From contig WHVD01000231.1 in NCBI GenBank assembly GCA_015178975.1, positions 41,744-105,743 of the forward strand: a stretch of DNA of 64,000 nucleotides. The letters are read 5' to 3'. A program made the position numbers and the translations under genes. Below are positions 1 through 64,000 of this stretch, piece after piece; within the stretch, counting starts at the first letter, position 1; each line of letters begins with the position of its first letter. This DNA comes from Hysterangium stoloniferum (taxonomy: Eukaryota; Basidiomycota; Agaricomycetes; Hysterangiales; Hysterangiaceae). The notes beneath the pieces are model-generated. The model searched no databases. It had not been told where the DNA came from and saw only the letters and a program-made list of their open reading frames with translations.

Positions 1-1620
1 TTAAGCCTTGAGCTGGCCATAGACTAGAGCACAGAAGTTGGATTGGTACTAAGACTAGAACAGGGGTGACTTGTTGAAGTTTTCATGATGTTGTTACTAG
101 ACTGTATAACTTTCCATTTGTCTCAGTGAGGTGATGGTACTCATTGTACATGGATAAGGACTAAACAAATACAAATAGACCTCTTGTAACCCAACATACA
201 TGGTGAGTCCCAACTGCAGTGACCTGAGCCCTAATGCTCATAATCTCTTGGTAACTCAAATACCAGAAAATTCGGCATGACTTAAGTGGGGAAGTGGTAA
301 AACCCTAAGTGATATTTGAACTAAGGGACAGTAAGGTGCAAGAATAGGATTTTAAACTAATTGGAGATGGAAACATGGAAGTATATGGAAGAGGCAGAGG
401 TCCAAAATGGGATGATGAATAGTAACAGAAGATTGGGACAGGGGAAACAAGTAACAGATTGAAATGATGGAAACATGGGGTAAGTAGAAAACAATAAGAG
501 TTTAGGAGAACCAATAATACAATAGAATGATAGATGGAATGACTGAAGACCATCAGGGTGGAAATGGAGAAGCATGATCAAAAAGGGAAATCACCTGAAG
601 ATGAGTTTCAGGACACCAGTGTCAGAGGCACTAAAGGGTTGTCAATGGGGTTCTGAAAAGGTGATTCCTAACACTATGTGTCTCCACCTACAGTATGGTG
701 GCCTTCCAATTCTGATTGTGTTTACTTTGCCACCCCACTTGCTATTTCAGGCACTTATCCTTCTCTATTATTCCCATTGTTCCATTTCTTGATCTCTTGC
801 TCCATTTCTGATTCACCTTTGTTCTGTTTAAGCCTGTATCCCAATTTTGGCCCTCCATGTCTCCATTTACTTTTAGTATAAAGTCTCCACCCTGTATTCT
901 ACTATTCTTTAGTTTGATTATCAACTTACAATCCCCCTCCTGTCTTAAGAGGTTGCATAATAGTACTTTTGTATTTTCATATTGTTTCATACTACTAAAA
1001 CCCTTGTCTTAGCCTTGTCACGCCATAGCTTAGTGCACTCTGACCCTTTGTTAGAAACCATGTCTTTTGGACGTCCACATTTGCATACAATTCATATTGC
1101 CTTCTCGCATCCCTATGTATATTAGTGTCCCTGATAATGGTGTCTCTGACAGTGGTGTCCTGACATCCACTAGATGATTTCCTGTTTTAGTCACTCCATC
1201 CCATTTTCACTCTGGTGACATACCACTATCCCTTGCCACATCATTTGCCACCTCAGAACATTTATCATTTATGTTTACCTCTGACCATATGGGTATTGGG
1301 ATTTATGTTATGACCTAGGGGTTCCCAAAAAAATCAATAAATGTAAGTGAATGTTTGGCCATACTGTCTCTTGAATAGGGGAGTAGGGAACAGTCTTATA
1401 TCATACACTACCCCCTGTAGAACACAAAGCCTGTAGGAGCAGTATAGACCTGACAGAAAAATTGGTAAGCCCTGCAGAGAATACCTTTAATTGCAATTTG
1501 GTTTCTCCTCCTCATACTGTTGACTAAAGTGCAGAATGATATTTTGGGACTGAGTTAAAGTTATTAGATTCTGCCTTGCTATGCATCTGACCAAAAACTT
1601 GACCTGAAGGTTGTCACATT
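1..1620. other. No gene recognised
   Basis: AT-rich DNA with scattered short open frames on both strands and no recognisable domain. About 75-275 resembles a stretch near 21.7 kb (listed separately). CpG is scarce here, as in the decayed repeats further right. Confidence 0.5.
75..275 (+). repeat. Diverged repeat, second copy at 21683-21855
   Basis: Both copies share the order of an AAGTTTTCA block, a GTATAACTTTCC block followed by TTTGTCT, a TCRTTGTA block and a later CCTGAGYCC block. The copy here has T or A where the other has CpG, so it looks like the older, deaminated copy. No coding sense is visible. Confidence 0.45.
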
Positions 1621-1635
1621 GAGCAGGTCCTAAAC

Positions 1636-1971
1636 GAGTTGCAAGTAAATTTAGTAACATTCAAAGAGGATATTGAGGCTTTTCGGTGGGATGTTGGTGC
1701 CAAAGCTAAGGGAACATTCATCACTGCTAAGGATGATCAACCATCTCCAGGATTTTCTAAGGCATCTGATATTTACCAACATGATGTGTCTTTCTCCATG
1801 ATGTATCAGCAACTGTTCCAGTCTTTCCTAAGAATCAAGGGGACAGAGCTTTGGTTCAGCAGTAGTCAATGCATTGATCCTGATCAATGGATGTTAAAGC
1901 CATCGACTCAGTGCATAGGCGCTCCGAACTCTGCCCTACATTATATTGGGGGGATGTTAAGCCACCTGTAA
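1636..1971 (+). other. Unidentified open frame
   Basis: An open frame of about 110 codons with no ATG near its beginning. Residue use looks protein-like (for example the segment FKEDIEAFRWDVGAKAKGTF), but I recognise no family. It may be an exon of a decayed gene. No splice-consistent extension was found. Confidence 0.2.
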
Positions 1972-2799
1972 CCCTGGCCGTCTTACCACAGGCACACATT
2001 ACGGATCGACTCCACATGTTCTCAGACAACCCTCCTTTTTGCTCCATCTGATCGTCTCTGATGTCGGCTGAGCCGCCCCTCTGTTCCCCTACCTCATGGC
2101 ACAGCCTCAATTACCCTTGTTTTTCCTTGCATCGGCATCAGATGTTTGTCAAAGGTATATCAACTGTCGAAAGACATAGTTACAAGTAGGGTCCTTAATT
2201 TCTGTATCAAAGAACTACCTACTACTAAACAGAGAAAACGTAGTCCTGTCTGCATCGACTCAGTGAAGCCAATTAACGACCTTACACCACCCCTATATAC
2301 GAGCCGTACGCCGGCATCCACAAAACCTTTGTAACGTTTCTGCGACAGTGCCTCTTTCGGTTATCCAGCCATAGAACCTACATTTGCATTTGTTATTCTC
2401 TAGTTGTAAGTCGCTGCGCGTCAAATTCTAACCACTTTGAGTACTAAAATACTGTCTTCTATTCAAAAGTTCACAGGTGGTTCCTGCCACCGCGATATCC
2501 CAAGGTGATATCGAATATCGACGAGATAACAACAGTGAAAATACAGTACGTTCAATGAGCAGAGAAATGGAAACAAGATACGGAAAATGATCGCTGTCTG
2601 AACGAATATAGATGGACGATAATGAGGAGTATGATGTATAAACGCATGACAAACAACATCAACAATGGCGTCAAAGAATATTGGAGGTCTGTCCTCAAGT
2701 GGTATAGGAACCTGTAGTCCTTCGGCGACAGCCTTTGGATACCATCAAGACCGTTTCCTAAATATTAGAGGTACGTTTATTGGTCTGTGATTTTTAATG
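1972..2799. other. No gene recognised; downstream of the P450 gene
   Basis: Stretch between the unidentified frame and the stop codon of the minus-strand P450. It should hold the P450 3' UTR and terminator on its right side. Nothing else is recognisable. Confidence 0.4.
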
Positions 2800-5371
2800 T
2801 CAGAAAACAAAGAGACTGGAAAAAGAAGTTGACTGAGCATACGTCGTTGTCAACCCTTGGCGGTTTGCAAGCAGCTTTTCCCGCTTCTCGAGAGGGGTGA
2901 GGCCAGCATATAATTCGGGATTTTTCAGTTCGACTTTGTACTTCTGAATTATCATTGTGATCGCTGCAACTGACTGGATGAAGAGAGAGGTGACGGGTTG
3001 AACAGAGAAGTCATAAACTTCAGAGAGACAATACCTCTGTCTCTGCAAATCTATTTATTGACAATCAGAAACCATGCCTCATTCCTCTACGCGGTATACT
3101 CACCCACGACCAATGCATGCTCTAGCACCTTAATTGGCATCTTAGCAACGTATTTTCGTGAAATAACATAGAACTGTATGACATACCTCCTGAAAAGGGC
3201 AAAAAGGCGTCCCTCGGCCAGTCTCCCAGGAACCTTGAAGGATTGAACGCATAGGGGTCTTTCCAGTACCGAGCTGCGATGCATTCACATACATAAGCAG
3301 TCATTAAGAATATACACCGGGGAGACCCACGGTTACAGTGAAGCGCGGGACTACTAATGATCATCTTTGTTCCCTTCGGAACTGGAACACTACCGATTGA
3401 GCCATCGGGTTGTACAGCGGGTAGCGTGGTATCATCTACGGAATACTTAGGAATATTTGCAACCTAATGGGAATATTGTCAGTAAGCTGTGATATAAATA
3501 TCAGTGGGTTTCGATGTTACTGGGGGGAAAAGCCGAAGAGTCTCGTTGAATGTCGCCATGACATAGGACAAGGCTCCGAATTGTTCGTAAGTCTAAGTTT
3601 AAACTAAATCACTCTGTGAAATACTGATTTAGAGTTGATAATTACGGGGATTTCTCCGTTTGGCAGCACGGTGACAATGCTCTCATATAGCTTGTCTTGT
3701 TCCTCCTGTTCAATTGCCAAGAGACCCAAGAGGAAGCATAGTGTATGGGCGGTTGTCTGACAGCATTTATTAGTTAATGCCCAAGTTAATGTGCATATAT
3801 CACGACGAGTAAGAGTCTAACCTCATGACCTGCGATAAGAAATATGAAGATGTTTCCTGAAAGCGAGAAAAAGCCCCTTAGAACAACTGAAAAAAAGAGA
3901 TAGAAATACGATGCAATTCCAGACCTATTATTTCGTCCTCCGTCAATTTTCCGTCCTCTTTACTTGAGTCGTTCCCTTCAAGCAACGCGCTGAACAGATC
4001 ATAACGTTCCCTCACTTCAGAAGCCCGACGCTCCTCAACCATTTCTCGTAAATACGCCTTTTATCAATCATAAAGTGTAAGAATCAATGGCCAATCATAT
4101 CATATTGACATACGTTCAACTCGTCCAAAGCCAATCCAACGCTCTTCAAGAACTTAGAAAACCGGTATGCCCAGCGGGGGACTACTATTGCGACCTGAAG
4201 GTGCTTCGATACTATATGCACAGCGTCTTTGAATGAAAGTTGGTGGCCCGGAGATGCGGCCTTGTCATCGACCCATGGAATTCGGCGACCGAAGCCTGAC
4301 AGATATTAGTTTAAATTTGCGGTTCTATGCCAAATATGACTACCTGCGCTACTGATAGTAAGAAGCGTTATCTACTAATCGTAAGCCTCCTAATAGCATG
4401 TTCCCGCTTCAATACTGACCGGAAGTGTGATATCAAGACAGTGGTCCACTACGACGTCTGAATTATCCGGACCCCAACTCGCGAACATCTCCTGAATAAT
4501 CCGTACTGTCTCACTCCATACCAAGCCATTATTTCTCTGGACATTGGTCAGCACGACCTTAGGAGCCTGAGCGCTCAACAAGCCACCTCTGAAAATGTCG
4601 GCGCAGCTAATTTCCGTTGTTTCTTCCACACCTCGCCTTCTGTTACGAGGATATTTGATCCGAAGAATGCTAGAACGGTATAATCTTTCACGTCCTTAGG
4701 GAAACGTGCACGATTGCTCGTAATTTCCTTCAAGTAATCACGACAATCAAGTGTCAGTTAAATGCCGCGCAATGATGAATTGATTAATCGCTCTCACTTT
4801 GACGGTTAATGGGTCCGCCACAAAATAGGCTATGTCAATTTTCGGGAAGATACCGGCCTGGAGCAAAGCGTATCAGAAACATGTCGTCGCAACGATATCT
4901 GGTCATAGTACCCAGGTTATAGTATCCCAACCGTATTGAGCATATACTGACGAAGTACAATAAGGGCGGCGCGAAACTAAAGCAGATGGAAAGCATCGAC
5001 ACGTACTTTTATATTTATATTCCATGGACCAATTCGGACCCAGGGAAAGTCCAGGAATAGGAGGGAGTAACTGCCTGTATTTCAGCACATGTTTCCTTTT
5101 CGGATGCATCAAACCAAATGTTGACATACGAAACCCAGAAGATGGACTCCTGAAATGGGATGGCGAATGCCAGGATGGTGTCTAGAGAATTAATAAGTGG
5201 AAGTAAGGTGGATGAATTCCTTGCGTTCAACAGTGTAGCGCCGTGAACGTACCCGACAGACTTGAGTACCCTCCTGTATGTCAAAAAGCCATTGAGTGCT
5301 AGTAGCCCCAGTACACTCCCCGCTAGCAGCTGTAGAGTGGCTCTACTCGGAATGAGGTCAACCAGAGACAT
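2800..5371 (-). CDS. Cytochrome P450 monooxygenase (multi-exon)
   Basis: Heme-thiolate monooxygenase, expected to be ER-anchored. I place the start at 5371 (MSLVDLIPSRATLQLL), which gives a hydrophobic N-terminal anchor; the in-frame codon at 5404 is TTG. Hallmarks appear in order: a segment reading GEVWKKQRKLAAPTFSE spliced to RNNGLVWSETVRII (near 4630-4500), GFGRRIPWVDD (near 4290), the I-helix AGHETT split by an intron (near 3850-3780), the K-helix ETLR (near 3560), RYWKDPYAFNPSRFLGDWP (near 3270), and the Cys-ligand loop FSGGARACIG. That loop is divided between an exon ending at 3187, a 25-base exon at 3128-3104 and a 16-base exon at 3050-3035. The last exon starts at 2973 and runs to the stop at 2800. 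All joins are GT-AG and keep frame. The gene looks intact; its substrate cannot be told. No obvious biosynthetic partner lies beside it. Confidence 0.9.
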
Positions 5372-6670
5372 GATAGATGTGGGAACAAGGGAGGATCTGT
5401 TCAAAATGCCTCAATTTTGGAGGGCATGGTAAACTTAGATCTCGCCAAACAATCTAATCATATTTCCCTCGCACGGACCTTCATGTACAGCATGCCCCTT
5501 GACAGTTAATATCCGACACATGGCGAGCAATATTGTTATCACACGAAAGGCGAGTTATAACCATAAACAAGAAACATTTGCTTTCGGCCAAGTCTCAGCT
5601 TATTGAAAGCCATTTTCCATGCCATTTCATCCGGTACTAAAGCTGTAAACGTCAACGTTCCTTCGGAGAAGAAGGGGGAAAATACGTCGGAAACATCATT
5701 TTCCCATCGGCTCATTCCTTGGGATGACAGGCTACACCGAATCGGAGCTGCCTCCTCCAAGTTCCACCCGCGTTCTTCCTTCACTCTTTCCCCGAAGTTC
5801 AACCATCATTTGATCTTTGGAACTGCACCGATTACTTCAACACAATGTTTGGGGTGTGATATCGGACCAGGAACAGGTCAAGATGTAATTATGTATTATC
5901 CTACATGAGGCTCGGCCATGATCAGATACAAATGGAGAGAGAGGAAAATAAATATAATAAGAAGAAGAAGAATCCGAACAGCGGGGGATTTCGAACATCA
6001 AAAGAAAAAGAATCTCAGACTTCTCACCACCAGCGCCAACTTCAGGCTGGCTTTTGGGCCGAGTGCCGAAGTTTAAAGTCCGGGAATAGTGTAAAGGGGT
6101 CAGCCACACGCGCGGCTCGAATTTGCAGTTTTGATTCCGTGTCGAAGGAATGAATATATTCCGTCTTACTTATGTGCTTTGCTTCCTCTTGTACGTCCCC
6201 CAATATATACACTGTTGAAGTAAAATATAGAAGCTCCGAATGAACTATAAGAGCAGTGTATAAATTCCGTTTGTGCGTATATCTTGTAGTAAGATTAGGC
6301 AAACGAATAAGTAGATACATGAACACTAGGCTACTTATATATGTCTGCTAAACAATAGAATAAAATGGGGCAACAAAAAGGGATTGAACAATGGGAGTAA
6401 AGAAACAAAGAACCAAGAACAAAAGGAATATGTGTTACGAACTTATGTAACGCTCGTATTCCAACATACACATGCCACTAACCTATTTCCGAAATCGAGG
6501 GAATTTCAAGAGCAAGACGAAACATTATGATTCAAACTTACAAATATACCTCCAAAGTAGTACTAGTAAAAACAAAACCGAACGGAGAATGAATGAATCA
6601 GGAGGCGGGGTTTGAAATACATAAATATCATTTCTGCTATGTGCACTAGCTCATAACGCTACGTTCAAGC
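5372..6670. other. Intergenic region upstream of P450 and downstream of ATG18
   Basis: Should contain the P450 promoter on its left and the ATG18 3' UTR on its right, as both genes are on the minus strand. Several open frames of 80-100 codons occur on both strands but none shows a known domain or splice-consistent extension. Confidence 0.4.
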
Positions 6671-8464
6671 TTAATCCGCAACATTCCCGCCACCTTCATC
6701 AACCGAATCTAGCAAGCTGGAATTAAGGTATCTTATTAGAACCTATCGACCGACGTGCGAGAAACAACGAGCGTGCGTACTTGTATTGCTTCATTAACGA
6801 ACACTCTCCGCCATTCTCCAAATCGATGTTATACGAGTAAAAGTACCCTTCAGACGAAATGACCATGACCTGCGGCATTGTGCTGTGCAGCCCCACAAAA
6901 GAAAGGTATGACCAGATACCAGATAAGCTAACCCACACACGATAGAGGCATATATAACAACGCGTCAACGCACCCGCTTAGTGCAACAACACACCGCGCG
7001 CCACTTGTCGGCAACTTGAGGAATGCAAAATCCCGCGACGGCTCCCACATCTCCGACAGTGTGTTTGGAAGATACCCGCCCATTGACGATGTCAGGTTCC
7101 GTGTTAGATACAGTGACGACCGACCGCGGCCACGGCTGTAAGTAGGGTTAGATTGGTTCATACACAACTTGTGAGAATGGGGTGTTTTTCGCGATTATTA
7201 TAAGATAAAAGCTTGAAACATAAACATACCCAGCCTTCTTCTTCCCATCAATGAACGCCTCATAGCCACCTTCCATACCAGCCGTTCCTTCTCGACTATC
7301 CATAGATCCGGTAGGACTTCCTGGACTAGGACCTTGGCCCTTATCCGCCTTCCCTTTCTCCTTCCCCCCCTTCTTCTCTCCCCCCAGCTTGAAAATATGA
7401 ACGGTATCATGCGCAGAGCTCACAGCCAACAACGTCGACACGGCATTAAAGTTGATCGAATATATCCGCGTTGCCCTCGTCCCCCTCCGGAACTGATACA
7501 GCTTCTCCGCACCGGGGACGGACCACACGCGGATGACCGTGCCCTTGTCCGATGCGGTCGCGAGCAGCGTTCCAGTCGAGTTGAGCGCGAGGAAGGAGAT
7601 GGGGGCCTTGTGTGCGCGGATGACGTTGGCGACTGTGAGGTTTTGTGTGGAGAATATGATGACGTCGCCGCTTGGGGACTCCGATGATGAGGCGGCGGCG
7701 GGGGTGGGCGAGGTGGGGTTGGGTGCAACCGTGGAGGGCGAGGGGACGGGAGAAGGGTATACGAGATATGAGTTGTCTGAGGAGGGTGATAGGGCGCAGA
7801 TGGCTGTGTGCGAGGGGTGAGTACACATGCTGCGTGGAGGATGTGGTGTGAAAGCAACGATTACCTTCTGGGTTTGGAGTCGTCTCGATGACGTGTAATA
7901 GCTTCATATTCGAGATGTCATAGATATAGATCTCCACCTCCAGCACAATAACCAGCCTCTTTCGGTTGAGCTTCACTGCCAGTATCGACGATGGAAAAAG
8001 CAGCTCGCAGATCATGGATTGGCGCTGCTCGCACGGTCATGTTCCAACACGTCGAAAACGAGACATGGTAAGCTCACCTTGGTATTAACAATCTGCAGCT
8101 TTCGGGGACTCGACTGCGGCTGATCCGCCGCTCCGACCAAGGCAATAAGAGAGGTGCAAAACAACATCTCCACAATGCCCCGTGCGCCATCCACTGCAAT
8201 GCAACCTTCGTCGGTCACGACACAGCAACGAGCAATAACCAAAACACACCCGACGTGAAAACCCTTCCAAATGGATCGCAATTCGTTATACTATACCCTT
8301 TACGCGTCCCAACAGAGATACAGCTACCCCCATACAACGAAATCACAATGAGCCACAGAAATAAGAATCTGCAGCAGCAACGAAGCGCGACCTTACCTAA
8401 AGTCTTGGTTGAAATTGGCAAAGAGCATATGGGAGTTTGTTCTGTCTGCATGAGGGGTGACCAT
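6671..8464 (-). CDS. atg18: Autophagy protein Atg18 (PROPPIN, WD-repeat phosphoinositide-binding)
   Basis: PROPPIN beta-propeller that binds PI3P and PI(3,5)P2 and works in autophagosome formation and vacuole morphology. Exon 1 starts at 8464 ([14 protein letters not shown], then FANFNQDF) and splices to a frame reading [20 protein letters not shown]. Later come [16 protein letters not shown] (near 8180), [19 protein letters not shown] and [17 protein letters not shown] (near 7990-7890), [18 protein letters not shown] (near 7800), a Ser/Pro-rich loop, and [19 protein letters not shown] (near 7600). The diagnostic FRRGTR phosphoinositide-binding motif is near 7480. A Lys/Gly-rich low-complexity insertion follows [10 protein letters not shown], then a C-terminal blade ([22 protein letters not shown], near 7000) and a final exon ending EGGGNVAD at 6671. 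The gene is intact. Its first exon was duplicated with the peptide cluster to its right. Confidence 0.93.
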
Positions 8465-8857
8465 GGCCTGTTCGCGGTTTTTGGATAGCTACGCTCGTGT
8501 TTGCTGCGAATGTCGAGGTGAGGGGCAATTACGTAACCCTTGTCTCACGTAAGCCATCATGATGCCTCCGGCCCTAGCCACGTTGATCGTCAACTGGCAC
8601 AGGTATCCCTCAAGATGGAGAGATATTTCTGCGCGCAACTTACCATGCAACGGAAATCCGTTCGCGTAAAATGAAATGAAAAGCTGAGTCCATCAGTGCG
8701 GGCTGAGCTAGAAAGATAATGGTGATCCGGTTATAGCTCACACCATCTCATCAACATGACAACTCTGCTAAAAAAAAAACGAAGGCACAATTATATAAAT
8801 TCGGGCCAAACTCAAAACTTGTTAAATAACTTTCTCTGAGGCCGGACCCCATTAAAC
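8465..8857. promoter_or_regulatory. Divergent promoter region between ATG18 and peptide gene 1
   Basis: The 393 bases separate two divergently transcribed genes. A TATA box for the peptide gene is at 8792-8800. A block near 8523-8562 (GGCAATTACGTAACCCTT, then a CATCATGATG block) recurs at 10046-10079 upstream of peptide gene 2, showing that the duplicated unit included this promoter. Confidence 0.6.
8792..8800 (+). promoter_or_regulatory. TATA box of peptide gene 1
   Basis: TATATAAAT lies 66 bases before the ATG, in the block AAGGCACAATTATATAAATT, which is conserved in all four peptide genes. An upstream ATGACAACTCTGCTAAA element is shared with copies 3 and 4. Confidence 0.6.
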
Positions 8858-9077
8858 ATGAAGATCAATACAACAACCACCCTATTCGCACTCTGCACGT
8901 TAATTGCCACAGCGATTGGAAACCGGATCCCTCAACACCGTAAGTGCCTATTTTCAATACCCTTGTTCGCTCACGGATAGTACTGTCACAGTTACCCCTT
9001 CTTCCGACAGCACATCAGGGGGGGAAAGCAAGCATAGACTAAAGACTGGCTTGGAAATCAAGCCGGTAGGGTTCTGA
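8858..9077 (+). CDS. Small secreted peptide precursor, copy 1
   Basis: Two exons, 8858-8939 and 8992-9077, joined GT-AG with phase 1, encode 55 residues. A signal peptide (MKINTTTTLFALCTLIATAI) is followed by GNRIPQHLTPSSDSTSGGE, SKHRL and the C-terminal tail KTGLEIKPVGF before TGA. The same layout recurs in three further copies downstream. Leader, intron and stop context are conserved, while the tail is unique to each copy and always ends in Phe. There is no cysteine after the leader, no CaaX box and no dibasic KR or RR site, so it is neither a classic mating pheromone nor a Kex2 repeat precursor. I do not recognise the family. A secreted signal, toxin-like or post-translationally processed peptide is possible. 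Confidence 0.78.
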
Positions 9078-9402
9078 CGCTGATGCCTCAATTAAATTAA
9101 AGGTAATCAATTGTCTATGGACGGGTCATTCCTTGCGTGCTAATTGTCAATAAATTGCAGTTTATATATAAAGTTCACAAGGCAATCGTATAGGGACTAT
9201 ACTTGACCGTGTAGAAGTGAAATCGAAAGGGCATTTTACCGACTTAATTATTAATGGCAGTTGATTTCTTTCCAGCTGAAGGGAGCAGAGCGTGATCATT
9301 AGTGCTGAGAAAAGGTATATTTATTGTAGCTATGCGATAGAGGCAAAGAAATACAGCAACAGGTCCCACGAAGCCATTCTTACACTGGTTCCCACTCCCA
9401 CG

Positions 9403-9559
9403 TTATGGATGGATTGTGTAACACCACCAGCAAATATCTCGGATCTATACAACTCCAGCAATAGAAGTTTATTTCTTGCCCAAGTCGAAGTGTACATAGT
9501 ACCAGAAGATATAAATAACTCGTGGCGATGCGTTCTGATCCTCATGAACCGTACATCAC
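9403..9559 (-). pseudogene. Truncated 3' end of the roadblock dynein light chain gene
   Basis: Reading leftward, an acceptor-like TTAG is followed by a frame giving GDVRFMRIRTHRHELFIS, then an intron and a frame giving DPRYLLVVLHNPS. These match the last two exons of the intact roadblock gene at 15405-15590 almost residue for residue. The stop codon is lost here (TGG instead of TAG) and no upstream exon is present. It is a leftover of the segmental duplication that multiplied the peptide gene. Confidence 0.85.
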
Positions 9560-9907
9560 CTAACACGAAAAAATGAAAAGAAACAAAAAAGAAAGAAAGA
9601 AAAAGGAAAGAAAACTCCTTTCGGTCCCCCATATTACTTCACGTGCGGGTGTGCTCCACTCTCTGTGGCGTACTGCTGAGCTGATCTTCTTTCAAGTTTC
9701 ACGCGTCGTCTGTGTCACCTCACCCATTTTGTTTTTGCGTTTACCTCTCTCTTTCACTCATCGCCTTTTTGTAGTTACTCCCACATGAGAAATATCATGG
9801 AAAAAATAACAAAAACAAAACGCGCTCTCCTATGCTATGGCGGAAAACGTCCATTCTCCAGGTCCCGCCACGTTTCCGAGAATCTGCAACGGCGAGCGTG
9901 AACTTAC
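9560..9907. other. Duplication junction, no gene
   Basis: Between the roadblock remnant and the ATG18 exon-1 remnant. Purine-rich (GAAA) runs near 9570-9620 and no domain. This is where two copies of the ATG18-peptide-roadblock segment were joined. Confidence 0.5.
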
Positions 9908-9973
9908 TTGAAGTCTTGTTGAAATTGGCAAGAGTATATGGGAGTTTGCTCTGTCTACATGAGGGATTACCAT
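9908..9973 (-). pseudogene. Duplicated first exon of ATG18 (frameshifted)
   Basis: The frame from 9973 begins MVIPHVDRANSHIL, matching exon 1 of the intact gene ([14 protein letters not shown]). One T is missing in the following TCTTTGCCAA block, which shifts the frame and destroys the FANFNQDF segment. The donor GTAAG is retained at the exon end. No further ATG18 exon follows on the left, so the piece cannot encode a PROPPIN. Confidence 0.88.
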
Positions 9974-10547
9974 GGCCTGCTCGCGGTTTTAGATAGCTAT
10001 ACCAATAGTGTTTAAAGTAATTATAGTATTTAACTGACTGCGATGAGAGGCAATTACGTAACCCTTCAGGCATCATGATGTAGTGCCAATGGAGCGAAAA
10101 AGAGTATATACTTTATCCCCCAAGATGAAGAAATACTTTCAACATACCAAGAAAGAGCACCCGAGCAAATGCGCTTTACGCACGGTACAAAACCTATAAG
10201 TGCCACTGTGCGGGCTCAGCCAAAGGGCATGCCAAAGGGTGGACACCTGCGCCGACATATGTTTAAGCTATTTACTAGCCAGTGCGCTGCATCTCAAGCA
10301 ATGGAAAAAATACTGCGCCATAAGTGAACCGGCTAAAACAATGTATTGTCCTGTGTTGATCCCCGTTGGTAACCGCATCATGATCACCTTCCACCGCCTT
10401 CCCTTGAAAGGAGGTGAGCCGCGGTAAAAACGACTAGTGAGGTCACGACGTCATTGGCTAAATTGCCTTATTATACGTTAATTGAAAAGAAAGAAAACGG
10501 TACTCCAATACTCCCAGAGCTCACTACATCTGTCGCGATGGCATAAT

Positions 10548-10555
10548 TATATAAA
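10548..10555 (+). promoter_or_regulatory. TATA box of peptide gene 2
   Basis: TATATAAA 62 bases before the ATG, inside GGCATAATTATATAAATTCA. The more distal upstream sequence differs from the other copies. Confidence 0.6.
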
Positions 10556-10609
10556 TTCATGCCAAACAAACTCGACTCTTATTAAAAGACTCTCTAATTC
10601 CCCTTTAAC

Positions 10610-10837
10610 ATGAAGATCAATATAATAACCACACTATTCGGACTCTGCACGTTAATGGTCACAGCAATTGGAAACCCAATCCCTCGACACGGTAAGTGAC
10701 TCGTTATGTTGTTTTGCAAACTCCCGTTCTCGCTCACAGATAGCATTGTCGCAGTTACCCCTTCTTCTGACAACACATCACGGGGAGAAAGCAAGCATAG
10801 ACTGGCAACTGAGACAGATATGGGAATTAAATTCTGA
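10610..10837 (+). CDS. Small secreted peptide precursor, copy 2
   Basis: Exons 10610-10691 and 10755-10837 encode 54 residues. Signal peptide MKINIITTLFGLCTLMVTAI, middle GNPIPRHVTPSSDNTSRGE and SKHRL, then the tail ATETDMGIKF and TGA. The intron is canonical (GTAAGT to CGCAG) and close in sequence to those of the other copies. Divergent from copy 1 mainly in the last ten residues. It lies 1.75 kb downstream of copy 1, right after the ATG18 exon-1 remnant. Function unknown. Confidence 0.78.
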
Positions 10838-11199
10838 TGCCTCAGTTAAATTAAAAGTTATAGGTGATCGGTTGCTATGGACGGATCATTCCTTGTGTAC
10901 TAATTGTCAGTAGGTTACGTTTTGTGTATCAAGTTTACAAGGCAACCGCATCGAGTGTATATCTGACCATGTAGAAGTAAATTCGGGATAGCATTGTGCC
11001 AAACTAATGGCAGAGTTCTTTTTTTGCTGAAGGGAGCAGAGGGTAATTTCAGAACATTTTCTTAGATCCAGTCTCAGCCAAATTCTAAATCATGATGCAC
11101 TGAAATCAGAATCATGCACCACGAAACCGGCGCGAATCAGACGATGGCTTCCCCTTGCGTGGCTTGATCTTCAGGATCTGCGGTGGCTATCAACAATGG

Positions 11200-11560
11200 C
11201 TATCCAAACATGATTGTAGAACTAAAACGGAACAAATCAGACTGTGGTTATTAAATAAATATAACAGAGAACCAGTCCTGGTAAAGCTATAGGCTTCTAT
11301 TATGCTCATAGCCTCAATTGCAACTGTATAACTACCGTATATGACATACATGACGACCCGGAGGGGCTACACATAAATTACACCCATACGGTTTAAAATG
11401 TATAAGATGGTTATATAGATAGAAGGGTTGAAGCCTTACGCACCATAGGGAGCCTGTAAGTGCGGGATCAGGCAGGGGGCATCCTCTGGCTAAAGCCCCG
11501 GACTCAGAAATAGTCTCCGCCAACAAATTTTCAAGCCGTCCAGTATCCACATCAATTTAG
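11200..11560 (+). repeat. Downstream flank of peptide unit 2, repeated at about 12510-12870
   Basis: The block starting ATCAACAATGGCTATCC and containing TGTAGAACTAAAACGGAA and AAGATGGTTATATAGA recurs after peptide gene 3 with small insertions and substitutions. No coding potential is evident. It defines the right part of the unit shared by copies 2 and 3. Confidence 0.7.
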
Positions 11561-11589
11561 AAAGAATCTGTGGTAAGTAGGCTATATAG

Positions 11590-11880
11590 GCTGCTTAGAC
11601 CGCCTAGACCATATACTTACAATTGGTCGAGGATAGTCGAACGGCGCTAAAGAACTAGTTGATCTAGCATTGTTAAATGAAATAGCTGGGCCGACTATTT
11701 CGCCTAGAGGAGCTAGCGGTTTGGAATCCCGCTCCTGAGGGAGCGCGCTGCATTTGAAACAACGCTCCGCCACATTCAATTTGAACTAGCTCAAATGATT
11801 TATCTTGAGAAAAAGCTGTGTTGCCTCTTGGCAGCGGCACCTTCCGGATCTACGGCCTTCTCTTGAGAGTTGATGGGCCA
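11590..11880 (+). repeat. Upstream flank of peptide unit 3, repeated at about 14335-14640
   Basis: Shared blocks include ACAATTGGTCGAGGATAGTC, ATCTAGCATTGTTA, TTTGAACTAGCTCAAATGAT and CACCTTCCGGATC. The copy before peptide gene 4 has an extra short tandem duplication of a TTCTCTTGGGAGCTGATG block. This pair defines the left part of the unit shared by copies 3 and 4. Confidence 0.72.
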
Positions 11881-12012
11881 TGATAAAACCTGTGAAGGCA
11901 TATAATTGCCTCATAAACGGTGCTTGGCATCCGCAGAATTTACATCGCCATCTACCCTACCATATGTACAACCATCATAATGACAACTCTGCTAAAGAAA
12001 TGAAGGCATAAT

Positions 12013-12021
12013 GATATAAAT
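12013..12021 (+). promoter_or_regulatory. TATA box of peptide gene 3
   Basis: GATATAAAT 59 bases before the ATG, preceded by the ATGACAACTCTGCTAAA element shared with copies 1 and 4. Confidence 0.55.
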
Positions 12022-12071
12022 TCAGACCAAACTCGAATCTTATCAAAGAACTCTCTAATTCCCCCTTTAAC

Positions 12072-12291
12072 ATGAAGATCGTTATAATAACCACACTATT
12101 CGGACTCTGCACATTAATTACCACAGCAATCGGAAACCCAATCCCTCCACACGGTAAGTGACTCATTATATTGATTTCAACTCCCTTGTTCGCTCACAGA
12201 TAGCACTATCGCAGTTACTCCTGAAGGCATATCAGGGGGAGAAAGCAAGCATGCATTGGAAGTTTCTAACCTTGGGACAGTACCCTTCTGA
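12072..12291 (+). CDS. Small secreted peptide precursor, copy 3
   Basis: Exons 12072-12153 and 12215-12291 encode 52 residues. Signal peptide MKIVIITTLFGLCTLITTAI, middle GNPIPPHVTPEGISGGE and SKHAL, then the tail EVSNLGTVPF and TGA. Two codons shorter than copies 2 and 4 in the middle segment, with frame kept. Exon 1 differs from that of copy 4 by only two residues, yet the C-terminal tails share almost nothing except the final Phe. Confidence 0.78.
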
Positions 12292-12509
12292 GGCTCAGCT
12301 AAATTAGAAGGTAGTCGATTGTCTATTGAGAGGTCATTCCTTCTGTACTGATTGTCGGTATATTACGGTTTATAGTTGACCATGGAAAAGCAATAATAGC
12401 AGTTGACGTATTTTCCGGCTGAAAAGAGCAGAGTGTGATTTTAGATAATTTAGCAGGTCCAGTCTCAGCCAGATTCCAGATTATTCAACATGTAGTAGCT
12501 ATCAACCAA

Positions 12510-12870
12510 TGGCTACGCAGACATGGATGTAGAACTAAAACGGAATAAATCAGACTGTGATTATTAGATCAATAGAACAGGGCAGTGACTCACTAGTCCT
12601 GGTTAAATTATAAGCCTCAGCCATGTAATCATATCCATACTGTATAACTATATATACATTACTCAGGGTGACGAGAGGCTACAAATAAATGTATGCACAT
12701 ACAGTTTAAATATAAGATGGTTATATAGACTTACGCACAATAGGAAGTCTATATCAATAAGTACGGACTCGGACAGGGAGCATCCTCGTGGAGGGAAATC
12801 TCCTGGAAAAAACCACTATAATCCCGGAAATACCCTCCGCCAAGATGTGTTTAAGCTGTCTACTACATCA
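12510..12870 (+). repeat. Downstream flank of peptide unit 3 (copy of 11200-11560)
   Basis: Partner of the 11200-11560 repeat. It keeps the CTCAGCCAGATTCCAGATTA block after the peptide gene, the ACTAAAACGGAATAAATCAG block and the ATAAGATGGTTATATAGACT block. Diverged by point changes and short indels. Confidence 0.68.
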
Positions 12871-12889
12871 GGAAAGTGAATGAGGCGCC

Positions 12890-14330
12890 TAAGGTGTAGG
12901 GGATGTATAATTCGAATAGGTGAGCTAAGAAACGGAGGCTTTTACTACATAGTTTACCTAGGCCGCTAACAGCGATATCGCTGAAAGTAGTCTACACAAC
13001 ATTATTTGTTCAAACCTCCACACATCCTACAACCCACTTGACAGCGAGCATAGCTTAAATTTCAACATCTAGCTTTCTTTTCTCCAACCCCTTGCACTTC
13101 AAAGTTTCTGCCAATGATCTTCCACCCATCTGCCCGACAATATAATAAAACGCATGCCCCATATTTAAACATGATCCAATTGGACTTTAAGCATGCGAGA
13201 ATATGCATGGTTGACAGGGTGTATCTGTGACATTGATCAACGATAGCTACAAAGCGTTAGATCCATTCTACAAGTTGGAATCGCATCCTCACCCCTAGTA
13301 ATCACAACGCCACCTCAATCCATCCTTCACAGCTCCGTCAACAATGTAACGTTTTATAGTTATCCCAGGCTCTGTATCGTAGAGATGTTGTGCAGATATC
13401 ATCATGTTCATTGTTGGTTCTGTAAACAGCTCCCGACATCTTCAAGGAAAGTTTAAGTCATCTTTCCCACAAATAATGTTTATCTGGAATGCTTTGTTTA
13501 GAATGATGTTGATTTATTACATGATTATGTGTGTATCTTCACAGTCTAGAAGGCCATGTTGAACATGACGACTGTGAAGTTAATGTCAATGCATTCTCAC
13601 CTGCTGTTTCGCAGCTTGCGACAGGATGTCAAGATGCTGGCTTATTACTGGGAGGCCTCATCACTGTTAAAACAATTTCCCAGAAAGGGCTACCTTAGTG
13701 GTTACGTTAATGCGGTGTGAATAGAATTTTGTTGCAGAGATTGTCATTAGTGACAATTTTCCGTGCTAAGCTACTGCCGCCGTAGCTCTTCTTCCCCAGT
13801 CGTGAAAGATCGAACCGACGATGTAAAAAGGGGTTTCAAAGGGAGGCCGAAGCTCAAAGTTGCGGAATGGGTAATGTATATTCACGTTAATTGGTCGATG
13901 TCTTTCTTCTTGAGTCATGTGTTGGATCCAGTTGATGTTTTCTGGACATATTATATTTTATGGCTGTGTCATCGGGATATTCCTGGTGTTTTCTACATAT
14001 TTACTGCCCTATGGCGAACTACTTGGCTGATTATTGTCTTAGTCTAACAATGGGCAAATTCTCTATGATACTATGCACCACAGATTTTTAGCCATTGAGC
14101 ATCACTGGTATGGCGTTCTGTTGTTTAGTTTAGTCTGTTTCCTACTTCACATTTCATTATGCTAGGCACAAATTCAGGTTTGTTTGCCATCGGCATTATA
14201 CTGTATGTACCTATGAATATCAGAAACCAATTCAGTTTGCTAATATTTTGTTAATTGCAAACACTCTCTATTAAATATGCAATATCCTACCTCAACAACA
14301 TTACCCGATAAAACTTCACTAGGTTTCCTA
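12890..14330. other. Unique insert between peptide units 3 and 4, no gene recognised
   Basis: About 1.4 kb that has no counterpart in the other units. An open frame of 94 codons (13763-14047, plus) has hydrophobic stretches but no known domain and no conserved neighbour. I could not find terminal repeats that would mark it as a mobile element. Confidence 0.35.
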
Positions 14331-14334
14331 AGTA

Positions 14335-14640
14335 GACTCCCTAGACCGCTTGGGCCATATACATACAATTGGTCGAGGATAGTCGAACCGCGCTAGGGAA
14401 CTGATTAATCTAGCATTGTTAGATAAAATCTCTGGGTCGGTCGCTTAGAGGAGCTATCGGCTTGGAACTCCACTTCCTGATGCAGCGCGAACAATGGCAA
14501 AAACGCTCCGTCACATTAAATTTGAACTAGCTCAAATGATGTATTACCTTGAGAAATATCTGTGTTAATTCTAGTCGGTAGCAGCGTCACCTTCCGGATC
14601 CACGGCCCTTTCTTGGGAGCTGATGGGCCTTCTCTTGGGA
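14335..14640 (+). repeat. Upstream flank of peptide unit 4 (copy of 11590-11880)
   Basis: Partner of the 11590-11880 repeat with an added local tandem duplication around 14610-14650. It leads directly into the promoter of peptide gene 4. Confidence 0.7.
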
Positions 14641-14799
14641 GCTGATGAGTCATTGTAAAAACATGTGAGATCACATTAGCGACCTCGTTTTGTAATGATA
14701 GAGAAAGATAACAGTGCTCCAGTATTCACATCACCATCTATCTCACTACATGTGCATCTATCATGGTGACAACTCCGCTAAAAAAAACAAAGGCATAAT

Positions 14800-14807
14800 T
14801 ATATAAG
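14800..14807 (+). promoter_or_regulatory. TATA box of peptide gene 4
   Basis: TATATAAG 59 bases before the ATG within GGCATAATTATATAAGTTCA. A GTGACAACTCCGCTAAAAAA element lies just upstream. Confidence 0.58.
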
Positions 14808-14858
14808 TTCAGACCAAACTAGAATCTTGTCAAAGAACTCTCTAAGTCCTCCTTTAAT

Positions 14859-15084
14859 ATGAAGATCGTTATAATAACCACACTATTCGGACTCTGCACA
14901 TTAATTGCCCCAGCAATCGGAAACCCAATCCCTCCACACGGTAAGTGACTCGTTATGTTGATTTTCAACTCCCTTGTTCGCTCATAGGTAGATTATCACA
15001 GTGACCCCCTCCCCTGGCGGCACATCAAGGGGAGAAAGCAAGCATGCATTGATAATGTCCTTCCCTGGGATGGTACACTTCTGA
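14859..15084 (+). CDS. Small secreted peptide precursor, copy 4
   Basis: Exons 14859-14940 and 15002-15084 encode 54 residues. Signal peptide MKIVIITTLFGLCTLIAPAI, middle GNPIPPHVTPSPGGTSRGE and SKHAL, then the tail IMSFPGMVHF and TGA. The sequence after the stop continues into the intact roadblock gene, as it does after copy 1 into the roadblock remnant, so copies 1 and 4 sit at the two outer edges of the cluster. Confidence 0.78.
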
Positions 15085-15404
15085 TGCCGCAGTTAGGTTG
15101 AAAGGTGGTCGGTTGTCTATTGAGGTCATTCTTTCTGTACTGATTGTCGGTAAATTACGGTTTATAGTTGACCATGTGGAAGTAATAATAGCAGTTGACT
15201 TCGTTTCCAGCTGAAAAGAGCAGAGCGTGATCTCAGATAATTCAGCAGGTCCAGTCTCAGCCAGATTCCAGATTATTCAACAGGTCGTCTGATTCAAATC
15301 ATACCGAGAAAAGGTATCTTTGATGACAGCTATACGTACAATATAAGACAGAAGCCTTGAAATGAGCAACAAGTCCCACGAAACCATTTTACACTAGTTC
15401 CCCT

Positions 15405-16067
15405 CTACGTCATGGATGGATTCTGCAGCACGACCAACAAATACCTCGGATCTATACAGCTCCAGCATCAGAAGTTTATCTCTTATTTGGAACAGCTAAA
15501 GTCGAAGCCCACATACCAGGAGATATAAGTAACTCATGGCGATGCGTTCTGATCCTCATGAATCGTACTTCATCCTAACACGAAAAAGAAAAAACATTAC
15601 CATCAACCAACTCATTCCATTTCAAGAATTAAGCATAAACTCACATTCTCCCCTCCTCCAACCTCCCTCAACCCACTCGTACACGCATCCACGATCCTCA
15701 TCACAGCACCCGCATATTTCTTCCCCTGCTCCCCCTCAAAAACCACCCCCGCATGTCTAATAATACTAACAGGCTCCGTAGTCACCCGCGACAGCACAAG
15801 ATACCCCAACACCGATCGATGAGAAATGAGCGTCGACAGCGTCTGCTCTAATTCCGGTGGTGGTGAGCTGCTACTGCCCGCCGGTGATGTGGTCACGATC
15901 GCTGCCAAAGGCGCGGTGAACGTGGACGCGGATGGGTTCTGTGCAGGTGGAAAGACACTTGTGGATGTTCCTTGTGATGGCTGTGAACCTCCGTGGTCAT
16001 AGTTAAGGACATTTTTCGCTGGGAGGAATAGTTACTGGTAAGACTCACCATCGTATTGTGAAGTGTG
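15405..16067 (-). CDS. Dynein light chain, roadblock/LC7 type (5' start unresolved)
   Basis: Roadblock/LC7 proteins are small dynein-associated dimers. The domain starts near 15850 with LEQTLSTLISHRSVLGYLVL and continues ISIIRHAG-like and KKYAGAVMRIVDACTSGL. It then splices (donor near 15640, acceptor near 15578) to DEVRFMRIRTHRHELLISP and again to DPRYLLVVLQNPSMT with TAG at 15405. All joins keep frame. Upstream, a Ser/Pro/Gln-rich stretch (GGSQPSQGTSTSVFPPAQNP) leads through a probable intron near 16020-16053 to a frame ending PPHTSQYD. No convincing ATG was found, so the true start may lie further right. The last two exons were copied to 9403-9559. Confidence 0.85.
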
Positions 16068-16079
16068 GGGCGGAGTTTG

Positions 16080-16704
16080 AAATATAATCGATGTTGGGCT
16101 ACATACGTATATTGCGATATTGCAAATATTTATTTTATTTGGATGTCCTTGATGGCGTGCGAATGAAATTAAAGCATGTCTGGCGCTCCCAAAAAATGAA
16201 AAAATGGCATATGAGGAGGTCCAGTCGTCGGAGAACAAATAAAGAATAGTAAGAAGCAGAAAAGAATTCCTTCACCTTGAAGGAAAAGAGCAGACTCGTC
16301 ACAAGGTATCATATATTTGCATTTTGGGTAAAGTAGTAGCCTAGGGTTTGACACATGGAACTTCATTTGCAATTGAGAACGTTAACCAGCCCGTCAACCA
16401 GGATTTGTTCGCACCTCGGAGGAAGGCGAAATTTTAAAGGATGCAAGAGCGCTATTTTGAAGGCAATTGAAAACATTTTGCATCATGTGTGCATCATGTG
16501 TACATCCGATTCCTTCTTTAAAATCTCCCTGGCTCCGCCCTTGTTCCAACAAAACCGCCCGCATACCTAAGCCTTTCCATCTGTCCTTGAAGTTTGAAGA
16601 AGTGGACACGGTAAATGGGTAAGATATGTAATTTACTCCTTCGATTCTTCAGGTTGAGCTCCCAAAGAGTATCCAACCTAATATCAAGTTGGTTTCAATT
16701 TATA
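16080..16704. other. Intergenic or 5' part of the roadblock gene; nothing certain
   Basis: Minus-strand frames here lack ATG starts (one begins with TTG). They may include the missing first exon of the roadblock gene or its promoter, plus the 3' flank of the decarboxylase gene on the right. Confidence 0.35.
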
Positions 16705-18293
16705 CTAGGAGCGATGGCACAGCATGTCCCATACCTTCATTAATGTCTCGATGGGCTTCTTTGAAGCTTCTACCAAATCACCATCGAATCTGGGAATGTA
16801 GATTATTTAAATACATTATGTAATTATGAGTGTAAATAGTCACTGACTTAATCATTCTCTCTGGGAAGACGGTGATAACTGTTGAACCTCCATACGCGAA
16901 GTACCCTGTTCCATAAGAGTGAGGAAACACCATTGTCACTTCCAGTCAAATTACTTGCCAAGTTCTTCTCTTTTCTTGACTTTATCTCCCTTCTTGACAG
17001 TAAAGTGGATGCTTCCCACCAGCAAAGCACCAATCGCAACAAAGGCGATAGGTCGACCCGTTAATTCATGCGTGAGATATAGAATGGACCTGCGATTAGC
17101 GGTAAAAACGTCGAAACCGGGTTCATTAACTGCCTGGGGATTGACGGTGTAATATTGACTACCAGAAGAGAAAACTAAGCGAAGATTCAGTAAATCAGTT
17201 ATTTGTAAGGACAGACCCTTCAACATCCACGACATCCCCAACGATCACATCTGCGGGACTGTGGAAACGATGATAATCGGCCGGCGCAAGGCGGAATATC
17301 GCGAGGCTTGCATTCTCAAAAACTGACACATGGGGAACATCGAGGTGCGTCTCAACGCCAGCCGAAGGCGCTAGAAGCTCAGGGAATGTAAATTGGCGAC
17401 CTTTGACCCTAATCATGAGTTAGCAAGAAGATTAATGTGATAAATAAATAGAATAAAGGAGCAAGATTCATACCAAAATTTGCATGCGTCCGTAATATTC
17501 TCAAACACTGTTAGCCTGCAATCTGCCGCACTGCAAAATGTACGGGGGTTATCAGCATTCTGGACAGGTCTCACTCCGTGTTTGAGTTTTCTGAAAACCA
17601 GCTTCTTTAGAATTGTTCAATTTTAGGCAAGCGAAAGAAATACCGGTAGAAAAATTCATTGAAGCACTTATATCCTGCCTTGATGTCTTGGACTAGTAGC
17701 TCCCCGATCTCGAGACTGTACGTCTCGATGAAGCTGGGGATCGACGCGACGCTGGCAAGAGAATCGAATACGACGCCCTCTTTGATCGATTGCTCGCGGA
17801 GCTGGTCCTCGACAATCTTGGTCTTCACAAGCGCCGATTCAAGCTTTCCACAGAAAAGGAGATGCATTCCGAGACGTGCATCTACGGGGATCAGTTTAAA
17901 TGTGCGGAAAGCGAAAACAGTGTAAAGGGCAACTGACAAATCGGCATGCTCTCGAAGAACTGCTCCCTCGTTTCTCGGACGACCACGAAATTACCGACGT
18001 GGTGTTTACTAGCGAATCTTTCGAGACCGGGGATATACTTTCCTAGCCATGGATGAGAATGAACAGTGTGTCCAGGTGTAAGGATAGTTTTAGAGATATC
18101 GTGAGTCCCACCCTCCGTGGTATCAGTCTCGTCAACCAGTTTATTCAAAGCGGTGGAGTAGTGTTCATGTCTGGCTTCTGTAAAACTTGTAAATGATATT
18201 TTCAAAGTATATCTACCTATTACACAAACCAGGAAGATTATCAGGGTGTATATCTTTGACGCTAGCCACATCATTGGGATGCAAGCTAGTCAT
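16705..18293 (-). CDS. Phosphatidylserine decarboxylase family protein
   Basis: Pyruvoyl-dependent decarboxylase family. Members make phosphatidylethanolamine; fungal relatives also include tryptophan decarboxylases of secondary metabolism. Exon 1 starts at 18293 (MTSLHPNDVASVKDIHPDNL) and splices to EARHEHYSTALNKLVDETD. Then come GHTVHSHPWLGKYIPGLERF, IEDQLREQSIKEG-like, and the family signature KCFNEFFYR (near 17650). Next are KGRQFTFPELL, RLAPADYHRFHSPAD with the substrate-site His (near 17270), YYTVNPQAVN, LVGSIHFTVKKGDKVKK and YFAYGGSTVI (near 16880). The GGST serine is the expected self-cleavage site that generates the pyruvoyl group. The last exon ends DMLCHRS at 16705. At least seven exons, apparently intact. 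The actual substrate is not decidable from sequence. Confidence 0.88.
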
Positions 18294-18519
18294 GGTCGTA
18301 TCCAAAGATGTAGTTGTGTTTTAGAGTATTTAGTATTTAAGATGCCCATCATCAGAATGTTTGATGCGACAATAGAAATGCTAAAGATAATAAGGTACAC
18401 ATATGACTCTGTGGGAACCAGTGGTGCTTACCAATTTTGAAAGCCGTCACACGAATCTGTCACGCGTTGTCACAACTGGGCTCGACTTTGTACACTTAAC
18501 ATTTTTGAACGCCGCCCCT

Positions 18520-20218
18520 ATGCAACGCGAAGTTTTTATAATTAGTGATGATTCTGACAAGGAGCCAGGATATTTCAGCGATGATAGCGAAGTGGTCTGC
18601 GTCTCCCAGCCACCTTCGCAATTGCCACCTTCGTCAAGTGCTCCGCCCTCTAGCCAGGAACAGGCGTATGACCTTTCAGAATTGGATTTAGGGGACGAAT
18701 CTGATGTGGAACTTGATATTGGCGAGGTGCCCGCGAAGGCAAAGTTCCTTAAGAACGGCGTTGCTTCTGGATCAACATCACCACACGTACGATTTCTTCT
18801 TTTTTCTTTTTCTGGCAGAAGTGACATTACATAAATAATAATAATAATAAACTTGCAGGGTCGAATCAAGCAACCTTCCATTGCAACAAACCAACTAAAG
18901 AGTGTTGAAAAATCTGACCCCGACTGTAATGAAGCTGCTTTCCCCCCGAAACGAGCCAAGAGGGGGAAACAAAGTGAAGAACAGAAAGAGTTTAAGAAAG
19001 TCCAAAAGGTACGTGAAATCCGTTTCCGTGAATGCGTGTCTTATTGCGACAAAGGAAATCGAGAAGTTGAGAAAAAAAGCTGCTGCCGCTGCCAAGAAAG
19101 TGAAACCCTTCATCTTACAGGATTTCTTTTTATTGATCTTTTTTTTCTTTTGAAATTTACTAGGAGGCAGACAAAATTGCCGCTACTACCTTGAGAAACG
19201 TTAATAAATTGGTGTCAGACAAGAAGTCCACACTGAAAGATATCACAGTCGAACTCTCTTCCAATCTTTTTTCATCGTCGCTCTCTACCTCACTTAAGGA
19301 GACAATGGCCAATTTTGACAGCACAGTACAACCCATTTCTGACCCAGTTGTCAAAAATACCGTCACCAATATGCCGACAAACCTGAATGCCCTAGGGCTG
19401 AATTTAGTCCGCTGGCAACGACGAGTGACCGCCATATATGATCAGAATCTCAAGCGATGGAATCCATTAGAGAAACTGTTCATACGTACCGAAGGTACCT
19501 ATCTTATATATGTCACAGGAGATGATGTTCTCCGCTCTATCGATGCCAGAAACCCCAGTCCTTCACTCCAACAACAGGTTGAAGCGCTTCGAATGGCTCT
19601 CGGTCCAAAACATTATATTCATCTTATGATAGTAAGATTCAAGGCCAAGACTAACATACTCCAACGTGTGGAAAGAGAATTGGTCGAATTACAGGTCCGG
19701 GAAGGTGTCTATGTCGAGGAAGTGCCAAACGAAAAAGAAGCCGTGACCTGGCTTTATAATATTTCAGCCGATTTGGGTGGGATCTTTGATTGACCCTCCA
19801 CTATTACATTAACTTGCCTTTTTAGGTATTAAGCCTTACAAACTGGTTGAAAGGTCACATCTAGCTTTCTACAGCGCACCTTCCACAGATCACCAAGTGG
19901 GTAAAACTCAATGGGACACTGCCAAAAAGATGCTTGCCCGACTGCCGAGGCTTCCAGACACGGGAGCAGCTGCGATCATAAAAGAATATCAGTCGATCAA
20001 TAGTTTGATGGAGGCGTACAATGACGCAGAAGCGCAAGGTAGCAGTGGAGCGTTGCTGTTACAAAATATCGAGGTTGGCTTATGGTTAATCGTATGAATT
20101 GGGTCTGCTTACAATGTTAATGTTTGTGCAGGCTTCGAAGAAAAGACTGGGACCTGTCATGTCCCAAAGGCTGCACAATGTGATGTGGGGACGAGACCCC
20201 AAGGCAATTGTCAATTAA
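18520..20218 (+). CDS. eme1: EME1/Mms4-like regulatory subunit of the MUS81 structure-specific endonuclease
   Basis: The non-catalytic partner of MUS81 for resolving joint DNA molecules. The N-terminus at 18520 (MQREVFIISDDSDKEPGYFS) is acidic and Ser-rich, as in this family. A basic coiled-coil-like segment (KRAKRGKQSEEQKEFKK, then EIEKLRKKAAAAAKKVK) follows, and then NKLVSDKKSTLKDITVELS. The ERCC4-like core holds RRVTAIYDQNLKRWNPLEKL and HLMIVRFKAKTNILQRVERE. An intron after ADLG (donor near 19776) joins IKPYKLVERSHLAFYS, a tandem-helix region (TAKKMLARLPRLPDTGAAAI), and a last exon ending RDPKAIVN at 20218. Intact. Its 3' half is duplicated and decayed at 25.7, 36.4 and 47.8 kb. The assignment rests on overall layout, and a nuclease-pair partner is not in view. 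Confidence 0.82.
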
Positions 20219-20475
20219 TCCCGTAGCTGGAAAGTACCATTATCTAGTAATATACTCGGTTATAATTCTTCATATAACGATTTTATCTTTATTCTAAACG
20301 TTAATTTCATACCATTTATTAACTTTTGAGGCAATCGGATGGTGGCGTGAACCATATGGGAAGCATGCACGGAGCTGCTCAATAGTATTAATCATAAATT
20401 TTACAATCTTCTCCGAGAAAATGATCGTTGTTTACTAGGGTCAGGTCACCATCCCAAGGGTAGCAGCATATATCT

Positions 20476-20589
20476 ATGGATGATTTACCCTTCATTAAAG
20501 TCGCTCTAGGTGCATGCGGTACTGGGCCTGGAGTGCAATGGCTCATGAAACATTTCGGGGCATCGATGACTCCTTATTCGCCTGTTTGA
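20476..20589 (+). other. Short open frame, conserved in a duplicate at 47994-48107
   Basis: A 37-codon frame (MDDLPFIKVALGACGTGPGV, then QWLMKHFGASMTPYSPV) in the 3' flank of EME1. The duplicated copy keeps start, stop and length with about eight replacements. No family recognised. It could be a chance frame in a repeat or a small gene. Confidence 0.25.
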
Positions 20590-20599
20590 ATCGTATGCA

Positions 20600-21345
20600 C
20601 TTTGATGAGCAGGAATGGAGTGAATATTGTACAAGCCACCAGTAGTGGATTAGAGATGAGCATTCGCGAACAATCCCAGGAATTTGAAAGGAGCCGCCAG
20701 AACCCTAGTTTCGCGCACTCTTTCAGCTCACTACTAGTAAACGGGATTGGCCTGACAAGGAAGGGACAAGAAAGGCTTCATTAGTAGACTGGCAACGGTA
20801 ACGACGAATGATGATGCCTTTGGACCACCAGCATCCTGGATGTAAAAATTTCTGTAAACATCATTACACAATACTGCTACCAAAATGGTAAAGCTCCAGT
20901 GGCACTTTGTAAAGGCGCAAGGTCGTGTTTAAGAGTCATTACCAAGCGAGTCCAAGGAACACATACAGCCAAGGACCCTTGGGGAATAGGGTCGGTACCC
21001 CTAGATCGCCATCCATATAGAGGTTACTCTAATGAAAAAATACGACAAAATAGTGCTTTTTTCAATGTTACATGCACCATTAGGGGTAAAAGCTTATTGT
21101 ATGGCACCATGTCATTGAAGGGGATGTAGTAGAAGAGACAGGAAAATGAAAAAATAATAAAACAATCCCGAAAACGGACACGATCACCGAGTAGTTGGTG
21201 AAGTAGTGAGTGATGCTCGATTGATCCATGGTCACCATACAATCAGGGCGAAGTTTTCACGTCATTTTGCAAAGCGTGACTAGGGTACCTTGATATTTGG
21301 GGTTTACGCTAACTCAAAATAGATACTGCAATTCACTCACAGAGC
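20600..21345. other. No gene recognised
   Basis: Short frames only. The left end (to about 20715) is the rightmost part of the EME1-downstream block that was duplicated to 47750-48222. Confidence 0.4.
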
Positions 21346-21349
21346 GGAG

Positions 21350-21603
21350 GGCTTGTGAGTATGTGAGGAGCTGCATCTCATCCTTCCCTTCAGAGCCGGT
21401 CTCGTCGTCGGCCTCGAGGTTGCCGTCCACGTCGAACTAGATGTCACACACTCAGCCTCAGGGTTCGAAGGTGCTGGCAAATCTCGCTTTGCCATTTCAT
21501 GAGGGGGAATGGGGCTGCGACGGTAAGACCATTCCATCTCAGGAGCATCCTTCAAATAGCTATTATCATCAAGAGCTGGGGAAGTGGCAAGTGTTCGGGC
21601 CAT
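21350..21603 (-). other. Possible gene fragment with acidic C-terminal frame
   Basis: From 21603 a frame starts MARTLATSPALDDNSYLKDA and contains PEMEWSYRRSPIPPHEMAKR. Near 21430 a different frame (FDVDGNLEADDETGSEGKDE) looks more protein-like, so a frameshift or tiny intron may lie between. A GTGAGT donor follows at the left end. No family recognised. Confidence 0.25.
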
Positions 21604-21682
21604 GGAAGAAGGAAGGTAGGTGCAGATGAGACTGTGTCTGGGACTCGACCAACTGTACAGTAGCTAAAATTGCCATACTCCT

Positions 21683-21855
21683 GTTAAGTTTTCAGTGGCG
21701 CTGTTCTTAGACCGTATAACTTTCCGTTTGTCTGAGTAGGTAACAGTTAACTCGTTGTAAACGGATGAGTACTATAATACAAGTCTCATCCATATACCCT
21801 AGTAACCTGCTTACTAATAGCCTGAGTCCTTGCCGCTCGTTTACCAAATTCCCAA
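21683..21855 (+). repeat. Better preserved copy of the repeat at 75-275
   Basis: Contains GACCGTATAACTTTCCGTTT and AACTCGTTGTAAACGGATGA, which match the window-start copy with CpG sites intact here. Element type unknown. Confidence 0.45.
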
Positions 21856-21859
21856 AAGT

Positions 21860-23184
21860 TAACAACTCCATCACCTCTCTATAAGGATAGTTCTATTGAC
21901 CAATATCCCCATCCTGATAGCTTTGAAGAGGTATCCTTACGGGCTATTCAGTTACTTATCTACTGAGTTGGTGGACAAAGTTTTCTATCCTTATTTGGTA
22001 GTTAGGGGCACTCGACTGTACCAGGATTGAAAGGCATGTCAGGGCAGCAAGAAATTTGGGAGGCGCGTATTGCTATATATATGACCAAAACCAGCGAATA
22101 CTATCTCCCTGGTCACTAGGCCGGTCAAGTAACACTAGTAAACGTTTTAATCGATTTTCCTTACACTGAATGGCTGCATTGGGCTAGTACGACAGATAGT
22201 TCACGACACTAGTGAGCGAATTTGCAAAGTGTCGTGAAGATACACGTTGTTGAATGCATGTCATATTCTGATAGATATGGAATGTCCGTTATCTACTCGC
22301 TGAGGCATTGAGACCCCTCTGCGAGTCCTGGACGTCTCAGGTAGAAAATTCCTGGAGATACATTTTTACTGAAATATACAGCTTTGGATGCCGGGTAGTC
22401 CCATATATACATGGTTCAACTGAATTTTATGATTTTTCTGCTCTTCTGTCAAGATGAGGTGACTTCTAACGGGATTAGGTTAGTTCTCATCATTGTCATA
22501 CAGTATCCTAGGGGTCCATTAGGGCAAGATGGTGGGTGTACTTCCGCAGTCTAGCTTGTAATTGGTCATAGATCTCCTAAAGTCGATCCCGATTATCTGG
22601 GGGAAATAGATAAATTGGAAATAACCGACAAGAGGGCATTCGAGGCAGATTCAATACCTGGGGAATGATCTCAGAAATGTGGGCACAATGTTAGTCTTAA
22701 ATCCCTTCTTTGTGGAGAAACTAGTAAGGGCTCTCTGATATGTTACCGGTGATTCCTAAACTGTATCACGAGATCGCTCGCGCTATCTTCGACTCAACTT
22801 GCCGATCTATCATGTCAGTCGGGCTGGACAACGTATAATGCAATGGTTTGGCGACACGTCAAATTGATACAAACATCAACGCCTTTGCACGGAACCAAAT
22901 CCTAATCCTTTCATTTGTTATTTGATATAAGTATATAGTCCATGCAACGTGCAGGTCATCCCTTAACGTTGTCCCGCCCCTTCCGCAATCAATCCACGTT
23001 GCGGGGTTTTTCAGTACGATTCAGCTCGACCAACCAACAAACCACAATGTCTTGTCATAGTCGATATTCGTGAGCTCCATGTCAAATATTGTTACGGTGC
23101 ATTATATCTGAGTAGATCACACAGTTCTATCGCTCATGCCCTCAATCCGACATGCCGGCTGGCTCCCAATGAAGTGTAATTGCC
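21860..23184. other. No gene recognised; upstream of the Cys/His-rich gene
   Basis: About 1.3 kb without recognisable domain or repeat. It should hold the promoter of the gene starting at 23185 or 23266. Confidence 0.4.
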
Positions 23185-24410
23185 ATGTTGCCTTGTTTCC
23201 ACATTTATGTGACTTATACACCCCGTAGATCTTTGTGCGGCTCAAACCATCCTTCAACACATTCCATGAATGTGGATATTTCGTTGAGCCACAGTCGTCC
23301 CTTTGTCAGTGGTGATTTTGATGATCATCACTGCAACGAGTCGATTTCAACGGCGGGTCATCTCAGCGATGCGAGCCACGCACCTGCGCCCGTCCACAGC
23401 ACAAGGTAGACCTACCATTGAATGTTTCAGAATTTTTATTAAAATGAGTTGCACAGCTCAATGCCATATTCGCACTACCCCGGTAGCACCCGAAATTGTG
23501 TCGAAGATGATTACGGATCGTCGGCATGGCATGAACCTCCTAACTGTTCATCGGTTGTCGCAGAAGTGTTGCAAGATGACGTAGTGCAAAATGCCTTGTA
23601 AGTTGTGTGTATCTTGCAACACCACTTAACTAAAATCCATAGCCTTAATTCAAATTATCGGGATGTGCAGAATATGCCAACTCGATTTTTGGAACAATCG
23701 GGTTCGTGTCTGGTCGACGGAATGTAAGGATTGATAATAAAATCTATAACTAATAACTATCCACTGAAATACTAAAAAGGTATCCATCCGCCGGCCAACA
23801 CATTATCAATAGGGATCTCAGACTGTCACGGGAAGGGAAACAATACCCTTTTCCGTACAAAGAGAGAAATGACAATGATGGGCCAAGCAGGGAATCATTC
23901 ACAGGTCCTTTTGTTAGCCTTCCTCCTCATTTCACATCATCCACACGTCATAAGGATACGCTTGTATGGCCACAAGAACCTCCCAGTGACTGCCCCTGGG
24001 GTGGCTTCTATGACGCTGATGGAAAGATACGCAAGTGTTCCTATGACCCCGCCAACGCGCTTCCATGCAAGGTCTTGCGACATTGGGCGTGGAGGCACGT
24101 TGCAAACGACGTGTTTGCTTTTCAGACGGGCATTCTCACTTGCCTGGAGGAGGCGAAAATTGTAAACACTCCAGAGAAGCTGGAGTGTGCTATCCTGTAC
24201 CTCGGGCTTTGTCCAAATGAGGAATGTCAGGAAAGTGTACCATGTACGGCGACGGCATGCAGACCTGCTATGGTCAAAACGCACCTAGAACGTCGCCCGG
24301 AGTGCAAGTCTTTCTTCACAGACCCGCCCGTCCAAGGGTATCGGGAACTGGGCAAACAGCTCGGCTACATATGCCAGGCCAAAAGAGCCAGCCTCAAATG
24401 TCTTAGCTGA
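23185..24410 (+). CDS. Cys/His-rich protein of unknown function (four-exon model)
   Basis: Exons to 23405, then 23457-23597, 23643-23723 and 23780-24410 join at GT-AG sites and stay in frame with no stop, giving 330 residues from the ATG at 23266 (MNVDISLSHSRPF) or 357 from the ATG at 23185. The first half is Ser/His-rich (GDFDDHHCNESISTAGHL, then SMPYSHYPGSTRNCVEDD). The second half is Cys/His-rich: SDCPWGGFYDADGKIRKCSY, PCKVLRHWAWRHVAND, ECAILYLGLCPNEECQESVP, ATACRPAMVKTHLERRPECK, ending RASLKCLS. The spacing hints at zinc binding, as in divergent C2H2-like proteins, but I cannot name a family. No signal peptide in this model. A decayed partial copy lies at 54400-54860, where the reading frame is destroyed. 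Confidence 0.6.
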
Positions 24411-25689
24411 CGGCTGTGAGCTTATTGAGCAGAGTGCATTTTAAAGCTCACCGACGGCTTGTAGATAAGTGCCCAATGTACTATAAGTAATATATATGTG
24501 AAAAGATAATTACATGTATAAATTGAATAAACGAATGGAGCCCAGTGTGCCAATCGATTGGAGAGAGCGATGACAGCGAACATCAAAATTGACAATTTTG
24601 GTGGTAGGTGTCACGTGGGGTTCAGTCGGATCTAGGCAATCAAGGTTCATCGTCCTTAGGTAGATCTCATACAAAGATCCTGTGGTTATTCTTCCTATCC
24701 TACGAAGGGATTATATAGAATGGTGAGTGTGAGAAGCTACAAGATATGCATTGTTTCCGATGATCCTCGATCGTAAGGTTGGCGTTGGTACGGTCTTGGC
24801 CTCGAACCGTATTTGTATCCTTGTTTACAAGTTTTTCCTCGCTTGTTACAGTCACAAATTTGCGACTAAGTATACATTTTACCAATTATATTCTCATAAC
24901 ACGAGGTACACAGGCACGGTATCTACCAATAGTTTCAACAAGGTGAATGAATTCATTGACCTTTATTGATCAAGCTTTTTCTTTTGCTCTTGTTCCGCGG
25001 AACTAGTATTATTGGTTAATCCATACTCCGTTTGGGTCAACGGAGTAATTGTGGTTTATCGATTTTATATCCTGATTTACAGGTGGGGTTAAACATCAGT
25101 TTCCCAATTTCCTATAATAGTCATGGATATTTCCATTTTCGTTGCTTGGTTGCAGTGTGCCATACAAATCTTTCATATCGGTCAAACTACTAGAATATAT
25201 GGTGCTGTCGTGATATTTTTGATCAATCTAAACCACAGGTTTAGGCTCCCACCTGCTATGTGCTGGACACTTGTTGTGTGCTTGAATGACCCAGATAGCT
25301 CAGAGATGATGGATGAACTCTCAAGAGAGGCTAGAAAGGTTGTTGATAACTACCATATTTTCATGGTTTTCTAAGATCGATCGATGTCCATGTTCGTGGA
25401 CTACCTCCAGCAAAAGTTAGAGTCGATCTCCATCTCGCAGATGTCACAGGGTAAAGGTCGGTCAACTAATTCATAAGGTGACACACTTCACTCCTCCAAG
25501 CTATCCTGTGCGAAACTAAACCATATTCAGTTACAGGATTATGGTGGGACACAATAATCAGTCGATTATTTCCACTCAGCATGTTTGCTGTGAGATCTGG
25601 TACTATGTTCCTGCATCAAAGCTCAAAAAAGCCACCAGATTCAACATACGAGCGGACTGTCACATTCTACCTACTTGTCACTCTTCAAA
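24411..25689. other. No gene recognised
   Basis: The first 300 bases continue the block duplicated at 54.9-55.1 kb. A frame of 83 codons at 25123-25374 (MDISIFVAWLQCAIQIFHIG) has a hydrophobic start but no known domain. An EME1-derived block begins near 25690. Confidence 0.35.
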
Positions 25690-26129
25690 GCCAATACTAA
25701 CATACTCCAATGTGTGGAAAGAGAATTGGTGAAATTACAGGTCCAAGCAGGAATCTATGTCAAGGAAGTCCCAGATGAAGAAACTGTGACCTGGCTTTAT
25801 AATATTTCAGCCAATTTGGGTGGAATCTTTGATTGACCCTCCTATAGCACATTGACTTGCCTTTTTAGGTATTAAACTTTACAAACTGGTTGAAAGGTTA
25901 CATCTAGCTTTCTACAATACACCTTCCACCCATCACTAAATGGGTAAACTCAATGGGACACTGCCAAAAGATGCTTGCCTAAATGCCAAGGCTTCCAGAC
26001 ACTGGAGCAGCTGTCATCATGAAAGAGTATCAGTTGATCAATAGTTTGATGGAGGTGTATAATAATGCAGAAGTGCAAGGTAGCAGTGCAGTGTTGCTGT
26101 TACAAAATATTGAGGTTGACTTATGGTTA
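25690..26129 (+). pseudogene. Decayed duplicate of the EME1 3' region, part 1
   Basis: Follows the intact gene from about 19645 (AAGCCAATACTAACATACTC) through the ADLG intron to the penultimate exon (AATAGTTTGATGGAGGTGTA). Many C-to-T and G-to-A differences and small indels break the frame. It stops at 26129, where a foldback element begins, and resumes at 36350. Confidence 0.85.
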
Positions 26130-26440
26130 CAGCTGTTCCAAGTACCTAAGGTGGAGTTCAAAGTTTAAACAAAATTCCACTTTTGACCCCCAGACAAATT
26201 GTGCTGTATCTCAGGAATGGGACCTAATTAACATGAACTGATTTGAGGTGTGTACTATATACAAGTATAGGTCTATATATTTATGTATATAGTTGGCTTT
26301 TGAGATGCAATTTAATATTCAGTGAAATATCAGTGCAATGGCTCCCCTTTGTTCAATTCTTGCTCAATTTGCATATAAGCTGGTGGGACTAATACTACAT
26401 ATATAGTGTGTATGAATATACCCTAAGCTGTGAGGCTTAC
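26130..26440 (+). repeat. Left inverted terminal repeat of the foldback element
   Basis: Pairs with the inverse of about 36020-36348, including the AGTGAAATATCAGTGCAATG and AGCTGGTGGGACTAATACTA blocks. A second diverged copy of the same end, in the same orientation, starts at about 26441 (ACAGCTGTTCTGAGTACCTA), which suggests one copy inserted beside or into another. Confidence 0.7.
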
Positions 26441-26669
26441 AGCTGTTCTGAGTACCTAAGGCAGAGTTCAAAATTTAAAAAAATCCCACCACAGATGAAT
26501 TGTGTCATATATCCAGAATAAGTGGCAATTCCAGAATAAGTGGCAATTATATGACAGGCTATTTAATATTCAGTGAAATATCATTACAATGGCCCCCCTT
26601 CATTCAAGGCTCTCTATATTTGCATATATTGTAAGCTGGAGGAATTAATACTATGTATTGTATCTAATG

Positions 26670-27110
26670 GAGGATATCTGAAAACTATTAAGTATACCAA
26701 ATTTTAATATACTCTAAAGGTCATTTAAACATCTGGGATGTGATTCAAACATAATTTGGTTTTTGAAGCTTTCAAAAAGTTTTAAACTCTCTTGTAAATT
26801 ACAAACTAAAGAATGTTTCTGGACACAAGTAGGCAATAAAAAAATTAGTAGTTTCAAACACTAAAACTTTAAAAAAAATAGATACCTTTAGATAGTTCAT
26901 TCCATGCATATGTATATCATTGGCATCTCTAAATACATATGTATTACTTCGGAATGGATCTGTCAATCTGAACAGATTTCTACTTGATTCAACATATCCA
27001 GAATATATAGGGGGTTTTACTTAATAAAGACAGCTGTGGTATGAAAAATTTCCAATAATATTTTACATATTTTACATGGAAATAACTACATTACAACTTT
27101 TAAAAAACAA
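26670..27110 (+). repeat. Internal repeat, second copy at about 45550-45955
   Basis: Both copies begin CTGAAAACTATTAAGTATAC and contain GGGATGTGATTCAAAC and TACATATGTATTAC blocks, ending in a TTAATAAAGA block. AT-rich and non-coding. Confidence 0.7.
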
Positions 27111-27211
27111 AGTACTAAGAAAAGTATTAGTAGGCATCTGTAAAAGGAAGGAAATTACAGTATATACAATGGAATTTGTTGAATAACTATGGGTTGTATA
27201 AGATGTAATAT

Positions 27212-27961
27212 TGTTAGGATACACACACAGGCCGGGTGTCCAGAGAAACCCGCGGGATATCCGGTAGGACTTGGCTTCAGCTTATAGGCTGCGCCCTCAC
27301 TAGATTGTGTTGTCCAATTTCAAACGGACAGATGGGAATCCTGGAGGGTCCGGGCAGGGTTCGTGGGTCGTAGGTCGTAGGTCATAGGTCATGAGTTGTG
27401 AGTCGAGATGGTCGAGAGAGATAGATGTGCCAGAGCCCGTGGGCTCCGACTAGTGCGAGCGGTCTGATAAGAGTAGGGTTTTAAGGCGGAAAATATATTA
27501 GATTACTGGGGGGAATCTAAGCTAATTTTCTGACTGGATTGCATGTACAACATCTGCCAGTTTATATAGACCGTGGAATGCATGACATACCGAATCCAGT
27601 AATACTGAGATGAAATGAGCAAAACATAAAACGGGAAATGTAAACACCAAGTTTGGTGTTAGGAATGGGACGGAACGGAGTGGAGTCCAAATTGTGACAA
27701 AGCATAACCCATAACGGGAAATGGAGTGGGAGTGGAGTCCTAAATCGTGACAGGTCATTTGACTAAAACGGGAATGGGGCTCGAGTAGAGCGGTGACGGG
27801 ATTCTGAGCAGGGTCCGGTGACTGATATGTGTCATAATGAGGTTGAACGTAATGAGTCTTGACGTAATGGAGTCCGGGCGGGAAATCCTATAAACAGACG
27901 ATTGGTGCTTGTAGCGTACGGGTTAGTGCCCAGAGTCTGGCGGGATTGTCTGGTCATAACA
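27212..27961 (-). repeat. 3' LTR of element A
   Basis: Starts TGTTAGGATACACACACAGG and ends GGTCATAACA on the plus strand. It carries the TATA motif TTATATA (27562-27568, TATATAA on the coding strand) and the conserved GGCTTCAGCTTATAGGCTGC block near 27273. Confidence 0.92.
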
Positions 27962-27962
27962 G

Positions 27963-27975
27963 TATCCTCCCTTTA
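27963..27975 (-). promoter_or_regulatory. Polypurine tract of element A
   Basis: Read on the minus strand it is AAAGGGAGGATAC, directly before the 3' LTR. This is the expected primer site for plus-strand DNA synthesis. Confidence 0.75.
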
Positions 27976-28111
27976 TGCCGAAGTCCCAAAGAGGCTCTAG
28001 ACCTAGGTAAGGTTCTTGTCGGCTACGTGCATGTGTCAAAAGTCATGTCGGTTACATGTATGTGTCAAAGAGTCATGTGATCTGGAAGGTAAGGTTCAAA
28101 CGTGACGAACC

Positions 28112-28120
28112 TATATAAAA
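28112..28120 (+). promoter_or_regulatory. TATA box of the antisense gene in element A
   Basis: TATATAAAA about 59 bases before the ATG at 28171, on the strand opposite to gag-pol. A comparable TATAAATA lies 56 bases before the antisense start in element B. Confidence 0.6.
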
Positions 28121-28170
28121 AATTGAAAAATAGAAATTTCTTCTTCTTTATTACCCCCATCTTCGCAAAA

Positions 28171-29146
28171 ATGGGACCAAAACCAACGCCCAGAAAAGCC
28201 ATGCCAGCTGCGGGGGCCTCCATGGGCACTCCATATCAGGCACCTTGGAGCACCACGCAACTGTTAGCGTGGCGTGAAGAGCAGCGCCGACTTCGAGAGG
28301 AGGCAGAGAGGGAGGCCAAGGAGGCCGAGGAGGCCCTGGACCAAGAGTACCAGGCGGCATTGGCCGCGGAGGAAGGGAGAGGGAGCGTGAAGTGGAGGAG
28401 GCTGTGTGAGTGGCCGTGGAGAACGCACGGGTGGCTGTGGTGAAAGCCCGGTTGGCTGCAATTGCTGCGGGAAAGGTAAGTCCCAAAAACTTCAACTCGT
28501 CATTTTTTTTTTTTTCTTTTACTGACTTGTCATTTTCAGCGCAAGGTGACAGAGGTGGAGTCGGAGTCTGAGGGGGAGCCAGAGAGCCCCCAAAAGGTAA
28601 GCCTCAGGTCCGTGGGATAGCCGTGGAGACTGACCATATCAACAGAAGGCAAGGAAGGCGGCGCCAGTCCGTCTTCCGACGTGGAATGAGCCGCGGTGTT
28701 CCAGTTGTAGCGACCGGAACACAGAGTGCAACCGAAAGTCTGGCTGGGGTCCAGGCTGCTACCAATGCGTGCACCTCAAGGCGAGGTGCTCGCTTGTGCA
28801 CGAGCAGGCCACGGGGTCCGGGGCACGAGACATAAGTGGGTCAGACAGGTTCTCTGGGTTGGACGAGGTCCTTGGACAGATTGCCGAGGGCATCGAGGCC
28901 CAAAACGGGTTGCTCTGGAAGAGCAACAAGGTCCAAATGGTGGTGGTGAAGGAGCTGTCCGGACTCCATGAGGAGTTTTGGAAGTTCCTGGCGGAGTATG
29001 GCGGCTATGTATATGAAGAGCCGCAGATCGAAAGTTCCGAGGATGCCGGGTCAGATGAGGATGGGGTTGCCACGGAGGTCGCGGAGCTTCCTGGAGAGGT
29101 AGCTGAGGAGGTGGGGAAAAAACATAGCCCCATAAATGTAGACTGA
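28171..29146 (+). pseudogene. Antisense accessory gene of element A: coiled coil plus Zn2Cys6-type motif
   Basis: Three exons (28171-28475, 28540-28596, 28646-29146) run opposite to gag-pol between the chromodomain and the 3' LTR. Exon 1 starts MGPKPTPRKAMPAAGASMGT and holds an acidic/basic helix (WREEQRRLREEAEREAKEAE). Exon 2 is a 19-codon acidic piece (KVTEVESESEGEPESPQK). Exon 3 holds RCSSCSDRNTEC, then CYQCVHLKARC. The spacing CX2CX6CX9CX2CX6C is that of fungal Zn2Cys6 clusters. A helical segment and an acidic tail (SSEDAGSDEDGVATEVAELP) follow. One missing base near 28385 and a TGA break exon 1; everything else is open. A DNA-binding or nucleocapsid-like role is possible but unproven. 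Confidence 0.72.
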
Positions 29147-29350
29147 AAAGTAATATAGAATAAAAAATAATTGAACATAAAAGTAAAGCGTGAAAAACAT
29201 AAAAATTAAAGTCAAAGCCAAAGTCCGCGGGTGATCCGCTTTGAGGACTTGACAAGACAAGTCAGAACCTGTAAAAGCAAAGAGAGACATAGGGCGACAG
29301 GGAATAGTGAAAATGAGTCCAAACGTAAACACGGGGTCTGCGGAGTGTGG

Positions 29351-29674
29351 TCAGAGAGACGATAATGGTCCAGGTTTGAGTGGGTAAGCTGAATGAAAAT
29401 CAGTAATGATTTCCATGGCATTACCGAGTTCCGTGGCCAAAATCCATGAGGTCTCTTCATTGGTGCCCTCGTAACCCGCCCACTTGACCAAGTAAAGCAG
29501 TTTACAAGTGCGTCGACGCTTGTCAATTTTTGAATCTAAAATCTGCGAGATTTCAAACTCGAGTTCTCCGTCAATGACGACAGGAGGAGGTGGAGATTGC
29601 ACACGATCCGGGATAGTGTTAGCAGTACAAGGTTCAAGCATAGAAACATGAAATACTGGGTGTACAGCACACAT
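29351..29674 (-). pseudogene. Element A pol C-terminus: chromodomain
   Basis: The frame reads VFHVSMLEPC, then FEISQILDSKIDKRRRTCKL, LYLVKWAGYEGTNEETSW and ATELGNAMEIITDFH. The aromatic-cage style YLVKWAGY and W residues mark a chromodomain, which in chromoviruses guides integration to heterochromatin. Separated from integrase by a frameshift. Confidence 0.85.
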
Positions 29675-29848
29675 GCTATCCGGAAGCCGTAGTGTCCAAG
29701 AAACTGAACCTACTTGTGCAATTATTTCAAACGGGCCTAAATATTTTTCAGCAAGCTTTTTTGATGGACGGGTAGTCCTAAAGAATTGAGCTTTGACATA
29801 AATATGGTTGTTAATTTTGAAGTTGGGTGGCGGGACTGAAAGTTGGTA

Positions 29849-30530
29849 TTACTCTTGGGCGGACTTTATTGCAGTCCAGAGTTCCTTGTGGAGCTCGTGG
29901 AGGTCCGTGGTGAACTCTTGAGCACGAGCAGAGGCGAGATTTCGTTCTGGATGTACTGTAATATTTGGATTATATCCTTTATTTGCAAAGAACGGGGAAA
30001 TGCCAGTAGTGGCCGAGGGTGCATTGTTGTAAGCAAACTCTGCAAGTGGTAACAAGGATTTCCAATTGTCCTGTTGATAATTGCAATATATGCGGAGATA
30101 TTGTTCCAAGGTCTGGTTGACGCATTCGGTTTGTCCGTCGCCTTCCGGGTGATGTCCGGACATGAAATGTAAGGTCATGTCCAAGGATTTTCTGAGGGAT
30201 CTAAAGAAGTGAGACACAAACTCTGATCCTCTGTCGGAAGTCACGTGGGACGGAACTCCGTGCTTGGAAAATACGTGGATGATGAAAAGTTCCGCTAACT
30301 GCACGGACATGATTGTATCATAAGTAGGGATGAATATACCTTGTTTTGAGAATCTGTCAACAATGACTAGAATGGTGGAAAAGCCTTCGGAATCTGGTAG
30401 GTGTTCAATGAAATCCATAGAGATAGAATTCCACGGGTGTTCCGGTACCGGGAGTTGTTTCAAAAGGCCGTATGGCTTGTGTCGCTGAGATTTCGAGCGG
30501 GGACAAGTAGTGCAAGATTTACAATAGTCT
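29849..30530 (-). pseudogene. Element A pol: integrase
   Basis: Contains the zinc-binding CxxC (CTTCPRSKS in the shifted frame near 30520) and the D-D-E core: SISMDFIEHLPDSEG, VTSDRGSEFVSHFF and GQTECVNQTLEQYLR. Frameshifts at both ends break continuity with RNase H and the chromodomain. Confidence 0.88.
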
Positions 30531-31860
30531 TAACGAATCCACGGAGTCCGGGCCAAGTATATTCTCTTCTTATTAATGATAGAGTTTTGTTGTACCCGAA
30601 ATGTCCTGAGAGTGGATGATCATGTTTGTATTGAAGGATCCTGAGGCGGAGGCCATCGGAATCCGGTACATAGATGCGATCGTCAAGTCTAATGAAACCA
30701 TGTTGATCAAGAGACCACCAAGGTTGATCGGGGACCACGGGATTGTCCAGATGAGCTTTAGTAACTGGGTCTAGCGGAATTGCTGATAGAATATCTTGAT
30801 GTAACTTCTCAATATCCATAATGATAATTCCATGGACAATGGGATTGATGAGGAAAGTTGCGTGGACCGATGCGGTAAGTTGTTGATTCGTGAAAATAGG
30901 TTTCAGGTTGTGCGGGTTTACCGTTGCATAGTCGTTGCTCCCCTCTTTAGGATAGACATCCCATTGTCTAGTTAAAGCGTTGGGTTTGCCGCCAAGATGG
31001 CCAGGTCGAAAACGGATAATCATGTTGAAAGCAGATAGATATTCAGACCAGCGGGCCTGCCGGTGGGTCAAAAGTTTTGTGGTAGAAAAGTATTCCAGGT
31101 TTTTGTGATCTGTTACAACATCAATCGGAGCTCCTGAACCTTCCAAATAGTGTCGCCACACTTTGAAAGCTGAAAAGATTGCCAGAAGTTCTTTATCATG
31201 AACGTCGTAGTTGAGCTCTGCTCCGGTAAAAGTCCAGGACAGAAAAGCCACGGGGTGGACTTCTCCATCGGAGTCCTGGATAGACAGAATGGCTCCAAGT
31301 GCATAGTCCGAGGCGTCCGTTTCAACAATGAGCGGGAAGTCCGGTTTCCAATGCGACAGAATAGGAGCTGTGGAAAAAGAATTTTTTAAAAGATTGAAAG
31401 CTTTTTGACACTTATCATTGAAATTCCACGGAGTACCCTTACACGTAAGATGGGTAAGGGGTACCGTGATGTCGGAATATCCACGGATAAACCATCTGTA
31501 AAAATTGGCAAAGCCGAGGAAGGATTGTATATCTTTGACTTTTCGGGGTTCAGGCCAATCTTTGATGACTTGCACTTTAGTTTCATCCATGCAGAGTCCG
31601 TCGGGTCCCATCAAGAAACCCAGGTATTCCACGGAGTCCGTGTCAAAAGTACATTTTTTACCATTCACGAATAAACCATGTTTTCTCAATCTCCAGAGAA
31701 CTTCACGGACTTGTTTGTCGTGTTCCGCGGGATTCTCGGAGTAGATAAGAATGTCGTCCAAGTAAACAATGACGCATACATCGAGCATGTCAGAGAAAAT
31801 GTCGTTGATAAAACGCTGAAAAGCAGACGGAGCATTGGTGAGACCAAAAGGGATCACCAA
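30531..31860 (-). pseudogene. Element A pol: reverse transcriptase C-part and RNase H
   Basis: Begins VIPFGLTNAPSAFQRFIND and holds the catalytic YLDDILIYS. RNase H follows ([48 protein letters not shown]). Then comes the connection to the integrase zinc region (HDHPLSGHFGYNKTLSLIRR). Cut from the upstream part by a TAG where Tyr is expected. Confidence 0.9.
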
Positions 31861-32529
31861 CTACTCAAAGGCCCCATAACGGGTTCTAAAAGTGGTTTTC
31901 CATTCGTTGCCCGCGGCGATCTGGACCAAATGATAGGCATGCTTGAGATCTATTTTGGTGTAAATCCGGGCATTCCGTGGAGCATCGAGCAGATCAGATA
32001 TCAGCGGGAGTGGATATTTATCCTTTTTGGTGACAGCATTGAGGCCTCTGAAGTCAACACATAGTCTAAGGGATCCATCCTTTTTTCTGACAAACAGAAC
32101 AGGTGCTCCAAAAGGAGACTTTGAGGGTTGAATAAAACCTATGGACAAATGTTCATCCAGGAAATCATGGATTGCGGATAGTTCCGTGGACGAAAGTGGG
32201 TAAATATGTCCTAGGGGTGGCTGGGCGCCATCTTCAAGATTGATTTTTAAGTCATATTCTCTGTGAGGCGGAAGCCGGTCAGCTTTCCGTTTGCTAAAAA
32301 CATCCGTGAAGTCATGATATTTCTCCGGGACGCCTTCTAGGTCGGCGGCTTGCTCAAATTCAGATACTGGTGTTGAAAAACGTCCAGTTGCTTCATCAAT
32401 TTTTAAGTTGATAGTGAATGCCTGAGACCCATCCATTTTTGAAGCCCTAATAAAAGCTGCAGCATTAATCAGAGAAATGGACGGAGGTGCCGTGGGTTCT
32501 GGGGAAGCTGTAGGTGCTGTAGGGATCAC
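31861..32529 (-). pseudogene. Element A pol: reverse transcriptase N-part
   Basis: Holds [39 protein letters not shown] and [20 protein letters not shown], the first conserved reverse transcriptase blocks. It ends GAFE followed by TAG; the next codons continue the domain in the same frame. Confidence 0.9.
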
Positions 32530-33076
32530 AGGAGTCCTCGAGACTGCAGGTGCCGGGAATCGCTGCGGGAGTCCAGAATGTTATACTGTTAGCTATCCAG
32601 TCAATCAACGGATTGTAGCGGGTAAGCCAGTAATGTCCTAGGACCACCGAGAAACTTGAGTCTAACTGGGTCACATAGAAAGTGACCAATTGAGATGTTC
32701 CACACGGGAAACTGATGGGTAAATCACAAGCTTGGGTAACAACCGAATTACTTGTGCCATCAAAAAGGTGGAGGCCGATGGGATTTATTGAATAGGTTGA
32801 CAAAGAATTTTTTTGTGTGAATTTTGTATCTAAAAAACAATGAGTCGAGCCGGAATCTATGAGAGCTGAAAAAACAAATTTTGGAATCATATTAGACATA
32901 AGTTTAACGAAAAATGAATCAGAATGTGAGAGAGCGGATGCATTGAGATGAGTAAACTCTTGAATGCGCAGAGAGGCAATGCAACCCCCAACCCGCGTGG
33001 AGTCTGTGGGGTTGCTCACTCTTTTTTCGAGTCGGATGCCGGTTTGTCCTTCGACGGGGTTTCTGTGGAGGCCTTG
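32530..33076 (-). pseudogene. Element A: gag tail and retropepsin-like protease
   Basis: The protease active site is in FSALIDSGSTHCFLDTKF. The gag tail (KASTETPSKDKPASDSKK, in another frame) lies to the right, next to a nested solo LTR. A frameshift near 32530 separates the protease from the reverse transcriptase. Confidence 0.82.
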
Positions 33077-33719
33077 TGTAAAGGGTATGCATATATGCAT
33101 AATTGGACTAAGGAATAATAGTTGGAATATAGTATTTTATTATTTATCTTTTATTCTCTTTCTTTACATTCTTTCTATATTTCGAGCATACCTTTATTTT
33201 GTAGTTCGAAGCTTTGTGTATACGTATGGGCGCTCTCGGCGCCAAAACGATAGACACTTTTACCCAGCAGACACCACCTCACAAACGACCCAGACGTCGA
33301 ATAACGAGAAGTGTCAAGGGTAACGTCTCAACTACCTATAAAGGTAGTATTCTCTCACATACTAACGTACTTTGGACTCGAACCGCGAAGGTCGAGTCAC
33401 ACTCTCAGGTCTTTGCGCTAGTCGACATTATAGTCGACTCGCGCTACTATCTCTTTACTCTAGATATTCAGCTTCGCACTGATTATCTATTTTACAGCTA
33501 GCTACGAGTTGTACCGTGAAGGTCAACTCTTTCATTCTTCCATTCTAGCCGTCAAGAGCAACTGTACAGTTGCTCTTGTGACGCATAGCGTGTCTTCTTA
33601 CTAGTACTGCTTGTCTAGTAATCTACAGTATTGTACTGTACGGTCAATACCTGCTAATAGTAGTTGAATAAACACTATTCTTCGTATATTGAACGGTCAG
33701 AATTTAACGACTCTTCACA
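33077..33719. mobile_element. Solo LTR nested in gag of element A
   Basis: On the minus strand it starts TGTGAAGAGTCG and ends ACCCTTTACA. The 5-base duplication CAAGG (plus strand CCTTG at 33072-33076 and 33720-33724) flanks it. Its first 45 bases resemble those of the solo LTR at 62244, so it belongs to a third LTR family absent as a full element here. Confidence 0.85.
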
Positions 33720-34938
33720 CCTTGGCTGTTTGTCCCTTAGAAGAGTTTGCTTTTGCCAGCAGACATTCCAGGACTCGATGACTGGGTTTCCCACACAATA
33801 GACAGAGGTTGTTGTCCATACGATGTTGTCTTTCTTGTGGGGTCAATTTGCCATCGGGTCCGAGTTTGCCTGAGAGGTCAGGTTTTCCAGCTTGCTTGCC
33901 GGACTGTTGACCTTTGTTGTTGTCCTTGTTGTCCTTATTGTTGTTGTTGTTTGAAGACTTTTTATCGTTCTTCTTGTCAGATTGCGTAGAGTTGCTGGTT
34001 GATGAGTTGTTGTTGTTGTTTTTATTGGCTGTGGACTTGTTTACTTTGTCCGCAGAGGTCTCGCAGGCAACTTCTGCGCGACGTTCCCAATAACGTGCGT
34101 CCTCATTTTGAGCCTTGAGGTGCATATGGGACAGGGTTTTTGGCTTGCCATCTTCTCCTTTTGAGACTTCGTCTTTAAGGCAGGACGGCAGACCAGCATA
34201 GAATTGGTGGCGGAGAGCGGGATCGCCCCACTGACAACGAGCTGCAAGATTATTGAATTGGACGATGTAGTCCGTGATGCGCTGCGTGTCCTTCATACGA
34301 AGATTTGTGAGACTATTCACGGCTTCTCCTGTCTGGTCATATGGGCCAAAGTTGGTTTCAAGCTCCTCAACAAAAGCATCCCAATTTTCAAGCCAAAGCG
34401 GCTCATCCTCGGAAATCCCACTAAAAGCCGGTTTGAACCATTTCAATGCGGATCCTGACAAGTATGAAAGTGCATAGTTGACTTTTTGGGAGTCCATGGA
34501 GAATGCAGCGGCACGATCATGGAAATTGAAGCGACATTGCATGAGGAAAGTGGAGAGTTTGTTTGGGTTGGAACCCATGAAGGGTTCTGGAGCATTGACT
34601 TTTGACCATGGAGGTTCTTGTTCCTTTTTCTTTCATTCTTCAAGCAGGTGCATCATGAATTTATCTATAGTTCCTGCTAAAAATTCAGAAGTAGGATCCC
34701 TCAAATGCAGTCGTTGAACAGACGGAGGATCTTCGACACCTTTGCCCTTGTCGGGGCCCACGGATTCTTCCTCGTGCTCGGAGTCACCCTGGTCTTCTGG
34801 GACTTCTTCGTTACTGGCTTCCTCCATGGGTTCCAACTGGTTCGCAAGCATCTGGCTGGTATACAGAGTTAACGGGGAATGAAGAGTTGACAGTCCAGGT
34901 AATGATGCCTGTGCGCGTGTATTTCTTCTTGGTGGCAT
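33720..34938 (-). pseudogene. Element A gag (capsid and zinc knuckle)
   Basis: Starts MPPRRNTRAQASLPGLSTLH. An in-frame TGA near 34633 follows MMHLLEE, and the frame then continues into PFMGSNPNKLSTFLMQCRF, a capsid domain (FSMDSQKVNYALSYLSGSAL), and an Asn/Lys-rich linker with long N and K runs. The zinc knuckle is CLLCGKPSHRVLEC near 33780. Interrupted by the solo LTR just after GQTAKV. Confidence 0.87.
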
Positions 34939-34961
34939 AATGAAAACAATCTGCGAGTATT

Positions 34962-34972
34962 AGTCAGAAAAT
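34962..34972 (-). promoter_or_regulatory. Self-complementary primer-binding site of element A
   Basis: The plus strand reads AGTCAGAAAAT two bases inside the 5' LTR border. The LTR itself has the exact complement ATTTTCTGACT at 35288-35298, about 30 bases past its TATATAA box, where the transcript should start. An 11-base match of the RNA 5' end to the primer site is the arrangement known from the self-priming Tf1 retrotransposon. No tRNA-like TGG start is seen. Confidence 0.65.
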
Positions 34973-34974
34973 AC

Positions 34975-35793
34975 TGTTAGGATACACACACAGGCCGGGT
35001 CTCCGGAGAAACCCACGGGATATCCGGTAGGACTTGGCTTCAGCTTATAGGCTGCACCCTCGCTAGATCGTGTTGTCCAATTTCAAACGGACAGACGGGA
35101 ATCCCGGAGGGTCCGGGCGGGGTTCGTGGGTCGTAGGTCGTAGGTCGTAGGTCGTGAGTCGTGAGTGGAGATAGTCGAGAGAGATAGATGCGCCGGAGCC
35201 CGTGGGCTCCCACTAGTGTGAGCGGTCTGATAAGAGTAGGGTTTTAAGGCGGAAAATATATTAGATTACTGGGGGGAATCTAAGCTAATTTTCTGACTGG
35301 ATTGTATGTACAACATCTGCCAGTTTATATAGACCGTGGAATGCATGACATACTGAATCCAGTAATAATGAGACAAAACGAGCAAAACATAAAACGGGAA
35401 ATGTAAACACCAAGTTTGGTGTTAGGAATGGGACGGAACAGAGTGGAGTCCAAATCGTGACAAAGCATAACCCATAACGGGAAACGGAGCAGGAGTGGAG
35501 TCCTAAATCGTGACAGGTCATTTGACTAAAACGGGAACGGGGCTCGAGTAGAGCAGTGACGGGATTCTGAGCGGGGTCCAGTGACTGATGTGTGGGACGA
35601 AGATGGACATAGACAGAGACGGAGTCCGGGGGAAGTCCGGTGACTGATATGTGTTGTAATGAGGTCAAACGTAACGACTCTTGATGTAACGGAGTCCGGG
35701 TGGGAAATCCTATAAACAGACGATTGGTGCTTGTAGCGTGTGGGGGTGTATGGGTTAGTGCCCGGAGTCCAGCGGGATTGTCCGGTCGTAACA
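34975..35793 (-). repeat. 5' LTR of element A
   Basis: 819 bases, TGTTAGGATACAC to GGTCGTAACA on the plus strand, nearly identical to the left LTR apart from a deletion there and scattered changes. Contains the TATA motif near 35322 and the GGCTTCAGCTTATAGGCTGC block near 35037. Confidence 0.92.
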
Positions 35794-36019
35794 AATATGG
35801 AGAACTATTTTTGATGGTTTTTTTTTGATGATATAATTGTTTCAGAATAGATATCACTATTTAAAGATGGAGTTTTGTAAAAATAAGACTTTTATTAGTA
35901 AATATTTGAGATTATAGTAATTATAAACACCCTCCAAACATCACCTGAGTTGTGAGGCCTAATACTACCTTTTGAACAAGTTATACTACTCACTATCAAG
36001 TGTGCATACAGTAAGTGGC

Positions 36020-36348
36020 ACAACTTATTCAATGGTATTAAACCTCACAGCTCAGGGTATATTCATATACAATATATAGTATTAGTCCCACCAGCTTATA
36101 TACAAATCAAGGAAGAATTGAACAAAGGGGTGCCATTGCACTGATATTTCACTGAATATTACAGTAAATAGCATCTCATAAGGCCAACTATATACATAAA
36201 TATATAGACCTATAGTATATAGTACACACCTCAAATCATTTTGTCTTAATTGGGTCCCTTTCCTGAGATACAGCACAATTTGTCTGTGGGTTGAAAGCAG
36301 ACTTGCTTTTTAAACTTTGAACTCTGCCTTAGGTGCTCGGAACAGCTA
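36020..36348 (-). repeat. Right inverted terminal repeat of the foldback element
   Basis: Inverse partner of 26130-26440. The outer end reads GGTGCTCGGAACAGCTA on the plus strand. Confidence 0.7.
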
Positions 36349-36640
36349 TAATTGTATGAATTGGGTCCACTTACAATATTAATATTTATGCAGGCTTCAA
36401 AGCAAATACTGGGACCTGTCATGTCCCTAAGGCTGCCCAATGTTACATGTGGATGAGACCTCAAGGCAATTGTCAATCAATCCTATAGCCATTCTATCTG
36501 GAAAGTAACATTGTCCACTAATACACTTGGTTATAATTCTTTATATGATTTTATCTTCATTCTAAGTGTTAATTTCCCATTTTCCAACTTGTGAGGCAAT
36601 CAGATAGAGGCATGAACCACATGGGAAGCTTTCATGGAGC
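36349..36640 (+). pseudogene. Decayed duplicate of the EME1 3' region, part 2
   Basis: Continues the fragment broken at 26129: last intron, last exon (GCTTCAAAGCAAATACTGGG) and 3' flank, with CpG-to-TpG type changes against 20100-20350. The end near 36640 loses similarity. Confidence 0.8.
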
Positions 36641-36688
36641 AGGGTAGAATGGATGGGGAGCTTTACGGGAGCATCTTGGATGAAGACT

Positions 36689-37415
36689 GTTAAGAACTGA
36701 AAACTGACTAAATGTCGGTGGCCGACGGGGACCGATCGGAAGGACTTGGCTTCAGCTTATGTGCTGCGCCCTCGCAAATATCCGTAGGGTGTCCTTAGAT
36801 TTCGGAGGGGCGAAGACTAATCCTAAGAAGTACCTTTCGGCGAGATACCGATCGGAACCGAAGGACAAGTCGAGTGTTGGGCCAAGTGGGTCGGGGCCAA
36901 AAGTGGGCGAGCGCACGCGAAGGCGGATAGGACAATTCTTAGTATGAGACTGTTGCAGATGTAGGAGGGTATTCTGAGTCGATATTCTGATTGCCTAGTA
37001 ACTACAACTACAGCGGGTTCATATACAAGTAACAGGCATCTAGAAAATACTAATGGGGAGGAAGGTGGAAAACAGCATTAACAATAAGCTTGACTAGGAA
37101 CGGGAAGTTTATGATTAGTTCGGAGGCCGATGATAACCGAGAGCGAAATTATGATAAAAGGAAATAGTTCAAGGACTACAAAAATAGATAGACATATGTG
37201 AAACATAGAGTGGAACAGATCAACATACTGAAAGGGACGTATCAAAGCATAATCAGACAGAAAGGCGTAGTCAGGTTTGATTGACCGGAAAGGCATACGT
37301 CAGCATCAGGGACCCGACGGCGTCCGAGATCTCATCTTGATTAAAGACAAGACATCTACGACAATATACCATCGGGGGCTGTCGGCATGCGAAGGGTTGC
37401 GACACAGTCGTAACA
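36689..37415. mobile_element. LTR of a related chromovirus family (solo or remnant)
   Basis: Starts TGTTAAGAACTG and ends CAGTCGTAACA. Contains the same GGCTTCAGCTTATGTGCTGC block as the LTRs of elements A and B but is otherwise different. No matching flanking duplication, and it abuts an LTR-D fragment, so one side has been lost. Confidence 0.6.
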
Positions 37416-38936
37416 TTAGTTACCAAAATGTATATATGTAAGGAGGGCCAGAAATCCGCAATAAAATAACTTACCTCACATATTTTACAGCACAGCTCAG
37501 AAGCTTATCTCATCATCCTAAGGACAATAATAGCCTTAGTCTGATATACTAACTGCAAGCACCTACACTTGCAGAATCTAAAACTCTTTGTCAGCACTCT
37601 TGAACTTAGCTAATCATCTAAGTTCCCCAGCCTCACAGCTATCCTTTAGGCTTATTAAATACATAATAAACCTAATATGTATTCTTACTGAAATCCCTGC
37701 CAACACTTAAATTATTCAAGGCCCATCCCTAAGTTTATTGAATTAATCAAGTACAAGCACTCAATTAATCCAATACAAATTATTGTCTCTGTTAATAAAT
37801 TATTTAACACCTTGTTAAATATCTATTAATAGTTACAAATAGGCGAACAAGAAACTGAAGCTTTATACCAATTCTCTGCCAAGTTACTGTGCATATATTC
37901 AGCTTCTAGCTGTTACGACCGGACAATCCCGCTGGACTCCGGGAACTAACCCATACGCCCCCACGCGCTACAAGCGCCAATCGTCTGTTTATAGGATTTC
38001 CCACCTGGACTCCGTCATGTCAAGACTCGTTACGTTCGACCTCATTACGACACATATCAGTTACCGGACTTCCCCCGGACTCCGTCTCTGTCTATGTCCG
38101 TCTTCGTCCCACACATCAGTCAGTGGTCCCCACTCAGAATCCCATCACCGCTCTAATCGAGCCCCATTCCTGTTTTAGTCAAATGACCTGTCACAATTTA
38201 GGACTCCGCTCCCGCTCCATTTCCTGTTATGGGTTATGCTTTGTCACGATTTGGACTCCGCTCCGTTCCGTCCCATTCCTAACACCAAACTTGGTGTTTA
38301 CATTTCCCGTTTTATGTTTTGTTAGTTTCATTTCATCATTACTGGATTTAGTATGTTATTCACTCCATGGTCTATATAAACTGGCAGATGTTGTACATAC
38401 AATCCAGTCAGAAAATTAGCTTAGATTCCCCCCAGTAATCTAATATATTTTCCGCTCTAAAAACCCTACTCTTATCAGACCGCTCATACTAGTTGGAGCC
38501 CACGGGCTCCAGCGCATCTACCTCTCTCAACTCTCTCGACTCACGACTCACGACCTCCGACCTCCGACCTACGAACCCCTCCCGGACTCCCCAGGATTCC
38601 CGTCCATTTGAAATTGGACAACACGATCTAGCGAGGGTGCAGCCTATAAGCTGAAGCCAAGTCCTACCAGATATCCCACGGGTTTCTCCGGAATCCCGGC
38701 CTGTGTGTGTATCCTAACACTAGCCAGCTGTTTATTTGCTAAAAGAGTCATACACAATTCTATTGATCCTTTCAATAATCAAAATAAGCATTGATTTTAG
38801 TTGTTTAAGCTTAATAGCACAACTAATTAATCTATCAGTATTTAAATTACTGGACTTTTACTTGTTTTATTGTTGAAGCTCTGTGACACTATAGCATTTA
38901 TTGAGCTATCTGAGAGAAACCCCTAAATACATTACA
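37416..38936 (+). repeat. Partial LTR of the element D family, split by a solo LTR
   Basis: 37416-37910 and 38720-38936 match the right part of the LTR at 51571-52894 (AAGGACAATAATAGCCTTAG, TTTGCTAAAAGAGTCATACA), ending ATACATTACA. The first half of the LTR is missing at the left border. Confidence 0.8.
37911..38719. mobile_element. Solo LTR of the element A family, inverted
   Basis: TGTTACGACCGG to TATCCTAACA, with the 5-base duplication CTAGC on both sides (37906-37910 and 38720-38724). Inserted in the element D type LTR. CpG sites are well kept, so it is a recent insertion. Confidence 0.9.
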
Positions 38937-38979
38937 GGTCCAGGTGGTTCTAGATGGGAGAATAGTCTCTGTGAGGTTT

Positions 38980-39388
38980 ACATAAGGTCTGAAGGAGAGT
39001 CTGGTGAATGCCAAGGCAGCGATCCTTCTGGGTGCAAAGGGATGTTGGTTATGGAAGTTATGTATTTACTAATTTTTTTAGAACCTTTGAGATTATCAGC
39101 AGGTTCCATGTACTTTTATCCTTTCCATTTTACCAAATAATGTAAATTCCCCCTTATCAATCTACTGTCCTTGATATATTCAACCTCCCATTCAGGGGTT
39201 TCTCCTTTAATAGCTGGAGGGGGCCTAACTGGTGCATGTTTCCCTTCAATGGTATCCTCAAGAAAAGATCTAAGTTTGGCTACATTGAAGACTGGGTGGA
39301 TTTTTACAGAGGAAGGTAATTTCAATTCATAGGCATTGGGACCAACCACTTTAGTGACTTTAAAGGGTCCATATCTTTTGTCCTCCAA
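38980..39388 (-). pseudogene. Element G: chromodomain region
   Basis: KRYGPFKVTKVVGPNAYELK, PVFNVAKLRSFLED, WEVEYIKDSRL and NLHYLVKWKG, followed in a shifted frame by TWEPADNLKGSKKIS. Typical integrase C-terminus plus chromodomain. Confidence 0.82.
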
Positions 39389-39945
39389 CTTTCTGGATGC
39401 CTATCTGTTTGAATGTCCCTGCCTTCTAGCCACACTTTGTCTCCTACCCTGTAAGTATCTGCCTCTCTTCTAGATTGGTCATAGTACCTCGCCATGGCAT
39501 CAGCAGCTCTGTAGAGTGCAGCTTCTGCTTCTTTCCTTGCTTCCTGCATGTCTTTGACAAACTGCTCTACAGACTTTATTTTGCTGCATCTGAAAGGCTC
39601 AGTTCCTAATCTAGGATGTTTCCCACTATTCAGGATAAATGGTGTCTCCCTGGTGGATGCTTGAATCCTGTTATTATGACAGAATTCTGGCAGAGACAAC
39701 CATTCTGCCCAATTATCCAACCTATGGTTGACAAAGAGCCTGAGATATTGTTCTACCTCTTGATTTACTCTTTCAGTCTGACCATCTTTTTGAGGGTGGT
39801 AGGCTGTGGAGGTTGCCACTTTGATCCCTAAGATAGAATTTAGCTCTTGTGTGAATTTTGAGACAAAATGGGGTCCTCTATCACTAATAATCTGTAAGGG
39901 GAGACCATGGAGCTTCCATACATTATCTCTATAAAGCCTGGCCAT
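39322..39945 (-). pseudogene. Element G: integrase core
   Basis: LQIISDRGPHFVSKF, STAYHPQKDGQTERVNQEVE and a C-terminal helix (YYDQSRREADTYRVGDKVWL). The zinc-binding part and the first catalytic Asp are missing through the deletion near 40040. Confidence 0.83.
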
Positions 39946-40041
39946 GCCTTCTGAAGTGATTTAGTCTGTAGTGGGTAGCACATGAATCATTTTGCTAAGT
40001 CTGTCCACTACTACCATAATGGTACCAGTCCAGAAGATCAT

Positions 40042-40404
40042 TCAGACCCTGATACACTTTCCAGGAAATACTCTGTGGAGTCTCTGGGAATGGATCTTCA
40101 CATCTGTCCAGATCTGAAAAGAGTGACTGCTTCCTTCTAGATAGTGCCTCCACTCATCCAGAGCTCTAATAATAGCCAGCATTTCTTTATCATGGATTTT
40201 GTAATTCCTTTCTACTTGACTCAGACTTTTGGAAAGGAAAGCCACAGGTTGCCACTTTCCATCTGACCCTTCCTGAGACAAAACAGCACCAGTTGCAAAG
40301 TCAGAACTATCTTGTCTGTAGGGCTTGTTGTCATCAGGGAAGATAAGAATTGGGGATGAAGTGACTCGGTCTTTCAAGGCTTGAAAAGCAGTTTTCTCTT
40401 CCAA
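40042..40404 (-). pseudogene. Element G: RNase H (truncated)
   Basis: KPYRQDSSDFATGAVLSQEG, NYKIHDKEMLAIIRALDEWR and HYLEGSSHSFQIWTD, after which the frame leaves the domain. The first D is preserved as DSSDF, where the family usually has TDASD. Confidence 0.78.
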
Positions 40405-40434
40405 AGTCCATTTCCAGGGTGTGTCCTTGTTAAG

Positions 40435-41363
40435 TTATGAAAGGGTCTGGCAAGGCCTGCAAAGTCCTGGATAAATCTTCCATAAAAGTTTACAAAGCCA
40501 AGGAAAGACTGTCTCTTTTACAGTAGTAGGTTCAGGCCATTTGGAAACACCTTCTATCTTTACTGGATCCATGGAGATGCAGCCATGTGAAATGATCAGT
40601 CCAAGATATTCAATCTTTTCCTTTTCAAATTCACATTTTTCTGCCTTTAAGTATAACTTATTTTTCTCCAAAATATCCAGAACACTTTTGACTGCTTCCC
40701 TGTGTTTTTCAAGGGTCTCTGTGAAGATAAGGATATCATCCATGTAGACAATGACAACCTGTCCATCAATCAGTTCTATTAACAGATCATTCATCATAAT
40801 CTGAAAGGTAGCAGGACTGTTGGTGAGACCAAAGAACATGACTAGTGGTTCAAATAGTCCTCTATTGGTCCTAAATGATGCCTTCCATTCATCTCCTTTC
40901 TTTATCCTGACATTGTTATAACCCCATCTGATATCTTTGGTGAAGTATTTGGCTTTCTTCAACTTGCTGATAATGGCAGATATAAGTGGCAGGGGATAGG
41001 AATTCTTAATTGTTATGTCATTTAGTTTCCTATAATCCTGAACCAGCCTCAGGGATCCATCCTTCTTTTTGACAAAAAACACTGGAGAGCCATGGGAGAT
41101 TTGGAGGGTTGGATCCTGCCACTTTTGAGGTTCTCCTCTAGAAAAGCATCTAACTCCTTTTGTTCATTTGGTGCTAAGGGATAAAGCTTAGTTCTGAAAG
41201 GTTCTGACCCAGGTTTTAGTTCAATGGCATGATCCCAGGGTTTCCTGTCAGGTAATATGTCAAAGGAATCTTTGGAGAACTCCTCCTTAAATTGGTGGTA
41301 ACAACTGGGGACTAAATCCTCAAAGGCTTTCTTCTGGTCCTGTTTATGAGATTCTTCTGCCAA
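40435..41363 (-). pseudogene. Element G: reverse transcriptase
   Basis: [16 protein letters not shown], then a shift to [37 protein letters not shown] and the catalytic YMDDILIF. Two frames cover the domain, joined near 41060. Confidence 0.86.
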
Positions 41364-41710
41364 CTTCTGAGATACAGTAGAAGTAGCATTGACATGAGCT
41401 TGAGGATAGATAGTTGTAGCCCAGATCCTATCACTGTCTTCAATCTCTGACTGGTCATCTTCCTCTCCTCCTCATCATCTTCAGTCTCAATGAGACTAGG
41501 GAGTTTACTCTTAAATTCTGCTGCCTTCTTCTGCCTCTTCCTCCTAATTCTCCTAACTTCTACAGGACATTGAGATGGACACCTGGTAAAGTGAACTTCT
41601 CCAGTTCTCCAATTTATTTCTGGGTTGTGTTGGTATAACCAAGTGTGTCCAATAATAGCAGACTTATTCCCTAGATCACATACAGCAAAGGTGGCTTTTT
41701 GTGTATGGTT

Positions 41711-42127
41711 TTAGAATATCATTGTTAAATGTACCTCCTCTTGGATAGATCCTCCATGATTCAGTGTTCCATCAACATTGTAGACTGGAACAGCTCTAGG
41801 GAGCTTGACAGTGTTAAGGTTATGATACTCCACAAATTTGTTATCCAGAAGAAGACCTGTGGCTCCAGAATCAAGGAGGGCTGTAACAGAGATTCTGGTC
41901 CCTGTATCTAGTGTCCTGAGAACAACTGGAAGGTGTGTAGAAGTTGTGGGATGGGTGCTTCTAATGAAAATCTTTTGTGGGAGAATTTCTGAGTGTGATG
42001 TTGCTGACATGAGTTTGGCTTCAGTGTTTAGAGAGCCTGATTGAGATGGGGTAGTATCTAGCAGACTATCTAGCACACTAAATTTGTTGCTCCATTGGGA
42101 TATGTCTTTCACCAATGGTGCCTTCAA
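41711..42127 (-). pseudogene. Element G: retropepsin-like protease
   Basis: VTALLDSGATGLLLDNKFV carries the DSGA active site. A stop truncates it on the left. Confidence 0.8.
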
Positions 42128-42132
42128 AAATC

Positions 42133-43049
42133 CTACTTTTTCTCCTCAATCCCCTTCCTCTCCTTCTCTATTTCCTCCTTCATATATGCCTTGAGGGTAT
42201 CATAATCCATACAATTAATGTCCATGTTGGACTTGCACTGATTGGCCTTGTGCCCTGGTTTCCTACATTTGAAACAAATAATGGGTTTAACAGACTTCCA
42301 ACCTGAATCAACCTCCATAGGTACAATCTCAGATTGTTTGACATTCTGAGCTGCTAGACTGGAGGGATTAGGAAGGTTGTTCTGCTGAGGTGGGACTGGC
42401 CTTTGGGGCTTGGAGAGCAGGCCAGAATTTTTCTTGCTAGCTTCTCTTTGCCTCCATTGCCTATCCAACTTTGTGGCCCAGTCAAACCACCCTTTCAAGG
42501 TAGTAGGCATTTCTGGGAGTGCATATATCCTGTCTACCAAGGCAGAATTGAGGCCCTGCTCAAACTTTTCAATGAGAGCAGCATCATTGTACAGAGTATC
42601 CTCCTTTAATTGCCTAAACTTGGCAATATATTCCTCAGCACTCTGTGAACCTTGTTTGAGTTGGTTCATCCTGTGTCTGGCTGTGCTGGCAGGATTAGGA
42701 TCTCCAAATGTCTGTTTTAACTCTTTTAGGAAATCTTCCCAAGTGGAGTCAATAGTCCCTCTGGTAGAATGCTCCTTTACTTTGAGCCTGGTTTAGCAGT
42801 CCCTCCTTTCATGTAAGATAGTGCAAAGATTATCCTATCAGAGTCATCCTGCATTCTCTTCCCATAAAAGTAAAGGGAGAGTTGTGTGACAAGGTTGTCT
42901 GTTTTCTGTTGTGAGCCATCAAAAGAATCTGGAGTGGCTATGAAAGACTGTCTAAGCTGCGGCATCTGAATAATCTTCTGCTGCAGTTCTTCAATAGAAG
43001 GGGTAGGGCTATCCATGGTATCTGTAAAAAAAAGACAGGTGGGGTCCAA
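42133..43049 (-). pseudogene. Element G: gag with zinc knuckle
   Basis: Capsid helices (QSAEEYIAKFRQLKEDTLYN, DRIYALPEMPTTLKGWFDWA) and zinc knuckle CFKCRKPGHKANQC near 42250. The N-terminal part (SFIATPDSFDGSQQKTDNLV) is separated by a frameshift near 42780. Confidence 0.83.
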
Positions 43050-43390
43050 TAAGGTGGGATGTACTGGTCTGCCTCAGGAGTGTGTGTGGAGAAGAAAACT
43101 AGCTACAAAAGTGTCCTAGGTCTGACTAATGTAACTATTGTAAACTAAAAAAAGACTAGCTAACTACTGAACACCCAGTTGTTAGCACTCTGGCTTATTC
43201 CCAGAATCACAGGGATGACTACCTGGATATTTTCTGGAGAACTAAAGGCTGCTTTGTACAAGGATCAGCCCCAACAGTTGGTGTTCCTATTTACTAAAGT
43301 CACACACACTATAAGGGAGACTTGTTGACAGTACACAGAGTCTGAGAGGTTGATAGGATAGAGGAAAGGGAATTGGATGTGAGGAGTTGT

Positions 43391-43494
<104 letters not shown>

Positions 43495-44107
43495 ATGGTA
43501 GAGTTGTTCAGAGAGTTTCAATCCTCTGTTAGGGCAACACTAACAAGGCTACCAAAACACAAAAAGAAACAAGAGGGAGGGCAATATAAGGAGTAGAAGA
43601 ATAGAAGTTCTAATGACTTAAGAATATCACACTTGTATTTAGTGGAAATCCTAAGAGATTGAAACTGGGGTCTAACTATGTACATCTTATGGTATTTATA
43701 CTAAAGGGAAAACTAAATAAAATTCTTATTGAATGTTCAAACCTTAGAAGAAAAGTAAAATAAAGTTAAGTTTTACATTTGACATATGATTGACATTGTG
43801 TGGCCATGAACAATCTTGTGAACCATTTTGTGTTCATGTGACATCACGTGGGCACTTTGTGACATGTGACACATGACAAATAAACAAAACAAAACAAAAA
43901 TAAAATATATGAGCCCTGACAGAAACCCTCCATGAGCCTGCCCATCCCTTAACAGGACCCTATCATTTCACATAACTTTCATAAAATGGTGAAAAGATTC
44001 TAGCAGATGCCCTAGCATACACTTTCATATTCCCAAGTATTACATAATATTGATGGAAATTGGTGTCACAGTGAATATTTAAAAATAACCAATCATTGGG
44101 ACAGTTG

Positions 44108-44578
44108 TGTCCTGTTACAGCCTGTTATGGCGTGTTCCCAAATATCATTAATATCTGATATTATCTGAAACATTCCAACATTCATCCCAAGTCTCTGATA
44201 CAACATCTGTCTCAGCATCTGACCCCAACTTCCAACTATGGAACACTCACAGTTCCCATACTTCTGGATGTTATCCTTGTTCCACATATGGTAACTTGTT
44301 GGTTGGCAGGTATTCACTCGTTTATTTATTGTATTCCCATTTTGGAATAAATTCCATTTCCATCTTATTATGATCTTAATTTGTAGTACAATAACAAGAT
44401 GATCTATATTAGTTTCCGCAAATTGTACTTTACTTTAGATCTGATATTGACTTAGTTTCCTATTCCCTCTTTCTCTCTGTATGCTCAATATTCGGAACTC
44501 TTCAGAACTCTGAATATCTGTACCCTCTGGTGTAAATCCCTTTTCTGAAATTAAGGACTTCTGAGTGTTTGTGTAGAG
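44108..44578. repeat. Inverted, 5'-partial LTR of the element B family
   Basis: Matches the inverse of 55650-56079 (TTGTAGTACAATAACAAGA, TATTCGGAACTCTT, TATTCACTCGTTT), CpG-poor. Cut at 44578 by an element A type LTR. Confidence 0.72.
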
Positions 44579-45399
44579 TGTTAGGATACACACACAGGCC
44601 GGGTCTCCGGAGAAACCCACGGGATATCCAGTAGGACTTGGCTTCAGCTTATAGGCTGTGCCCTCGCTAGATCGTGTTGTCCAATTTCAAACGGACAGAT
44701 GGGAATCCCGGGGAGTCCGGGCGGGGTTCGTGGGTCGTAAGTCGTAGGTTGTAGGTCATGAGTCGTGAGTCGAGATAGTTGAGAGAGATAGATGCGCCGG
44801 AGCCTGTGGGCTCCGACTAGTGCGAGCGGTCTGATAAGAGTAGGGTTTTAGAGAGGAAAATATATTAGATTACTGGGGGGGAATCTAAGCTAATTTTCTG
44901 ACTGGATTGTATGTACAACATCTGCCAGTTTAAATAGACCGTGGAATGCATAACATACCGAATCCGGTAATAATAAGACGGAACGAGCAAAACATAAAAC
45001 GGGAAATGTAAACACCAAGTTTGGTGTTAGGAACGGGACGGAACGGAGCGGAGTCCGAAATCGTGACAAAGCATAACCTATAATGGGAAACGGAGCGGGA
45101 GCGGAGTCCTAAATCGTGACAGGTCATTTGACTAAAACGGAAACGGGGCTCGAGTAGAGCGGTGACGGGATTCTAAGCGGGGACCGGTGACTGATGCGTG
45201 GGACGAAGACGGACATAGATAGAGACGGGGTCCGGGGGCAGTCCGGTGACTGATATGTGTCATATTGAGGTCGAACGTAACTAGTCTTGACGTAATGGAG
45301 TCTGGGCGGGAAATCCTATAAACAGACGATTGGTGCTTGTAGTGCATGGGGGCATACGGGTTAGTGCCCGGAGTCCAGCGGGATTGTCCGGTCGTAACA
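44579..45399. mobile_element. LTR of the element A family
   Basis: TGTTAGGATACACACACAGG to GTCCGGTCGTAACA, close to the LTRs of element A. No flanking duplication. The right neighbour is a pol fragment in opposite orientation, so the locus was rearranged after insertion. Confidence 0.88.
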
Positions 45400-45545
45400 C
45401 ATGGAAGGATCATTATGGATATTGAGAAATTACATCAAGATATTCTATTGGCAATTCTTCTAGACCTGATCACCAAGGCACATCTTGATAACCCCATGGA
45501 CCCTGGTCAACCTTGTTGGTCTTAAGACCATTCTGGTCTTATTTA
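45400..45545 (+). pseudogene. Short pol fragment of the element A type
   Basis: ATTATGGATATTGAGAAATT and following bases match the inverse of about 30690-30840 (frame MDIEKLHQDIL of the RNase H-integrase link). Orientation is opposite to that expected from the adjacent LTR. Confidence 0.78.
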
Positions 45546-45549
45546 ACTT

Positions 45550-45955
45550 GAGAGGATTTCTGAAAACTATTAAGTATACCAAATTCTAATATACTCTAAA
45601 GGTGATTTTAAACATATGGGATGTGATTCAAACTTAATTTGGTCTTCCAAACTTTGGGAATGTTTAAAACTTATTTGTAGATTGTAAAACAAAGTATCTT
45701 TCAGGAGCTGAGTAGATTATGAAAGAGTTTGAAACACTAACACTTTTAAAAAGCATATTCTTTTAAATGGTCCATTTCATGCACATGTATGTATGTCATT
45801 GACATCTCTGAATACATATGTATTACATTGTAATGGGTCTGTCGATCTGAACAGATTTCTACTTGATTCAACATACCAAGAATATATAGGTGGGTTCACT
45901 TAATAAAGAAAGTTATAGGATGAAAAATCTCCAATGATATCTCACATATTTTATG
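45550..45955 (+). repeat. Copy of the foldback-element interior (26670-27110)
   Basis: Shares CTGAAAACTATTAAGTATAC and later blocks with 26670-27110. Non-coding. Confidence 0.7.
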
Positions 45956-46549
45956 TTAAGATCTATGCTGTGGAAGGGAGATTGCTCTAAGTTGGGGGGC
46001 TGATGATAGGAATCAAACTAATCAGGGGCTGACAATAGAGATTGTACTAGTTGGGAGGTCTGACTCTATAACTGTAGTGGAGCTTGACTTCAACTTGTGT
46101 GTTGCATCCTTGCATGAACTGTCAGGTGTTCCAGTGTTTCAAACAGAGCAGATAGTATGATATAAGTATAAATCAACACTTAGCTCAATCAACTGGGGGC
46201 TAAATCACTAAAGGTCAAGGGGTAAAGGGTCACAGCTTGCCAAAGACCACTTCTGAGGGTGTAATGGTGGGAGAAGAGGACAGAAAACTAAGAGGGGGTA
46301 ATCTAAGTCAATTTTCAAACTGAAGAACTGTAGTGTACATGAAAGGAGCTTTATACTACATTGAGACGGATGATAGGGAGGCCAATCAGAGAAGTGAAGT
46401 GTACATAGGGTGGATCAAAGAGAAGTGATGACAAGGTGGGGAGCTGTTTGACCAGAAAACCCACTGGGACCCAGACCCCATTCTATATGTTCTGACTCTC
46501 CATATCATACAAATGACACACTGGACCCTGCCAAGACATTCTGGACCCC
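45956..46549. repeat. LTR-like fragment
   Basis: Starts TGTTAAGATC and has a degenerate form of the shared LTR block (GACTTCAACTTGTGTGTTGC near 46087). CpG-poor. Its end is masked by a solo LTR insertion. Confidence 0.45.
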
Positions 46550-47363
46550 TGTTATGACTGGAAATCCTGCCGGACTCTGGGAACTAACTTATACACACCC
46601 ACACCCTATACACACCCATTATCAGTTTACCGGAATTCCCACCAGACTCTGTATGTCAGACTTGTCTACGTTCGTCTTCGTTACGTTGTGTTTCAGTCAC
46701 CGGAAAACCCACCAGACTCCATCTATGTCTATGTCTGACCTCGTCCCACGCATCAGTCACTGGACCCCGCTCAGAATACCCGTCTTCCCTCTAACAGAGC
46801 CCCATTCCCATTTTAGTCAAATGACTGTCATGATTCAGACTCTGCTCCTGCTCCATTTCCCATTATGGTTTATGATTTGTCACTATTCAGACTCCGCTCT
46901 GTTCCATCCTATTCCTAACACCAATTTGGTGTTTACTATCCCCATTTTATGTTTTGCTCATTTCGTTTCATTATTACTGGATTTGGTATGACATTTACTC
47001 CACAGTCTATTTAAACTGGCAGATGTTGTATATACAATCCAGTCAGAAAATCAGCTTAGATTCCCCCCAGTAATCTAATACATTTTCTGCTCTAAACTCC
47101 TACTTGAACTACACCGCTCACACTAGTCGGAGCCCACAGGCTCCGGCGCATCTATCTCTCTCACCAATCTTGACTCACAACCCACGACCTATGACCTATG
47201 ACCTTACAACCCACCACCCCCACCCGGACTCCTGGGGATTCCCATCTGCCTGTCAGAAGTTGGACAACACAATCTAGCGAGGGCGCAGCCTATAAGCTGA
47301 AGCCAAGTCCTACCAGATATCCCGCAGGTTTCTCCGGAGACCCGCCCTGTACATATCCTAACA
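46550..47363. mobile_element. Decayed solo LTR, element A superfamily, inverted
   Basis: TGTTATGACTGG to CATATCCTAACA, flanked by ACCCC on both sides (46545-46549 and 47364-47368). Most CpG sites of the element A LTR read TG or CA here. Confidence 0.82.
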
Positions 47364-47749
47364 ACCCCCTCATTCTCAATCTGTCCTTGCCTGTTTGTCA
47401 TCTGGTTCAGTTTACCACCATGTTTCCCTATCTGTTTGACATCTGGTTTATTGTCTTATTGTACTCTTGATATGTCCTTTTGTATGTCTAAGTTAGTAGT
47501 ACAATAATCTACTAGTCTATATAGTCCAGTAGTTATTTGTACATACAATCTGATCAGAAAATTGACTTAGTTTCTACTTGTCTTTTGCTCCCTGCATATT
47601 CCTGGAACCCATGGGTTTCCCATATGCTCCTGTTTGAAATTGGACAACATGATTTATGAAGGTGCAGCACCTACATAAGCTGAAGCTGTGTCCTCCCAGA
47701 ACTTCCATGGGCTTCCCTGGAGACCCGCCCATGAGCCCTGCACTTAACA
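47364..47749. repeat. LTR-like fragment, inverted
   Basis: Ends GCCCTGCACTTAACA and holds the inverse of the shared block (CATAAGCTGAAGCTGTGTCC near 47675). It directly abuts an EME1-derived fragment. Confidence 0.5.
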
Positions 47750-48222
47750 GTCTGCTTACAATGTTAATTCCTGTGCCAGCTTTGAAGAAAAGGCTGAGAC
47801 CTGTCATGTCTCAAAGGCTGCACAATGTTATGTAGGGATGAGACCCCAAGGCAATTGTCAATTAATCCCTTGACCCTTCTATCTGGAAAGTAACATTATC
47901 CACTAATATACTCAGTTATAATTCTTTATATAATCATTTGATCTTTATTCTAATATGGAAAGGTCACCATCCCAAGGTTATCAACAAATTTCTATGGATG
48001 ATTTACCATTCATTCAAGTTGCTCTAAGTGCATGTGGTAGTGGGCCTAGAGTGCAATGGTTCATGAACCATTTCAAGGCATCAATGACTCCTTATTTTCC
48101 TGTTTGAATGGTATTCACTTTGAACAGGAATAGAATGAATATATACAAGCCACCAGGAGTGGATTAAGGATGAACACTCACTTAAAATCTGATTAATTTG
48201 AAAGGAGCCACCAGAACCCTAG
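47750..48222 (+). pseudogene. Third decayed copy of the EME1 3' end and flank
   Basis: Starts within the last EME1 intron (TCTGCTTACAATGTTAATTC), includes the last exon and 3' flank, and ends at GCCACCAGAACCCTAG, equivalent to about 20715. Element D starts exactly there, so a deletion or insertion joined them. Confidence 0.83.
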
Positions 48223-51092
48223 ACACTCACCGGTATAGGAGTTTGAGAGAATTTGCAACTGCCATTAAGCATCATGAGGAAGCTCTTCAAACATCCTTCT
48301 TCACTTCTTCTACCTCTTCCATAGACAGAAGATTGAAGCAACTGGAGCAGTCACTTAGAGAGCCTAAAGGCTTTGCCTCAAGACCTAACCGTTTCAAGTT
48401 TGCAAGATCCACTTTAATTGGTTGGAGTCCTAATATTGGGAAACCTCAGTTCCCAAGAGATGACTCAATTGTCTCTAAAGGGAATACTCCGGAATCCAAG
48501 AAGGCTAGGCCTTGTAGGCATTGTGGCAGCCCAAAGCATTGGGACTATGACTGCAAGTACTCCAAGAAAGGAATAAGAAATGCTCGGACAAATTTTATTA
48601 GTCAAACTGAAGAAGATATTCAAGCTCAAACAGAATATGATGACCTCTATTACAATTGTAGCTCAGAAGAAGAGAGCTCTCAAGAAACTATAGAGGAATC
48701 AACTGATTTGATTGAATTGAATTCAGAAGAGCATTCCAACACAGAATCATCTCAAGCACTGAATATATGCACATCAGTTAACATGGTTTCCACTTCCAAT
48801 AACCAGTCTTCAGACCCTGAGTCGAGTCAGAGGGGATCAGAGATTGAATCTGAAAGGAAAACCAGCATATATTCAGATAACATGGGAACTACTGTGCAGA
48901 AAAGGGCCTCTGAGCAGAAATTACAGTGGAAAATGTTGAATGGAATCTTCAATGTCAAGAACTATATTATCAAACTAGCTAATTCCACCAAGAGGGAAAT
49001 ATTTTCTTTGCCAAGACTGATGGCCAGGCCTCCCGGTTGTGCTTTCCTTGGAGCACAAGCCACTTCCACACAAGGATGGCTTGGAAGTTATGGCAAAAAT
49101 CCTACAAATATTATAGTGGATTCTGGAGCAGACATTTCATTGATATCTCACTCTACTTTATCTCAACTCGAAAATCCTCCAAAGATTAAAAATGGACAGA
49201 GAATCAATTTAATTCAAGTAACTGGAGCGTCTACAATATCCGGATTTATCTCCTTGCCTATTTACTTTGATACAAGTGAAGGGCCAGTGGAATTAATCAT
49301 TGAAGCTTATGTAGTCAAAGGAATGACTACTCCATTCATTATTGGAAATGATTTTGCAGATCAATATGCAATCTCAGTGATCCGAGGAGAGGAAGGTTCA
49401 ATCTTGAGCTTTGGCTCTAGTGGAAGATCTATCAAAGTTCAGAATTCTATTGGACCTTTATTAAAGGATGAAAGAGGTGAAGCTTTCCAAGTTAATGTCA
49501 CTCCAAAGCTCTCGGATCTTGCTGGAAAAATTAAGGCTCATAGGAAGAACAAAAAAATAAAGAAATCAATTCAATCTAAGGAAACTGAGAATTCAGTTAG
49601 GTCTAGCATTGATATAACCATTTCTCCAGAGTCTATAAGTGCTATACCAGTGACCCTGTCCTTCCCAAAGGGATCTGATATAGCATATATAGAGAAGATA
49701 TTCTTATCTAACAGAGGAGACCAAGATTTCTATGCAACACCTGATTCTATCATTACTCGGAAAAATCCTCGGTTATATATCTCCAATTTTTCAAGTTTCC
49801 CAGTGCATATACATGAAGGTCAAATACTAGGCTACTCTCATAATCCGGAAACATGGTTAGATAGCCTGGAACATTTAGACAATGAGCAACTATCCCATCT
49901 AAGTGCTCATTCCTATTTGATCAAGAGCATTGCTAGCCAACTTCTCAATCCGAAATACAATTCTATTGATCAGCCTAATACTCAAGGAGAATCAGAAGGT
50001 GGCCCAAAGACAGCAGAAACTCCTCCTGATGATATTAGCTCTGATAAATTCTTTGAAGAGATTGATATCAATAAGGATTTATCATTGGAGCAGAAGAATC
50101 AACTAAAGGCTATCTTATGGAAGAATCAATTAGCCTTTGGATTGGATGGAAGATTAGGCCACTATCCTGCCAAGGTAGAGATAAATTTGAGAGAAGGAAC
50201 AAGAGAAATTTCCCGACCTCCATTCTTTGTCTCACCTAAGAAGAGAGAGATTATTGATGAGCAGATGGATAAATGGATCAAATTACAAGTCATTGAGCCT
50301 TCCAAAAGCCCTTGGGGTGCTCCTGCTTTTATCATTTATCGGCAAGGAAAGCCCAGGATGGTAATTGACTTCAGGCAACTTAATGCCCAAGTCATTCCAG
50401 ATGAATTTCCACTGCCTCGGCAAGATGATATATTACAAGCATTAACTGGATCTCAGTGGTTATCTACACTAGATGCATTAGCCGGTTTTACTCAATTGGA
50501 AATGGCATCAAAAGATAAAGAGAAGACAGCTTTCAGAACACACAGAGGGCTTTATCAATTCCTGAGAATACCCTTTGGATTCAGAAATGGCCCAGCAGTC
50601 TTTCAGAGAGTGATGCAGAATATCCTAGCCCCATTCCTCTGGATATTTGCTTTGGTCTACATTGATGATATAGTCATCTTCTCTAAAACCTTTGAAAATC
50701 ATTTAATGCATACAGAATCAGTCCTCAAAGCAATCATTGCTTCAAAAATGACCTTATCTCCCTCACAATGCCATTTTGCCTACCAATCACTTCAGTTATT
50801 AGGACAGAAAGTCTCTAGACTTGGATTGTCTATTAATAAGGAGAAGATAGATGCTATTCTACAATTAGAAGAACCCAGAAATGTTCATGAGCTTCAAACA
50901 TTCTTGGGAATGATGGTCTATTTCTCAGCATATATTCCATTTTATGCTTGGGTTGCCAACCTGTTATTCTCATTACTCAAAAAGGATCTGAAGAATGCTC
51001 CTGCAATTCTTTGTGACTGGAAAAACAAAAGAAAGAGTGCACAGCTGCCATCCGAGACTCACAAAGCTCTCACTGGCCAACTCGGCCTCTAA
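48223..51092 (+). CDS. Element D gag-protease-reverse transcriptase polyprotein (partial)
   Basis: About 955 codons without a stop. Gag-like helices (REFATAIKHHEEALQTSF) are followed by the zinc knuckle CRHCGSPKHWDYDC (near 48510) and a Ser/Glu-rich linker. The protease motif NIIVDSGADISLISHSTL is near 49120. A retropepsin-like domain continues to IIGNDFADQYAISVI. Reverse transcriptase: VIEPSKSPWGAPAFIIYRQG, RMVIDFRQLNAQVI, LSTLDALAGFTQLEMAS, TAFRTHRGLYQFLRIPFGFR and the catalytic YIDDIVIFSKTF, then the thumb (QTFLGMMVYFSAYIPFYAWV). The frame leaves the polyprotein after NAPAILCDWKNKR. The apparent start at 48198 is TTG in host-derived sequence, so the true N-terminus is lost. The open frame suggests this element decayed less than element G. 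Confidence 0.85.
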
Positions 51093-51178
51093 ATAACCAA
51101 AAAAAAAAAAAAACATCAATATATGCACCCTATATGCGCCATTATTTCTTTCATTCTTATATATTCAAGTAAAAGAAA

Positions 51179-51364
51179 ATGTTTCCACATCAAAAAAGTT
51201 TAAAATTTCATATGGAACTCTCCCCAGTCACCGAATTGGACTACTCTATTAAAATCATCGAAGGGAAACCTTCTCAAAATGAAGTTCCAGCTTCTCATAT
51301 GCTTTATCCAACTCTAAAACCGATAGTATTTTCAACTTTTCCCCACCAAGTGATCAAGCAATGA
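51179..51364 (+). pseudogene. Element D: possible C-terminal pol remnant
   Basis: Frame MFPHQKSLKFHMELSPVTEL, then DYSIKIIEGKPSQNEVPASH, between the truncated polyprotein and the polypurine tract. Too short for a domain call. Position suggests the end of pol or an extra frame. Confidence 0.3.
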
Positions 51365-51570
51365 CTTCATCGTCAATAATTAATCAACAGGAAGAAATAG
51401 TCAACGTTATTCCTATTTCTCCCGACTATGATAATTGATTAGATTAGCATCTTAATTCTTTTATCATTCAAAACAAAAGTATTATTTATGTTTCATCTAA
51501 AAACAAAGTATTATTTAATTCTCAGAAAGCGATTGAGTATTATGACTCAGTCAAAAGGAAGAGGGGATTT

Positions 51571-52894
51571 TGTGATGTATCAACATTATCTCATAATATT
51601 CTCTTAATTTTCTTTGAATTATTTAATATTTTCTCGAATTTCTATTGTATTTTTATTATGTTTATTGTGAAAAATAGGCCTTATTCCTTTTAACTTCGCA
51701 TAAATAATAGCATATATGAACTCATATTATGCTATTATATCTTAGTTAATTTATTATAATTTTTAACTAATTATTTATATTTTATTTACTTAGTTATTAC
51801 CTTTCGGCACCTTGTGCAGCCTAGTTTGCGCATTTTTGGAGTCATGTGACTTATTACATAAGCCTCCAGTGTTGGGATGTCACACGAGTCACGAATGTGA
51901 CTACCCGAGTCACACAAGTCACGAATGTGACTACTCGAGTCACACAAGTCACGATTGTGACTACCCGAGTCATTATTAGGTTCCGCCGACTCATCGTTTG
52001 CTTCCGTCCCGGGACCGCGGCCTTGAACCTTCATGTTCAAGCAAGAGGTTAGAACCCTTGTCTCAGAGAAGGGAATCACATGTTAAACAAAGGGTAAATA
52101 ATGAGTAGAATATGAGGTCATTATGATCTCACTAATGACCTCATAAACTAAATAGTTAGCTAATCATTGAGTTATCAAAATGTATATAAGGAGGGCCAAG
52201 TTTCCAATAAAACAAATCTTATCTCTCACATATTTGCAGCACAGCACCAGCTTATCTAATCATCCTAAGGACAATAATAGCCTTAGTCTGATACACTCAC
52301 TGCAAGCACCTACACTTGCAGCATCTTGAATCTTTGTCAGCAACTCTTGGACTTAGCTAATCATCTAAGTTCCCCTGCCTCACAGCTACCCTTTAGGCTT
52401 ATTAATTAGATAATAAACCTAATAAGTATCTAAGTATCTTTACTGAAATCCTTGCCAATACTAGATTACTCAAGGCCCAGCCCTAAGTTTATTGAATTAA
52501 TCAAGTACAAGCACTCAGATAATCCAATACAATTTATTTTCTCTATTAATAAATTATTTAACACCTTGTTAAATAACTATTAATAGTTACAAATAAGCAT
52601 ACAAGAATCTGAAGCTCTTATATCAAGTCTCTGCCAAGTTACTGCGCATATATTCAGCTTCCAGCCCCTATTCTCAAGGAATAGTTCTTGTATTTGCTAA
52701 AAGAGTCATACACAGTTCTATTGAACCTTTCAATAATCAAAATAAGCATTGATTTGAGTTGTTTAAGCTTCATAGCGCAGCTCATTAATCTATCAGTATT
52801 TAAATTACTGGACCTTTGCTTGTTTTATTGTTGAAGCTCTGTGACACTATAGCATATATTGAGCTATCTAAGAGAATCCCCTGAATACATTACA
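51571..52894 (+). repeat. 3' LTR of element D
   Basis: TGTGATGTATCAACATTATC to CTGAATACATTACA, 1324 bases, preceded by the polypurine tract. The right half is repeated at 37416-38936. Contains a cluster of GTCAC/GTGAC palindromes. Confidence 0.82.
51880..51975 (+). repeat. Three tandem 30-base units with internal palindromes, inside LTR D
   Basis: The unit is about GAGTCACACAAGTCACGAAT followed by GTGACTACCC. Each unit holds GTCAC-n-GTGAC dyads, so each could be a protein-binding site or form a hairpin. The array lies a few hundred bases into the LTR, where enhancers of LTR elements are usual. Confidence 0.7.
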
Positions 52895-53699
52895 GGGTCA
52901 TGGGTCATAAGGTCTTAGGTCGGAGGTCGTGGGTCGTGAGTCAAGAGTGGTGAGAGAGATAGATGTGCCGGAGCCCATGGGCTCCGACTAGTGTGAGCGG
53001 ATGGACAGGAATCCCAGGGAGTCCGGGTGGGGGTTGTGGGTCAAGGGGTCATAGGTCGGAGGTCGTGGGTTGTGAGTTGAGATTGGTGAGAGATATAGAT
53101 GCACCGGAGCCCGTGGGCTCCGACTATGTGAGCGGTGTGATTCAAGTAGGGTTTAGAGCAGAAGATGTATTAGATTACTGGAGGGAATCTAAGCCAATTT
53201 TCTGACTGGATTGTATGTACAACATTTGCCAGTTTAAATAGACTGTGGAGTAAATGTCATACCGAATCCAGTAATAATGAAACGAAATGAGCAAAACATA
53301 AAACGGGAATAGTAAACACCAAATTGGTGTTAGGAATGGGATGGAACGGAGCAGAGTCCGAATAGTGACAAATCATAAACCATAATGGGAAATGGAGTGG
53401 GAGCAGAGTCCAAATCGTGACAGGTCATTTGACTAAAATGGGAACGGGGCTCTGTTAGAGAGGTGATGGGTTTTCTGAGTGGGGTCCAGTGACTGACATG
53501 CGGGATGAGGTCGGACATAGACATAGACAGAGTCTGGTGGGTTTTCTGGTGACTGAAACACAATGTAACGAAGACGAACATAGACAAGTCTGATGTACGG
53601 AGTCCAGTGGGAATTCCGGTAAACTGATAATTGGTGCATATAGGGTGTGGGTGCATATAAGTTAGTGCCCGGAGTCTGGTGGGATTTCCGGTCGTAACA
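52895..53699. repeat. 5'-truncated LTR of the element A superfamily with internal tandem duplication
   Basis: Ends GGTCGTAACA like the other A-type LTRs. A block of about 130 bases (GGTCGGAGGTCGTGGGT through GGGCTCCGACTA) occurs twice, near 52915-52990 and 53050-53130. The start is missing at the junction with LTR D. Confidence 0.75.
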
Positions 53700-53787
53700 G
53701 TATCACATGACATGTGTGTGTATTATGTGTCAAAATAAACTAAAATAAATAAAAATAAATAAAAAACAAGAAAAATATTTAGAGCCC
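53700..53787. repeat. Fragment of the element G LTR
   Basis: TATGTGTCAAAATAAACTAA through TTAGAGCCCTGACA, matching the outer end of the element G 5' LTR (43855-43921). Cut on the left by the A-type LTR. Confidence 0.65.
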
Positions 53788-54395
53788 TGACACATGGTAG
53801 GAACTTATGCAAAGGTATAACAGATGAGCAGAGGTCCAATCAAGGAAGTGAGAAGTAATGATGGATTGAAGGAAGCATGGAAAGGGGTAAGAATCAAACT
53901 AAAACTGAATATGATGTAATTAAGGTATACTAAAAGGTATGAGGTGGCAAGTATCATTTGCATGTCAAACAGGTAATGGGAGAGCATTGGGACAGCATGA
54001 TGAAAGGGGAAGGCTATAGCAAGCCAAGTGTCAGGTGCTGTAGGTGGTGACACCATGGTTGGGGTGCTGATAGCAGAGTACCAGAGGGTTATGAGGGTGA
54101 AACAAGTTTGTGGGGGGCCAAACAACAGTGATCCTAACAAAGGGTATGTCTACCTTGTGCTGTGGATGGGCACAGGGGTGTGGCTCACATTGCTGAGATG
54201 ACCTGTCATTGAAATCAACTCATTATAGTGATAATCATTAAATCAGCACTGCCAAAGGATGACTGGGGTCCAACAAAATATCCATGTTTATAGCATGTTT
54301 TGAAGGATGATTGGCTGTACAAAGATCTGGAGGGTGTGTATAATTCACATAAATGTGGCAAAAAAGGCAGAATGGCAGTTACAGTTCATTGGCAG
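53788..54395. other. No gene recognised
   Basis: CpG-poor sequence, possibly upstream flank of the duplicated Cys/His-rich gene block. No domain or terminal repeat found. Confidence 0.4.
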
Positions 54396-54399
54396 ACAA

Positions 54400-54860
54400 T
54401 CAGATATTGGATTCTCTGCCAATAAACTGTTGCTGCCATACACACATATCCTTCTTCTTCCTCATCTGCATGTTGTAAGAGTGTGCTTGAATAGCAACCA
54501 GCACCTTCCCCTGACTGCCCCTGGGGTGATGTCTCTGATGGAAAGATGTACAAGTGTTTGTATAAGCCAGCCCTGATGCTTCAAAGCAGGACCTTGCAAT
54601 ATTAGGCATGGTGCCACATGACAAATGTTGTCTGCTTTTCAGACTTGCATTCTCACTGGCCTGCATAGGCAAAAATTGTTAACATCAGAGAAGCTGGAAT
54701 GTGCTGTCCTGCACCTCAGGCTTTGTCCAAACAAGGAATGTTAAAGGAAAAGACTACTGTACATATGTATGGTGATAGGATACAAAGTTTCCAATGTTGA
54801 AATGCACCTGTTGTGGCACCCAGAGTGCAAGTCTTTCTTCAAAGAGTCATCTGTAAGGTG
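54400..54860 (+). pseudogene. Decayed partial copy of the Cys/His-rich gene (last exon)
   Basis: Matches about 23900-24340, for example TGACTGCCCCTGGGGTG and GCTTTGTCCAAAC blocks. The CPWG and CLY residues can still be read, but stops and indels follow (TTAGGCATGG, AATGTTAAAGG). CpG sites of the intact gene are mostly TG or CA here. Confidence 0.83.
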
Positions 54861-55532
54861 AAAAAATATTTATATATGAAAAGATAATTACATGTGAAAA
54901 GGTAATTACATACATGTATAGATTGAATAAACTCATGGAGCTCAGTGTGCTAATCAATAGGAGAGTGATAACAGTGAACATCAGAATTTAAAATCTTTGT
55001 CGCATGTACAGATATCATGTGTGGTTTAGTCAGATCTCATTGCCCTTGTGTAGATCTCATACAAAGTTTCTGTGGTTATTCTTTCTATTATACTAAAAAG
55101 GATAACCAAAAACTTTAAAAGTTATTTATTTACTCAAGTATATATATTTATATTGCTTGCTGTAGAATTAATATTTAATCAAATTCAGTCCACCAGATGA
55201 TACTCTGGAGAAAAGGAAATATTAAGATTTATCTTGTATCTGACAAAAGTTAGTCAAACAATCATATATAGATTATCCTTTTGGGGATAAATTCCACAAC
55301 ATGCATGGAGATAGTTCTGGTTAAGTTTCTAAATCAAATGAATTTAAATTATATGAACTATATTTGAAAGTTTGCATATATACAAGAGAATGCATCTTAT
55401 CCCAAAGATTAAATTACATATAACCCAAATAATCTTGTATAACCATGACATTTATGCATATATTAAAAGAGCATACAAGTCTTAAAGATAAAATTTTGAG
55501 GTAATGAAATATAAACTCCTAAAATGTATGAC
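54861..55532. other. No gene recognised; left part is duplicated flank
   Basis: To about 55080 it follows the 3' flank of the Cys/His-rich gene (24460-24700: AATTGAATAAACGAATGGAG there). The rest is AT-rich with no recognised feature. Confidence 0.45.
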
Positions 55533-56079
55533 TGTTAAGTGCCGTGTCGAGAACTTATTCCGGGACTATCGGAAAGTCACCGGGAAGTCGGGAACTATTG
55601 GATAGGGTCAGGACGTCGGCTTCAGCTTATGTGCTGCACCTCTACGCAAACACTCAAAGTCCTTGATTTCAGAAGTGAGGCTTACAATGGAAGATACGGA
55701 TATTCAGAGTTCTAAAGAGTTCCGAATATCGAGCGTACAGAAAGACGGGAGAAGGAATAAGAAACTAAGTCGATATCAGATCTAAGGTAAAGTACAAATT
55801 TGTGGAAACTAATATAAGTCTTCTTGTTATTGTACTACAAACTAAGACCATAATAAGATGGAAACAGAAATAATCTTAAATGGAAATACAATAAGACATA
55901 TCAGGGAGACAATATTCCAAAATGGGAATATGATAAACAAACGAGTGAATACTTGTCAACAGACAAATTACCAAATGTGGAACAAGGGAAGAATGCAGAT
56001 GATATGATATGGTAACTATGATGTTCTGTAGTTGGAGATCGGAAGTTGGATATTGAACATCCGGGAATGGGTCGTAACA
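55533..56079 (-). repeat. 3' LTR of element B
   Basis: TGTTAAGTGCCG to GGGTCGTAACA on the plus strand. Carries the shared GGCTTCAGCTTATGTGCTGC block near 55619. On the minus strand a G-rich tract (AACAGGGGGGTAC) precedes it, the likely polypurine tract. Confidence 0.82.
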
Positions 56080-56207
56080 GTACCCCCCTGTTAGGCCAAA
56101 ATCCCATAGAGGCAATTAGGTACTGAGTGATTGAAGCGATGGCTGATTATTATGTGTTGTGAAATTTACACAATTCTGGAGGTGAGAGTTTCGGCTAATA
56201 TTCTGAG

Positions 56208-56215
56208 TATAAATA
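56208..56215 (+). promoter_or_regulatory. TATA box of the antisense gene in element B
   Basis: TATAAATA 56 bases before the ATG at 56264, matching the placement of the TATATAAAA box in element A. Confidence 0.55.
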
Positions 56216-56263
56216 CCTCCAAATATTCGAATTAACATTTTTGTTTTTTTATCCACAACTTGT

Positions 56264-57397
56264 ATGTCAATTCGTCGGCCTCTATTCATCACTACCCCAG
56301 AAGATTCAGATACCGAAATTACTGTGCTTCAAACAATGTCGAGAGTTGCAGAACTTCAACAAAAGTGACAAAGGATGGAGGAGTTGAAGCGATGACAGGA
56401 GGAGGAGGAAAAGGCGTTGATGCAGGAGTTGAAAGATGTGGAAGAGGTGGAAAAGTGGGAGTTGGAGCGGGTGAAGGCGGAAAAGGAAGCATGGATCTGG
56501 AAAGCGGCGGAGACTCAGAAAAAGAAGGAAGAGGTGGAAAAATTACAGTGGGAGTCAGAGGCGGCAAAAAAACGTGAGGAGATAAGGGAAGGAAAGGTAA
56601 GTGCCGTCCAGAGGTTCCATGGTTTCAACTGATAACTATTGGGTACAGCAAAAAGCCGTGGAGGTAGAGGTAGAGGGAGAAGCTGGGCCTTCGAGTCCTA
56701 AAGTAAGTGCATCTGTAAAAGATTGGTAATTGATTAACTTCCGAAACAGAAGCCAAAGGTCAAGGCTCTGGAACGGATGGAAGTGGTCCATGAAAATCCG
56801 TGTTATCGATGTTCCATATGGAATATGACATGTTGGAAACAGAAGGTAAAATGGGGTGGAACTTGCTATCCCTGCGCGGTTCTTAAACTTCCGTGCACTC
56901 TTGCCTCGAAACAGGTTCCAAAAGGTGAGAAGCCTCAGAAAACTAACGATGTGGAAAGTTCGGGAGTGGCCAAAGCTGTGGAAACTGAGGTGCCAAAAAC
57001 GGATAGTACGGGCATGGAGCTCCTCAAGGACACTGTTGACACGTTGGTCTTTATCAGGATGGAAGTCATGAAAATGTGGGAAACACTAGATCACCATAAT
57101 GAGGTCCAGGAAAAAGGTTTCCATTCGTTGGTCCGAAACTTCTGAAGGCAAAATGAATTCCTGGAGAAGGTAATGGTTAGCATCGGTGTTATCGCAGTTT
57201 CCGAGAGGTTTTCCGATAAGGCACGGGAACATCCTAATGATCCGTTGGCAGATTGTGTCGAAAAAAGGTGGGAGTCAGGAAATAGGCTGGAAAGTGAAGA
57301 TGAAGAGGTACAGGATATGGTGGAAAGTGCAGAGATTGCGGATGATATGGGGGTAGAAATGGAAGGAGGATTTGGAGTATCAGAGACTTTAAAGTAG
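56264..57397 (+). pseudogene. Antisense accessory gene of element B: coiled coil plus Zn2Cys6-type motif
   Basis: Same layout as in element A: exon 1 (56264-56596, 333 bases), exon 2 (56649-56702, 18 codons, KAVEVEVEGEAGPSSPK) and exon 3 from 56750. Exon 1 starts MSIRRPLFITTPEDSDTEIT and has a long charged helix (LKDVEEVEKWELERVKAEKE). Exon 3 has PCYRCSIWNMTCWK, then GGTCYPCAVLKLPCTLA, giving CX2CX6CX10CX2CX6C. The C-terminus is acidic (NRLESEDEEVQDMVESAE). Three in-frame TGA codons (two in exon 1 near 56368 and 56390, one near 57143) fit CGA-to-TGA transitions. Runs opposite to gag-pol. Confidence 0.72.
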
Positions 57398-57492
57398 ATG
57401 CAAATAAATTTGACTTGTATGATTTCAAAACGAGTGTGATATTCGGAAGTGATGGAAGTGTTGGAAACTGAACAGACAGAAAACGGAAATGA

Positions 57493-57783
57493 TCAGAGTG
57501 ATGATAAAGGTCCAGGTTTGCTTGGATAAGCTGTGTGGAAATCAGTAACAATTTCCATAGCGTGTCCGAGTTCCGTGGCCAATATCCATGAAGTTTCCTC
57601 GTTGGTACCTTCATAACCTGCCCATTTGACTAAATAGAGCAATTTACAAGTACGTCGGCGATTGTCAATTTTAGAATCCAAAATTTTGGAAACTTCAAAT
57701 TCGGGTTCTCCGTCAATGATGACCGGAGGGGACGGAGGTTGAATATATTCTGGGATTTTGTTAGAAACACAGGGTTCTAACAT
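57493..57783 (-). pseudogene. Element B pol: chromodomain
   Basis: FEVSKILDSKIDNRRRTCKL, LYLVKWAGYEGTNEETSW and HAMEIVTDFHTAYPSKPG, very close to element A. Confidence 0.85.
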
Positions 57784-58098
57784 GGAAACGTGAAAATGGG
57801 GTGGACTGCTCGCATGCTGTCAGGAAGTCAGAGAGTCCATGAGAGTGAACTGGCTTGTGCTATAATTTCAAATGGGCCTAAGAATTTCTCAGCGAGTTTT
57901 TTTTAGAAGGTCGGGTAGTATGGAAGAATTGAGCTTTTACAAAAACCTGATCACTGATTTTAAAATTAGGAGGCGGGATCCTGTTTTTGTCCACGGAATG
58001 TTAATAATATTCCTGTGCGGAAGAAATAGCTTTCCAAAGTTCTTGATGTAATTCGTTGAGGTCGGTAATAAATTCATGAGCACGAACAGAAGCCAATC

Positions 58099-58620
58099 TC
58101 ATTCGGAATGTACAGTAAGATTCAGATTATAGCCTTTGTTGGTGAAAAAAGGAGATATGCCAGTAGTTGCATTCGGAGAGTTATTGTAGGTGAATTCCGC
58201 GATCGGAAGAAGGGATTTCCAGTTGTCCTGTTGATAATTGCAATAGATGTGGAGATATTGTTCCAATGTTTGATTTACACATTCCATTTGTCCATCTGGG
58301 TGATATCCCAAGGTGAAGTGTAGTTTCATGTTGAGGGCTTTTCTGAGGGCCTGGAAGAAATGGGAGACGAACTTGGAACCTCGATCAGAAGTTACGTGAG
58401 ACAGAACTCTGTGTTTGGAAAATACGTGAATAATGAAAAGTTCCGCTAATTGTAAGGACGTGATTGTATCATGAGTGGGTATGAAAATGCCTTGTTTTGA
58501 GAATCGATCCACAACAACTAGAATGGATGTAAAGCCTTTGGAAGTCGGGAATTGTTCGGTAAAATCCATGGAAATTGAGTTCCAGGGTTTTTCTGGTATC
58601 GGGAGTTGCTTGAGAAGGCT
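58099..58620 (-). pseudogene. Element B pol: integrase
   Basis: MDFTEQFPTSKGF, VTSDRGSKFVSHFFQ and a shortened MECVNQTLEQYL segment with a few codons missing against element A (no GDGQTE). YNNSPNATTGISPFFTNKGY follows. Frames to either side are broken. Confidence 0.85.
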
Positions 58621-58717
58621 GTATGGCTTATGCCTCTGGGTCTTGGAGTGTAAGCAGGTGGCGCATGACTTACAGAACTGGGTTACAAAATCTCGGAGGT
58701 TGGGCCAAGTATATTCT

Positions 58718-59420
58718 CTACGGATTAAACCAAGAGTATTGTGACCATCGGGGTTGGTCGGGATTGTCAGGAACTTCTAGGTGTGGCTTGAGAGCCGGAT
58801 CGGAAGTGAGTGTGGAAAGGATATCTTGATGTAATTGCTCAATGTCCATAATCATGATGCTATGCATAATTGGATAGTAAAGGGAAGTTGCTCGAATGGA
58901 TGTGGAAAGTTGTTGTGTTGTAAAAACCAGTTTCAAGTTATGCGGATTAACAACGGCATAGTTACTTTCCCCCTCTTCAGGATAGATGTCCCATCATCGA
59001 GTCATGGCATCCGGTTTTCCACCAAGATGTCCGGGTCGGAAACGGGTAATCATGTTGAAAGCAGAAAGGAATTTGGACCAGTGGGCTTGCCAGCGGGTTA
59101 AAAGTTTAGTGGTAGAAAAATATTCGAGATTTTTGTGATCAGTAACAATGTCAATGGGAGTTGCGGAACCTTCGAGATAATGGCGCCAATGTTTAAAAGC
59201 TTTGAAAATTGCCAAAAGTTCCTTATCATGAATGTCGTAGTTGAGTTCAGACACTGAAAGTGTCCGAGAAAGAAATGCAACCAGATGAATTTCACCATCG
59301 GAATCTTGAATGGAAAGGATCATGGCAATTGCATAATCGGAAGCATCGGTTTCCACAATAATCAGAACATCAGGTTTCCAATGGGAAAGAATCGGGGCAG
59401 AAGTGAAAGCATTTTTTAAA
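58718..59420 (-). pseudogene. Element B pol: RNase H and link to integrase
   Basis: [54 protein letters not shown] and [16 protein letters not shown] shifted frame then gives MDIEQLHQDILSTL. The reverse transcriptase side is cut off at 59420. Confidence 0.86.
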
Positions 59421-59614
59421 GTCTAGTGTCGAGTGTCGTACGATCCCACGCTTGCCGGGAAAGTGCGACACTCAACGTCCAGCTGAGCAGATGGGGGACT
59501 CCCACGCATTCTTTTCCTGACGACGACGATGAGCGATTCGCAGTCGTTATAATTTCGCTCATTACACATTATCTTTTTTTAATCCTTCTGAATTAGTTTA
59601 TTACATCTCTCACC
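59421..59614 (+). repeat. Left terminal region of element C
   Basis: Has short direct motifs (AGTGTCGAGTGTCG, later GTGCGACACTC inverted) and leads to the ATG at 59615. DIRS elements carry terminal repeats needed for circularisation; the partner should lie right of the window. Confidence 0.5.
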
Positions 59615-61199
59615 ATGACATCTGGGTCCTTGCCACAGGGAGTATTTGCACACCTAGGCATCAACCTTGGTGGTGCAAGCCCCCCCCACCCTGATACAGG
59701 ATTGGATGCCTTATCATTGGGGGTGGCTGGGTCCCAGGAGCATCCAACAGCAGCTAGGACGGATGTGGTGGGTGAAGTCCAGGGCACAGGTCACCTGGAG
59801 GAGCACCCTCCAGCACTGGAGATTGAGCAGTTGGAATCCCAAATCGCCCGGCTAACAGCACACAGGGACCGTCTATTGAATGGTGGTGAGGCCAGAGAAC
59901 ATGAGAGTGGGCCCAGTGCTGAACCCCCACCTGGCATCACAATGCTGTTTGCGGAGCCTGAAGCGATACAAACAGCCAGGGCCTCAGCATTGGCAAAGGA
60001 GAAGGCCCGGGGCACTAAGAGGATCTCGATCCCGGAAATTATACCTGGGTTCAAAGCAAATGCCCTGGAGATCCGTAAGTCTTACTCTCCTTTCAGGCAG
60101 CACAGCTGCACACTGCAGTTCAGGGTGCTCGTGGCAGGCAGCACTACACAGACAGAAGCCGTGATGCAGCTGGCACACAGCACAGTTACTTTTAAACAGT
60201 CGGGTCCTACAGTGCAGCTCACACTTGGACCCACCAGGGGGCACAACCTATATTGTGGCACATATACAGCGGTCCAGTACTGTCCGAAGGACAAGGCACT
60301 GGAGCTGGTGCACCCCCCCCACCTCCCCCATTTCATTTCATTGTTTACCACTTATATTACCACCATACTCATCCTTGCATGACCTTTCAGCTATACCACA
60401 GAAAGTGGAAGAGGCATTCAGGAACTTGCATTATGTCCCATATGTGGCCCTCACAGCTGAAGCTCGGCGGAAGGCTGAGAGGAGTACAGAGGAATTTACC
60501 TTCTCCCTGATGGGTAGTATTGTGGCCAAAGGGCTGGAGCGTGAGAACGAGAAAGGCATCAATATAATTGACTGGCTATCAGCAGCAGCGGCTGCTGTGG
60601 ATCGTACCAGGATGTATGGTGGTGACACTAGGGCTGAGGCACTCGTGGCACATCATTCCATTGTGACCACCATTGCAAAGTCGCACAGCTGGGAGGTCGC
60701 TATGGAATACGACATCCAGCAGCGTGAAGCAGCTGCCCACAACTTAACTCATGATCTGGGTTGCCTGGACACTGACGCGCTGACAATCATTGCGACACGG
60801 GTGGTGCTACAGGCATCGAGAGCAAGTGGCCCCCCAATCACTCCACCTAAATGCACATGGTCAGCAGCAGCACTGTCCCAGCATGGGCCATCATCAAAGA
60901 GGCCACGCACAGACAGGGAATCATTGCATTGTTTTCGGTGTGGAACACAAGGACACTTTCCAGTGGAATGCAAGTCAAAACTCACAACTGCCGGTAAGAC
61001 TGCCACCCCATTCGCACAAGGGGCCAAAGACAAGCACGCCCTTGCCACCCCCAACGGAAAACAATTCTGTTTCAACTGGGCCCTCGGATCACAGTGCAAG
61101 CGGGTGACAGCTGCACCAACACTCATGCCTGCAGCATCTGCTTCGAAGACAACCACGGAGCAGGCGCCTGCAGACAGCTCTGACCCAAGATGGGTCACA
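59615..61199 (+). pseudogene. Element C gag-like protein with zinc knuckles
   Basis: Starts MTSGSLPQGVFAHLGINLGG. A coiled-coil-like part (LEIEQLESQIARLTAHRDRL) leads to SIPEIIPGFKANALEI, a probable intron (GTAAGT near 60077 to ACAG near 60400), and KVEEAFRNLHYVPYVALTAE. A capsid-like helical region follows, then CFRCGTQGHFPVEC (near 60930) and CFNWALGSQCKR, continued one frame over as DSCTNTHACSICFEDNHGAG. The single-base shift near 61100 breaks the second Cys/His cluster. Confidence 0.78.
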
Positions 61200-61229
61200 A
61201 CGCCACTCAACCCCATTGAAGCGGCATGT

Positions 61230-62243
61230 ACATTAAGTAAATATGGCATTCAACAGGACTGGCAACATATTATAACAGGTTTAATGGAAGGATTTGACAT
61301 TGGGGTGCAGGATCGCATATCACATACAGTAATTTTTCGAAAACCACAGATCATCATTGGTAGATACAGACTTTATAGACAATTATATAGCAAGCGAACA
61401 AAGAATAGGCCGCTATTCCAGGGGTTTCACGCCAGAGGAGCTGGAGTGGATTATTGGACTGTTCCAAACGTCGCCCCTGGGGCTAATACCAACACTGAAT
61501 TCAAGTACTTACCACTTAATACAAGACCAATCGATCCCCCGGGGGGACCCATCCCATTCTTCCATAAACAGCCGCATAAACCCCAACGACTTCCCGACAG
61601 AATGGGGCACCTTCACAGATGCTGCGGCATTGATTCTCTCACTCCCAAAAGGTTCTGTAGCAGCCACATTCGACATCTCAGCAGCATACCACATGACGCC
61701 AGTAAAGCCGGGCCAGCAGAACGCCTGTTGCATCTGCTGGGATGGCCTGGTGTACGTCGACCGTGCCGTGGCATTTGGTCTGGCTTCAAAGCACTGGGGT
61801 GTTTGGCAGCATAGCCGACATGCTGATAGCTCTATATCGGAAGGCCGGCTTTGGACGCCTACTCAAATGGGTAGACAATTTCTTGGCCATGCACCTCCCA
61901 GGTCAGAAATGGACTGAAGATGAGTTCATTGCCTTGACAGCACAATTCGGCGTGCCATGGAGCCAGAGCAAGACGAGACCGTTTTCGTCGATCCAGAAGT
62001 ACATAGGTTTTTTGTGGAACCTGGATACCAAGATGGTTTCAGTACCGAAGGAGAAGCTAGATGCAATGCTGAACTTGATCAAGGGCTGGGCAGTGGAAGA
62101 CACATGTTTCTCAGGGAAGGAAGCAGACAGACTACACGGGAAACTAGTGCAAATCTCGTCCATTTTTCCGTGGATAAAACCTTTCTTACGTTCCATCACC
62201 TCATTCACGAACAGCTTCCATTCGAGGAGAGCATCATTACCCC
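61230..62243 (+). pseudogene. Element C reverse transcriptase (DIRS type)
   Basis: Frames read DFIDNYIASEQRIGRYSRGF, then FQTSPLGLIPTLNSSTYHLI, ATFDISAAYHMTPVKPGQQN, DRAVAFGLAS, KWVDNFLAMHLPGQKWTEDE and FSSIQKYIGFLWNLDTKM. Ordering and spacing are those of DIRS polymerases. The catalytic box reads VDN where VDD is usual, so the enzyme is probably dead. A frameshift near 61800 joins two frames, and the solo LTR cuts the end. Confidence 0.8.
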
Positions 62244-62717
62244 TGTGAAGAGTGGTAGAAGTTCAGACCGTTCTATATACGAAGAAATGAGTAGAAGAGG
62301 AGGATATTGACCTATTCGGTGCAATATAAGAGAAAGTGAGAGAAGGAGCACGAGATGACGAAGGAGTCAACGAGTGCGATGGTTCGAGTGGAGGCCTTGA
62401 CTATTACAGTTCGAGGCCAGAAGTGCTCAGTAGTTCAGATATTGCTACTTATGTAGTAGCTGACACGTTACCCTGATCACCGCTCGTAGTAGACCTAGTT
62501 TGTGTCTTACGAGTGGTGGTTCTTGGGTTAAAGTGTGTCTGAGTTCTAATTGGTGCTGAGTGCACCCACAAGTATACACAATGCTTCGAACTAATGAAAT
62601 ATGCGATATTCGAAGAATGTGAAAGATAGTAAAATATGAATAGAATATGTAAAATATAAATAAAATAAAAGGAGTGTTTTACCACAATGAAACTGTGGTA
62701 AAAGCATACTCCTCACA
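62244..62717. mobile_element. Solo LTR nested in element C
   Basis: TGTGAAGAGTGG to TACTCCTCACA, with the 5-base duplication ACCCC on both sides (62239-62243 and 62718-62722). Related to the solo LTR at 33077-33719 (shared start and GACCGTTC-n-ATATACGAAG block). 474 bases. Confidence 0.85.
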
Positions 62718-63260
62718 ACCCCCAGGTGCAGCAGTCCAGGCAGATATATCATGGATCCAGTATATACTTCTCCACCTACCAAACGAGTTACCAATCGCAT
62801 CACCAGAGGTAGTGGACATGGGATGGTGGGGCGATGCCAGCACATCCTTCGGGTTGGGCGTCATAGTACACAACCAATGGGCAGCATGGAGGTGGGCACC
62901 CAGCTTCAAAGTGGGTCCACATTGCCAGTGCGACATTGGCTGGCCGAAGCCGTCGCAGTCGAGATGGGCCTACGGGTGGCATTACAGCAGGATTGGATGC
63001 AACAGCGGAGCCCGGAACAGTCGAAATTTTTGGTGCGGTCAGACAACAGTGGCGTGGTAGCTGTTTTAAACAAAGGCTGATCGCGCAGCAAGGAGACAAA
63101 CAAGATTCTAAAAGAGATTTACAAACTGTTAGTATCAAACTGTATACAGCTGAAGGCAATATACGTACCGTCGAGGGACAATGTTTCAGATGCCCTATGA
63201 TGAGGGCATATTGGCGAATTCCTCAGGGGTTTTCCAAAAGCTGAAACACAAGCCAGAGTC
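62718..63260 (+). pseudogene. Element C RNase H
   Basis: MGWWGDASTSFGLGVIVHNQ, AAWRWAPSFKVG, then one frame over WLAEAVAVEMGLRVALQQDW and VRSDNSGVVAVLNKG. The DAS, E and SDN residues are the expected acidic sites. Frameshifts near 62940 and 63080. Confidence 0.75.
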
Positions 63261-63419
63261 GATATTCCTGGGCACCTGGTGCATCGGATCCAATTATTGT
63301 AGCAACCACGTTGACATCAGCACCGTTTGCCCCTACATTATAAATGTCAGCACCGAGCCGGTTGCAAGGAGTTCCATCGCATCTCAGACCACCATGTAAG
63401 GCAAACGAGAGGCTATTCA

Positions 63420-64000
63420 AATGGAAAGGGACCAATGCCCCACCACCATCCACAATGAGGCATCCAGTCTTGCAGGCAATTGCATCCTTGGCCTCAGAAG
63501 CATCACTGAAGGAGGCAAGTAGTTATGGAGCCGGCCTGCACAAGTTTCACATCTTCTGTGACATTTTTTCTGTGGCAGAGTTGGACAGGCTCCCCACATC
63601 CTTCCCAGTCTTACACTCATTTGCATTATGGGCAGCAGCAGACCCATCATTGCTAGGAGAGGAGCTAGTGGCTGGACTGCCTTCGAGACGATATCAGTCA
63701 GTGTGACGTGAAAGTATCTGTCAGCAATTAGGGCCTGGCACATAGCCCAAGGTTGGCCACCGCCACTGTCAGATGACGAGCGCACAAGGGTTGAATGGTC
63801 ACTACGGGGGTTAGAGAACCTACAAGGGAGTACACGTAGACGACTCCAAGGCCTCCAGTGAAGTTGAATATGCTGTTCACATTAAAAATCATCATTGGAT
63901 CTGGAGGACCCCTTTGATGCCTGCATTTGGGCAGTATCGACATGCACCTTTTGGGGTCTAATGCATTTTGGAGAAGTCACAGTACCATCTAGGTTGCGTT
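63420..64000 (+). pseudogene. Element C tyrosine-recombinase-like region (partial)
   Basis: Frames give HPVLQAIASLASEASLKEAS, SYGAGLHKFHIFCDIFSV, then LSAIRAWHIAQGWPPPLSDD, VEWSLRGLENLQGS, PPVKLNMLFTLKIIIGSGG and WAVSTCTFWGLMHFGEVTV. This is the N-terminal and early catalytic part of the recombinase family seen in DIRS elements, broken by a TGA near 63705 and further shifts. The catalytic R-H-R-Y set would lie past the window end. Confidence 0.72.

Follow-up and report, generated by a model that had tools for sequence, protein, structure and literature searches.

Hysterangium stoloniferum is an ectomycorrhizal false truffle. In its genome (reported in PMC7550596), a window of 64,000 nt, by which we mean the whole stretch of DNA analysed, carries four open two-exon genes, g1 to g4, on the + strand between positions 8858 and 15084 (Table 1). 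All four encode products of 52-55 aa with a signal-like leader and a GESKH(R/A)L boundary, are split by one phase-1 intron and end in Phe-TGA. An earlier note on this DNA had described the four genes, and their coordinates, frames and cores are as it claimed. In the GNPIPPHVTPS-type middle that it gave as common to all four, g1 is the outlier (GNRIPQHLTPSS).

Table 1. Features of the four genes, with positions in the window
Feature	Position	Strand	Basis
g1 TATA-like box ATATAAA, 65 nt before ATG	8793..8799	+	pattern match; putative promoter role
g1 exon 1, signal-like leader MKINTTTTLFALCTLIATAIGNRIPQH	8858..8939	+	sequence
g1 phase-1 intron, 52 nt, GT-AG	8940..8991	+	splicing predicted from sequence
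g1 exon 2: pro-region LTPSSDSTSGGESKHRL, core, TGA	8992..9077	+	sequence
g1 hypervariable core KTGLEIKPVGF	9042..9074	+	alignment and divergence comparison
g2 TATA-like box, 61 nt before ATG	10549..10555	+	putative promoter role
g2 exon 1, leader MKINIITTLFGLCTLMVTAIGNPIPRH	10610..10691	+	sequence
g2 phase-1 intron, 63 nt; earlier in-frame acceptor would add 5 residues	10692..10754	+	sequence
g2 exon 2: VTPSSDNTSRGESKHRL, core, TGA	10755..10837	+	sequence
g2 core ATETDMGIKF	10805..10834	+	sequence comparison
g3 TATA-like box, 58 nt before ATG	12014..12020	+	putative promoter role
g3 exon 1, leader MKIVIITTLFGLCTLITTAIGNPIPPH	12072..12153	+	sequence
g3 phase-1 intron, 61 nt	12154..12214	+	sequence
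g3 exon 2: VTPEGISGGESKHAL, core, TGA	12215..12291	+	sequence
g3 core EVSNLGTVPF	12259..12288	+	sequence comparison
g4 TATA-like box ATATAAG, 58 nt before ATG	14801..14807	+	putative promoter role
g4 exon 1, leader MKIVIITTLFGLCTLIAPAIGNPIPPH	14859..14940	+	sequence
g4 phase-1 intron, 61 nt	14941..15001	+	sequence
g4 exon 2: VTPSPGGTSRGESKHAL, core, TGA	15002..15084	+	sequence
g4 core IMSFPGMVHF	15052..15081	+	sequence comparison

Exon 1 is 82 nt long in all four genes, and the introns, whose splicing is predicted from the DNA, are GT-AG throughout. An earlier splice acceptor was rejected as the shared one: it is in frame in g2 and g3 and does not yield the product in g1 and g4. Length differences in the coding sequence come in whole codons (two in the g3 pro-region, one in the g1 core and two between the g3 alleles), whereas the introns measure 52, 61, 61 and 63 nt. 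The TATA-like box, matched as a pattern 58-65 nt 5' of each ATG, is a putative promoter element. The leader is signal-like in carrying a hydrophobic stretch (hydropathy only), and it holds the sole Cys of each product, at residue 13. As the earlier note had it, there is no CaaX box, dibasic site or core cysteine; the counts of [KR][KR] sites and of core Cys are both zero in five sequences (g1-g4 and the g3 allele). The cores of g1-g4 also lack Trp and Tyr, and the products have no fused methyltransferase and no follower.

Copies were found only at one locus on the home contig (C148) and on its allelic contigs, C306 and C473. Three genome searches gave 12, 14 and 13 matches, all on these contigs except one on C17, a weak protein match (E 0.39) that looked unrelated. 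A transposon or dispersed repeat was rejected on the basis of this clustering. Two further copies lie on the same contig outside the window: a decayed fifth, g0, which has lost its stop codon and has no TATA-like box in the 110 nt examined, and a truncated sixth. Frames are open in 4/4 allelic copies, and in 8/8 of the full-length copies when g1-g4 are counted with their alleles. Chance open frames in a repeat, which the earlier note had named as the finding that would undo its claim, are thus countered by the open allelic frames and by the single, undispersed locus. The g2 core is identical in the C306 allele, and its g0 equivalent is ATETDMGIRF. The C306 allele of g3 has the core EISNLGIPTVPF, with 2 substitutions (2/30) and one 6-nt indel. 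The g4 core is identical in DNA in the C306 allele and in residues in both C306 and C473. The GESKHxL DNA pattern matches at 18 places in the whole genome, the family accounting for 9, and its backward control at 5; among the nine non-family matches, the five translated showed no leader by eye, and the other four are one identical 20-mer.

The C-terminal 10-11 residues are a genuine hypervariable hole. Core DNA has 18-21 mismatches in 30 in five of the six gene pairs, compared with 19-24% in a baseline that pools the intron with 90 nt of 3' flank; for g3/g4, the closest pair, the figures are 11/30 in the core and 11% in the baseline. One-sided Fisher p values for the six pairs are 3.5e-6, 2.8e-5, 1.8e-6, 4.1e-6, 9.3e-7 and 1.6e-3; the pairs share genes, so the values are not independent and the statistics are those of four related genes. 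In gapped alignment, identity is 83-98% in exon 1 and 37-63% in the core. The deepest trough of the four-way alignment is the core (mean pairwise identity 0.21 in the worst 30-column window), and identity is at least 0.46 in the printed alignment windows clear of it; conservation breaks off abruptly between GESKH(R/A)L and the core. Pair by pair the picture is less clear-cut, with equally low non-core windows in four of the six pairs (1/411, 17/414, 26/411 and 31/401). In all these window profiles the g1 core start is placed 2 nt late. The precursor-like anatomy that had been proposed, a fixed leader with a variable C-terminal core, is supported, and core divergence exceeds that of local non-coding DNA. 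The claim that the cores differ completely is too strong for g3 and g4, which share 4/10 residues (S, G, V and F); all four cores end in [V/I]-x-F.

Several observations qualify this contrast. In the cores, synonymous divergence is high as well (pS 0.29-0.90 vs 0.11-0.35 in leader plus pro-region), so that local DNA replacement or hypermutation describes the cores as well as codon-by-codon selection does. The g4 alleles differ in leader plus pro-region by 3 non-synonymous and 0 synonymous changes, which indicates that constraint there is not strict. The cores of g0 and g2 are nearly alike (28/30 nt), so cores are not always fast-changing.

Searches for relatives were negative within their scope. 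A protein search with the four-gene alignment gave 1 candidate, and one with the four sequences joined end to end, which admits longer relatives, gave 5047; in neither was any at E <= 10. The collection searched has no annotated copy from H. stoloniferum itself, and these results are therefore uninformative on distribution. It does include another protein from the same contig, and genes with two exons and about 55 codons thus seem to be overlooked. IMG/VR yielded 26 pattern stretches, with 0 confirmed. No relative was found in PDB and no match to the precursors in Pfam; a weak NCBIfam match to YnaM/YnfT, in one of the four precursors (E 0.092), was taken as chance. Rfam and tRNA scans of the window gave nothing. 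In the openly licensed literature, GESKHRL, GESKHAL, GNPIPPH and GNPIPRH are absent, and among the papers listed on fungal precursor peptides none showed a matching family.

Two known systems resemble the family, one in layout and one in evolution. Qsp1, a quorum-sensing signal of the basidiomycete Cryptococcus neoformans, is described as an 11-residue peptide freed extracellularly from a secreted precursor by Pqp1 (PMC7537855, PMC6571750). By that description, the secreted pro-peptide layout, short linear product and non-Kex2 protease would have putative counterparts in g1-g4, where the evidence for a secreted precursor is the hydrophobic, signal-like leader (hydropathy only). The likeness is one of layout, and Qsp1 is re-imported by Opt1; Qsp1 is not known to belong to a hypervariable tandem family. 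Conotoxins are often Cys-rich, with a cysteine framework in the mature part. Their precursors likewise have a conserved signal, a pro-region and a variable C-terminal mature part, and their mature exons are reported to be about three times more divergent than the non-coding DNA beside them (PMC10561478), a ratio close to that of g1-g4, in which the C-terminal part also outdiverges the non-coding flank while the leader is conserved. Unlike conotoxins, the g1-g4 cores have no Cys; the kingdom is another, and homology is not claimed.

The established fungal classes are more distant. MSDIN precursors of Amanita are given as 33-37 aa long, with conserved ends, a variable core of 6-10 aa, clustered genes and one intron of 52-58 nt, and as consisting of a 10-aa leader and a core, each with Pro as its last residue, and a 17-aa follower (PMC5159998). 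On this account g1-g4 are similar in clustering, short precursor, variable core and single short intron, and differ in their signal-like leader, their (R/A)L boundary without Pro and their C-terminal core. KEX2-processed repeat proteins (KEPs) of Agaricomycetes are described as secreted proteins that give rise to short linear peptides (PMC9769878). KEPs and dikaritins have several KEX2-flanked cores, whereas g1-g4 have one core and no KR, RR or KK sites; unlike in dikaritins, no UstYa gene lies next to them (17 in the genome, none on C148). Basidiomycete a-type mating pheromone precursors differ in their CaaX box, all four products here ending in [V/I]-x-F. In borosins the core is fused to a methyltransferase domain, unlike in the 52-55-aa precursors here, which have no Pfam match. 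None of the Kex2-repeat, CaaX, MSDIN and UstYa-linked classes fits g1-g4. The genes share with MiSSP effectors small size, probable secretion, apparent lineage specificity and an ectomycorrhizal host fungus; MiSSPs are defined by induction in symbiosis, and g1-g4 are known here from sequence. Plant IDA-type hormones have a contiguous PIPPSxPSxRHN-type motif, and mimicry of them was rejected by eye: PIPP, PS and SKH are present but non-contiguous, with no terminal Asn.

We consider g1-g4 to be a small birth-and-death family of putative secreted precursor peptides. The N-terminal residues, about 19 in number, would direct the product to the secretory pathway and then be removed, probably by a cut after the Ala of TA-IGNP. 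The conserved pro-region of about 25 residues, ending in GESKH(R/A)L, may carry the site at which an endoprotease recognises the chain and would free the C-terminal 10-12 residues, the cut site being guessed from the conservation edge; this protease would not be Kex2, because there is no dibasic site. The shared [V/I]-x-F-COOH ends suggest that the product includes the free C-terminus. After duplication the cores outpaced adjacent non-coding DNA in divergence, as would be expected if targets differ or move, for example receptors of host roots, of competitors or of self-signalling. The chances are about even that these are single-core precursors whose diversifying product is the C-terminal peptide, cut by a non-Kex2 protease, with secretion, cleavage and target all putative. 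That the array is a conotoxin-like locus, in which tandem duplication and core-restricted hyperdivergence give linear peptides of 10-12 residues, released by an undescribed protease other than Kex2 and acting on host-root or competitor receptors, is a tentative and rather improbable proposal.

The cores may also have been swapped in from elsewhere as cassettes, by gene conversion or template switching, instead of diverging in place. The near-saturated synonymous sites of the cores are consistent with this, as is the common core of g0 and g2 despite different flanks. It is nevertheless unlikely, as a relationship between the cores of g3 and g4 can still be recognised, and as the whole assembly contains no second copy, and hence no donor, at up to 3 mismatches from the 30-nt core of g1 (minus the Phe codon), the one of four cores searched. 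Unconstrained drift, with the array a set of non-coding remnants of a duplicated segment, would agree with a copy that lacks both stop and TATA-like box, with the truncated copy, and with g1-g4 being known here from DNA alone. Such drift predicts that cores diverge as much as introns and 3' flanks; the observed divergence is about three times more, frames are open in 8/8 copies and coding length changes come in threes, which makes this very unlikely.

Where a peptide is made, the secreted product may be the whole chain of about 33-36 residues, with the conserved part as scaffold or carrier and the tail as specificity element. The boundary has no known protease site and the coding sequence outside the core is conserved throughout, both in keeping with this idea, but the abrupt GESKH(R/A)L/core edge is usual for pro-regions that are cut off, by analogy and not as proof, and we regard a whole-chain product as somewhat unlikely. 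The leader-core layout, and the 17 UstYa-domain matches in the genome, would also suit a ribosomal natural product whose core undergoes cyclisation, methylation or oxidation by enzymes from other loci. This is quite unlikely: on the home contig lie 0/17 of the UstYa and 0/6 of the S8-peptidase matches, the core residues and fused or follower domains noted above are missing, and Pfam matches near the array are to housekeeping proteins and one P450 fragment (a scan of 32 of the 146 open stretches of at least 60 aa in the first 28 kb of the window, the contig's left 41.7 kb lying outside).

If the conotoxin-like proposal is true, such genes escape standard gene calling, and their class could be widespread but unnoticed. 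Should the peptides be produced, they would constitute a class of fungal peptides distinct from KEPs, MSDINs, dikaritins and CaaX precursors, and the combination of leader, GESKH(R/A)L and [V/I]-x-F would be a clear marker for mining other Phallomycetidae. In that case they would also be a tractable set of candidates for signals or effectors in a symbiotic lineage in which secreted peptides have received little attention.

The four tandem putative precursor-peptide genes, g1 to g4, lie on a 105,743-base contig (C148), of which the window takes in 41744-105743, in the 111 Mb, 554-contig assembly of Hysterangium stoloniferum, described in an excerpt of the source consulted as an ectomycorrhizal false truffle of the Hysterangiales (PMC7550596). 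Each product runs from a signal-like leader through a pro-region and a GESKH(R/A)L boundary to a C-terminal core. The four two-exon genes reported in the earlier note were recovered at their place, on the plus strand, with this boundary; every intron is in phase 1 with GT-AG ends (lengths 52, 61, 61, and 63 nt), and a TATA-like box stands 58-65 nt before each ATG. Length changes favour coding: the CDS varies by whole codons (two missing or added in the pro-region of g3, a single one in the core of g1, and two between the g3 alleles), while the introns do not keep to steps of three.

Features of the array and its surroundings (window coordinates unless prefixed C148)
Feature	Position	Strand	Remarks
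g1	8858-9077	+	two exons, 55 residues
g2	10610-10837	+	two exons, 54 residues
g3	12072-12291	+	two exons, 52 residues
g4	14859-15084	+	two exons, 54 residues
g0, fifth gene	C148:12837-12603	-	outside window
Sixth copy	C148 near 8928	-	ends after 17-19 residues
P450 fragment	3125-3463	-	Pfam
ATG18/PROPPIN gene	about 7148-8036	-	Pfam; WD40/PROPPIN exon 7148-7903
Phosphatidylserine decarboxylase	16954-17244	-	Pfam
EME1/ERCC4-like exons	19164-20094	+	Pfam
Retroelement reverse transcriptase, RNase H, integrase matches	29849-32580	-
Same	40435-41163	-
Same	48186-51092	+

The fixed leader and variable C-terminal core proposed earlier are borne out across the six gene pairs, with identities of 83-98% in exon 1, 74-90% in the pro-region, 73-90% in the intron, 72-88% in the 3' flank, and 37-63% (gapped) in the core. 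Counted ungapped from the C-terminus over 30 sites, core mismatches number 21, 18, 20, 19, 21, and 11, against pooled intron and 3' flank differences of 24, 20, 20, 19, 22, and 11% for the same pairs in order (Fisher p 9.3e-7 to 1.6e-3). The four-way identity profile reaches its minimum, 0.21, in the core; in four of the six pairwise profiles flanking windows are equally low, because homology fades at the ends. That the last 10-11 residues differ completely is too strong for g3 and g4, whose cores are clearly related (0/1000 shuffles match them). The g1/g3 and g2/g3 cores are marginal (4% and 9%), and those of the other three pairs resemble each other no more than shuffles do (19-32% of these equal or exceed the real score). 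Between g3 alleles the core differs at 2/30 sites plus one 6-nt indel, and the intron and 3' flank at 1/151; the g2 and g4 cores are identical on C148 and the allelic contig C306.

Codon-level selection and local DNA replacement cannot be separated here, because synonymous differences in the cores are high as well (pS 0.29-0.90). The decayed copy g0 shares 28/30 core bases with g2, while intron and 3' flank differ at 41/147; either the core has been held by selection or exon 2 has been converted. In leader and pro-region pN is below pS in five of six pairs, g2/g3 being the exception (0.14 vs. 0.13). Alleles show no sign of constraint there, with three non-synonymous and no synonymous differences in g4, and two and none in g3.

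Three protein searches of the assembly gave 12, 14, and 13 matches, confined to C148 and the allelic contigs C306 and C473, bar one weak match on C17 taken as chance. C306 (10425-13250 at 97.4% identity to C148, 14789-23975 at 99.5%) holds g2, g3, and g4, and C473 (6-9191 at 99.1%) holds g4; all four allelic copies have open frames. A second full copy of the g1 segment was not found in the assembly, and g1 may therefore be hemizygous or collapsed in assembly. The g4 region is covered by three related sequences at 97-99.5% identity (G000:C148:51407-65561, C306:10425-25797, and C473:6-9733), more than two haplotypes would supply, which could be assembly duplication. In g0 the former stop now codes for an amino acid, which lengthens the product by four residues, and no TATA-like box stands in the 110 nt upstream. 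With its decayed and broken copies, the locus is a birth-and-death array. Its growth is recorded in flanking pieces duplicated within it: 9400-9579, after g1, recurs at 15407-15593, immediately 3' of g4 and close to the gene for phosphatidylserine decarboxylase, and 8421-8481, beside ATG18, recurs at 9930-9990, upstream of g2.

The array sits between the ATG18/PROPPIN and phosphatidylserine decarboxylase genes, and retroelement reverse-transcriptase and integrase matches begin near 29.8 kb. The best protein match of the WD40/PROPPIN exon, 98% identical over 79% of the query, carries the label Hysterangium stoloniferum. A Pfam scan of 32 of the 146 open stretches of at least 60 aa in window 1-28 kb found no biosynthetic cluster near the array. 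None of the genome's 17 UstYa or six S8 peptidase matches lies on C148. The UstYa-domain matches fall in several groups (G000 contigs C549, C536, C279, C110, C476, and C246), which may mark clusters of the dikaritin type in this ectomycorrhizal fungus. A GESKLIF...NICQF repeat occurs five times in the window (35273, 44878, 27510, 38431 (-), and 47066 (-)) and resembles a stretch of C71; it probably represents a family of transposons, with no connection to the GESKH boundary.

The leader would direct secretion: it contains a run of hydrophobic residues, with a Kyte-Doolittle maximum of 2.26-2.48 over 12 residues, and a (-3,-1) site is plausible behind either TA or PA. The absence of dibasic sites, noted earlier with that of a CaaX box and true of the five sequences examined (g1-g4 and the g3 allele), excludes standard Kex2 release of the predicted precursors. 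Conservation stops abruptly at (R/A)L, which, together with the [V/I]-x-F-COOH common to all four, suggests a putative cut there, giving a product with a free C-terminus.

No relatives were found in a protein collection covering Hysterangium, Ramaria, Gautieria, Sphaerobolus, and Clathrus, in IMG/VR, PDB, or Pfam, or, beyond one weak match, in NCBIfam; the boundary strings do not occur in the openly licensed literature searched. Since the collection, Hysterangium proteins included, returned no annotated copy of g1-g4 themselves, unannotated relatives elsewhere are quite possible. KEP and dikaritin are ruled out, there being no repeats, KEX2 site, or linked UstYa, as are MSDIN, there being no Pro boundaries or follower, CaaX pheromones, and borosins. 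Among basidiomycetes the closest working model is Qsp1, in the excerpts consulted a secreted pro-peptide cut to 11 residues by the protease Pqp1 and taken up by Opt1 (PMC7537855, PMC6571750). The nearest evolutionary model is the conotoxins, whose mature exons, according to the excerpt consulted, diverge about three times as much as flanking non-coding DNA (PMC10561478), much the core to non-coding ratio seen here. From their sequence, we file g1-g4 as a family of predicted secreted single-core precursors, a kind already known, which is Qsp1-like in layout and conotoxin-like in evolution, a likeness in each case rather than a claim to membership.
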